Under the pieces are notes generated by a model. It did no database searches, was not told where the DNA came from, and saw only the letters and a program-made list of their open reading frames with translations. A stretch of DNA of 64,000 bases from Zeus faber (lineage: Eukaryota > Chordata > Actinopteri > Zeiformes > Zeidae): the NCBI GenBank assembly GCA_960531495.1, contig OY482855.1:186001-250000 (forward strand). The letters are read 5' to 3'. Made by a program: the position numbers and the translations under genes. Below are positions 1-64,000 of the stretch, piece by piece. The number at the start of each line of letters is the position of its first letter. Within the stretch, counting starts at the first letter, position 1.

Positions 1-70
1 ATAGAAATTTTATTAATATGATGAACTATTATGTGCTTCCTAAGTTTTTCACTCAGATTTCTATGCCCAT
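1..70 (+). repeat. Partial B monomer at the left edge
   Basis: These 70 bases match positions 127-196 of a B1 monomer of the kind that precedes B2: they carry CTTCCTAAG, TTTTTCACTCAG and the TATGCCCAT ending. The same tail is found at 4053-4122 and 11636-11705, so the array continues to the left of the window. Confidence 0.93.
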
Positions 71-266
71 CTAACATGTATTTCTGGAGTTATGATCATT
101 TTCAGAACTTGTGACGGTTTGCTGTCTAGCTGAATTAGAGAAACACCGAACCATTGTCTCTTCAGAGGTGAATGATTCAGAATGCTGCAGTACAGCATAG
201 AAATTTAATTAATATGATGAACTATTATGTGCTTTTTAAGTGTTTCTCACAGATTTCTAGGCCCAT

Positions 267-474
267 CTAACATGTATTTGTGGAGTTATGATCATTTTCA
301 TCATTGTGTGCACATGTGGGAAAAAACGCATTTTCAGCCGATTTAAACGTCGAAAAGGGGAATTGCTTAAACGCTTCAGTCATTACTCTGTGTGACAGTG
401 TCAGACAGTTTAAATACAATGGTGAACTAGTATATGCTGCTAATGTGTTGTTTGTCAAACAGTTTTAGGCCCAT
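267..474 (+). repeat. Representative A monomer (208 bp)
   Basis: First complete A unit. Landmarks in order are CTAACATGTATTTGT at the start, ATGATCATTTTCATCAT (about 22-38), GTGCACATGTGGG or GTGTACATGTGGG (about 42-54), CGCATTTTCAGCCGATTTAAA (about 61-80), CGTCGAAAAGGGGAATTG (about 82-99), a near-palindrome at 122-142, TTTAAATACAATGGTGAAC (143-161), and the end TTTTAGGCCCAT. Consensus GC is 77 of 208 by hand count, with six CpG sites. Copies differ mostly by scattered single substitutions. Common variant sites are GTCGAG/GTGGAG/GTTGAG at 14-19, TGGTTAAAC/TGCTTAAAC near 99-106, AAAGTG/AAAGCG/AATGTG at 176-181 and CAAACAG/CAACCAG near 190. Confidence 0.96.
388..408. other. Representative 21-bp near-palindrome in the A monomer (positions 122-142)
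   Basis: The core TGACA-G-TGTCA is a perfect inverted repeat around one base. Including the flanks, CTGTGTGACA pairs with TGTCAGACAG over ten bases with one mismatch. It occurs in nearly every A monomer at the same place; I noticed arm changes in only a few (about 7896 and 56461), and centre changes at about 7093 and 22538. A symmetrical site of this size could bind a dimeric protein or form a small cruciform; that is inference. Confidence 0.7.
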
Positions 475-1001
475 GTAAAATGTATTTGTCGAGTTATTAT
501 CATTTTCATCATTGTGTGCACATATGGGAAAAAATGCATTTTCAGCCGATTTAAACGTCGAAAAGGGGAATTGGTTAAACGCTTTAATCATTACTCTGTG
601 TGACAGTGTCAGACAGTTTAAATACAATGGTGAACTAGTATATGCTGCTAATGTGTTGTTTGTCAACCAGTTTTAGGCCCATCTAACATGTATTTGTTGA
701 GTTATGATCATTTTCATCATTATGTGTACATGTGGAAAAAAACGCATTTTCAGCCGATTTAAACGTCGAAAAGGGGAATTGCTTAAACGCTTCAGTCATT
801 ACTCTGTGTGACAGTGTCAGACAGTTTAAATACAATGGTGAACTACTATATGCTGCTAAAGTGTTGTTTGTCAACCAGTTTTAGGCCCGTCTAACATGTA
901 TTTGTCGAGGTATGAGCATTTTCAGAACATTGGACGGTTTGATGTCTATCTGAATTAGAGAAACACCGAACCATTGTCTCTTCAGAGGTGAATGATTCAG
1001 A

Positions 1002-1018
1002 ATGCTGCAGTACAGCAT
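1002..1018. other. Representative hairpin dyad in the B monomer (positions 112-128)
   Basis: ATGCTG-CAGTA-CAGCAT has six-base arms around a five-base loop. Elsewhere the loop reads CATTA (2103-side B1 units, 40 kb B') or CAGGA (for example the 3927, 6155 and 11510 units), while the arms stay the same in almost all B monomers seen; an exception is CAGCGT at about 5470. Confidence 0.65.
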
Positions 1019-2702
1019 AGAACTTTAATTAATATGATGAACTATTATGTGCTTCTTAAGTGTTTCTCACAGATTTCTAGGCCCATCTAACATGTATTTG
1101 TGGAGTTATGATCATTTTCATCATTGTGTGCACATGTGGGAAAAAACGCATTTTCAGCCGATTTAAACGTCGAAAAGGGGAATTGCTTAAACGCTTCAGT
1201 CATTACTCTGTGTGACAGTGTCAGACAGTTTAAATACAATGGTGAACTAGTATATGCTGCTAAAGCGTTGTTTGTCAAACAGTTTTAGGCCCATCTAACA
1301 TTTATTTGTCGAGTTATGATCATTTTCATCATTATGTGTACATGTGGGAAAAAACGCATTTTCAGCCGATTTAAACGTCGAAAAGGGGAATTGCTTAACC
1401 GCTTCAGTCATTACTCTGTGTGACAGTGTCAGACAGTTTAAATACAATGGTGAACTAGTATATGCTGCTAAAGCGTTGTTAATCAAACAGTTTTTGGCCC
1501 ATAAAACATGTATTTGTTGAGGTATGAGCATTTTCAGAACATTGGACGGTTTGCTGTCTAGCTGAATTAGAGAAACACCGAACCATTGTCTCTTCAGAGG
1601 TGAATGATTCAGAATGCTGCAGTACAGCATAGAAATTTAATTAATATGATGAACTATTATGTGCTTCTTAAGTGTTTCTCACAGATTTCTAGGCCCATCT
1701 AACATGTATTTGTGGAGTTATGATCATTTTCATCATTGTGTGCACATGTGGGAAAAAACGCATTTTCAGCCGATTTAAACGTCGAAAATGGGAATTGGTT
1801 AAACGCTTCAGTCATTACTCTGTGTGACAGTGTCAGACAGTTTAAATACAATGGTGAACTAGTATATGCTGCTAAAGCGTTGTTTGTCAAACAGTTTTAG
1901 GCCCATACAACATGTATTTGTCGAGGTATGAGCATTTTCAGAACATTGGACGGTTTGCTGTCTAGCTGAATTAGAGAAACACCGAACCATTGTCTCTTCA
2001 GAGGTGAATGATTCAGAATGCTGCATTACAGCATTGAAATTTAATTAATATGATGAACTATTATGTGCTTCCTAAGTTTTTCTCTCAGATTTCTATGCCC
2101 ATCTAACATGTATTTCTGGAGTTATGATCATTTTCAGAACTTGTGACGGTTTGCTGTCTAGCTCAATTAGAGAAACACCGAACCATTGTCTCTTCAGAGG
2201 TGAATGATTCAGAATGCTGCAGTACAGCATAGAAGTTTAATTAATATGATGAACTATTATGTGCTTCTTAAGTGTTTCTCACAGATTTCTAGGCCCATCT
2301 AACATGTATTTGTGGAGTTATGATCATTTTCATCATTGTGTGCACATGTGGGAAAAAACGCATTTTCAGCCGATTTAAACGTCGAAAAGGGGAATTGGTT
2401 AAACGCTTCAGTCATTACTCTGTGTGACAGTGTCAGACAGTTTAAATACAATGGTGAACTAGTATATGCTGCTAAAGCGTTGTTTGTCAAACAGTTTTAG
2501 GCCCATACAACATGTATTTGTTTAGGTATGAGCATTTTCAGAACATTGGACGGTTTGCTGTCTAGCTGAATTAGAGAAACACCGAACCATTGTCTCTTCA
2601 GGGGTGAATGATTCAGAATGCTGCAGTACAGCATAGAAATTTAATTAATATGATGAACTATTATGTGCTTCTTAAGTGTTTCTCATAGATTTCTAGGCCC
2701 AT

Positions 2703-5346
2703 CTAACATGTATTTGTTGAGTTATGATCATTTTCATCATTGTGTGCACATGTGGGAAAAAACGCATTTTCAGCCGATTTAAACGTCGAAAAGGGGAATT
2801 GGTTAAACGCTTCAGTCATTACTCTGTGTGACAGTGTCAGACAGTTTAAATACAATGGTGAACAAGTATATGCTGCTAAAGTGTTGTTTGTCAAACAGTT
2901 TTAGGCCCATGAAAAATGTATTTGTCGAGTTATGATCATTTTCATCATTGTGTGCACATATGGGAAAAAATGCATTTTCAGCCGATTTAAACGTCGAAAG
3001 GGGGAATTGCTTTAACGCTTCAGTCATTACTCTGTGTGACAGTGTCATACAGTTTAAATACAATGGTGAACTAGTATATGCTGCTAAAGCGTTGTTTGTC
3101 AAACAGTTTTAGGCCCATACAACATGTATTTGTCGAGGTATGAGCATTTTCAGAACATTGGACGGTTTGCTGTCTAGCTGAATTAGATAAACACCGAACC
3201 ATTGTCTCTTCAGAGGTGAATGATTCAGAATGCTGCATTACAGCATTGAAATTTAATTAATATGATGAACTATTATGTGCTTCCTAAGTTTTTCTCTCAG
3301 ATTTCTATGCCCATCTAACATGTATTTCTGGAGTTATGATCATTATCAGAACTTGTGACGGTTTGCTGTCTAGCTGAATTAGAGAAACACCGAACCATTG
3401 TCTCTTCAGAGGTGAATGATTCAGAATGCTGCAGTACAGCATAGAAATTTAATTAATATGATAAACTATTATGTGCTTCTTAAGTGTTTATCACAGATTT
3501 CTAGGCCCATCTAACATGTATTTGTGGAGTTATGATCATTTTCATCATTGTGTGCACATGTTGGAAAAAATGCATTTTCAGCCGATTTAAACGTCGAAAA
3601 GGGGAATTTTTTAAACGCTTTAGTCATTACTCTGTGTGACAGTGTCAGACAGTTTAAATACAATGGTGAACTAGTATATGCTGCTAAAGTGTTGTTTGTC
3701 AACCAGTTTTAGGCCCATCTAACATGTATTTGTCGAGTTATGATCATTTTCATCATTATGTGTACATGTGGGAAAAAACACATTTTCAGCAGATTTAAAC
3801 GTCGAAAAGGGGAATTGCTTAAACGCTTCAGTCATTACTCTGTGTGACAGTGTCAGACAGTTTAAATACAATGGTGAACTAGTATATGCTGCTAAAGCGT
3901 TGTTTGTCAAACAGTTTTAGGCCCATACAACATGTATTTGTCGAGGTATGAGCATTTTCAGAAAATTGGACGGTTTGCTGTCTAGCTGAATTAGAGAAAC
4001 ACCGAACCATTGTCCCTTCAGAGGTGAATGATTCAGAATGCTGCAGGACAGCATAGAAATTTTATTAATATGATGAACTATTATGTGCTTCCTAAGTTTT
4101 TCACTCAGATTTCTATGCCCATCTAACATGTATTTCTGGAGTTATGATCATTTTCAGAACTTGTGACGGTTTGCTGTCTAGCTGAATTAGAGAAACACCG
4201 AACCATTGTCTCTTCAGAGGTGAATGATTCAGAATGCTGCAGTACAGCATAGAAATTTAATTAATATGATGAACTATTATGTGCTTTTTAAGTGTTTCTC
4301 ACAGATTTCTAGGCCCATCTAACATGTATTTGTGGAGTTATGATCATTTTCATCATTGTGTGCACATGTGGGAAAAAACGCATTTTCAGCCGATTTAAAC
4401 GTCGAAAAGGGGAATTGCTTAAACGCTTCAGTCATTACTCTGTGTGACAGTGTCAGACAGTTTAAATACAATGGTGAACTAGTATATGCTGCTAATGTGT
4501 TGTTTGTCAAACAGTTTTAGGCCCATGTAAAATGTATTTGTCGAGTTATGATCATTTTCATCATTGTGTGCACATATGGGAAAAAATGCATTTTCAGCCG
4601 ATTTAAACGTCGAAAAAGGGAATTGGTTAAACGCTTTAATCATTACTCTGTGTGACAGTGTCAGACAGTTTAAATACAATGGTGAACTAGTATATGCTGC
4701 TAATGTGTTGTTTGTCAACCAGTTTTAGGCCCATCTAACATGTATTTGTTGAGTTATGATCATTTTCATCATTATGTGTACATGTGGGAAAAAACGCATT
4801 TTCAGCCGATTTAAACGTCGAAAAGGGGAATTGCTTAAACGCTTCAGTCATTACTCTGTGTGACAGTGTCAGACAGTTTAAATACAATGGTGAACTACTA
4901 TATGCTGCTAAAGTGTTGTTTGTCAACCAGTTTTAGGCCCGTCTAACATGTATTTGTCGAGGTATGAGCATTTTCAGAACATTGGACGGTTTGATGTCTA
5001 TCTGAATTAGAGAAACACCGAACCATTGTCTCTTCAGAGGTGAATGATTCAGAATGCTGCAGTACAGCATAGAACTTTAATTAATATGATGAACTATTAT
5101 GTGCTTCTTAAGTGTTTCTCACAGATTTCTAGGCCCATCTAACATGTATTTGTGGAGTTATGATCATTTTCATCATTGTGTGCACATGTGGGAAAAAACG
5201 CATTTTCAGCCGATTTAAACGTCGAAAAGGGGAATTGCTTAAACGCTTCAGTCATTACTCTGTGTGACAGTGTCAGACAGTTTAAATACAATGGTGAACT
5301 AGTATATGCTGCTAAAGCGTTGTTTGTCAAACAGTTTTAGGCCCAT
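2703..5346 (+). repeat. Segmental repeat copy 1 (2,644 bp; partner at 10286-12929)
   Basis: Monomer starts: A 2703, 2911; B 3119; B2 3315; A 3511, 3719; B 3927; B2 4123; A 4319, 4527, 4735; B 4943; A 5139. The same 13-monomer order recurs exactly 7,583 bp downstream with shared private variants. Examples are GAAAAATG at 2911, GATCATTATCAG in 3315, TGATAAACT before 3511, AATTTTTTAAACG in 3511, and GAAAATTGGACGG with GTCCCTTCAG in 3927. The 1,028-bp part 4319-5346 also matches 267-1294. Confidence 0.92.
3315..3510 (+). repeat. Representative B2 monomer (196 bp)
   Basis: B2 differs from B1 mainly in its first ~50 bp: TTTCTGGAGTTATGATCATT and GAACTTGTGACGG replace the GAGGTATGAGC and GAACATTGGACGG of B1. 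In this copy the text reads GATCATTATCAG, a private change shared with 10898. B2 almost always follows a B1 whose end is CTTCCTAAG, TTTTTC[AT]CTCAG, TATGCCC, so B1-B2 behaves as a fixed dimer. B2 units start at 71, 2103, 3315, 4123, 5543, 6351, 7575, 10898, 11706, 13334, 17448 (chimera), 26912, 29359 (chimera), 30419, 40093, 44390, 48952, 53249, 57811 and 60688. Confidence 0.93.
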
Positions 5347-6154
5347 ACAACATGTATTTGTCGAGGTATGAGCATTTTCAGAACATTGGACGGTTTGCTG
5401 TCTAGCTGAATTAGAGAAACACCGAACCATTGTCTCTTCAGAGGTGAATGATTCAGAATGCTGCATTACAGCGTTGAAATTTAATTAATATGATGAACTA
5501 TTATGTGCTTCCTAAGTTTTTCTCTCAGATTTCTATGCCCATCTAACATGTATTTCTGGAGTTATGATCATTTTCAGAACTTGTGACGGTTTGCTGTCTA
5601 GCTCAATTAGAGAAACACCGAACCATTGTCTCTTCAGAGGTGAATGATTCAGAATGCTGCAGTACAGCATAGAAGTTTAATTAATATGATGAACTATTAT
5701 GTGCTTCTTAAGTGTTTCCCACAGATTTCTAGGCCCATCTAACATGTATTTGTGGAGTTATGATCATTTTCATCATTGTGTGCACATGTGGGAAAAAACG
5801 CATTTTCAGCCGATTTAAACGTCGAAAAGGGGAATTGCTTAAACGCTTCAGTCATTACTCTGTGTGACAGTGTCAGACAGTTTAAATACAATGGTGAACT
5901 AGTATATGCTGCTAAAGTGTTTTTTGTCAAACAGTTTTAGGCCCATGTAAAATGTATTTGTAGAGTTATGATTATTTTCATCATTGTGTGCACATGTGGG
6001 AAAAAACACATTTTCAGCCGATTTAAACGTCGAAAAGGAAAATTGGTTAAACGCTTCAGTCATTACTCTGTGTGACAGTGTCAGACAGTTTAAATACAAT
6101 GGTGAACTAGTATATGCTGCTAAAGCGTTGTTTGTCAAACAGTTTTAGGCCCAT
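5347..6154 (+). repeat. Domain I, B1-B2-A-A block
   Basis: Monomer starts: B 5347; B2 5543; A 5739, 5947. The B1 loop reads CATTA with CAGCGTTG, the one place where I noticed the right arm of the B hairpin changed. Unit 5947 belongs to the GTAAAATG-start A subtype and carries AAAACACATTTT, a CpG-to-CpA change. Confidence 0.9.
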
Positions 6155-7378
6155 ACAACATGTATTTGTCGAGGTATGAGCATTTTCAGAACATTGGACG
6201 GTTTGCGGTCTAGCTGAATTAGAGAAACACCGAACCATTGTCTCTTCAGAGGTGAATGATTCAGAATGCTGCAGGACAGCATAGAAATTGTATTAATATG
6301 ATGAACTATTATGTGCTTCCTAAGTTTTTCACTCAGATTTCTATGCCCATCTAACATGTATTTCTGGAGTTATGATCATTTTCAGAACTTGTGACGGTTT
6401 GCTGTCTAGCTGAATTAGAGAAACACCGAACCATTGTCTCTTCAGAGGTGAATGATTCAGAATGCTGCAGTACAGCATAGAAATTTAATTAATATGATGA
6501 ACTATTATGTGCTTCTTAAGTGTTTCTCACAGATTTCTAGGCCCATCTAAGATGTATTTGTGCAGTTATGATCATTTTCATCATTGTGTGCACATGTGGG
6601 AAAAAACGCATTTTCAGCCGATTTAAACGTCGAAAAGGGGAATTGGTTAAACGCTTCAGTCATTACTCTGTGTGACAGTGTCAGACAGTTTAAATACAAT
6701 GGTGAACTAGTATATGCTGCTAAAGTGTTGTTTGTCAAACAGTTTTAGGCCCATCTAACATGTATTTGTCGAGTTATGGTCATTTTCATCATTATGTGCA
6801 CATGTGGGAAAAAACGCATTTTCAGCCGATTTAAACGTCGAAAAGGGGAATTGCTTAAACGCTTCAGTCATTACTTTGTGTGACAGTGTCAGACAGTTTA
6901 AATACAATGGTGAACTAGTATAAGCTGCTAAAGTGTTGTTTGTCAAACAGTTTTAGGCCCATGTAAATTGTATTTGTCGAGTTATGATTATTTTCATCAT
7001 TGTGTGCACATGTGGGAAAAAATGCATTTTCAGCTGATTTAAACGTCGAAAAGGGGAATTGGTTAAACGCTTTAGTCATTACTCTGTGTGACAATGTCAG
7101 ACAGTTTAAATACAATGGTGAACTAGTATATGCTGCTAAAGTGTTGTTTGTCAACCAGTTTTAGGCCCATCTAACATGTATTTGTCGAGTTATGATCATT
7201 TTCATCATTATCTGTACATGTGGGAAAAAACGCATTTTCAGCCGATTTAAACGTCGAAAAGGGGAATTGCTTAAACGCTTCAGTCATTACTCTGTGTGAC
7301 AGTGTCAGACAGTTTAAATACAATGGTGAACTAGTATATGCTGCTAAAGCGTTGTTTGTCAAACAGTTTTAGGCCCAT
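6155..7378 (+). repeat. 1,224-bp tandem duplication, copy 1
   Basis: Monomer starts: B 6155; B2 6351; A 6547, 6755, 6963, 7171 (two B plus four A make 1,224 bp). Private marks shared with copy 2 are CTAAGATGTATTTG at 6547, TTACTTTGTGTGACAG and TATAAGCTGC in 6755, GTAAATTGTATTTG at 6963 and GCGGTCTAGC in the B1. Confidence 0.94.
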
Positions 7379-8602
7379 ACAACATGTATTTGTCGAGGTA
7401 TGAGCATTTTCAGAACATTGGACGGTTTGCGGTCTAGCTAAATTAGAGAAACACCGAACCATTGTCTCTTCAGAGGTGAATGATTCAGAATGCTGCAGGA
7501 CAGCATAGAAATTTTATTAATATGATGAACTATTATGTGCTTCCTAAGTTTTTCACTCAGATTTCTATGCCCATCTAACATGTATTTCTGGAGTTATGAT
7601 CATTTTCAGAACTTGTGACGGTTTGCTGTCTAGCTGAATTAGAGAAACACCGAACCATTGTCTCTTCAGAGGTGAATGATTCAGAATGCTGCAGTACAGC
7701 ATAGAAATTTAATTAATATGATGAACTATTATGTGCTTCTTAAGTGTTTCTCACAGATTTCTAGGCCCATCTAAGATGTATTTGTGGAGTTATGATCATT
7801 TTCATCATTGTGTGCACATGTGGGAAAAAACGCATTTTCAGCCGATTTAAACGTCGAAAAGGGGAATTGGTTAAACGCTTCAGTCATTACTCTGTGTGCC
7901 AGTGTCAGACAGTTTAAATACAACGGTGAACTAGTATATGCTGCTAAAGTGTTGTTTGTCAAACAGTTTTAGGCCCATCTAACATGTATTTGTCGAGTTA
8001 TGGTCATTTTCATCATTATGTGCACCTGTGGGAAAAAACGCATTTTCAGCCGATTTAAACGTCGAAAAGGGGAATTGCTTAAACGCTTCAGTCATTACTT
8101 TGTGTGACAGTGTCAGACAGTTTAAATACAATGGTGAACTAGTATAAGCTGCTAAAGTGTTGTTTGTCAAACAGTTTTAGGCCCATGTAAATTGTATTTG
8201 TCGAGTTATGATTATTTTCATCATTGTGTGCACATGTGGGAAAAAATGCATTTTCAGCCGATTTAAACGTCGAAAAGGGGAATTGGTTAAACGCTTCAGT
8301 CATTACTCTGTGTGACAGTGTCAGACAGTTTAAATACAATGGTGAACTAGTATATGCTGCTAAAGTATTGTTTGTCAACCAGTTTTAGGCCCATCTAACA
8401 TGTATTTGTCGAGTTATGATCATTTTCATCATTATGTTTACATGTGGGAAAAAACGCATTTTCAGCCGATTTAAACGTCGAAAAGGGGAATTGCTTAAAC
8501 GCTTCAGTCAATACTCTGTGTGACAGTGTCAGGCAGTTTAAATGCAATGGTGAACTAGTAAATGCTGCTAAAGCATTGTTTGTCAAACAGTTTTAGGCCC
8601 AT
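7379..8602 (+). repeat. 1,224-bp tandem duplication, copy 2
   Basis: Monomer starts: B 7379; B2 7575; A 7771, 7979, 8187, 8395. It follows copy 1 directly, with the same monomer order and the same rare variants, so it arose by a recent unequal exchange of a six-monomer cassette. Small later changes exist: TGCCAGTGTCAG at about 7896, GCACCTGTGGG in 7979, and several substitutions in 8395. Confidence 0.94.
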
Positions 8603-10031
8603 ACAACATGTATTTGTCGAGGTATGAGCATTTTCAGAACATTGGACGGTTTGCTGTCTAGCTGAATTAGAGAAACACCGAACCATTGTCTCTTCAGAGA
8701 TGAATGATTCAGAATGCTGCAGTACAGCATAGAACTTTAATTAATATGATGAACTATAATGTGCTTCTTAAGTGTTTCTCACAGATTTCTAGGCCCATCT
8801 AACATGTATTTGTGGAGTTATGATCATTTTCATCATTGTGTGCACATGTGGGAAAAAACGCATTTTCAGCCGATTTAAACGTCGAAAAGGGGAATTGCTT
8901 AAACGCTTCAGTCATTACTCTGTGTGACAGTGTCAGACAGTTTAAATACAATGGTGAACTAGTATATGCTGCTAAAGTGTTGTTTGTCAACCAGTTTTAG
9001 GCCCATCTAACATGTATTTGTCGAGTTATGATCATTTTCATCATTATGTGTACATGTGGGAAAAAACGCATTTTCAGCCGATTTAAACGTCGAAAAGGGG
9101 AATTGGTTAAACGCTTCAGTCATTACTCTGTGTGACAGTGTCAGACAGTTTAAATACAATGGTGAACTAGTATATGCTGCTAAAGTGTTGTTTGTCAAAC
9201 TGTTTTAGGCCCATCTAACATGTATTTGTCGAGTTATGGTCATTTTCATCATTATGTGCACATGTGGGAAAAAACGCATTTTCAGCCGATTTAAACGTCG
9301 AAAAGGGGAATTGGTTAAACGCTTCAGTCATTACTCTGTGTGACAGTGTCAGACAGTTTAAATACAATGGTGAACTAGTATATGCTGCTAAAGCGTTGTT
9401 TGTCAAACAGTTTTAGGCCCATCTAACATTTATTTGTCGAGTTATGATCATTTTCATCATTATGTGTACGTGGGAAAAAACGCATTTTCAGCCGATTTAA
9501 ACGTCGAAAAGGGGAATTGCTTAAACGCTTCAGTCATTACTCTGTGTGACAGTGTCAGACAGTTTAAATACAATGGTGAACTAGTATATGCTGCTAAAGC
9601 GTTGTTTGTCAAACAGTTTTTGGCCCATTAACATGTATTTGTTGAGGTATGAGCATTTTCAGAACATTGGACGGTTTGCTGTCTAGCTGAATTAGAGAAA
9701 CACCGAACCATTGTCTCTTCAGAGGTGAATGATTCAGAATGCTGCAGTACAGCATAGAAATTTAATTAATATGATGAACTATTATGTGCTTCTTAAGTGT
9801 TTCTCACAGATTTCTAGGCCCATCTAACATGTATTTGTGGAGTTATGATCATTTTCATCATTGTGTGCACATGTGGGAAAAAACGCATTTTCAGCCGATT
9901 TAAACGTCGAAAAGGGGAATTGCTTAAACGCTTCAGTCATTACTCTGTGTGACAGTGTCAGACAGTTTAAATACAATGGTGAACTAGTATATGCTGCTAA
10001 AGCGTTGTTTGTCAAACAGTTTTAGGCCCAT
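8603..10031 (+). repeat. Domain I, A-rich block before the duplicated-B unit
   Basis: Monomer starts: B 8603; A 8799, 9007, 9215, 9423; B about 9628; A 9824. The 9423 unit plus the start of the next B are together 3 bp shorter than expected: the text reads TGTACGTGGG (2 bp lost), and the B start reads CCCATTAACATG (1 bp lost). The CATTTATTTG and GTTTTTGGCCC marks tie 9423 and 9628 to 1295 and 1503. Confidence 0.9.
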
Positions 10032-10285
10032 ACAACATGTATTTGTCGAGGTATGAGCATTTTCAGAACATTGGACGGTTTGCTGTCTAGCTGAATTAGA
10101 GAAACGAGGTATGAGCATTTTCAGAACATTGGACGGTTTGCTGTCTAGCTGAATTAGAGAAACACCAAACCATTGTCTCTTCAGAGGTGAATGATTCAGA
10201 ATGCTGCAGTACAGCATTGAAATTTAATTAATGTGATGAACTATTATGTGCTTCCTAAGTTTTTCTCTCAGATTTCTATGCCCAT
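10032..10285 (+). repeat. B' monomer with internal 58-bp tandem duplication (254 bp)
   Basis: The segment from GAGGTATGAG to GAGAAAC is present twice in direct tandem: 10048-10105 and 10106-10163. The second copy runs into ACCAAACC instead of the usual ACCGAACC. The same duplication and the same ACCAAACC mark occur at 39839, 48698 and 57557, so it happened once. This copy has the CTTCCTAAG/TATGCCC tail that normally leads into B2, but is followed directly by A at 10286, implying loss of one B2 here. Confidence 0.95.
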
Positions 10286-12929
10286 CTAACATGTATTTGT
10301 GGAGTTAGGATCATTTTCATCATAGTGTGCAAATGTGGGAAAAAACGCATTTTCAGCCGATTTAAACGTCGAAAAGGGGAATTGGTTAAACGCTTCAGTC
10401 ATTACTCTGTGTGACAGTGTCAGACAGTTTAAATACAATGGTGAACAAGTATATGCTGCTAAAGTGTTGTTTGTCAAACAGTTTTAGGCCCATGAAAAAT
10501 GTATTTGTCGAGTTATGATCATTTTCATCATTGTGTGCACATATGGGAAAAAATGCATTTTCAGCCGATTTAAACGTCGAAAGGGGGAATTGCTTTAACG
10601 CTTCAGTCATTACTCTGTGTGACAGTGTCAGACAGTTTAAATACAATGGTGAACTAGTATATGCTGCTAAAGCGTTGTTTGTCAAACAGTTTTAGGCCCA
10701 TACAACATGTATTTGTCGAGGTATGAGCATTTTCAGAACATTGGACGGTTTGCTGTCTAGCTGAATTAGAGAAACACCGAACCATTGTCTCTTCAGAGGT
10801 GAATGATTCAGAATGCTGCATTACAGCATTGAAATTAAATTAATATGATGAACTATTATGTGCTTCCTAAGTTTTTCTCTCAGATTTCTATGCCCATCTA
10901 ACATGTATTTCTGGAGTTATGATCATTATCAGAACTTGTGACGGTTTGCTGTCTAGCTGAATTAGAGAAACACCGAACCATTGTCTCTTCAGAGGTGAAT
11001 GATTCAGAATGCTGCAGTACAGCATAGAAATTTAATTAATATGATAAACTATTATGTGCTTCTTAAGTGTTTCTCACAGATTTCTAGGCCCATCTAACAT
11101 GTATTTGTGGAGTTATGATCATTTTCATCATTGTGTGCACATGTTGGAAAAAATGCATTTTCAGCCGATTTAAACGTCGAAAAGGGGAATTTTTTAAACG
11201 CTTTAGTCATTACTCTGTGTGACAGTGTCAGACAGTTTAAATACAATGGTGAACTAGTATATGCTGCTAAAGTGTTGTTTGTCAACCAGTTTTAGGCCCA
11301 TCTAACATGTATTTGTCGAGTTATGATCATTTTCATCATTATGTGTACATGTGGGAAAAAACGCATTTTCAGCCGATTTAAACGTCGAAAAGGGGAATTG
11401 CTTAAACGCTTCAGTCATTACTCTGTGTGACAGTGTCAGACAGTTTAAATACAATGGTGAACTAGTATATGCTGCTAAAGCGTTGTTTGTCAAACAGTTT
11501 TAGGCCCATACAACATGTATTTGTCGAGGTATGAGCATTTTCAGAAAATTGGACGGTTTGCTGTCTAGCTGAATTAGAGAAACACCGAACCATTGTCCCT
11601 TCAGAGGTGAATGATTCAGAATGCTGCAGGACAGCATAGAAATTTTATTAATATGATGAACTATTATGTGCTTCCTAAGTTTTTCACTCAGATTTCTATG
11701 CCCATCTAACATGTATTTCTGGAGTTATGATCATTTTCAGAACTTGTGACGGTTTGCTGTCTAGCTGAATTAGAGAAACACCGAACCATTGTCTCTTCAG
11801 AGGTGAATGATTCAGAATGCTGCAGTACAGCATAGAAATTTAATTAATATGATGAACTATTATGTGCTTTTTAAGTGTTTCTCACAGATTTCTAGGCCCA
11901 TCTAACATGTATTTGTGGAGTTATGATCATTTTCATCATTGTGTGCACATGTGGGAAAAAACGCATTTTCAGCCGATTTAAACGTCGAAAAGGGGAATTG
12001 CTTAAACGCTTCAGTCATTACTCTGTGTGACAGTGTCAGACAGTTTAAATACAATGGTGAACTAGTATATGCTGCTAATGTGTTGTTTGTCAAACAGTTT
12101 TAGGCCCATGTAAAATGTATTTGTCGAGTTATGATCATTTTCATCATTGTGTGCACATATGGGAAAAAATGCATTTTCAGCCGATTTAAACGTCGAAAAG
12201 GGGAATTGGTTAAACGCTTTAATCATTACTCTGTGTGACAGTGTCAGACAGTTTAAATACAATGGTGAACTAGTATATGCTGCTAATGTGTTGTTTGTCA
12301 ACCAGTTTTAGGCCCATCTAACATGTATTTGTTGAGTTATGATCATTTTCATCATTATGTGTACATGTGGGAAAAAACGCATTTTCAGCCGATTTAAACG
12401 TCGAAAAGGGGAATTGCTTAAACGCTTCAGTCATTACTCTGTGTGACAGTGTCAGACAGTTTAAATACAATGGTGAACTACTATATGCTGCTAAAGTGTT
12501 GTTTGTCAACCAGTTTTAGGCCCGTCTAACATGTATTTGTCGAGGTATGAGCATTTTCAGAACATTGGACGGTTTGATGTCTATCTGAATTAGAGAAACA
12601 CCGAACCATTGTCTCTTCAGAGGTGAATGATTCAGAATGCTGCAGTACAGCATAGAACTTTAATTAATATGATGAACTATTATGTGCTTCTTAAGTGTTT
12701 CTCACAGATTTCTAGGCCCATCTAACATGTATTTGTGGAGTTATGATCATTTTCATCATTGTGTGCACATGTGGGAAAAAACGCATTTTCAGCCGATTTA
12801 AACGTCGAAAAGGGGAATTGCTTAAACGCTTCAGTCATTACTCTGTGTGACAGTGTCAGACAGTTTAAATACAATGGTGAACTAGTATATGCTGCTAAAG
12901 CGTTGTTTGTCAAACAGTTTTAGGCCCAT
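10286..12929 (+). repeat. Segmental repeat copy 2 (2,644 bp; partner at 2703-5346)
   Basis: Monomer starts: A 10286, 10494; B 10702; B2 10898; A 11094, 11302; B 11510; B2 11706; A 11902, 12110, 12318; B 12526; A 12722. The order is identical to 2703-5346. The first unit, 10286, has extra private changes (GTTAGGATC, CATAGTGTGCAAATG), while most other units differ from their partners only at isolated bases. Confidence 0.92.
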
Positions 12930-14363
12930 CTAACATTTATTTGTCGAGTTATGATCATTTTCATCATTATGTGTACATGTGGGAAAAAACGCATTTTCAG
13001 CCGATTTAAACGTCGAAAAGGGGAATTGCTTAAACGCTTCAGTCATTACTCTGTGTGACAGTGTCAGACAGTTTAAATACAATGGTGAACTAGTATATGC
13101 TGCTAAAGCGTTGTTAATCAAACAGTTTTTGGCCCATACAACATGTATTTGTTGAGGTATGAGCATTTTCAGAACATTGGACGGTTTGCTGTCTAGCTGA
13201 ATTAGAGAAACACCGAACCATTGTCTCTTCAGAGGTGAATGATTCAGAATGCTGCAGTACAGCATAGAAATTTAATTAATATGATGAACTATTATGTGCT
13301 TCTTAAGTGTTTCTCACAGATTTCTAGGCCCATCTAACATGTATTTCTGGAGTTATGATCATTTTCAGAACTTGTGACGGTTTGCTGTCTAGCTCAATTA
13401 GAGAAACACCGAACCATTGTCTCTTCAGAGGTGAATGATTCAGAATGCTGCAGTACAGCATAGAAATTTAATTAATATGATGAACTATTATGTGCTTCTT
13501 AAGTGTTTCTCATAGATTTCTAGGCCCATCTAACATGTATTTGTTGAGTTATGATCATTTTCATCATTGTGTGCACATGTGGGAAAAAACGCATTTTCAG
13601 CCGATTTAAACGTCGAAAAGGGGAATTGGTTAAACGCTTCAGTCATTACTCTGTGTGACAGTGTCAGACAGTTTAAATACAATGGTGAACTAGTATATGC
13701 TGCTAAAGTGTTGTTTGTCAAACAGTTTTAGGCCCATCTAACATGTATTTGTCGAGTTATGGTCATTTTCATCATTATGTGCACATGTGGGAAAAAACGC
13801 ATTTTCAGCCGATTTAAATATCGAAAAGGGGATTTGCTTAAACGCATCAGTCATTACTCTGTGTGACAGTGTCAGACAGTTTAAATACAATGGTGAACTA
13901 CTATATGCTGCTAAAGTGTTGTTTGTCAACCAGTTTTAGGCCCATCTAACATGTATTTGTCGAGTTATGGTCATTTTCATCATTATGTGCACATGTGGGA
14001 AAAAACGCATGTTCAGCCGATATAAACGTCGAAAAGGGGAATTGGTTAAACGCTTCAGTCATTACTCTGTGTGACAGTGTCAGACAGTTTAAATACAATG
14101 GTGAACTAGTATATGCTGCTAAAGTGTTGTTTGTCAAACAGTTTTAGGCCCATCTAACATGTATTTGTCGAGTTATGATCATTTTCATCATTATGTGCAC
14201 ATGTAGGAAAAAACTCATTTTCAGCCGATTTAAACGTCGAAAAGGGGAATTGGTTAAACGCTTCAGTAGCATTACTCTGTGTGACAGTGTCAGACAGTTT
14301 AAATACAATGGTAAACTAGTATATGCTGCTAAAGCGTTGTTTGTCAAACAGTTTTAGGCCCAT
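12930..14363 (+). repeat. Domain I to II transition
   Basis: Monomer starts: A 12930; B 13138; B2 13334; A 13530, 13738, 13946, 14154. The B2 at 13334 is an exception to the pairing rule: it follows a B with the ordinary CTTAAGTGTTTCTCACAG end rather than CTTCCTAAG. It shares GCTCAATTAG with 2103 and 5543. Unit 14154 is 210 bp because two extra bases lie in CTTCAGTAGCATTAC. Confidence 0.9.
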
Positions 14364-17251
14364 ACAACATGTATTTGTTGAGGTATGAGCATTTTCAGAA
14401 CATTGGACGGTTTGCTGTCTAGCTGAATTAGAGAAACACCGAACCATTGTCTCTTCAGAGGTGAATGATTCAGAATGCTGCAGTACAGCATAGAAATTTA
14501 ATTAATATGATGAACTATTATGTGCTTCTTAAGTGTTTCTCATAGATTTCTAAGCCCATCTAACATGTATTTGTTGAGTTATGATCATTTTCATCATTGT
14601 GTGCACATGTGGGAAAAAACGCATTTTCAGCCGATTTAAACGTCGAAAAGGGGAATTGGTTAAACGCTTCAGTCATTACTCTGTGTGACAGTGTCAGACA
14701 GTTTAAATACAATGGTGAACTAGTATATGCTGCTAAAGTGTTGTTTGTCAACCAGTTTTAGGCCCATCTAACATGTATTTGCTGGGTTATGGTCATTTTC
14801 ATCATTATGTGCACATGTGGGAAAAAACGCATTTTCAGCCGATTTAAACGTCGAAAAGGGGAATTGCTTAAACGCTTCAGTCATTACTCTGTGTGACAGT
14901 GTCAGACAGTTTAAATACAATGGTGAACTAGTATATGCTGCTAAAGTGTTGTTTATCAAACAGTTTTAGGCCCATCTAACATGTATTTGTCGAGTTATGA
15001 TCATTTTCATCATTATGTGCACATGTGGGAAAAAACGCATTTTCAGCCGATTTAAACGTCGAAAAGGGGAATTGCTTAAACGCTTCAGTCATTACTCTGT
15101 GTGACAGTGTCAGACAGTTTAAATACAATGGTGAACTAGTATATGCTGCTAAAGTGTTGTTTGTCAAACAGTTTTAGGCCCATCTACCATGTATTTGTCG
15201 AGTTATGATCATTTTCATCATTATGTGCACATGTGGGAAAAAACGCATTTTCAGCCGATTTAAACGTCGAAAAGGGAAATTGGTTAAACGCTTCAGTCAT
15301 TACTCTGTGTGACAGTGTCAGACAGTTTAAATACAATGGTGAACTAGTATATGCTGCTAATGTGTTGTTTGTCAACCAGTTTTAGGCCCATCTACCATGT
15401 ATTTGTCGAGTTATGATCATTTTCATCATTATGTGTACATGTGGGAAAAAACGCATTTTCAGCCGATTTAAACGTCGAAAAGGGGAATTGCTTAAACGCT
15501 TCAGTCATTACTCTGTGTGACAGTGTCAGACAGTTTAAATACAATGGTGAACTAGTATATGCTGCTAAAGTGTTGTTTGTCAACCAGTTTTAGACCCATC
15601 TAACATGTATTTGTCGAGTTATGATCATTTTCATCATTATGTGTACATGTGGGAAAAAACGCATTTTCAGCCGATTTAAACGTCGAAAAGGGGAATTGCT
15701 TAAACGCTTCAGTCATTACTCTGTGTGACAGTGTCAGACAGTTTAAATACAATGGTGAACTAGTATATGCTGCTAAAGTGTTGTTTATCAAACAGTTTTA
15801 GGCCCATCTAACATGTATTTGTCGAGTTATGATCATTTTCATCATTATGTGTACATGTGGGAAAAAACTCATTTTCAGCCGATTTAAACGTCGAAAAGGG
15901 GAATTGGTTAAACGCTTCAGTCATTACTCTGTGTGACAGTGTCAGACAGTTTAAATACAATGGTAAACTAGTATATGCTGCTAAAGCGTTGTTTGTCAAA
16001 CAGTTTTAGGCCCATACAACATGTATTTGTTGAGGTATGAGCATTTTCAGAACATTGGACGGTTTGCTGTCTAGCTGAATTAGAGAAACACCGAACCATT
16101 GTCTCTTCAGAGGTGAATGATTCAGAATGCTGCAGTACAGCATAGAAATTTAATTAATATGATGAACTATTATGTGCTTCTTAAGTGTTTCTCATAGATT
16201 TCTAAGCCCATCTAACATGTATTTGTTGAGTTATGATCATTTTCATCATTGTGTGCACATGTGGGAAAAAACGCATTTTCAGCCGATTTAAACGTCGAAA
16301 AGGGGAATTGGTTAAACGCTTCAGTCATTACTCTGTGTGACAGTGTCAGACAGTTTAAATACAATGGTGAACTAGAATATGCTGCTAAAGTGTTGTTTGT
16401 CAAACAGTTTTAGGCCCATCTAACATGTATTTGTCGAGTTATGGTCATTTTCATCATTATGTGCACATGTGGGAAAAAACGCATTTGCAGCCGATTTAAA
16501 TGTCGAAAAGGGGATTTGCTTAAACGCATCAGTCATTACTCTGTGTGACAGTGTCAGACAGTTTAAATACAATGGTGAACTAGTATATGTTGCTAAAGTG
16601 TTGTTTGTCAACCAGTTTTAGGCCCATCTAACATGTATTTGTCGAGTTATGATCATTTTCATCATTATGTGTACATGTGGGAAAAAACGCATTTTCTGCC
16701 GATTTAAACGTCGAAAAGGGGAATTGCTTAAACGCTTCAGTCATTACTCTGTGTGACAGTGTCAGACAGTTTAAATACAATGGTGAACTGGTATATGCTG
16801 CTAATGTGTTGTTTGTCAAACAGTTTTAGGCCCATGTAAAATGTATTTGTCGAGATATGATTATTTTCATCATTGTGTGCACATGTGGGAAAAAATGCAT
16901 TTTCAGCCGATTTAAACGTCGAAAAGGGGAATTGTTTAAACGCTTCAGTCATTACTCTGTGTGACAGTGTCAGACAGTTTAAATACAATGGTGAACTAGT
17001 ATATGCTGCTAAAGTGTTGTTTGTCAACCAGTTTTAGGCCCATCTACCATGTATTTGTCGAGTTATGATCATTTTCATCATTGTGTGCACATGTGGGAAA
17101 AAACGCATTTTCGGCCGATTTAAACGTCGAAAAGGGGAATTGGTTAAACGCTTCAGTCATTACTCTGTGTGACAGTGTCAGACAGTTTAAATACAATGGT
17201 GAACTAGTATATGCTGCTAAAGCGTTGTTTGTCAAACAGTTTTAGGCCCAT
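14364..17251 (+). repeat. Domain II, long A runs
   Basis: Monomer starts: B 14364; A 14560, 14768, 14976, 15184, 15392, 15600, 15808; B 16016; A 16212, 16420, 16628, 16836, 17044. The start variant CTACCATG appears for the first time here (15184, 15392, 17044). Unit 16836 is the GTAAAATG subtype and follows a unit with CTAATGTG, the linkage seen for most members of this subtype. Confidence 0.92.
16016..16211 (+). repeat. Representative B1 monomer (196 bp)
   Basis: B1 starts ACAACATGTATTTGT (or CTAACATG), then GAGGTATGAGCATTTTCAG, GAACATTGGACGGTTTGCTG, TCTAGCTGAATTAGAGAAAC, ACCGAACCATTGTCTCTTC, a hairpin dyad at 112-128, TTTAATTAATATGATGAAC and CTTAAGTGTTTCTCA, ending CTAGGCCCAT. Consensus GC is 74 of 196 by hand count. 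Its last ~80 bp aligns with the A monomer's last ~80 bp (for example TTTAATTAATATGATGAACTA against TTTAAATACAATGGTGAACTA), so A and B share ancestry. B1 usually follows an A monomer that carries AAAGCG. Confidence 0.95.
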
Positions 17252-17699
17252 ACAACATGTATTTGTTGAGGTATGAGCATTTTCAGAACATTGGACGGTT
17301 TGCTGTCTAGCTGAATTAGAGAAACACCGAACCATTGTCTCTTCAGAGGTGAATGATTCAGAATGCTGCAGTACAGCATAGAAATTTAATTAATATGATG
17401 AACTATTATGTGCTTCCTAAGTTTTTCTCTCAGATTTATATGCCCATCTACCATGTATATCTGGAGTTATGATCATTTTCAGAACTTGTGACGATTTGCT
17501 GTCTAGCTGAATTAGAGAAACACCGAACCATTGTCTCTTCAGAGGTGAATGATTCAGAATGCTGCAGTACAGCATATAACTTTAATTAATATGAGGAACA
17601 ATTATGTGCTTCTTAAGTCTTTCTCAAAGACAGTTTAAATACAATGGTGAACTAGTATATGCTGCTAAAGTGTTGTTTGTCAAACAGTTTTAGGCCCAT
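17252..17699 (+). repeat. B1 plus B2/A chimeric monomer, copy 1
   Basis: A normal B1 (17252) is followed by a 252-bp hybrid at 17448. B2 sequence runs to about position 184 and then switches to the A monomer at about its position 141, giving ...TTCTCAAAGA then CAGTTTAAATACAATGG. Lengths add up (184 + 68 = 252). The breakpoint is near 17628-17631, with AGA shared by both parents. Private marks are ATATAACTTTAATTAATATG, GAGGAACAATTATG and ATGTATATCTGG. Confidence 0.94.
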
Positions 17700-18507
17700 C
17701 TACCATGTATTTGTCGAGTTATGATCATTTTCATCATTATGTGTACATGTGGGAAAAAACGCATTTTCAGCCGATTTAAACGTCGAAAAGGGGAATTGCT
17801 TAAACGCTTCAGTCATTACTCTGTGTGACAGTGTCAGACAGTTTAAATGCAATGGTGAACTAGTATATGCTGCTAAAGCGTTGTTTGTCAAACAGTTTTA
17901 GGCCCATACAACATGTATTTGTCGAGGTATGAGCATTTTCAGAACATTGGACGGTTTGCTGTCTAGCTGAATTAGAGAAACACCGAACCATTGTCTCTTC
18001 AGAGGTGAATGATTCAGAATGCTGCAGTACAGCATAGAAATTTAATTAATGTGATGAACTATTATGTGCTTCTTAAGTGTTTCCAACAGATTTCTAGGCC
18101 CATCTAACATGTATTTGTGGAGTTATGATCATTTTCATCATTGTGTGCACATGTGGGAAAAAACGCATTTTCAGCCGATTTAAACGTCGAAAAGGGGAAT
18201 TGGTTAAACGCTTCAGTCATTACTCTGTGTGACAGTGTCAGACAGTTTAAATACAATGGTGAAATAGTATATGCTGCTAAACCGTTGTTTGTCAAACAGT
18301 TTTAGGCCCATACAACATGTATTTGTTGAGGTATGAGCATTTTCAGAACATTGGACGGTTTGCTGTCTAGCTGAATTAGAGAAACACCGAACCATTGTCT
18401 CTTCAGAGGTGAATGATTCAGAATGCTGCAGTACAGCATAGAAATTTAATTAATATGATGAACTATTATGTGCTTCTTAAGTGTTTCTCACAGATTTCTA
18501 GGCCCAT
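17700..18507 (+). repeat. A-B-A-B alternation (404-bp dimers), copy 1
   Basis: Monomer starts: A 17700; B 17908; A 18104; B 18312. Unit 18104 has GAAATAGTATATG and AAACCGTTG, which recur at 26508 and 30015. 17044-18507 matches 28955-30418 at a constant offset of 11,911 bp. Confidence 0.93.
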
Positions 18508-21183
18508 CTAACATGTATTTGTTGAGTTATGATCATTTTCATCATTGTGTGCACATGTGGGAAAAAACGCATTTTCAGCCGATTTAAACGTCGAAAAGGG
18601 GAATTGGTTAAACGCTTCAGTCATTACTCTGTGTGACAGTGTCAGACAGTTTAAATACAATGGTGAACTAGTATATGCTGCTAAAGTGTTGTTTGTCAAC
18701 CAGTTTTAGGCCCATCTAACATGTATTTGTCGAGTTATGATCATTTTCATCATTATGTGTACATGTGGGAAAAAACGCATTTTCACCCGATTTAAACGTC
18801 GAAAAGGGGAATTGCTTAAACGCTTCAGTCATTACTCTGTGTGACAGTGTCAGACAGTTTAAATACAATGGTGAACTAGTATATGCTGCTAAAGTGTTGT
18901 TTGTCAAACAGTTTTAGGCCCATCTAACATGTATTTGTCGAGTTATGGTCATTTTCATCATTATGTGCACATGTGGGAAAAAACGCATTTTCAGCCGATT
19001 TAAACGTCGAAAAGGGGAATTGCTTAAACGCTTCAGTCATTACTCTGTGTGACAGTGTCAGACAGTTTAAATACAATGGTGAACTAGTATATGCTGCTAA
19101 AGTGTTGTTTATCAAACAGTTTTAGGCCCATCTAACATGTATTTGTCGAGTTATGATCATTTTCATCATTATGTGCACATGTGGGAAAAAACGCATGTTC
19201 AGCCGATTTAAACGTCGAAAAGGGGAATTGGTTAAACGCTTGAGTCATTACTCTGTGTGACAGTGTCAGACAGTTTAAATACAATGGTGAACGAGTATAT
19301 GCTGCTAAAGTGTTGTTTGTCAACCAGTTTTAGGCCCATCTAACATGTATTTGTCGAGATATGATCATTTTCATCGTTATGTGTACATGTGGGAAAAAAC
19401 GCATTTCAGCCGATTTAAACGTCGAAAAGGGGAATTGCTTAAACGCTTCAGTCATTACTCTGTGTGACAGTGTCAGACAGTTTAAATACAATGGTGAACT
19501 AGTATATGCTGCTAAAGCGTTGTTTGTCAAACAGTTTTAGGCCCATACAACATGTATTTGTCGAGGTATGAGCATTTTCAGAACATTGGACGGTTTGCTG
19601 TCTAGCTGAATTAGAGAAACACCGAACCATTGTCTCTTCAGAGGTGAATGATTCAGAATGCTGCAGGACAGCATAGAAATTTAATTAATATGATGAACTA
19701 TTATGTGCTTCTTAAGTGTTTCTCACAGATTTCTAGGCCCATCTAACATGTATTTGTGGAGTTATGATAATTTTCATCATTGTGTGCACATATGGGAAAA
19801 AATGCATTTTCAGCCGATTTAAACGTCGAAAAGGGGAATTGGTTAAACGCTTTAATCATTACTCTGTGTGACAGTGTCAGACAGTTTAAATACAATGGTG
19901 AACTAGTATATGCTGCTAAAGTGTTGTTTGTCAAACAGTTTTAGGCCCATCTAACATGTATTTGTCGAGTTATGGTCATTTTCATCATTATGTGCACATT
20001 TGGGAAAAAACGCATTTCAGCCGATTTAAACGTCGAAAAGGGGAATTGGTTAAACGCTTTAGTCATTACTCTGTGTGACAGTGTCAGACAGTTTAAATAC
20101 AATGGGGAACTAGTATATGCTGCTAAAGTGTTGTTTGTCAACCAGTTTTAGGCCCATCTAACATGTATTTGTCGAGTTATGATCATTTTCATCATTATGT
20201 GTACATGTGGGAAAAAAGGCATTTTCAGCCGATTTAAACGTCGAAAAGGGGAATTGCTTAAACGCTTCAGTCATTACTCTGTGTGACAGTGTCAGACAGT
20301 TTAAATACAATGGTGAACTACTATATGCTGCTTTAGTGTTGTTTGTCAACCAGTTTTAGGCCCATCTAACATGTATTTGTCGAGTTATGGTCATTTTCAT
20401 CATTATGTGCACATGTGGGAAAAAACGCATGTTCAGCCGATTTAAACGTCGAAAAGGGGAATTGCTTAAACGCTTCAGTCATTACTCTGTGTGACAGTGT
20501 CAGACAGTTTAAATACAATGGTGAACTACTATATGCTGCTAAAGCGTTGTTTGTCAAACAGTTTTAGGCCCATCTAACATGTATTTGTTGAGGTATGAGC
20601 AATTTCAGAACATTGGACTGTTTGCTGTCTAGCTGAATTAGAGAAACACCGAACCATTGTCTCTTCAGAGGTGAATGATTCAGAATGCTGCAGTACAGCA
20701 TAGAAATTTAATTAATATGATGAACTATTATGTGCTTCTTAAGTGTTTCTCATAGATTTCTAGGCCCATCTAACATGTATTTGTTGAGTTATGATCATTT
20801 TCATCATTGTGTGCACATGTGGAAAAAACGCATTTTCAGCCGATTTAAACGTCGAAAAGGGGAATTGGTTAAACGCTTCAGTCATTACTCTGTGTGACAG
20901 TGTCAGACAGTTTAAATACAATGGTGAACTAGTATATGCTGCTAAAGTGTCGTTTGTCAAACAGTTTTAGGCCCATCTAACATGTATTTGTCGAGTTATG
21001 GTCATTTTCATCATTATGTGCACATGTGGGAAAAACGCATTTTCAGCCGATTTAAATGTCGAAAAGGGGATTTGCTTAAACGCATCAGTCATTACTCTGT
21101 GTGACAGTGTCAGACAGTTTAAATACAATGGTAAACTAGTATATGCTGCTAAAGCGTTGTTTGTCAAACAGTTTTAGGCCCAT
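18508..21183 (+). repeat. Domain II, A-rich block with several 1-bp-deleted monomers
   Basis: Monomer starts: A 18508, 18716, 18924, 19132, 19340; B 19547; A 19743, 19951, 20158, 20366; B 20574; A 20770, 20977. Units 19340, 19951, 20770 and 20977 are 207 bp. In 19340 and 19951 one T of CGCATTTTCAG is missing; in 20770 and 20977 one base of the GGGAAAAAAC run is missing. Unit 19132 carries CGCATGTTCAG, CGCTTGAGTC and GAACGAGTATATG, found again at 27108 and 31628. Confidence 0.92.
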
Positions 21184-24100
21184 ACAACATGTATTTGTTG
21201 AGGTATGAGCATTTTCAGAACATTGGACGGTTTGCTGTCTAGCTGAATTAGAGAAACACCGAACCATTGTCTCTTCAGAGGTGAATGATTCAGAATGCTG
21301 CAGTACAGCATAGAAATTTAGTTAATATGATGAACTATTATGTGCTTCTTAAGTGTTTCTCATAGATTTCTAGGCCCATCTAACATGTATTTGTTGAGTT
21401 ATGATCATTTTCATCATTGTGTGCACATGTGGGAAAAAACGCATTTTCAGCCGATTTAAACGTCGAAAAGGGGAATTGCTTAAACGCTTCAGTCATTACT
21501 CTGTGTGACAGTGTCAGACAGTTTAAATACAATGGTGAACTAGTAGATGCTGCTAAAGTGTTGTTTGTCAAACAGTTTTAGGCCCATCTAACATGTATTT
21601 GTCGAGTTATGGTCATTTTCATCATTATGTGCACATGTGGGAAAAAACGCATTTTCAGCCGATTTAAACGTCGAAAAGGGGAATTGCTTAAACGCTTCAG
21701 TCATTACTCTGTGTGACAGTGTCAGACAGTTTAAATACAATGGTGAACTAGTATATGCTGCTAAAGTGTTGTTTATCAAACAGTTTTAGGCCCATCTAAC
21801 ATGTATTTGTCGAGTTATGAACATTTTCATCATTATGTGCACATGTGGAAAAAAACGCATTTTCAGCCGATTTAAACGTCGAAAAGGGGAATTGGTTAAA
21901 CGCTTCAGTCATTACTCTGTGTGACAGTGTCAGACAGTTTAAATACAATGGTAAACTAGTATATGCTGCTAAAGCGTTGTTTGTCAAACAGTTTTAGGCC
22001 CATACAACATGTATTTGTTGAGGTATGAGCATTTTCAGAACATTGGACGGTTTGCTGTCTAGCTGAATTAGAGAAACACCGAACCATTGTCTCTTCAGAG
22101 GTGAATGATTCAGAATGCTGCAGTACAGCATAGAAATTTAATTAATATGATGAACTATTATGTGTTTCTTAAGTGTTTCTCATATATTTCTAGGCCCATC
22201 TAACATGTATTTGTTGAGTTATGATCATTTTCATCATTGTGTGCACATGTGGGAAAAAACGCATTTTCAGCCGATTTAAACGTCGAAAAGTGGAATTGGT
22301 TAAACGCATCAGTCATTACTCCGTGTGACAGTGTCAGACAGTTTAAATACAATGGTGAACTAGTATATGCTGCTAAAGTGTTGTTTGTCAAACAGTTTTA
22401 GGCCCATCTAACATGTATTTGTCGAGTTATGATCATTTTCATCATTATGTGCACATGTGGGAAAAAACGCATTTTCAGCCGATTTAAACGTCGAAAAGGG
22501 GAATTGGTTAAACGCTTCAGTCATTACTCTGTGTGACACTGTCAGACAGTTTAAATACAATGGTGAACTAGTATATGCTGCTAAAGCGTTGTTTGTCAAA
22601 CAGTTTTAGGCCCATACAACATGTATTTGTTGAGGTATGAGCATTTTCAGAACATTGGACGGTTTGCTGTCTAGCTGAATTAGAGAAACACCGAACCATT
22701 GTCTCTTCAGAGGTGAATGATTCAGAATGCTGCAGTACAGCATAGAAATTTAATTAATATGATGAACTATTATGTGCTTCTTAAGTGTTTCTCACAGATT
22801 TCTAGGCCCATCGAACATGTATTTGTGGAGTTATGATCATTTTCATCATTGTGTGCACATGTTGGAAAAAACACATTTTCAGCCGATTTAAACGTCGAAA
22901 AGGGGAATTGGTTAAACGCTTTAGTCATTACTCTGTGTGACAGTGTCAGACAGTTTAAATACAATGGGGAACTAGTATATGCTGCTAAAGTGTTGTTTGT
23001 CAACCAGTTTTAGGCCCATCTAACATGTATTTGTCGAGTTATGATCATTTTCATCATTATGTGTACATGTGGGAAAAAACGCATTTTCAGCCGATTTAAA
23101 CGTCGAAAAGGGGAATTGCTTAAACGCTTCAGTCATTACTCTGTGTGACAGTGTCAGACAGTTTAAATACAATGGTGAACTACTATATGCTGCTTAAGTG
23201 TTGTTTGTCAACCAGTTTTAGGCCCATCTAACATGTATTTGTCGAGTTATGATCATTTTCATCATTATGTGTACATGTGGGAAAAAACGCATTTTCAGCC
23301 GATTTAAACGTCGAAAAGGGGAATTGCTTAAACGCTTCAGTCATTACTCTGTGTGACAGTGTCAGACAGTTTAAATACAATGGTGAACTACTATATGCTG
23401 CTTAAGTGTTGTTTGTCAACCAGTTTTAGGCCCATCTAACATGTATTTGTCGAGTTATGGTCATTTTCATCATTATGTGCACATGTGGGAAAAAACGCAT
23501 GTTCAGCCGATTTAAACGTCGAAAAGGGGAATTGGTTAAACGCTTCAGTCATTACTCTGTGTGACAGTGTCAGACAGTTTAAATACAATGGTGAACTAGT
23601 AGATGCTGCTAAAGTGTTGTTTGTCAAACAGTTTTAGGCCCATCTAACATGTATTTGTTTAGTTATGGTCATTTTCATCATTATGTGCACATGTGGGAAA
23701 AAACGCATTTTCATCCGATTTAAACGTCGAAAAGGGGAATTGCTTAAACGCTTCAGTCATTACTCTGTGTGACAGTGTCAGACAGTTTAAATGCAATGGT
23801 GAACTAGTGTATGCTGCTAAAGTGTTGTTTATCAAACTGTTTTAGGCCCATCTAACATGTATTTGTCGAGTTATGATCATTTTCATCATTATGTGCACAT
23901 GTGGGAAAAAACGCATTTTCAGCCGATTTAAACGTCGAAAAGGGGAATTGGTTAAACGCTTCAGTCATTACTCTGTGTGACAGTGTCAGACAGTTTAAAT
24001 ACAGTGGTAAACTAGTATATGCTGCTAAAGCGTTGTTTGTCAAACAGTTTTAGGCCCATACAACATGTATTTGTTGAGGTATGAGCATTTTCAGAACATT

Positions 24101-24255
24101 GCACGGTTTGCTGTCTAGCTGAATTAGAGAAACACCGAACCATTGTCTCTTCAGAGGTGAATGATTCAGAATGCTGCAGTACAGCATAGAAATTTAATTA
24201 ATATGATGAACTATTATGTGTTTCTTAAGTGTTTCTCATAGATTTCTAGGCCCAT
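21184..24255 (+). repeat. Domain II segment repeated near 34.1-36.75 kb
   Basis: Monomer starts: B 21184; A 21380, 21588, 21796; B 22004; A 22200, 22408; B 22616; A 22812, 23020, 23228, 23436, 23644, 23852; B 24060. Units 21588-23019 match 34503-35934 (offset 12,915). From 23436 the match continues at 35935 (offset 12,499), so two A monomers (416 bp) are present here and absent there. Shared marks are GACACTGTCAG in 22408 and GCCCATCGAACATG at 22812. Confidence 0.92.
23020..23435 (+). repeat. Adjacent identical A monomers
   Basis: Units 23020 and 23228 read the same base for base by eye, including the uncommon ACTACTATATGCTGCTTAAG. This is the two-monomer excess relative to the related segment at 35727-36142. 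Identity of neighbours is unusual in this array, where adjacent A units normally differ at several sites, so this pair is the product of a very recent monomer duplication. Confidence 0.88.
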
Positions 24256-25699
24256 CTAACATGTATTTGTTGAGTTATGATCATTTTCATCATTGTGTGC
24301 ACATGTGGGAAAAAACGCATTTTCAGCCGATTTAAACGTCGAAAAGGGGAATTGGTTAAACGCATCAGTCATTACTCTGTGTGACAGTGTCAGACAGTTT
24401 AAATACAATGGTGAACTAGTATATGCTGCTAAAGTGTTGTTTGTCAACCAGTTTTAGGCCCATCTAACATGTATTTGTCGAGTTATGATCATTTTCATCA
24501 TTATGTGCACATGTGGGAAAAAACCCATTTTCAGCCGATTTAAACGTCGAAAAGGGGAATTGCTGAAACGCTTCAGTCATTACTCTGTGTGACAGTGTCA
24601 GACAGTTTAAATACAATGGTGAACTAGTATATGCTGCTAAATCGTTGTTTGTCAAACAGTTTTAGGCCCATACAACATGTATTTGTCGAGGTATGATCAT
24701 TTTCAGAACTTGTGACGGTTTGCTGTCTAGCTGATTTAGAGAAACACCGAACCATTGTCTCTTCAGAGGTGAATGATTCAGAATGCTGCAGTACAGCATA
24801 GAAATTTAATTAATATGATGAACTATTATGTGCTTCTTAAGTGTTTCTCACAGATTTCTAGGCCCATCTAACATGTATTTGTGGAGTTATGATCATTTTC
24901 ATCGTTATGTGTACATGTGGGAAAAAACGCATTTTCAGCCGATTTAAACGTCGAAAAGGGGAATTGCTTAAACGCTTCAGTCATTACTCTGTGTGACAGT
25001 GTCAGACAGTTTAAATACAATGGTGAACTAGTATATGCTGCTAAAGTGTTGTTTGTCAACCAGTTTTAGGCCCATCTACCATGTATTTGTCGAGTTATGA
25101 TCATTTTCATCATTGTGTGCACATGTGGGAAAAAACGCATTTTCGGCCGATTTAAACGTCGAAAAGGGGAATTGGTTAAACGCTTCAGTCATTACTCTGT
25201 GTGACAGTGTCAGACAGTTTAAATACAATGGTGAACTAGTATATGCTGCTAAAGTGTCGTTTGTCAAACAGTTTTAGGCCCATCTACCATGTATTTGTCG
25301 AGTTATGATCATTTTCATCATTATGTGCACATGTGGGAAAAAACGCATTTTCAGCCGATTTAAACGTCGAAAAGGGGAATTGCTTAAACGCTTCAGTCAT
25401 TACTCTGTGTGACAGTGTCAGACAGTTTAAATACAATGGTGAACTAGTATATGCTGCTAATGTGTTGTTTGTCAAACAGTTTTCGGCCCATGTAAAATGT
25501 ATTTGTCGAGTTATGATTATTTTCATCATTGTGTGCACATGTGGGAAAAAATGCATTTTCAGCCGATTTAAAGGTCGAAAAGGGGAATTGTTTAAACGCT
25601 TCAGTCATTACTCTGTGTGACAGTGTCAGACAGTTTAAATACAATGGTGAACTAGTATATGCTGCTAAAGTGTTGTTTGTCAACCAGTTTTAGGGCCAT
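24256..25699 (+). repeat. Domain II block with a B1/B2 hybrid unit
   Basis: Monomer starts: A 24256, 24464; B hybrid 24672; A 24868, 25076, 25284, 25492. CTACCATG starts occur at 25076 and 25284. The 25284 end reads GTTTTCGGCCC where others have GTTTTAGGCCC. 23436-24867 matches 42346-43777 in the higher-order repeat at offset 18,910. Confidence 0.9.
24672..24867 (+). repeat. Hybrid B monomer: B1 start with B2 body
   Basis: The unit begins like B1 (ACAACATGTATTTGTCGAGGTATG) and then reads like B2 (GATCATTTTCAGAACTTGTGACGG). The switch lies within the first ~25 bp. The same hybrid form occurs at 28551, 43582 and 52441, each as a single B between A monomers. This fits local gene conversion or crossover between B1 and B2. 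Confidence 0.9.
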
Positions 25700-26715
25700 C
25701 TACCATGTATTTGTCGAGTTATGATCATTTTCATCATTATGTGTACATGTGGGAAAAAACGCATTTTCAGCCGATTTAAACGTCGAAAAGGGGAATTGCT
25801 TAAACGCTTCAGTCATTACTCTGTGTGACAGTGTCAGACAGTTTAAATGCAATGGTGAACTAGTATATGCTGCTAAAGCGTTGTTTGTCAAACAGTTTTA
25901 GGCCCATACAACATGTATTTGTCGAGGTATGAGCATTTTCAGAACATTGGACGGTTTGCTGTCTAGCTGAATTAGAGAAACACCGAACCATTGTCTCTTC
26001 AGAGGTGAATGATTCAGAATGCTGCAGTACAGCATAGAAATTTAATTAATGTGATGAACTATTATGTGCTTCTTAAGTGTTTCCAACAGATTTCTAGGCC
26101 CATCTAACATGTATTTGTGGAGTTATGATCATTTTCATCATTGTGTGCACATGTGGGAAAAAACGCATTTTCAGCCGATTTAAACGTCGAAAAGGGGAAT
26201 TGGTTAAACGCTTCAGTCATTACTCTGTGTGACAGTGTCAGACAGTTTAAATGCAATGGTGAACTAGTATATGCTGCTAAAGCGTTGTTTGTCAAACAGT
26301 TTTAGGCCCATACAACATGTATTTGTCGAGGTATGAGCATTTTCAGAACATTGGACGGTTTGCTGTCTAGCTGAATTAGAGAAACACCGAACCATTGTCT
26401 CTTCAGAGGTGAATGATTCAGAATGCTGCAGTACAGCATAGAAATTTAATTAATGTGATGAACTATTATGTGCTTCTTAAGTGTTTCCAACAGATTTCTA
26501 GGCCCATCTAACATGTATTTGTGGAGTTATGATCATTTTCATCATTGTGTGCACATGTGGGAAAAAACGCATTTTCAGCCGATTTAAACGTCGAAAAGGG
26601 GAATTGGTTAAACGCTTCAGTCATTACTCTGTGTGACAGTGTCAGACAGTTCAAATACAATGGTGAAATAGTATATGCTGCTAAACCGTTGTTTGTCAAA
26701 CCGTTTTAGGCCCAT
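25700..26715 (+). repeat. A/B alternation with duplicated 404-bp B-A dimer
   Basis: Monomer starts: A 25700; B 25908; A 26104; B 26312; A 26508. Compared with 17700-18311, which has one B between 17700 and the GAAATAG-type A, this block has one extra B-A dimer. The B-A pairs at 25908 and 26312 share CTTAAGTGTTTCCAACAG and TTAATTAATGTGATG. Confidence 0.92.
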
Positions 26716-29162
26716 ACAACATGTATTTGTTGAGGTATGAGCATTTTAAGAACATTGGACGGTTTGCTGTCTAGCTGAATTAGAGAAACACCGAACCATT
26801 GTCTCTTCAGAGGTGAATGATTCAGAATGCTGCAGTACAGCATAGAATTTTAATTAATATGATGAACTATTATGTGCTTCCTAAGTTTTTCTCTCAGATT
26901 TCTATGCCCATCTAACATGTATATCTGGAGTTATGATCATTTTCAGAACTTGTGACGATTTGCTGTCTAGCTGAATTAGAGAAACACCGAACCATTGTCT
27001 CTACAGAGGTGAATGATTCAGAATGCTGCAGTACAGCATAGAAATTTAATTAATATGATGAACTATTATGTGCTTCTTAAGTGTTTCTCACAGATTTCTA
27101 GGCCCATCTAACATGTATTTGTGGAGTTATGATCATTTTCATCATTGTGTGCACATGTGGGAAAAAACGCATGTTCAGCCGATTTAAACGTCGAAAAGGG
27201 GAATTGGTTAAACGCTTGAGTCATTACTCTGTGTGACAGTGTCAGACAGTTTAAATACAATGGTGAACGAGTATATGCTGCTAAAGTGTTGTTTGTCAAC
27301 CAGTTTTAGGCCCATCTAACATGTATTTGTCGAGATATGATCATTTTCATCGTTATGTGTACATGTGGGAAAAAACGCATTTCAGCCGATTTAAACGTCG
27401 AAAAGGGGAATTGCTTAAACGCTTCAGTCATTACTCTGTGTGACAGTGTCAGACAGTTTAAATACAATGGTGAACTAGTATATGCTGCTAAAGTGTTGTT
27501 TGTCAAACAGTTTTAGGCCCATCTAACATGTATTTGTCGAGTTATGGTCATTTTCATCATTATGTGCACATGTGGGAAAAAACGCATTTTCAGCCGATTT
27601 AAATGTCGAAAAGGGGATTTGCTTAAACGCATCAGTCATTACTCTGTGTGACAGTGTCAGACAGTTTAAATACAATGGTGAACTAGTATATGCTGCTAAA
27701 GTGTTGTTTGTCAACCAGTTTTAGGCCCATCTACCATGTATTTGTCGAGTTATGATCATTTTCATCATTGTGTGCACATGTGGGAAAAAACGCATTTTCG
27801 GCCGATTTAAACGTCGAAAAGGGGAATTGGTTAAACGCTTCAGTCATTACTCTGTGTGACAGTGTCAGACAGTTTAAATACAATGGTGAACTAGTATATG
27901 CTGCTAAAGCGTTGTTTGTCAAACAGTTTTAGGCCCATACAACATGTATTTGTTGAGGTATGAGCAATTTCAGAACATTGGACGGTTTGCTGTCTAGCTG
28001 AATTAGAGAAACACCGAACCATTGTCTCTTCAGAGGTGAATGATTCAGAATGCTGCAGTACAGCATAGAAATTTAATTAATATGATGAACTATTATGTGC
28101 TTCTTAAGTGTTTCTCATAGATTTCTAGGCCCATCTAACATGTATTTGTTGAGTTATGATCATTTTCATCATTATGTGCACATGTGGGAAAAAACGCATT
28201 TTCATCCGATTTAAACGTCGAAAAGGGGAATTGCTTAAACGCTTCAGTCATTACTCTGTGTGACAGTGTCAGACAGTTTAAATACAATGGTGAACTACTA
28301 TATGCTGCTAAAGTGTTGTTTATCAAACAGTTTTAGGCCCATCTAACATGTATTTGTCGAGTTATGATCATTTTCATCATTATGTGCACATGTGGGAAAA
28401 AACGCATTTTCAGCCGATTTAAACGTCGAAAAGGGGAATTGCTGAAACGCTTCAGTCATTACTCTGTGTGACAGTGTCAGACAGTTTAAATACAATGGTG
28501 AACTAGTATATGCTGCTAAAGCGTTGTTTGTCAAACAGTTTTAGGCCCATACAACATGTATTTGTCGAGGTATGATCATTTTCAGAACTTGTGACGGTTT
28601 GCTGTCTAGCTGAATTAGAGAAACACCGAACCATTGTCTCTTCAGAGGTGAATGATTCAGAATGCTGCAGTACAGCATAGAAATTTAATTAATATGATGA
28701 ACTATTATGTGCTTCTTAAGTGTTTCTCACAGATTTCTAGGCCCATCTAACATGTATTTGTGGAGTTATGATCATTTTCATCGTTATGTGTACATGTGGG
28801 AAAAAACGCATTTTCAGCCGATTTAAACGTCGAAAAGGGGAATTGCTTAAAAGCTTCAGTCATTACTCTGTGTGACAGTGTCAGACAGTTTAAATACAAT
28901 GGTGAACTAGTATATGCTGCTAAAGTGTTGTTTGTCAACCAGTTTTAGGCCCATCTACCATGTATTTGTCGAGTTATGATCATTTTCATCATTGTGTGCA
29001 CATGTGGGAAAAAACGCATTTTCGGCCGATTTAAACGTCGAAAAGGGGAATTGGTTAAACGCTTCAGTCATTACTCTGTGTGACAGTGTCAGACAGTTTA
29101 AATACAATGGTGAACTAGTATATGCTGCTAAAGCGTTGTTTGTCAAACAGTTTTAGGCCCAT
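26716..29162 (+). repeat. Domain II, mixed block
   Basis: Monomer starts: B 26716; B2 26912; A 27108, 27316 (207 bp), 27523, 27731; B 27939; A 28135, 28343; B hybrid 28551; A 28747, 28955. The B2 has TGTCTCTACAGAGG and GTGACGATTTG, shared with 30419 at offset 3,507. 27108-27522 also matches 31628-32042, offset 4,520. Confidence 0.91.
28551..28746 (+). repeat. Hybrid B monomer (B1 start, B2 body)
   Basis: ACAACATGTATTTGTCGAGG start, then GATCATTTTCAGAACTTGTGACGG. Same architecture as 24672, and flanked by A monomers on both sides. Confidence 0.88.
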
Positions 29163-29610
29163 ACAACATGTATTTGTTGAGGTCGGAGCATTTTCAGAAC
29201 ATTGGACGGTTTGCTGTCTAGCTGAATTAGAGAAACACCGAACCATTGTCTCTTCAGAGGTGAATGATTCAGAATGCTGCAGTACAGCATAGAAATTTAA
29301 TTAATATGATGAACTATTATGTGCTTCCTAAGTTTTTCTCTCAGATTTCTATGCCCATCTACCATGTATATCTGGAGTTATGATCATTTTCAGAACTTGT
29401 GACGATTTGCTGTCTAGCTGAATTAGAGAAACACCGAACCATTGTCTCTTCAGAGGTGAATGATTCAGAATGCTGCAGTACAGCATATAACTTGAATTAA
29501 TATGAGGAACAATTATGTGCTTCTTAAGTCTTTCTCAAAGACAGTTTAAATACAATGGTGAACTAGTATATGCTGCTAAAGTGTTGTTTGTCAAACAGTT
29601 TTAGGCCCAT
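29163..29610 (+). repeat. B1 plus B2/A chimeric monomer, copy 2
   Basis: Normal B1 at 29163 (with GAGGTCGGAGC), then the 252-bp chimera at 29359 with the breakpoint at about 29539-29542. The junction TCTCAAAG then ACAGTTTAAATAC, the ATATAAC mark and GAGGAACAATTATG are identical in form to 17448-17699. The two copies are 11,911 bp apart and clearly descend from one fusion event. Confidence 0.94.
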
Positions 29611-31226
29611 CTACCATGTATTTGTCGAGTTATGATCATTTTCATCATTATGTGCACATGTGGGAAAAAACGCATTTTCAGCCGATTTAAACGTCGAAAA
29701 GGGGAATTGCTTAAACGCTTCAGTCATTACTCTGTGTGACAGTGTCAGACAGTTTAAATGCAATGGTGAACTAGTATATGCTGCTAAAGCGTTGTTTGTC
29801 AAACAGTTTAAGGCCCATACAACATGTATTTGTCGAGGTATGAGCATTTTCAGAACATTGGACGGTTTGCTGTCTAGCTGAATTAGAGAAACACCGAACC
29901 ATTGTCTCTTCAGAGCTGAATGATTCAGAATGCTGCAGTACAGCATAGAAATTTAATTAATGTGATGAACTATTATGTGCTTCTTAAGTGTTTCCAACAG
30001 ATTTCCAGGCCCATCTAACATGTATTTGTGGAGTTATGATCATTTTCATCATTGTGTGCACATGTGGGAAAAAACGCATTTTCAGCCGATTTAAACGTCG
30101 AAAAGGGGAATTGGTTAAACGCTTCAGTCATTACTCTGTGTGACAGTGTCAGACAGTTTAAATACAATGGTGAAATAGTATATGCTGCTAAACCGTTGTT
30201 TGTCAAACAGTTTTAGGCCCATACAACATGTATTTGTTGAGGTATGAGCATTTTCAGAACATTGGACGGTTTGCTGTCTAGCTGAATTAGAGAAACACCG
30301 AACCATTGTCTCTTCAGAGGTGAATGATTCAGAATGCTGCAGTACAGCATAGAATTTTAATTAATATGATGAACTATTATGTGCTTCCTAAGTTTTTCTC
30401 TCAGATTTCTATGCCCATCTAACATGTATATCTGGAGTTATGATCATTTTCAGAACTTGTGACGATTTGCTGTCTAGCTGAATTAGAGAAACACCGAACC
30501 ATTGTCTCTACAGAGGTGAATGATTCAGAATGCTGCAGTACAGCATTGAAATTTAATTAATATGATGAACTATTATGTGCTTCTTAAGTGTTTCTCACAG
30601 ATTTCTAGGCCCATCTAACATGTATTTGTGGAGTTATGATCATTTTCATCATTGTGTGCACATGTGGGAAAAAACGCATGTTCAGCCGATTTAAACGTCG
30701 AAAAGGGGAATTGGTTAAACGCTTGAGTCATTACTCTGTGTGACAGTGTCAGACAGTTTAAATACAATGGTGAACTAGTATATGCTGCTAAAGTGTTGTT
30801 TGTCAACCAGTTTTAGGCCCATCTAACATGTATTTGTCGAGATATGATCATTTTCATCGTTATGTGTACATGTGGGAAAAAACGCATTTTCAGCCGATTT
30901 AAACGTCGAAAAGGGGAATTGCTTAAACGCTTCAGTCATTACTCTGTGTGACAGTGTCAGACAGTTTAAATACAATGGTGAACTAGTATATGCTGCTAAA
31001 GCGTTGTTTGTCAAACAGTTTAAGGCCCATACAACATGTATTTGTCGAGGTATGGGCATTTTCAGAACATTGGACGGTTTGCTGTCTAGCTGAATTAGAG
31101 AAACACCGAACCATTGTCTCTTCAGAGGTGAATGATTCAGAATGCTGCAGTACAGCATAGAAATTTTATTAATATGATGAACTATTATGTGCTTCTTAAG
31201 TGTTTCTCACAGATTTCTAGGCCCAT
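29611..31226 (+). repeat. A/B alternation, copy 2, and following B1-B2 block
   Basis: Monomer starts: A 29611; B 29819; A 30015; B 30223; B2 30419; A 30615, 30823; B 31031. In 29611 and 30823 the last A before B ends GTTTAAGGCCC instead of GTTTTAGGCCC. Matching with 17700-18507 stops at 30419, where a B2 replaces an A. Confidence 0.91.
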
Positions 31227-33474
31227 CTAACATGTATTTGTTGAGTTATGATCATTTTCATCATTGTGTGCACATGTGGGAAAAAACGCATTTTCAGCCG
31301 ATTTAAACGTCGAAAAGGGGAATTGGTTAAACGCTTCAGTCATTACTCTGTGTGACAGTGTCAGACAGTTTAAATACAATGGTGAACTAGTAAATGCTGC
31401 TAAAGTGTTGTTTGTCAACCAGTTTTAGGCCCATCTAACATGTATTTGTCGAGTTATGATCATTTTCATCATTATGTGTACATGTGGGAAAAAACGCATT
31501 TTCAGCCGATTTAAACGTCGAAAAGGGGAATTGCTTAAACGCTTCAGTCATTACTCTGTGTGACAGTGTCAGACAGTTTAAATACAATGGTGCTAAAGTG
31601 TTGTTTGTCAAACAGTTTTAGGCCCATCTAACATGTATTTGTCGAGTTATGGTCATTTTCATCATTATGTGCACATGTGGGAAAAAACGCATGTTCAGCC
31701 GATTTAAACGTCGAAAAGGGGAATTGGTTAAACGCTTGAGTCATTACTCTGTGTGACAGTGTCAGACAGTTTAAATACAATGGTGAACGAGTATATGCTG
31801 CTAAAGTGTTGTTTGTCAACCAGTTTTAGGCCCATCTAACATGTATTTGTCGAGATATGATCATTTTCATCGTTATGTGTACATGTGGGAAAAAACGCAT
31901 TTCAGCCGATTTAAACGTCGAAAAGGGGAATTGCTTAAACGCTTCAGTCATTACTCTGTGTGACAGTGTCAGACAGTTTAAATACAATGGTGAACTAGTA
32001 TATGCTGCTAAAGTGTTGTTTGTCAAACAGTTTTAGGCCCATACAACATGTATTTGTCGAGGTATGAGCATTTTCAGAACATTGGACGGTTTGCTGTCTA
32101 GCTGAATTAGAGAAACACCGAACCATTGTCTCTTCAGAGGTGAATGATTCAGAATGCTGCAGTACAGCATAGAAATTTAATTAATATGATGAACTATTAT
32201 GTGCTTCTTAAGTGTTTCTCACAGATTTCTAGGCCCATCTAACATGTATTTGTGGAGTTATGATCATTTTCATCATTGTGTGCACATGTGGGAAAAAACG
32301 CATTTTCAGCCGATTTAAACGTCGAAAAGGGGAATTGGTTAAACGCTTCAGTCATTACTCTGTGTGACAGTGTCAGACAGTTTAAATACAATGGTGAACT
32401 AGTATATGCTGCTAAAGTGTTGTTTGTCAAACAGTTTTAGGCCCATCTAACATGTATTTGTCGAGTTATGGTCATTTTCATCATTATGTGCACATGTGGG
32501 AAAAAACGCATTTTCAGCCGATTTAAATGTCGAAAAGGGGATTTGCTTAAACGCATCAGTCATTACTCTGTGTGACAGTGTCAGACAGTTTAAATACAAT
32601 GGTGAACTAGTATATGCTGCTAAAGTGTTGTTTGTCAACCAGTTTTAGGCCCATCTACCATGTATTTGTCGAGTTATGATCATTTTCATCATTGTGTGCA
32701 CATGTGGGAAAAAACGCATTTTCGGCCGATTTAAACGTCGAAAAGGGGAATTGGTTAAACGCTTCAGTCATTACTCTGTGTGACAGTGTCAGACAGTTTA
32801 AATACAATGGTGAACTAGTATATGCTGCTAAAGCGTTGTTTGTCAAACAGTTTTAGGCCCATACAACATGTATTTGTTGAGGTATGAGCAATTTCAGAAC
32901 ATTGGACGGTTTGCTGTCTAGCTGAATTAGAGAAACACCGAACCATTGTCTCTTCAGAGGTGAATGATTCAGAATGCTGCAGTACAGCATAGAAATTTAA
33001 TTAATATAATGAACTATTATGTGCTTCTTAAGTGTTTCTCATAGATTTCTAGGCCCATCTAACATGTATTTGTTGAGTTATGATCATTTTCATCATTGTG
33101 TGCACATGTGGGAAAAAACGCATTTTCAGCCGATTAAAACGTCGAAAAGGGGAATTGGTTAAACGCTTCAGTCATTACTCTGTGTGACAGTGTCAGACAG
33201 TTTAAATACAATGGTGAACTAGTATATGCTGCTAAAGTGTAGTTTGTCAAACAGTTTTAGGCCCATCTAACATGTATTTGTCGAGTTATGGTCATTTTCA
33301 TCATTATGTGCACATGTGGGAAAAAACGCATTTTCAGCCGATTTAAATGTCGAAAAGGGGATTTGCTTAAACGCATCAGTCATTACTCTGTGTGACAGTG
33401 TCAGACATTTTAAATACAATGGTAAACTAGTATATGCTGCTAAAGCGTTGTTTGTCAAACAGTTTTAGGCCCAT
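31227..33474 (+). repeat. Domain II block with a 15-bp-deleted A monomer
   Basis: Monomer starts: A 31227, 31435, 31628, 31836 (207 bp); B 32043; A 32239, 32447, 32655; B 32863; A 33059, 33267. Unit 31435 is only 193 bp: CAATGGTG is joined directly to CTAAAGTG, removing 15 bp between two TG dinucleotides. 32447-32862 matches 27523-27938. Confidence 0.92.
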
Positions 33475-36400
33475 ACAACATGTATTTGTTGAGGTATGAG
33501 CATTTTCAGAACATTGGACGGTTTGCTGTCTAGCTGAATTAGAGAAACACCGAACCATTGTCTCTTCAGAGCTGAATGATTCAGAATGCTGCAGTACAGC
33601 ATAGAAATTTAATTAATATGATGAACTATTATGTGCTTCTTAAGTGTTTCTCATAGATTTCTAGGCCCATCTAACATGTATTTGTTGAGTTATGATCATT
33701 TTCATCATTGTGTGCACATGTGGGAACAAACGCATTTTCAGCCGATTTAAACGTCGAAAAGGGGAATTAGTTAAACGCTTCAGTCATTACTCTGTGTGAC
33801 AGTGTCAGACAGTTTAAATACAATGGTGAACTAGTATATGCTGCTAAAGTGTTGTTTGTCAACCAGTTTTAGGCCCATCTAACATGTATTTGTCGAGTTA
33901 TGATCATTTTCATCATTATGTGTACATGTGGGAAAAAACGCATTTTCAGCCGATTTAAACGTCGAAAAGGGGAATTGCTTAAACGCTTCAGTCATTACTC
34001 TGTGTGACAGTGTCAGACAGTGTAAATACAATGGTGAACTAGTATATGCTGCTAAAGTGTTGTTTGTCAACCAGTTTTAGACCCATCTAACATGTATTTG
34101 TCGAGTTATGATCATTTTCATCATTATGTGTACATGTGGGAAAAAACGCATTTTCAGCCGATTTAAACGTCGAAAAGGGGAATTGCTTAAACGCTTCAGT
34201 CATTACTCTGTGTGACAGTGTCAGACAGTTTAAATACAATGGTGAACTACTATATGCTGCTTAAGTGTTGTTTGTCAACCAGTTTTAGGCCCATCTAACA
34301 TGTATTTGTCGAGTTATGGTCATTTTCATCATTATGTGCACATGTGGGAAAAAACGCATGTTCAGCCGATTTAAACGTCGAAAAGGGGAATTGGTTAAAC
34401 GCTTCAGTCATTACTCTGTGTGACAGTGTCAGACAGTTTAAATACAATGGTGAACTAGTAGATGCTGCTTAAGTGTTGTTTGTAAAACAGTTTTAGGCCC
34501 ATCTAACATGTATTTGTCGAGTTATGGTCATTTTCATCATTATGTGCACATGTGGGAAAAAACGCATTTTCAGCCGATTTAAACGTCGAAAAGGGGAATT
34601 GCTTAAACGCTTCAGTCATTACTCTGTGTGACAGTGTCAGACAGTTTAAATACAATGGTGAACTAGTATATGCTGCTAAAGTGTTGTTTATCAAACAGTT
34701 TTAGGCCCATCTAACATGTATTTGTCGAGTTATGATCATTTTCATCATTATGTGCACATGTGGGAAAAAACGCATTTTCAGCCGATTTAAACGTCGAAAA
34801 GGGGAATTGGTTAAACGCTTCAGTCATTACTCTGTGTGACAGTGTCAGACAGTTTAAATACAATGGTAAACTAGTATATGCTGCTAAAGCGTTGTTTGTC
34901 AAACAGTTTTAGGCCCATACAACATGTATTTGTTGAGGTATGAGCATTTTCAGAACATTGGACGGTTTGCTGTCTAGCTGAATTAGAGAAACACCGAACC
35001 ATTGTCTCTTCAGAGGTGAATGATTCAGAATGCTGCAGTACAGCATAGAAATTTAATTAATATGATGAACTATTATGTGTTTCTAAAGTGTTTCTCATAG
35101 ATTTCTAGGCCCATCTAACATGTATTTGTTGAGTTATGATCATTTTCATCATTGTGTGCACATGTGGGAAAAAACGCATTTTCAGCCGATTTAAACGTCG
35201 AAAAGTGGAATTGGTTAAACGCATCAGTCATTACTCTGTGTGACAGTGTCAGACAGTTTAAATACAATGGTGAACTAGTATATGCTGCTAAAGTGTTGTT
35301 TGTCAAACAGTTTTAGGCCCATCTAACATGTATTTGTCGAGTTATGATCATTTTCATCATTATGTGCACATGTGGGAAAAAACGCATTTTCAGCCGATTT
35401 AAACGTCGAAAAGGGGAATTGGTTAAACGCTTCAGTCATTACTCTGTGTGACACTGTCAGACAGTTTAAATACAATGGTGAACTAGTATATGCTGCTAAA
35501 GCGTTGTTTGTCAAACAGTTTTAGGCCCATACAACATGTATTTGTTGAGGTATGAGCATTTTCAGAACATTGGACGGTTTGCTGTCTAGCTGAATTAGAG
35601 AAACACCGAACCATTGTCTCTTCAGAGGTGAATGATTCAGAATGCTGCAGTACAGCATAGAAATTTAATTAATATGATGAACTATTATGTGCTTCTTAAG
35701 TGTTTCTCACAGATTTCTAGGCCCATCGAACATGTATTTGTGGAGTTATGATCATTTTCATCATTGTGTGCACATGTGGGAAAAAACGCATTTTCAGCCG
35801 ATTTAAACGTCGAAAAGGGGAATTGGTTAAACGCTTTAGTCATTACTCTGTGTGACAGTGTCAGACAGTTTAAATACAATGGTGAACTAGTATATGCTGC
35901 TAAAGTGTTGTTTGTCAACCAGTTTTAGGCCCATCTAACATGTATTTGTCGAGTTATGATCATTTTCATCATTATGTGCACATGTGGGAAAAAACGCATG
36001 TTCAGCCGATTTAAACGTCGAAAAGGGGAATTGGTTAAACGCTTCAGTCATTACTCTGTGTGACAGTGTCAGACAGTTTAAATACAATGGTGAACTAGTA
36101 GATGCTGCTAAAGTGTTGTTTGTCAAACAGTTTTAGGCCCATCTAACATGTATTTGTTTAGTTATGGTCATTTTCATCATTATGTGCACACGTGGGAAAA
36201 AACGCATTTTCATCCGATTTAAACGTCGAAAAGGGGAATTGCTTAAACGCTTCAGTCATTACTCTGTGTGACAGTGTCAGACAGTTTAAATACAATGGTG
36301 AACTAGTATATGCTGCTAAAGTGTTGTTTATCAAACAGTTTTAGGCCCATCTAACATGTATTTGTCGAGTTATGATCATTTTCATCATTATGTGCACATG

Positions 36401-36754
36401 TGGGAAAAAACGCATTTTCAGCCGATTTAAACGTCGAAAAGGGGAATTGGTTAAACGCTTCAGTCATTACTCTGTGTGACAGTGTCAGACAGTTTAAATA
36501 CAATGGTAAACTAGTATATGCTGCTAAAGCGTTGTTTGTCAAACAGTTTTAGGCCCATACAACATGTATTTGTTGAGGTATGAGCATTTTCAGAACATTG
36601 CACGGTTTGCTGTCTAGCTGAATTAGAGAAACACCGAACCATTGTCTCTTCAGAGGTGAATGATTCAGAATGCTGCAGTACAGCATAGAAATTTAATTAA
36701 TATGATGAACTATTATGTGCTTCTTTAGTGTTTCTCACAGATTTCTAGGCCCAT
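33475..36754 (+). repeat. Domain II, right end adjoining the higher-order repeat
   Basis: Monomer starts: B 33475; A 33671, 33879, 34087, 34295, 34503, 34711; B 34919; A 35115, 35323; B 35531; A 35727, 35935, 36143, 36351; B 36559. The B at 36559 carries GAACATTGCACGG and is the left anchor of the 8,859-bp duplication: its sequence from about 36575 on is repeated from about 45434. Confidence 0.92.
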
Positions 36755-38931
36755 CTAACATGTATTTGTGGAGTTATGATCATTTTCATCATTGTGTGCA
36801 CATGTTGGAAAAAATGCATTTTCAGCCGATTTAAACGTCGAAAAGGGGAATTTTTTAAACGCTTTAGTCATTACTCTGTGTGACAGTGTCAGACAGTTTA
36901 AATACAATGGTGAACTAGTATATGCTGCTAAAGTGTTGTTTGTCAACCAGTTTTAGGCCCATCTAACATGTATTTGTCGAGTTATGATCATTTTCATCAT
37001 TATGTGTACATGTGGGAAAAAACGCATTTTCAGCCGATTTAAACGTCGAAAAGGGGAATTGCTTAAACGCTTCAGTCATTACTCTGTGTGACAGTGTCAG
37101 ACAGTTTAAATACAATGGTGAACTAGTATATGCTGCTAATGTGTTGTTTGTCAAACAGTTTTAGGCCCATGTAAAATGTATTTGTCGAGTTATGATCATT
37201 TTCATCATTGTGTGCACATATGGGAAAAAATGCATTTTCAGCCGATTTAAACGTCGAAAAGGGGAATTGGTTAAACGCTTTAATCATTACTCTGTGTGAC
37301 AGTGTCAGACAGTTTAAATACAATGGTGAACTAGTATATGCTGCTAAAGTGTTGTTTGTCAACCAGTTTTAGGCCCATCTAACATGTATTTGTTGAGTTA
37401 TGATCATTTTCATCATTATGTGTACATGTGGGAAAAAACGCATTTTCAGCCGATTTAAACGTCGAAAAGGGGAATTGCTTAAACGCTTCAGTCATTACTC
37501 TGTGTGACAGTGTCAGACAGTTTAAATACAATGGTGAACTACTATATGCTGCTAAAGTGTTGTTTGTCAACCAGTTTTAGGCCCATCTAACATGTATTTG
37601 TCGAGGTATGAGCATTTTCAGAACATTGGACGGTTTGCTGTCTAGCTGAATTAGAGAAACACCGAACCATTGTCTCTTCAGAGGTGAATGATTCAGAATG
37701 CTGCAGTACAGCATAGAACTTTAATTAATATGATGAACTATTATGTGCTTCTTAAGTGTTTCTCACAGATTTCTAGGCCCATCTAACATGTATTTGTGGA
37801 GTTATGATCATTTTCATCATTGTGTGCACATGTGGGAAAAAACGCATTTTCAGTCGATTTAAACGTCGAAAAGGGGAATTGCTTAAACGCTTCAGTCATT
37901 ACTCTGTGTGACAGTGTCAGACAGTTTAAATACAATGGTGAACTAGTATATGCTGCTAAAGCGTTGTTTGTCAAACAGTTTTAGGCCCATCTAACATTTA
38001 TTTGTCGAGTTATGATCATTTTCATCATTATGTGTACATGTGGGAAAAAACGCATTTTCAGCCGATTTAAACGTCGAAAAGGGGAATTGCTCAAACGCTT
38101 CAGTCATTACTCTGTGTGACAGTGTCAGACAGTTTAAATACAATGGTGAACTAGTATATGCTGCTAAAGCGTTGTTTGTCAAACAGTTTTAGGCCCATCT
38201 AACATTTATTTGTCGAGTTATGATCATTTTCATCATTATGTGTACATGTGGGAAAAAACGCATTTTCAGCCGATTTAAACGTCGAAAAGGGGAATTGCTT
38301 AAACGCTTCAGTCATTACTCTGTGTGACAGTGTCAGACAGTTTAAATACAATGGTGAACTAGTATATGCTGCTAAAGCGTTGTTAATAAAACAGTTTTTG
38401 GCCCATACAACATGTATTTGTTGAGGTATGAGCATTTTCAGAACATTGGACGGTTTGCTGTCTAGCTGAATTAGAGAAACACCGAACCATTGTCTCTTCA
38501 GAGGTGAATGATTCAGAATGCTGCAGTACAGCATAGAAATTTAATTAATATGATGAACTATTATGTGCTTCTTAAGTGTTTCTCACAGATTTCTAGGCCC
38601 ATCTAACATGTATTTGTGGAGTTATGATCATTTTCATCATTGTGTGCACATGTGGAAAAAAACGCATTTTCAGCCGATTTAAACGTCGAAAAGGGGAATT
38701 GGTTAAACGCTTTAGTCATTACTCTGTGTGACAGTGTCAGACAGTTTAAATACAATGGTGAACTAGTATATGCTGCTAAAGTGTTGTTTGTCAACCAGTT
38801 TTAGGCCCATCTAACATGTATTTGTCGAGTAATGATCATTTTCATCATTATGTGTACATGTGGGAAAAAACGCATTTTCAGCCGATTTAAACGTCGAAAA
38901 GGGGAATTGCTTAAACGCTTCAGTCATTACT

Positions 38932-38952
38932 CTGTCTGACAGTGTCAGACAG
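38932..38952. other. Perfect version of the A-monomer palindrome
   Basis: In unit 38811 the one mismatched base is changed, so the arms CTGTCTGACA and TGTCAGACAG are fully complementary around a central G. The higher-order copy has the same at 47791-47811. Confidence 0.75.
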
Positions 38953-39838
38953 TTTAAATACAATGGTGAACTAGTATATGCTGCTAATGTGTTGTTTGTC
39001 AAACAGTTTTAGGCCCATGTAAAATGTATTTGTCGAGTTATGATCATTTTCATCATTGTGTGCACATATGGGAAAAAATGCATTTTCAGCCGATTTAAAC
39101 GTCGAAAAGGGGAATTGGTTAAACGCTTTAATCATTACTCTGTGTGACAGTGTCAGACAGTTTAAATACAATGGTGAACTAGTATATGCTGCTAAAGTGT
39201 TGTTTGTCAACCAGTTTTAGGCCCATCTAACATGTATTTGTTGAGTTATGATCATTTTCATCATTATGTGTACATGTGGGAAAAAACGCATTTTCAGCCG
39301 ATTTAAACGTCGAAAAGGGGAATTGCTTAAACGCTTCAGTCATTACTCTGTGTGACAGTGTCAGACAGTTTAAATACAATGGTGAACTAGTATATGCTGC
39401 TAAAGCGTTGTTAATCAAACAGTTTTTGGCCCATACAACATGTATTTGTTGAGGTATGAGCATTTTCAGAACATTGGACGGTTTGCTGTCTAGCTGAATT
39501 AGAGAAACACCGAACCATTGTCTCTTCAGAGGTGAATGATTCAGAATGCTGCAGTACAGCATAGAAATTTAATTAATATGATGAACTATTATGTGCTTCT
39601 TAAGTGTTTCTCACAGATTTATAGGCCCATCTAACATGTATTTGTGGAGTTATGATCATTTTCATCATTGTGTGCACATGTGGGAAAAAACGCATTTTCA
39701 GCCGATTTAAACGTCGAAAATGGGAATTGGTTAAACGCTTCAGTCATTACTCTGTGTGACAGTGTCAGACAGTTTAAATACAATGGTGAACTAGTATATG
39801 CTGCTAAAGCGTTGTTTGTCAAACAGTTTTAGGCCCAT

Positions 39839-40092
39839 ACAACATGTATTTGTCGAGGTATGAGCATTTTCAGAACATTGGACGGTTTGCTGTCTAGCTG
39901 AATTAGAGAAACGAGGTATGAGCATTTTCAGAACATTGGACGGTTTGCTGTCTAGCTGAATTAGAGAAACACCAAACCATTGTCTCTTCAGAGGTGAATG
40001 ATTCAGAATGCTGCATTACAGCATTGAAATTTAATTAATATGATGAACTATTATGTGCTTCCTAAGTTTTTCTCTCAGATTTCTATGCCCAT
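39839..40092 (+). repeat. B' monomer with 58-bp duplication, higher-order copy 1
   Basis: Direct 58-bp repeats at 39855-39912 and 39913-39970, followed by ACCAAACC. The unit then reads CATTACAGCATTG and ends TATGCCC into the B2 at 40093, the context expected for a B1 of the B1-B2 dimer. Confidence 0.95.
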
Positions 40093-43000
40093 CTAACATG
40101 TATTTCTGGAGTTATGATCATTTTCAGAACTTGTGACGGTTTGCTGTCTAGCTGAATTAGAGAAACACCGAACCATTGTCTCTTCAGAGGTGAATGATTC
40201 AGAATGCTGCAGTACAGCATAGAAATTTAATTAATATGATGAACTATTATGTGCTTCTTAAGTGTTTCTCACAGATTTCTAGGCCCATCTAACATGTATT
40301 TGTGGAGTTATGATCATTTTCATCATTGTGTGCACATGTGGGAAAAAACGCATTTTCAGCCGATTTAAACGTCGAAAAGGGGAATTGCTTAAACGCTTCA
40401 GTCATTACTCTGTGTGACAGTGTCAGACAGTTTAAATACAATGGTGAACTAGTATATGCTGCTAAAGTGTTGTTTGTCAACCAGTTTTAGGCCCATCTAA
40501 CATGTATTTGTCGAGTTATGATCATTTTCATCATTGTGTGCACATATGGGAAAAAACACATTTTCAGCCGATTTAAACGTCGAAAAGGGGAATTGGTTAA
40601 ACGCTTCAGTCATTACTCTGTGTGACAGTGTCAGACAGTTTAAATACAATGGTGAACTAGTATATGCTGCTAAAGCGTTGTTTGTCAAACAGTTTTAGGC
40701 CCATACAACATGTATTTGTCGAGGTATGAGCATTTTCAGAACATTGGACGGTTTGCTGTCTAGCTGAATTAGAGAAACACCGAACCATTGTCTCTTCAGA
40801 GGTGAATGATTCAGAATGCTGCAGTACAGCATAGAAATTTAATTAATATGATGAACTATTATGTGCTTCTTAAGTGTTTCACACAGATTTCTAGGCCCAT
40901 CGAACATGTATTTGTGGAGTTATGATCATTTTCATCATTGTGTGCACATGTGGGAAAAAACACATTTTCAGCCGATTTAAACGTCGAAAAGGGGAATTGG
41001 TTAAACGCTTTAGTCATTACTCTGTGTGACAGTGTCAGACAGTTTAAATACAATGGTGAACTAGTATATGCTGCTAAAGTGTTGTTTGTCAACCAGTTTT
41101 AGGCCCATCTAACATGTATTTGTCGAGTTATGGTCATTTTCATCATTATGTGCACAGGTGGGAAAAAACGCATTTTCAGCCGATTTAAATGTCGAAAAGG
41201 GGATTTGCTTAAACGCATCAGTCATTACTCTGTGTGACAGTGTCAGACAGTTTAAATACAATGGTAAACTAGTATATGCTGCTAAAGCGTTGTTTGTCAA
41301 ACAGTTTTAGGCCCATACAACATGTATTTGTTGAGGTATGAGCATTTTCAGAACATTGGACGGTTTGCTGTCTAGCTGAATTAGAGAAACACCGAACCAT
41401 TGTCTCTTCAGAGGTGAATGATTCAGAATGCTGCAGTACAGCATAGAAATTTAATTAATATGATGAACTATTATGTGCTTCTTAAGTGTTTCTCATAGAT
41501 TTCTAGGCCCATCTAACATGTATTTGTTGAGTTATGATCATTTTCATCATTGTGTGCACATGTGGGAAAAAACGCATTTTCAGCCGATTTAAACGTCGAA
41601 AAGGGGAATTGGTTAAACGCTTCAGTCATTACTCTGTGTGACAGTGTCAGACAGTTTAAATACAATGGTGAACTAGTATATGCTGCTAAAGTGTTGTTTG
41701 TCAACCAGTTTTAGGCCCATCTAACATGTTTTTGTCGAGTTATGATCATTTTCATCATTATGTGTACATGTGGGAAAAAACGCATTTTCAGCCGATTTAA
41801 ACGTCGAAAAGGGGAATTGCTTAAACGCTTCAGTCATTACTCTGTGTGACAGTGTCAGACAGTTTAAATACAATGGTGAACTACTATATGCTGCTTAAGT
41901 GTTGTTTGTCAACCAGTTTTAGGCCCATCTAACATGTATTTGTCGAGTTATGATCATTTTCATCATTATGTGTACATGTGGGGAAAAAACGCATTTTCAG
42001 CCGATTTAAACGTCGAAAAGGGGAATTGGTTAAACGCTTCAGTCATTACTCTGTGTGACAGTGTCAGACAGTCTAAATACAATGGTGAACTAGTATATGC
42101 TGCTAAAGTGTTGTTTGTCAACCAGTTTTAGGCCCATCTAACATGTATTTGTCGAGTTATGATCATTTTCATCATTATGTGTACATGTGGGAAAAAACGC
42201 ATTTTCAGCCGATTTAAACGTCGAAAAGGGGAATTGCTTAAACGCTTCAGTCATTACTCTGTGTGACAGTGTCAGACAGTTTAAATACAATGGTGAACTA
42301 CTATATGCTGCTTAAGTGTTGTTTGTCAACCAGTTTTAGGCCCATCTAACATGTATTTGTCGAGTTATGGTCATTTTCATCATTATGTGCACATGTGGGA
42401 AAAAACGCATGTTCAGCCGATTTAAACGTCGAAAAGGGGAATTGGTTAAACGCTTCAGTCATTACTCTGTGTGACAGTGTCAGACAGTTTAAATACAATG
42501 GTGAACTAGTAGATGCTGCTAAAGTGTTGTTTGTCAAACAGTTTTAGGCCCATCTAACATGTATTTGTTTAGTTATGGTCATTTTCATCATTATGTGCAC
42601 ATGTGGGAAAAAACGCATTTTCATCCGATTTAAACGTCGAAAAGGGGAATTGCTTAAACGCTTCAGTCATTACTCTGTGTGACAGTGTCAGACAGTTTAA
42701 ATACAATGGTGAACTAGTATATGCTGCTAAAGTGTTGTTTATCAAACAGTTTTTGGCCCATCTAACATGTATTTGTCGAGTTATGATCATTTTCATCATT
42801 ATGTGCACATGTGGGAAAAAACGCATTTTCAGCCGATTTAAACGTCGAAAAGGGGAATTGGTTAAACGCTTCAGTCATTACTCTGTGTGACAGTGTCAGA
42901 CAGTTTAAATACAATGGTAAACTAGTATATGCTGCTAAAGCGTTGTTTGTCAAACAGTTTTAGGCCCATACAACATGTATTTGTTGAGGTATGAGCATTT

Positions 43001-43581
43001 TCAGAACATTGCACGGTTTGCGGTCTAGCTGAATTAGAGAAACACCGAACCATTGTCTCTTCAGAGGTGAATGATTCAGAATGCTGCAGTACAGCATAGA
43101 AATTTAATTAATATGATGAACTATTATGTGTTTCTTAAGTGTTTCTCATAGATTTCTAGGCCAATCTAACATGTATTTGTTGAGTTATGATCATTTTCAT
43201 CATTGTGTGCACATGTGGGAAAAAACGCATTTTCAGCCGATTTAAACGTCGAAAAGGGGAATTGGTTAAACGCATCAGTCATTACTCTGTGTGACAGTGT
43301 CAGACAGTTTTAATACAATGGTGAACTAGTATATGCTGCTAAAGTGTTGTTTGTCAACCAGTTTTAGGCCCATCTAACATGTATTTGTCGAGTTATGATC
43401 ATTTTCATCATTATGTGCACATGTGGGAAAAAACACATTTTCAGCCGATTTAAACGTCGAAAAGGGGAATTGCTTAAACGCTTCAGTCATAACTCTGTGT
43501 GACAGTGTCAGACAGTTTAAATACAATGGTGAACTAGTATATGCTGCTAAATCGTTGTTTGTCAAACAGTTTTAGGCCCAT

Positions 43582-43777
43582 ACAACATGTATTTGTCGAG
43601 GTATGATCATTTTCAGAACTTGTGACGGTTTGCTGTCTAGCTGAATTAGAGAAACACCGAACCATTGTCTCTTCAGAGGTGAATGATTCAGAATGCTGCA
43701 GTACAGCATAGAAATTTAATTAATATGATGAACTATTATGTGCTTCTTAAGTGTTTCTCACAGATTTCTAGGCCCAT
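43582..43777 (+). repeat. Hybrid B monomer in higher-order copy 1
   Basis: Same B1/B2 hybrid as 24672, at the +18,910 position of the shared segment 23436-24867/42346-43777. The preceding A ends AAATCGTTG in both places. Confidence 0.88.
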
Positions 43778-46700
43778 CTAACATGTATTTGTGGAGTTAT
43801 GATCATTTTCATCATTGTGTGCACATGTAGGAAAAAATGCATTTTCAGCCGATTTAAACGTCGAAAAGGGGAATTTTTTAAACGCTTTAGTCATTACTCT
43901 GTGTGACAGTGTCAGACAGTTTAAATACAATGGTGAACTAGTATATGCTGCTAAAGTGTTGTTTGTCAACCAGTTTTAGGCCCATCTAACATGTATTTGT
44001 CGAGTTATGATCATTTTCATCATTATGTGTACATGTGGGAAAAAACGCATTTTCAGCCGATTTAAACGTCGAAAAGGGGAATTGCTTAAACGCTTCAGTC
44101 ATTACTCTGTGTGACAGTGTCAGACAGTTTAAATACAATGGTGAACTAGTATATGCTGCTAAAGCGTTGTTTGTCAAACAGTTTTAGGCCCATACAACAT
44201 GTATTTGTCGAGGTATGAGCATTTTCAGAAAATTGGACGGTTTGCTGTCTAGCTGAATTAGAGAAACACCGAACCATTGTCCCTTCAGAGGTGAATGATT
44301 CAGAATGCTGCAGGACAGCATAGAAATTTTATTAATATGATGAACTATTATGTGCTTCCTAAGTTTTTCACTCAGATTTCTATGCCCATCTAACATGTAT
44401 TTCTGGAGTTATGATCATTTTCAGAACTTGTGACGGTTTGCTGTCTAGCTGAATTAGAGAAACACCGAACCATTGTCTCTTCAGTGGTGAATGATTCAGA
44501 ATGCTGCAGTACAGCATAGAAATTTAATTAATATGATGAACTATTATGTGCTTCATAAGTGTTTCTCACAGATTTCTAGGCCCATCTAACATGTATTTGT
44601 GGAGTTATGATCATTTTCATCATTGTGTGCACATGTGGGAAAAAACGCATTTTCAGCCGATTTAAACGTCGAAAAGGGGAATTGCTTAAACGCTTTAGTC
44701 ATTACTCTGTGTGACAGTGTCAGACAGTTTAAATACAATGGTGAACTAGTATATGCTGCTAAAGTGTTGTTTGTCAACCAGTTTTAGGCCCATCTAACAT
44801 GTATTTGTCGAGTTATGATCATTTTCATCATTATGTGTACATGTGGGAAAAAACGCATTTTCAGCCGATTTAAACGTCGAAAAGGGGAATTGCTTAAACG
44901 CTTCAGTCATTACTCTGTGTGACAGTGTCAGACAGTTTAAATACAATGGTGAACTAGTATATGCTGCTAATGTGTTGTTTGTCAAACAGTTTTAGGCCCA
45001 TGTAAAATGTATTTGTCGAGTTATGATCATTTTCATCATTGTGTGCACATATGGGAAAAAATGCATTTTCAGCCGATTTAAACGTCGAAAAGGGGAATTG
45101 GTTAAACGCTTTAATCATTACTCTGTGTGACAGTGTCAGACAGTTTAAATACAATGGTGAACTAGTATATGCTGCTAAAGTGTTGTTTGTCAACCAGTTT
45201 TAGGCCCATCTAACATGTATTTGTTGAGTTATGATCATTTTCATCATTATGTGTACATGTGGGAAAAAACGCATTTTCAGCCGATTTAAACGTCGAAAAG
45301 GGGAATTGCTTAAACGCTTCAGTCATTACTCTGTGTGACAGTGTCAGACAGTTTAAATACAATGGTGAACTACTATATGCTGCTAAAGTGTTGTTTGTCA
45401 ACCAGTTTTAGGCCCATCTAACATGTATTTGTCGAGGTATGAGCATTTTCAGAACATTGCACGGTTTGCTGTCTAGCTGAATTAGAGAAACACCGAACCA
45501 TTGTCTCTTCAGAGGTGAATGATTCAGAATGCTGCAGTACAGCATAGAAATTTAATTAATATGATGAACTATTATGTGCTTCTTTAGTGTTTCTCACAGA
45601 TTTCTAGGCCCATCTAACATGTATTTGTGGAGTTATGATCATTTTCATCATTGTGTGCACATGTTGGAAAAAATGCATTTTCAGCCGATTTAAACGTCGA
45701 AAAGGGGAATTTTTTAAACGCTTTAGTCATTACTCTGTGTGACAGTGTCAGACAGTTTAAATACAATGGTGAACTAGTATATGCTGCTAAAGTGTTGTTT
45801 GTCAACCAGTTTTAGGCCCATCTAACATGTATTTGTCGAGTTATGATCATTTTCATCATTATGTGTACATGTGGGAAAAAACGCATTTTCAGCCGATTTA
45901 AACGTCGAAAAGGGGAATTGCTTAAACGCTTCAGTCATTACTCTGTGTGACAGTGTCAGACAGTTTAAATACAATGGTGAACTAGTATATGCTGCTAATG
46001 TGTTGTTTGTCAAACAGTTTTAGGCCCATGTAAAATGTATTTGTCGAGTTATGATCATTTTCATCATTGTGTGCACATATGGGAAAAAATGCATTTTCAG
46101 CCGATTTAAACGTCGAAAAGGGGAATTGGTTAAACGCTTTAATCATTACTCTGTGTGACAGTGTCAGACAGTTTAAATACAATGGTGAACTAGTATATGC
46201 TGCTAAAGTGTTGTTTGTCAACCAGTTTTAGGCCCATCTAACATGTATTTGTTGAGTTATGATCATTTTCATCATTATGTGTACATGTGGGAAAAAACGC
46301 ATTTTCAGCCGATTTAAACGTCGAAAAGGGGAATTGCTTAAACGCTTCAGTCATTACTCTGTGTGACAGTGTCAGACAGTTTAAATACAATGGTGAACTA
46401 CTATATGCTGCTAAAGTGTTGTTTGTCAACCAGTTTTAGGCCCATCTAACATGTATTTGTCGAGGTATGAGCATTTTCAGAACATTGGACGGTTTGCTGT
46501 CTAGCTGAATTAGAGAAACACCGAACCATTGTCTCTTCAGAGGTGAATGATTCAGAATGCTGCAGTACAGCATAGAACTTTAATTAATATGATGAACTAT
46601 TATGTGCTTCTTAAGTGTTTCTCACAGATTTCTAGGCCCATCTAACATGTATTTGTGGAGTTATGATCATTTTCATCATTGTGTGCACATGTGGGAAAAA

Positions 46701-48697
46701 ACGCATTTTCAGTCGATTTAAACGTCGAAAAGGGGAATTGCTTAAACGCTTCAGTCATTACTCTGTGTGACAGTGTCAGACAGTTTAAATACAATGGTGA
46801 ACTAGTATATGCTGCTAAAGCGTTGTTTGTCAAACAGTTTTAGGCCCATCTAACATTTATTTGTCGAGTTATGATCATTTTCATCATTATGTGTACATGT
46901 GGGAAAAAACGCATTTTCAGCCGATTTAAACGTCGAAAAGGGGAATTGCTCAAACGCTTCAGTCATTACTCTGTGTGACAGTGTCAGACAGTTTAAATAC
47001 AATGGTGAACTAGTATATGCTGCTAAAGCGTTGTTTGTCAAACAGTTTTAGGCCCATCTAACATTTATTTGTCGAGTTATGATCATTTTCATCATTATGT
47101 GTACATGTGGGAAAAAACGCATTTTCAGCCGATTTAAACGTCGAAAAGGGGAATTGCTTAAACGCTTCAGTCATTACTCTGTGTGACAGTGTCAGACAGT
47201 TTAAATACAATGGTGAACTAGTATATGCTGCTAAAGCGTTGTTAATAAAACAGTTTTTGGCCCATACAACATGTATTTGTTGAGGTATGAGCATTTTCAG
47301 AACATTGGACGGTTTGCTGTCTAGCTGAATTAGAGAAACACCGAACCATTGTCTCTTCAGAGGTGAATGATTCAGAATGCTGCAGTACAGCATAGAAATT
47401 TAATTAATATGATGAACTATTATGTGCTTCTTAAGTGTTTCTCACAGATTTCTAGGCCCATCTAACATGTATTTGTGGAGTTATGATCATTTTCATCATT
47501 GTGTGCACATGTGGAAAAAAACGCATTTTCAGCCGATTTAAACGTCGAAAAGGGGAATTGGTTAAACGCTTTAGTCATTACTCTGTGTGACAGTGTCAGA
47601 CAGTTTAAATACAATGGTGAACTAGTATATGCTGCTAAAGTGTTGTTTGTCAACCAGTTTTAGGCCCATCTAACATGTATTTGTCGAGTAATGATCATTT
47701 TCATCATTATGTGTACATGTGGGAAAAAACGCATTTTCAGCCGATTTAAACGTCGAAAAGGGGAATTGCTTAAACGCTTCAGTCATTACTCTGTCTGACA
47801 GTGTCAGACAGTTTAAATACAATGGTGAACTAGTATATGCTGCTAATGTGTTGTTTGTCAAACAGTTTTAGGCCCATGTAAAATGTATTTGTCGAGTTAT
47901 GATCATTTTCATCATTGTGTGCACATATGGGAAAAAATGCATTTTCAGCCGATTTAAACGTCGAAAAGGGGAATTGGTTAAACGCTTTAATCATTACTCT
48001 GTGTGACAGTGTCAGACAGTTTAAATACAATGGTGAACTAGTATATGCTGCTAAAGTGTTGTTTGTCAACCAGTTTTAGGCCCATCTAACATGTATTTGT
48101 TGAGTTATGATCATTTTCATCATTATGTGTACATGTGGGAAAAAACGCATTTTCAGCCGATTTAAACGTCGAAAAGGGGAATTGCTTAAACGCTTCAGTC
48201 ATTACTCTGTGTGACAGTGTCAGACAGTTTAAATACAATGGTGAACTAGTATATGCTGCTAAAGCGTTGTTAATCAAACAGTTTTTGGCCCATACAACAT
48301 GTATTTGTTGAGGTATGAGCATTTTCAGAACATTGGACGGTTTGCTGTCTAGCTGAATTAGAGAAACACCGAACCATTGTCTCTTCAGAGGTGAATGATT
48401 CAGAATGCTGCAGTACAGCATAGAAATTTAATTAATATGATGAACTATTATGTGCTTCTTAAGTGTTTCTCACAGATTTATAGGCCCATCTAACATGTAT
48501 TTGTGGAGTTATGATCATTTTCATCATTGTGTGCACATGTGGGAAAAAACGCATTTTCAGCCGATTTAAACGTCGAAAATGGGAATTGGTTAAACGCTTC
48601 AGTCATTACTCTGTGTGACAGTGTCAGACAGTTTAAATACAATGGTGAACTAGTATATGCTGCTAAAGCGTTGTTTGTCAAACAGTTTTAGGCCCAT

Positions 48698-48951
48698 ACA
48701 ACATGTATTTGTCGAGGTATGAGCATTTTCAGAACATTGGACGGTTTGCTGTCTAGCTGAATTAGAGAAACGAGGTATGAGCATTTTCAGAACATTGGAC
48801 GGTTTGCTGTCTAGCTGAATTAGAGAAACACCAAACCATTGTCTCTTCAGAGGTGAATGATTCAGAATGCTGCATTACAGCATTGAAATTTAATTAATAT
48901 GATGAACTATTATGTGCTTCCTAAGTTTTTCTCTCAGATTTCTATGCCCAT
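48698..48951 (+). repeat. B' monomer with 58-bp duplication, higher-order copy 2
   Basis: Direct 58-bp repeats at 48714-48771 and 48772-48829, followed by ACCAAACC, 8,859 bp from the copy-1 unit and followed by B2 at 48952. Confidence 0.95.
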
Positions 48952-51900
48952 CTAACATGTATTTCTGGAGTTATGATCATTTTCAGAACTTGTGACGGTT
49001 TGCTGTCTAGCTGAATTAGAGAAACACCGAACCATTGTCTCTTCAGAGGTGAATGATTCAGAATGCTGCAGTACAGCATAGAAATTTAATTAATATGATG
49101 AACTATTATGTGCTTCTTAAGTGTTTCTCACAGATTTCTAGGCCCATCTAACATGTATTTGTGGAGTTATGATCATTTTCATCATTGTGTGCACATGTGG
49201 GAAAAAACGCATTTTCAGCCGATTTAAACGTCGAAAAGGGGAATTGCTTAAACGCTTCAGTCATTACTCTGTGTGACAGTGTCAGACAGTTTAAATACAA
49301 TGGTGAACTAGTATATGCTGCTAAAGTGTTGTTTGTCAACCAGTTTTAGGCCCATCTAACATGTATTTGTCGAGTTATGATCATTTTCATCATTGTGTGC
49401 ACATATGGGAAAAAATGCATTTTCAGCCGATTTAAACGTCGAAAAGGGGAATTGGTTAAACGCTTCAGTCATTACTCTGTGTGACAGTGTCAGACAGTTT
49501 AAATACAATGGTGAACTAGTATATGCTGCTAAAGCGTTGTTTGTCAAACAGTTTTAGGCCCATACAACATGTATTTGTCGAGGTATGAGCATTTTCAGAA
49601 CATTGGACGGTTTGCTGTCTAGCTGAATTAGAGAAACACCGAACCATTGTCTCTTCAGAGGTGAATGATTCAGAATGCTGCAGTACAGCATAGAAATTTA
49701 ATTAATATGATGAACTATTATGTGCTTCTTAAGTGTTTCACACAGATTTCTAGGCCCATCGAACATGTATTTGTGGAGTTATGATCATTTTCATCATTGT
49801 GTGCACATGTGGGAAAAAACACATTTTCAGCCGATTTAAACGTCGAAAAGGGGAATTGGTTAAACGCTTTAGTCATTACTCTGTGTGACAGTGTCAGACA
49901 GTTTAAATACAATGGTGAACTAGTATATGCTGCTAAAGTGTTGTTTGTCAACCAGTTTTAGGCCCATCTAACATGTATTTGTCGAGTTATGGTCATTTTC
50001 ATCATTATGTGCACAGGTGGGAAAAAACGCATTTTCAGCCGATTTAAATGTCGAAAAGGGGATTTGCTTAAACGCATCAGTCATTACTCTGTGTGACAGT
50101 GTCAGACAGTTTAAATACAATGGTAAACTAGTATATGCTGCTAAAGCGTTGTTTGTCAAACAGTTTTAGGCCCATACAACATGTATTTGTTGAGGTATGA
50201 GCATTTTCAGAACATTGGACGGTTTGCTGTCTAGCTGAATTAGAGAAACCCCGAACCATTGTCTCTTCAGAGGTGAATGATTCAGAATGCTGCAGTACAG
50301 CATAGAAATTTAATTAATATGATGAACTATTATGTGCTTCTTAAGTGTTTCTCATAGATTTCTAGGCCCATCTAACATGTATTTGTTGAGTTATGATCAT
50401 TTTCATCATTGTGTGCACATGTGGGAAAAAACGCATTTTCAGCCGATTTAAACGTCGAAAAGGGGAATTGGTTAAACGCTTCAGTCATTACTCTGTGTGA
50501 CAGTGTCAGACAGTTTAAATACAATGGTGAACTAGTATATGCTGCTAAAGTGTTGTTTGTCAACCAGTTTTAGGCCCATCTAACATGTTTTTGTCGAGGT
50601 ATGATCATTTTCATCATTATGTGTACATGTGGGAAAAAACGCATTTTCAGCCGATTTAAACGTCGAAAAGGGGAATTGCTTAAACGCTTCAGTCATTACT
50701 CTGTGTGACAGTGTCAGACAGTTTAAATACAATGGTGAACTACTATATGCTGCTTAAGTGTTGTTTGTCAACCAGTTTTAGGCCCATCTAACATGTATTT
50801 GTCGAGTTATGATCATTTTCATCATTATGTGTACATGTGGGGAAAAAACGCATTTTCAGCCGATTTAAACGTCGAAAAGGGGAATTGGTTAAACGCTTCA
50901 GTCATTACTCTGTGTGACAGTGTCAGACAGTCTAAATACAATGGTGAACTAGTATATGCTGCTAAAGTGTTGTTTGTCAACCAGTTTTAGGCCCATCTAA
51001 CATGTATTTGTCGAGTTATGATCATTTTCATCATTATGTGTACATGTGGGAAAAAACGCATTTTCAGCCGATTTAAACGTCGAAAAGGGGAATTGCTTAA
51101 ACGCTTCAGTCATTACTCTGTGTGACAGTGTCAGACAGTTTAAATACAATGGTGAACTACTATATGCTGCTTAAGTGTTGTTTGTCAACCAGTTTTAGGC
51201 CCATCTAACATGTATTTGTCGAGTTATGGTCATTTTCATCATTATGTGCACATGTGGGAAAAAACGCATGTTCAGCCGATTTAAACGTCGAAAAGGGGAA
51301 TTGGTTAAACGCTTCAGTCATTACTCTGTGTGACAGTGTCAGACAGTTTAAATACAATGGTGAACTAGTAGATGCTGCTAAAGTGTTGTTTGTCAAACAG
51401 TTTTAGGCCCATCTAACATGTATTTGTTTAGTTATGGTCATTTTCATCATTATGTGCACATGTGGGAAAAAACGCATTTTCATCCGATTTAAACGTCGAA
51501 AAGGGGAATTGCTTAAACGCTTCAGTCATTACTCTGTGTGACAGTGTCAGACAGTTTAAATACAATGGTGAACTAGTATATGCTGCTAAAGTGTTGTTTA
51601 TCAAACAGTTTTAGGCCCATCTAACATGTATTTGTCGAGTTATGATCATTTTCATCATTATGTGCACATGTGGGAAAAAACGCATTTTCAGCCGATTTAA
51701 ACGTCGAAAAGGGGAATTGGTTAAACGCTTCAGTCATTACTCTGTGTGACAGTGTCAGACAGTTTAAATACAATGGTAAACTAGTATATGCTGCTAAAGC
51801 GTTGTTTGTCAAACAGTTTTAGGCCCATACAACATGTATTTGTTGAGGTATGAGCATTTTCAGAACATTGCACGGTTTGCGGTCTAGCTGAATTAGAGAA

Positions 51901-52440
51901 ACACCGAACCATTGTCTCTTCAGAGGTGAATGATTCAGAATGCTGCAGTACAGCATAGAAATTTAATTAATATGATGAACTATTATGTGTTTCTTAAGTG
52001 TTTCTCATAGATTTCTAGGCCAATCTAACATGTATTTGTTGAGTTATGATCATTTTCATCATTGTGTGCACATGTGGGAAAAAACGCATTTTCAGCCGAT
52101 TTAAACGTCGAAAAGGGGAATTGGTTAAACGCATCAGTCATTACTCTGTGTGACAGTGTCAGACAGTTTAAATACAATGGTGAACTAGTATATGCTGCTA
52201 AAGTGTTGTTTGTCAACCAGTTTTAGGCCCATCTAACATGTATTTGTCGAGTTATGATCATTTTCATCATTATGTGCACATGTGGGAAAAAACACATTTT
52301 CAGCCGATTTAAACGTCGAAAAGGGGAATTGCTTAAACGCTTCAGTCATAACTCTGTGTGACAGTGTCAGACAGTTTAAATACAATGGTGAACTAGTATA
52401 TGCTGCTAAATCGTTGTTTGTCAAACAGTTTTAGGCCCAT

Positions 52441-52636
52441 ACAACATGTATTTGTCGAGGTATGATCATTTTCAGAACTTGTGACGGTTTGCTGTCTAGC
52501 TGAATTAGAGAAACACCGAACCATTGTCTCTTCAGAGGTGAATGATTCAGAATGCTGCAGTACAGCATAGAAATTTAATTAATATGATGAACTATTATGT
52601 GCTTCTTAAGTGTTTCTCACAGATTTCTAGGCCCAT
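52441..52636 (+). repeat. Hybrid B monomer in higher-order copy 2
   Basis: Copy-2 counterpart of 43582 at +8,859, with the same ACAACATG start, B2-type body and preceding AAATCGTTG. Confidence 0.88.
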
Positions 52637-53444
52637 CTAACATGTATTTGTGGAGTTATGATCATTTTCATCATTGTGTGCACATGTAGGAAAAAATGCA
52701 TTTTCAGCCGATTTAAACGTCGAAAAGGGGAATTTTTTAAACGCTTTAGTCATTACTCTGTGTGACAGTGTCAGACAGTTTAAATACAATGGTGAACTAG
52801 TATATGCTGCTAAAGTGTTGTTTGTCAACCAGTTTTAGGCCCATCTAACATGTATTTGTCGAGTTATGATCATTTTCATCATTATGTGTACATGTGGGAA
52901 AAAACGCATTTTCAGCCGATTTAAACGTCGAAAAGGGGAATTGCTTAAACGCTTCAGTCATTACTCTGTGTGACAGTGTCAGACAGTTTAAATACAATGG
53001 TGAACTAGTATATGCTGCTAAAGCGTTGTTTGTCAAACAGTTTTAGGCCCATACAACATGTATTTGTCGAGGTATGAGCATTTTCAGAAAATTGGACGGT
53101 TTGCTGTCTAGCTGAATTAGAGAAACACCGAACCATTGTCCCTTCAGAGGTGAATGATTCAGAATGCTGCAGGACAGCATAGAAATTTTATTAATATGAT
53201 GAACTATTATGTGCTTCCTAAGTTTTTCACTCAGATTTCTATGCCCATCTAACATGTATTTCTGGAGTTATGATCATTTTCAGAACTTGTGACGGTTTGC
53301 TGTCTAGCTGAATTAGAGAAACACCGAACCATTGTCTCTTCAGTGGTGAATGATTCAGAATGCTGCAGTACAGCATAGAAATTTAATTAATATGATGAAC
53401 TATTATGTGCTTCATAAGTGTTTCTCACAGATTTCTAGGCCCAT

Positions 53445-55500
53445 CTAACATGTATTTGTGGAGTTATGATCATTTTCATCATTGTGTGCACATGTGGGAA
53501 AAAACGCATTTTCAGCCGATTTAAACGTCGAAAAGGGGAATTGCTTAAACGCTTTAGTCATTACTCTGTGTGACAGTGTCAGACAGTTTAAATACAATGG
53601 TGAACTAGTATATGCTGCTAAAGTGTTGTTTGTCAACCAGTTTTAGGCCCATCTAACATGTATTTGTCGAGTTATGATCATTTTCATCATTATGTGTACA
53701 TGTGGGAAAAAACGCATTTTCAGCCGATTTAAACGTCGAAAAGGGGAATTGCTTAAACGCTTCAGTCATTACTCTGTGTGACAGTGTCAGACAGTTTAAA
53801 TACAATGGTGAACTAGTATATGCTGCTAATGTGTTGTTTGTCAAACAGTTTTAGGCCCATGTAAAATGTATTTGTCGAGTTATGATCATTTTCATCATTG
53901 TGTGCACATATGGGAAAAAATGCATTTTCAGCCGATTTAAACGTCGAAAAGGGGAATTGGTTAAACGCTTTAATCATTACTCTGTGTGACAGTGTCAGAC
54001 AGTTTAAATACAATGGTGAACTAGTATATGCTGCTAAAGTGTTGTTTGTCAACCAGTTTTAGGCCCATCTAACATGTATTTGTTGAGTTATGATCATTTT
54101 CATCATTATGTGTACATGTGGGAAAAAACGCATTTTCAGCCGATTTAAACGTCGAAAAGGGGAATTGCTTAAACGCTTCAGTCATTACTCTGTGTGACAG
54201 TGTCAGACAGTTTAAATACAATGGTGAACTACTATATGCTGCTAAAGTGTTGTTTGTCAACCAGTTTTAGGCCCATCTAACATGTATTTGTCGAGGTATG
54301 AGCATTTTCAGAACATTGGACGGTTTGCTGTCTAGCTGAATTAGAGAAACACCGAACCATTGTCTCTTCAGAGGTGAATGATTCAGAATGCTGCAGTACA
54401 GCATTGAACTTTAATTAATATGATGAACTATTATGTGCTTCTTAAGTGTTTCTCACAGATTTCTAGGCCCATCTAACATGTATTTGTGGAGTTATGATCA
54501 TTTTCATCATTGTGTGCACATGTGGGAAAAAACGCATTTTCAGCCGATTTAAACGTCGAAAAGGGGAATTGCTTAAACGCTTTAGTCATTACTCTGTGTG
54601 ACAGTGTCAGACAGTTTAAATACAATGGTGAACTAGTATATGCTGCTAAAGTGTTGTTTGTCAACCAGTTTTAGGCCCATCTAACATGTATTTGTCGAGT
54701 TATGATCATTTTCATCATTATGTGTACATGTGGGAAAAAACGCATTTTCAGCCGATTTAAACGTCGAAAAGGGGAATTGCTTAAACGCTTCAGTCATTAC
54801 TCTGTGTGACAGTGTCAGACAGTTTAAATACAATGGTGAACTAGTATATGCTGCTAATGTGTTGTTTGTCAAACAGTTTTAGGCCCATGTAAAATGTATT
54901 TGTCGAGTTATGATCATTTTCATCATTGTGTGCACATATGGGAAAAAATGCATTTTCAGCCGATTTAAACGTCGAAAAGGGGAATTGGTTAAACGCTTTA
55001 ATCATTACTCTGTGTGACAGTGTCAGACAGTTTAAATACAATGGTGAACTAGTATATGCTGCTAAAGTGTTGTTTGTCAACCAGTTTTAGGCCCATCTAA
55101 CATGTATTTGTTGAGTTATGATCATTTTCATCATTATGTGTACATGTGGGAAAAAACGCATTTTCAGCCGATTTAAACGTCGAAAAGGGGAATTGCTTAA
55201 ACGCTTCAGTCATTACTCTGTGTGACAGTGTCAGACAGTTTAAATACAATGGTGAACTACTATATGCTGCTAAAGTGTTGTTTGTCAACCAGTTTTAGGC
55301 CCATCTAACATGTATTTGTCGAGGTATGAGCATTTTCAGAACATTGGACGGTTTGCTGTCTAGCTGAATTAGAGAAACACCGAACCATTGTCTCTTCAGA
55401 GGTGAATGATTCAGAATGCTGCAGTACAGCATTGAACTTTAATTAATATGATGAACTATTATGTGCTTCTTAAGTGTTTCTCACAGATTTCTAGGCCCAT
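53445..55500 (+). repeat. Tandem pair of 1,028-bp AAAAB pentamers
   Basis: 53445-54472 and 54473-55500 are adjacent copies of a four-A, one-B cassette. They share the GTAAAATG-subtype third unit, the ACTACTATATG fourth unit and GCATTGAACTTTAATTAA in the B. Related pentamers lie at 36755, 44586 and 45614, so the 1,028-bp cassette is a recurring exchange unit inside the larger repeat. Confidence 0.9.
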
Positions 55501-58422
55501 CTAACATGTATTTGTGGAGTTATGATCATTTTCATCATTGTGTGCACATGTTGGAAAAAACGCATTTTCAGCCGATTTAAACGTCGAAAAGGGGAATTGC
55601 TTAAACGCTTCAGTCATTACTCTGTGTGACAGTGTCAGACAGTTTAAATACAATGGTGAACTAGTATATGCTGCTAAAGCGTTGTTTGTCAAACAGTTTT
55701 AGGCCCATCTAACATTTATTTGTCGAGTTATGATCATTTTCATCATTATGTGTACATGTGGGAAAAAACGCATTTTCAGCCGATTTAAACGTCGAAAAGG
55801 GGAATTGCTTAAACGCTTCAGTCATTACTCTGTGTGACAGTGTCAGACAGTTTAAATACAATGGTGAACTAGTATATGCTGCTAAAGCGTTGTTTGTCAA
55901 CCAGTTTTAGGCCCATCTAACATTTATTTGTCGAGTTATGATCATTTTCATCATTATGTGTACATGTGGGAAAAAACGCATTTTCAGCCGATTTAAACGT
56001 CGAAAAGGGGAATTGCTTAAACGCTTCAGTCATTACTCTGTGTGACAGTGTCAGACAGTTTAAATACAATGGTGAACTAGTATATGCTGCTAATGTGTTG
56101 TTTGTCAAACAGTTTTAGGCCCATGTAAAATGTATTTGTCGAGTTATGATCATTTTCATCATTGTGTGCACATATGGGAAAAAATGCATTTTCAGCCGAT
56201 TTAAACATCGAAAAGGGGAATTGGTTAAACGCTTTAATCATTACTCTGTGTGACAGTGTCAGACAGTTTAAATACAATGGTGAACTAGTATATGCTGCTA
56301 AAGTGTTGTTTGTCAACCAGTTTTAGGCCCATCTAACATGTATTTGTTGAGTTATGATCATTTTCATCATTATGTGTACATGTGGGAAAAAACGCATTTT
56401 CAGCCGATTTAAACGTCGAAAAGGGGAATTGCTTAAACGCTTCAGTCATTACTCTGTGTGAGAGTGTCAGACAGTTTAAATACAATGGTGAACTACTATA
56501 TGCTGCTAAAGTGTTGTTTGTCAACCAGTTTTAGGCCCATCTAACATGTATTTGTCGAGGTATGAGCATTTTCAGAACATTGGACGGTTTGCTGTCTAGC
56601 TGAATTAGAGAAACACCGAACCATTGTCTCTTCAGAGGTGAATGATTCAGAATGCTGCAGTACAGCATAGAACTTTAATTAATATGATGAACTATTTTGT
56701 GCTTCTTAAGTGTTTCTCACAGATTTCTAGGCCCATCTAACATGTATTTGTGGAGTTATGATCATTTTCATCATTGTGTGCACATGTGGGAAAAAACGCA
56801 TTTTCAGCCGATTTAAACGTCGAAAAGGGGAATTGCTTAAACGCTTCAGTCATTACTCTGTGTGACAGTGTCAGACAGTTTAAATACAATGGTGAACTAG
56901 TATATGCTGCTAAAGCGTTGTTTGTCAAACAGTTTTAGGCCCATCTAACATTTATTTGTCGAGTTATGATCATTTTCATCATTATGTGTACATGTGGGAA
57001 AAAACGCATTTTCAGCCGATTTAAACGTCGAAAAGGGGAATTGCTTAAACGCTTCAGTCATTACTCTGTGTGACAGTGTCAGACAGTTTAAATACAATGG
57101 TGAACTAGTATATGCTGCTAAAGCGTTGTTAATCAAACAGTTTTTGGCCCATACAACATGTATTTGTTGAGGTATGAGCATTTTCAGAACATTGGACGGT
57201 TTGCTGTCTAGCTGAATTAGAGAAACACCGAACCATTGTCTCTTCAGAGGTGAATGATTCAGAATGCTGCAGTACAGCATAGAAATTTAATTAATATGAT
57301 GAACTATTATGTGCTTCTTAAGTGTTTCTCACAGATTTCTAGGCCCATCTAACATGTATTTGTGGAGTTATGATCATTTTCATCATTGTGTGCACATGTG
57401 GGAAAAAACGCATTTTCAGCCGATTTAAACGTCGAAAATGGGAATTGGTTAAACGCTTCAGTCATTACTCTGTGTGACAGTGTCAGACAGTTTAAATACA
57501 ATGGTGAACTAGTATATGCTGCTAAAGCGTTGTTTGTCAAACAGTTTTAGGCCCATACAACATGTATTTGTCGAGGTATGAGCATTTTCAGAACATTGGA
57601 CGGTTTGCTGTCTAGCTGAATTAGAGAAACGAGGTATGAGCATTTTCAGAACATTGGACGGTTTGCTGTCTAGCTGAATTAGAGAAACACCAAACCATTG
57701 TCTCTTCAGAGGTGAATGATTCAGAATGCTGCATTACAGCATTGAAATTTAATTAATATGATGAACTATTATGTGCTTCCTAAGTTTTTCTCTCAGATTT
57801 CTATGCCCATCTAACATGTATTTCTGGAGTTATGATCATTTTCAGAAATTGTGACGGTTTGCTGTCTAGCTGAATTCGAGAAACACCGAACCATTGTCTC
57901 TTCAGAGGTGAATGATTCAGAATGCTGCAGTACAGCATAGAAATTTAATTAATATGATGAACTATTATGTGCTTCTTAAGTGTTTCCCACAGATTTCTAG
58001 GCCGATCTAACATGTATTTGTGGAGTTATGATCATTTTCATCATTGTGTGCACATGTGGGAAAAAACGCATTTTCAGCCGATTTAAACGTCGAAAAGGGG
58101 AATTGCTTAAACGCTTCAGTCATTACTCTGTGTGACAGTGTCAGACAGTTTAAATACAATGGTGAACTAGTATATGCTGCTAAAGTGTTGTTTGTCAACC
58201 AGTTTTAGGCCCATCTAACATGTATTTGTCGAGTTATGATCATTTTCATCATTGTGTGCACATATGGGAAAAAATGCATTTTCAGCCGATTTAAACGTCG
58301 AAAAGGCGAATTGGTTAAACGCTTTAATCATTACTCTGTGTGACAGTGTCAGACAGTTTAAATACAATGGTGAACTAGTATATGCTGCTAAAGTGTTGTT
58401 TGTCAACCAGTTTTAGGCCCAT
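54473..58422 (+). repeat. Diverged, remodelled third copy of the higher-order repeat
   Basis: Monomer starts: A 54473, 54681, 54889, 55097; B 55305; A 55501, 55709, 55917, 56125, 56333; B 56541; A 56737, 56945; B 57153; A 57349; B' 57557; B2 57811; A 58007, 58215. Registration at +8,859 to copy 2 holds for 55501-56124 and again for 57153-58422; in between the monomer order differs. Its first pentamer resembles 53445-54472 rather than 45614-46641. Confidence 0.88.
57557..57810 (+). repeat. B' monomer with 58-bp duplication, third higher-order copy
   Basis: Direct 58-bp repeats at 57573-57630 and 57631-57688, followed by ACCAAACC and the B2 at 57811. The +8,859 spacing to 48698 shows that the higher-order frame is restored here after the rearranged stretch at about 56.1-57.15 kb. 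Confidence 0.95.
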
Positions 58423-60883
58423 CTAACATGTATTTGTTGAGTTATGATCATTTTCATCATTATGTGCACATGTGGGAAAAAACGCATTTTCAGCCGATTT
58501 AAACGTCGAAAAGGGGAATTGGTTAAACGCTTCAGTCATTACTCTGTGTGACAGTGTCAGACAGTTTAAATACAATGGTGAACTAGTATATGCTGCTAAA
58601 GCGTTGTTTGTCAAACAGTTTTAGGCCCATACAACATGTATTTGTCGAGGTATGAGCATTTTCAGAACATTGGACGGTTTGCTGTCTAGCTGAATTAGAG
58701 AAACACCGAACCATTGTCTCTTCAGAGGTTAATGATTCAGAATGCTGCAGTACAGCATAGAAATTTAATTAATATGATGAACTATTATGTGCTTCTTAAG
58801 TGTTTCTCACAGATTTCTAGGCCCATCGAACATGTATTTGTGGAGTTATGATCATTTTCATCATTGTGTGCACATGTGGGAAAAAACGCATTTTCAGCCG
58901 ATTTAAACGTCGAAAAGGGGAATTGGTTAAACGCTTTAGTCATTACTCTGTGTGACAGTGTCAGACAGTTTAAATACAATGGTGAACTAGTATATGCTGC
59001 TAAAGTGTTGTTTGTCAACCAGTTTTAGGCCCATCTAACATGTATTTGTCGAGTTATGATCATTTTCATCATTATGTGTACATGTGGGAAAAAACGCATG
59101 TTCAGCCGATTTAAACGTCGAAAAGGGGAATTGGTTAAACGCTTCAGTCATTACTCTGTGTGACAGTGTCAGACAGTTTAAATACAATGGTGAACTAGTA
59201 TATGCTGCTAAAGTGTTGTTTGTCAAACAGTTTTAGGCCCATCTAACATGTATTTGTCGAGTTATGGTCATTTTCATCATTATGTGCACATGTTGGAAAA
59301 AAAGCATTTTCAGCCGATTTAAACGTCGAAAAGGGGAATTGCTTAAACGCTTCAGTCATTACTCTGTGTGACAGTGTCAGACAGTTTAAATACAATGGTG
59401 AACTAGTATATGCTGCTAAAGTGTTGTTTGTCAACCAGTTTTAGGCCCATCTACCATGTATTTGTCGAGTTATGATCATTTTCATCATTATGTGCACATG
59501 TGGGAAAAAACGCATTTTCAGCCGATTTAAACGTCGAAAAGGGGAATTGGTTAAACGCTTCAGTCATTACTCTGTGTGACAGTGTCAGACAGTTTAAATA
59601 CAATGGTGAACTAGTATATGCTGCTAAAGTGTTGTTTGTCAACCAGTTTTAGGCCCATCTAACATGTATTTGTCGAGTTATGATCATTTTCATCATTATG
59701 TGTACATGTGGGAAAAAACGCATTTTCAGCCGATTTAAACGTCGAAAAGGGGAATTGCTTAAACGCTTCAGTCATTACTCTGTGTGACAGTGTCAGACAG
59801 TTTAAATACAATGGTGAACTAGTATATGGTGCTAAAGTGTTGTTTGTCAAACAGTTTTAGGCCCATCTACCATGTATTTGTCAGAGTTATGATCATTTTC
59901 ATCATTATGTGCACATGTGGGAAAAAACGCATTTTCAGCCGATTTAAACGTCGAAAAGGGGAATTGGTTAAACTCTTCAGTCATTACTCTGTGTGACAGT
60001 GTCAGACAGTTTAAATACAATGGTGAACTAGTATATGCTGCTAAAGTGTTGTTTGTCAAACAGTTTTAGGCCCATGTAAAATGTATTTGTCGAGTTATGA
60101 TCATTTTCATCATTGTGTGCACATATGGGAAAAAATGCATTTTCAGCCGATTTAACCGTCGAAAAGGCGAATTGGTTAAACGCTTTAATCATTACTCTGT
60201 GTGACAGTGTCAGACAGTTTAAATACAATGGTGAACTAGTATATGCTGCTAAAGTGTTGTTTGTCAACCAGTTTTAGGCCCATCTAACATGTATTTGTTG
60301 AGTTATGATCATTTTCATCATTATGTGCACATGTGGGAAAAAACGCATTTTCAGCCGATTTAAACATCGAAAAGGGGAATTGCTTAAACGCTTCAGTCAT
60401 TACTCTGTGTGACAGTGTCAGACAGTTTAAATACAATGGTGAACTAGTATATGCTGCTAAAGCGTTGTTTGTCAAACAGTTTTAGGCCCATACAACATGT
60501 ATTTGTCGAGGTATGAGCATTTTCAGAACATTGGACGGTTTGCTGTCTAGCTGAATTAGAGAAACACCGAACCATTGTCTCTTTAGAGGTGATTGATTCA
60601 GAATGCTGCAGTACAGCATTGAAATTTAATTAATATGATGAACTATTATGTGCTTCCTAAGTTTTTCTCTCAGATTTCTATGCCCATCTAACATGTATTT
60701 CTGGAGTTATGATCATTTTCAGAACTTGTGACGGTTTGCTGTCTAGCTGAATTAGAGAAACACCGAACCATTGTCTCTTCAGAGGTTAATGATTCAGAAT
60801 GCTGCAGTACAGCATAGAAATTTAATTAATATGATGAACTATTATGTGCTTCTTAAGTGTTTCTCACAGATTTCTAGGCCCAT
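58423..60883 (+). repeat. Domain IV, eight-A run and B1-B2 pair
   Basis: Monomer starts: A 58423; B 58631; A 58827, 59035, 59243, 59451, 59659, 59867 (209 bp, one extra base in TTTGTCAGAGTTATG), 60076, 60284; B 60492; B2 60688. CTACCATG starts return at 59451 and 59867, having been absent from about 33 to 59 kb. Compared with copy 2 the A at 58423 is an extra monomer: the offset rises from 8,859 to 9,067 across it. Confidence 0.91.
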
Positions 60884-63800
60884 CGAACATGTATTTGTGG
60901 AGTTATGATCATTTTCATCATTGTGTGCACATGTGGGAAAAAACGCATTTTCAGCCGATTTAAACGTCGAAAAGGGGAATTGGTTAAACGCTTCAGTCAT
61001 TACTCTGTGTGACAGTGTCAGACAGTTTAAATACAATGGTGAACTAGTATATGCTGCTAAAGTGTTGTTTATCAAACAGTTTTAGACCCATCTAACATGT
61101 ATTTGTCGAGTTATGATCATTTTCATCATTATGTGCACATGTGGGAAACAACGCATTTTCAGCCGATTTAAACGTCGAAAAGGGGAATTGCTTAAACGCT
61201 TCAGTCATTACTCTGTGTGACAGTGTCAGAGAGTTTAAATACAATGGTGAACTAGTATATGCTGCTAAAGTGTTGTTTGTCAAACAGTTTTAGGCCCATC
61301 TACCATGTATTTGTCGAGTTATGATCATTTTCATCATTATGTGCACATGTGGGAAAAAACGCATTTTCAGCCGATTTAAACGTCGAAAAGGGGAATTGGT
61401 TAAACGCTTCAGTCATTACTCTGTGTGACAGTGTCAGACAGTTTAAATACAATGGTGAACTAGTATATGCTGCTAATGTGTTGTTTGTCAAACAGTTTTA
61501 GGCCCATGTAAAATGTATTTGTCGAGTTATGATTATATTAATCATTGTGTGCACATGTGGGAAAAAATGCATTTTCAGCCGATTTAAACGTCGAAAAGGG
61601 GAATTGTTTAAACGCTTCAGTCATTACTCTGTGACAGTGTCAGACAGTTTAAATACAATGGTGAACTAGTATATGCTGCTAAAGTGTTGTTTGTCAACCA
61701 GTTTTAGGCCCATCTACCATGTATTTGTCGAGTTATGATCATTTTCATCATTGTGTGCACATGTGGGAAAAAACGCATTTTCAGCCGATTTAAACGTCGA
61801 AAAGGGGAATTGGTTAAACGCTTCAGTCATTACTCTGTGTGACAGTGTCAGACAGTTTAAATACAATGGTGAACTAGTATATGCTGCTAAAGCGTTGTTT
61901 GTCAAACAGTTTTAGGCCCATACAACATGTATTTGTTGAGGTATGAGCATTTTCAGAACATTGGACGGTTTGCTGTCTAGCTGAATTAGAGAAACACCGA
62001 ACCATTGTCTCTTCAGAGGTGAATGATTCAGAATGCTGCAGTACAGCATAGAAATTTAATTAATATGATGAACTATTATGTGCTTCTTAAGTGTTTCTCA
62101 TAGATTTCTAGGCCCATCTAACATGTATTTGTTGAGTTATGATCATTTTTATCATCGTGTGCACATGTGGGAAAAAACGCATTTTCAGCCGATTTAAACG
62201 TCGAAAAGGGGAATTGGTTAAACGCTTCAGTCATTACTCTGTGTGACAGTGTCAGACAGTTTAAATACAATGGTGAACTAGTATATGCTGCTAAAGTGTT
62301 GTTTGTCAACCAGTTTTAGGCCCATCTAACATGTATTTGTCGAGTTATGATCATTTTCATCATTATGTGTACATGTGGGAAAAAACGCATTTTCAGCCGA
62401 TTTAAATGTCGAAAAGGGGAATTGCTTAAACGCTTCAGTCATTACTCTGTGTGACAGTGTCAGACAGTTTAAATACAATGGTGAACTAGTATATGCTGCT
62501 AAAGTGTTGTTTGTCAAACAGTTTTAGGCCCATCTAACATGTATTTGTCGAGTTATGGTAATTTTCATCATTATGTGCACATGTGGGAAAAAACGCATTT
62601 TCAGCCGATTTAAACGTCGAAAAGGGGAATTGCTTAAACGCTTCAGTCATTACTCTGTGTGACAGTGTCAGACAGTTTAAATACAATGGTGAACTAGTAT
62701 ATGCTGCTAAAGTGTTGTTTATCAAACAGTTTTAGGCCCATCTAACATGTATTTGTCGAGTTATGATCATTTTCATCATTATGTGCACATGTGGGAAAAA
62801 ACGCATTTTCAGCCGATTTAAACGTCGAAAAGGGGAATTGCTTAAACGCTTCAGTCATTACTCTGTGTGACAGTGTCAGACAGTTTAAATACAATGGTGA
62901 ACTAGTATATGCTGCTAAAGTGTTGTTTGTCAAACAGTTTTAGGCCCATCTACCATGTATTTGTCGAGTTATGATCATTTTCATCATTATGTGCACATGT
63001 GGGAAAAAACGCATTTTCAGCCGATTTAAACGTCGAAAAGGGGAATTGGTTAAACGCTTCAGTCATTACTCTGTGTGACAGTGTCAGACAGTTTAAATAC
63101 AATGGTGAACTAGTATATGCTGCTAATGTGTTGTTTATCAACAAGTTTTAGGCCCATCTACCATGTATTTGTCGAGTTATGATCATTTTCATCATTATGT
63201 GTACATGTGGGAAAAAACGCATTTTCAGCCTATTTAAACGTCGAAAAGGGGAATTGCTTAAACGCTTCAGTCATTACTCTGTGTGACAGTGTCAGACATT
63301 TTAAATACAATGGTGAACTAGTATATGCTGCTAAAGTGTTGTTTATCAAACAGTTTTAGACCCATCTAACATGTATTTGTCGAGTTATGATCATTTTCAT
63401 CATTATGTGCACATGTGGGAAACAACGCATTTTCAGCCGATTTAAACGTCGAAAAGGGGAATTGCTTAAACGCTTCAGTCATTACTCTGTGTGACAGTGT
63501 CAGACAGTTTAAATACAATGGTGAACTAGTATATGCTGCTAAAGTGTTGTTTGTCAACCAGTTTTAGGCCCATCTAACATGTATTTGTCGAGTTATGATC
63601 ATTTTCATCATTATGTGTACATGTGGGAAAAAACGCATTTTCAGCCGATTTAAACGTCGAAAAGGGGAATTGGTTAAACGCTTTAGTCATTACTCTGTGT
63701 GACAGTGTCAGACAGTTTAAATACAATGGTGAACTAGTATATGCTGCTAAAGTGTTGTTTGTCAACCAGTTTTAGGCCCATCTAACATGTATTTGTCGAG

Positions 63801-63989
63801 TTATGATCATTTTCATCATTATGTGTACATGTGGGAAAAAACGCATGTTCAGCCGATTTAAACGTCGAAAAGGGGAATTGGTTAAACGCTTCAGTCATTA
63901 CTCTGTGTGACAGTGTCAGACAGTTTAAATACAATGGTGAACTAGTATATGCTGCTAAAGTGTTGTTTGTCAAACAGTTTTAGGCCCAT
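60884..63989 (+). repeat. Domain IV, A-dominated right end
   Basis: Monomer starts: A 60884, 61092, 61300, 61508 (206 bp, one TG lost in CTCTGTGACAG), 61714; B 61922; A 62118, 62326, 62534, 62742, 62950, 63158, 63366, 63574, 63782. Nine A monomers in a row is the longest run in the window. CTACCATG starts occur at 61300, 61714, 62950 and 63158. Confidence 0.92.
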
Positions 63990-64000
63990 CTAACATGTAT
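63990..64000 (+). repeat. Monomer start at the right edge
   Basis: Eleven bases, CTAACATGTAT, common to A and B starts. The array continues beyond the window; the subfamily cannot be told. Confidence 0.85.

Follow-up and report, generated by a model that had tools for sequence, protein, structure and literature searches.

The unequal crossover model of tandem repeats is said to go back to Smith in 1976 and to Waye and Willard in 1986, both as referenced in PMC9859433. The closest described systems to the locus analyzed here are the very long higher-order repeats (HORs) of alpha satellite, a satellite with a monomer of about 171 bp (PMC11062924). According to a review, typical alpha-satellite HORs contain about 4-40 monomers (PMC9549924). 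Longer units are described in the sources cited here, namely a 52mer on human chromosome 21 with two copies 0.2% apart and a divergence of 17.7% between the monomers within a copy (PMC12385485), a 59mer on orangutan chromosome 13 with eight copies 0.1% apart (PMC11276891) and a 58mer on the orangutan Y chromosome (PMC12428378). New satellite structures are reported to emerge fast in single lineages, and for their megabase spread mechanisms beyond simple unequal crossover are inferred in the same account (PMC11062924). Judged from its sequence, the 43-monomer block described below appears to be a real and recent two-copy duplication in a satellite other than alpha satellite, and as such one more instance of a process already known, ordinary but large.

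The window, i.e. the whole stretch of 64,000 bp that was analyzed, corresponds to C11:186001-250000 of an assembly of 803.5 Mb in 153 contigs. All coordinates given without a contig are window positions on the + strand. Decomposition of the host satellite array (1-64000) yielded 313 monomer segments, 221 A and 92 B, in a single orientation, with partial monomers of 18 bp and 63 bp at the window ends. Monomer lengths were exact, 208 bp in 207 of the 220 full A monomers and 196 bp in 84 of the 91 full B monomers. The first 40 or so bases are common to A and B, and the 3' ends of the two are related. An odd monomer of 252 bp (17441 and 29352) was observed in addition to the 254-bp monomer described below, and is a B monomer to the end of which the final 65 bp of an A are joined. 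The CENP-B box is present in part of alpha-satellite monomers. Here, no match to the CENP-B box was found on either strand at up to one mismatch, and the five matches at two mismatches compare with 41 in one dinucleotide-matched simulated sequence. The repeat is not alpha satellite, because its monomers are 208 and 196 bp and not about 171 bp; monomer length and the absence of the box at up to one mismatch together rule out ordinary alpha satellite. When an A and a B monomer were folded as single strands, neither did better than shuffles (z 0.27 and 0.29). Sixteen satellite strings, searched on both strands, were without a match in the full-text literature, literature queries with the monomer lengths gave nothing fitting, and exact satellite patterns were found in 0 viral contigs and 0 prokaryote genome contigs.

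On C11 the satellite begins near 161 kb and continues to 390 kb, the end of the region read, with two insertions interrupting it. TTAGGG arrays are found in the genome, and those that head the list lie where contig C1 begins. For 14 contigs above 20 Mb the length was seen; 12 of these are 27-40 Mb and two are 53 and 66 Mb. Among the matches listed, the satellite or a satellite-borne LINE was present on these 14 contigs, in all of them within 3 Mb of one end and in no contig at both ends. Genome size and chromosome number point to a teleost fish, and the position near one chromosome end suggests that the array is probably an acrocentric centromere or pericentromere. The idea that all arrays share one direction along the arm was discarded; ten out of ten contigs (one hit each) agreed with it, but the rule fails in general. 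The satellite-borne LINE has its 3' ends at one fixed monomer position, with the 3' junction at monomer position 10 (39 LINE junctions counted by alignment), and an interrupted poly-A occurs.

Alignment of 36755-45613 with 45614-54472 showed 8,849 identical positions out of 8,859 (99.89%), with 10 substitutions and no indels. Monomer decomposition gave 43 monomers per copy, 31 A and 12 B, with the same order and lengths in both copies. The unit is composed of 30 A of 208 bp, one A of 209 bp, 11 B of 196 bp and one B of 254 bp, termed B', which sum to 8,859 bp, and the order is AAAABAAABAAAABAbBAABAABAAAAAAABAABAABBAAAAB, where b denotes B'. B' (39832-40085) is a B monomer with a 58-bp internal tandem duplication; it was also found at 48691 and 57550 with no differences and at 10025 with two differences. 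The 209-bp A monomer (41922-42130) recurs at 50781. Two adjacent copies of a 43-monomer unit in shared order, built of two subfamilies, with few differences and with B' and the 209-bp A recurring at +8,859 bp, had been predicted originally, and in these respects the prediction was borne out. The longest in-register run of consecutive monomers with at most two edits each was 42, compared to a maximum of 4 when the monomer order was shuffled (n=100). Four of the 10 differences (45460, 45546, 45550 and 45585) are old ones that distinguish the parental tracts described below, and the phase set by the crossover, with copy 1 at 36601-45459 and copy 2 at 45460-54318, is therefore the better one. In this phase the copies have 6 differences in 8,859 positions, two of them adjacent and all within 40557-43311. 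The similarity exceeds the ends of the aligned block, as 35506-47299 and 44363-56158 are 99.33% identical. The divergence between the copies is 0.07-0.11%, and monomers of the same type within the unit differ on average by 3.9% (A) and 3.8% (B).

The junction was analyzed by a three-way comparison of tracts spaced at 8,859 bp: R1 (35524-38396), the parental tract on the left, R12 (44383-47255, R1 + 8,859), the recombinant, and R2 (53242-56114, R1 + 17,718), the parental tract on the right. MAFFT alignment of 4.4-kb stretches introduced a false one-monomer gap at 35626, and the informative sites were therefore counted in ungapped sequence. At all 44 informative sites in 35524-36574, R12 was identical to R2 and not to R1, and at all 18 in 36601-38388 it was identical to R1 and not to R2, with no contrary site over 35524-38396. 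With an automatic tract limit the numbers were 34 and 13 informative sites for the 8,859-bp period, with the same clean switch. The exchange interval, bounded by the last R12=R2 site (36574) and the first R12=R1 site (36601), is a 26-bp stretch without differences that spans B monomer positions 24-49. It is located at 36575-36600 in R1, inside B 36552-36747, at 45434-45459 in R12, inside B 45411-45606 at the junction of copy 1 and copy 2, and at 54293-54318 in R2. A hybrid B had been listed among the shared features of the copies; no separate class of such monomers was found, and B 45411-45606, which is a hybrid of B 36552 and B 54270 and is exactly 196 bp long, is perhaps what was meant. On the left side, R1 and R2 differ at 11, 2, 5, 15 and 7 positions per monomer, and are no more alike there than two A or two B monomers are on average. 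The longest exact match between R1 and R2, 860 bp (36855-37714), is found to the right of the switch, 255 bp away from it, and is separated from the 26-bp match by eight R1-type sites (36601-36854). R12 equals R2 on the left and R1 on the right, and is therefore the product expected of an R2 x R1 exchange between chromatids. The single switch of a tandem duplication by unequal homologous exchange was thus found over 44 + 18 sites with no exceptions.

Other duplications in the array were listed for C11:126001-390000 from the best 30 among the 400 commonest offsets, and within this list tracts of at least 99.2% identity showed many periods. Five duplications with a tract of at least one period (two or more copies) were tested. 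The 8,859-bp period had no R1=R2 sites. A clean switch was also observed for the period of 5,103 bp (2 + 9 informative sites, one R1=R2 site, 3 differences in 5,103 positions between the copies) and for that of 3,310 bp (7 + 8 informative sites, one R1=R2 site, 2 differences in 3,310). No clean switch was seen for the period of 3,085 bp, in which 5 of 29 sites were on the wrong side, seven were R1=R2 sites and the copies were 0.62% apart. The 2,269-bp period, with copies 0.71% apart, had five informative sites, too few to resolve a switch. By their sequence the 3,085-bp and 2,269-bp duplications appear to be older than the three clean ones, the copies of which differ by 0.068% (8,859 bp), 0.059% (5,103 bp) and 0.060% (3,310 bp). 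An explanation for these near-equal values of 0.059-0.068% could be a floor of consensus errors instead of a common age. The array grows by exchanges of varied length, among which 8,859 bp is the largest of those listed and not a preferred period.

The locus is very probably the result of a recent tandem duplication of 43 monomers in a two-subfamily array near the end of C11, generated by one in-phase unequal homologous exchange or by break-induced copying to the same effect. A B monomer would have paired out of register with another B located 8,859 bp away in a tract of the same monomer order, on sister chromatids or on homologues. A crossover within the 26 bp that are identical between the two B monomers would then have left a full-length hybrid B at the new junction and added one 8,859-bp copy. 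Two copies, a hybrid tract that switches once and contains no site to the contrary, a preserved monomer phase and few later substitutions were all observed, and the single-switch signature recurs in two other duplications of the array (periods 5,103 and 3,310). No selection on the block would be needed, and the event presumably occurred in the animal itself rather than during assembly. An origin in the assembly, in which one genomic copy was doubled when the assembler went two times through a loop of 8.9 kb or fused two haplotypes, would agree with copies that are only 0.07% apart, with an interior of long satellite and with the almost equal small divergence of three duplications in the array. 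A merge in the assembly graph should, however, switch within the longest exact match of 860 bp, whereas the switch is located in a 26-bp match outside it, and misassembly of noisy reads is disfavored by the clean monomer lengths (207/220 A of 208 bp, 84/91 B of 196 bp). A duplication made by the assembler is thus considered unlikely.

The recent duplication was not the first event of this spacing in the array. An older, partial third copy was found to the right of copy 2, with a first stretch at 54319-56103 and a second stretch, in the same register, at 56798-58326. The first comprises 1.8 kb at 99.1% identity (54293-56103 compared to 36575-38385), and the second 1.5 kb at 98.95% identity to copy 1. 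Between them is a rearranged patch with the order AAAAABAAB instead of AAABAAAAB. The B' of the third copy is identical to that of the other two. Since this copy lies in the 8,859-bp register as well, the spacing must predate the recent exchange. At least one earlier event of 8,859-bp spacing took place in the array and was later partly overwritten, and the whole history of the array requires more than one exchange. The same third copy, in register and with an identical B', could also be taken to indicate that copies 1 and 2 form the edge or a remnant of a true, homogenized multi-copy 43mer array, and the divergence between copies relative to that within the unit is in an HOR-like ratio. Nevertheless, in the 264 kb of C11:126001-390000, which extend from about 62 kb before the window start to 140 kb past the window end, the full block occurs exactly twice, in an array that continues past 390 kb; the next best piece was 3,582 bp at 97.7% identity. 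Furthermore, in a genome-wide search with test pieces of 658 bp and 1,028 bp the two copies were the top-scoring places, and the close relatives on C7 and C12, among the best candidates listed, are not collinear with the 43-monomer unit. A multi-copy array is consequently regarded as quite improbable.

It is very improbable that turnover of the satellite is driven by the LINE, with an endonuclease nick at monomer position 10 and an off-register repair that starts block duplications. The switch of the 8,859-bp period, at B positions 24-49, is within about 40 bp of the LINE site, the switch interval of the 3,310-bp period starts a few bases into the monomer and thus includes position 10, and that of the 5,103-bp period is in the final third of an A. 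With three switch intervals, such a fit could easily be due to chance. That the 43-mer is a functional unit kept by selection or by protein binding of that period is extremely improbable, given the unrelated periods of the neighboring duplications (5,103, 3,310, 3,085 and 2,269), the absence of a CENP-B box at up to one mismatch and the folding of A and B (z 0.27 and 0.29).

The preferred reading, a two-copy duplication by unequal exchange, bears on the term to be used for the block. The unit is repeated head-to-tail in the same order, and the copies are much closer to each other than the monomers within a unit, as in HORs, but a homogenized array of many copies was not found in C11:126001-390000, where two full copies are present. 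Because the full block occurs exactly twice in these 264 kb, it is a two-copy tandem duplication and not an established HOR array. The original designation as a higher-order repeat is thus correct for an ordered head-to-tail 43-mer with near-identical copies, but not for a homogenized multi-copy array. In the looser usage of the authors of the cited 52mer and 59mer reports, as far as these describe it, the block would count as a two-copy 43mer HOR, and in the stricter sense of a homogenized array it would not be an HOR. The locus serves as a warning that two adjacent copies alone do not make a higher-order repeat. It also provides a worked case in which parental tracts and recombinant are adjacent, so that an exchange in a satellite could be mapped to 26 bp, in a match outside the longest exact match of 860 bp. 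Several dated two-copy duplications per array would make the length, identity and place of exchanges measurable in accurate assemblies, which bears on the origin of HORs.

The number of monomers, predicted to be uncommon, does exceed the range of about 4-40 given for typical alpha-satellite HORs; 43 is long but no record, because a 52mer (human) and a 59mer (orangutan) have been published. As described, the human chromosome 21 52mer resembles the present block in its very long unit, in having exactly two copies and in a far larger divergence between the monomers inside a copy. It differs in being 171-bp alpha satellite, whereas the 208-bp and 196-bp monomers found here are only 3.8-3.9% apart within a class, and the 43-mer is therefore recognized by its order and a few odd monomers. 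The orangutan 59mer, from its published description, likewise has a unit of more than 40 monomers and highly similar copies, but eight copies of primate alpha satellite are present there, compared to two copies of a non-alpha satellite here. Rapid novelty is shared with the emerging human centromere HORs, as these are presented in the cited account (PMC11062924); one duplication would suffice here, whereas further mechanisms are invoked there.

In the unequal crossover model an in-phase exchange adds or removes blocks of monomers and leaves hybrid monomers. The present locus does not differ from this model in principle, and all three tracts, the two parental ones and the recombinant, have been retained next to each other.

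Further near-identical tracts were found at positions 1-13374 of the window, at offsets of 4,052, 7,583 and 11,635 bp and with identities of 99.3-99.4%. The larger reading of the contig that holds the window (C11) placed the start of the tracts at offsets 11,635 and 4,052 left of the window. An odd monomer of 252 bp was present in two copies, one edit apart (17441-17692 and 29352-29603). It consists of an almost complete B monomer followed by the final 65 bp of an A monomer, a structure as from an out-of-phase exchange. Among the matches listed, a 658-bp stretch with the 254-bp B' monomer (39624-40281) recurred with very few differences on two other contigs of the assembly, at C7:35972709 and C12:10581. 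Such near identity would fit sequence exchange between the arrays of different chromosomes, or a recent common origin of these arrays.

Two LINE copies were located in the C11 satellite outside the window, at C11:259278-264710 and C11:284400-289837, each with satellite on both sides. Both carry an intact frame of 1,267 aa with an endonuclease and a reverse transcriptase (Pfam PF03372 and PF00078), and they are 99.45% identical over 5,433 bp. The satellite breakpoint is the same in both copies, with entry into the element after A position 204 and exit, after the poly-A, at A position 10. The monomers flanking the two copies differ at 8/204, 5/199 and 18/208 positions, about as much as random monomer pairs or more, and for this reason the copies look like separate insertions at one shared site.

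A genome-wide search with the LINE 3' end gave at least 40 scored matches, and 39 new 3' ends were read. Among the matches listed, 37 of the 39 junctions entered the satellite at monomer position 10 and one at position 14, so that the LINE is apparently specific for the A/B satellite of this genome; the remaining junction led into sequence other than this satellite (C2:2711507-2711687).

The satellite nearest to the chromosome end read from the end towards the arm in 10/10 contigs (C3, C4, C7, C8, C10, C11, C12, C13, C19 and C21), judged from one match per contig. A general end-to-arm orientation was nevertheless ruled out by a further contig, C20, where both orientations are present, and by C4, C8 and C10, where the satellite beside LINEs farther from the end has the opposite orientation.

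No LINE targeting a satellite was found among the papers listed by full-text literature searches. Target-specific insertion is described for LINEs of the Tx1 group (PMC3747384).
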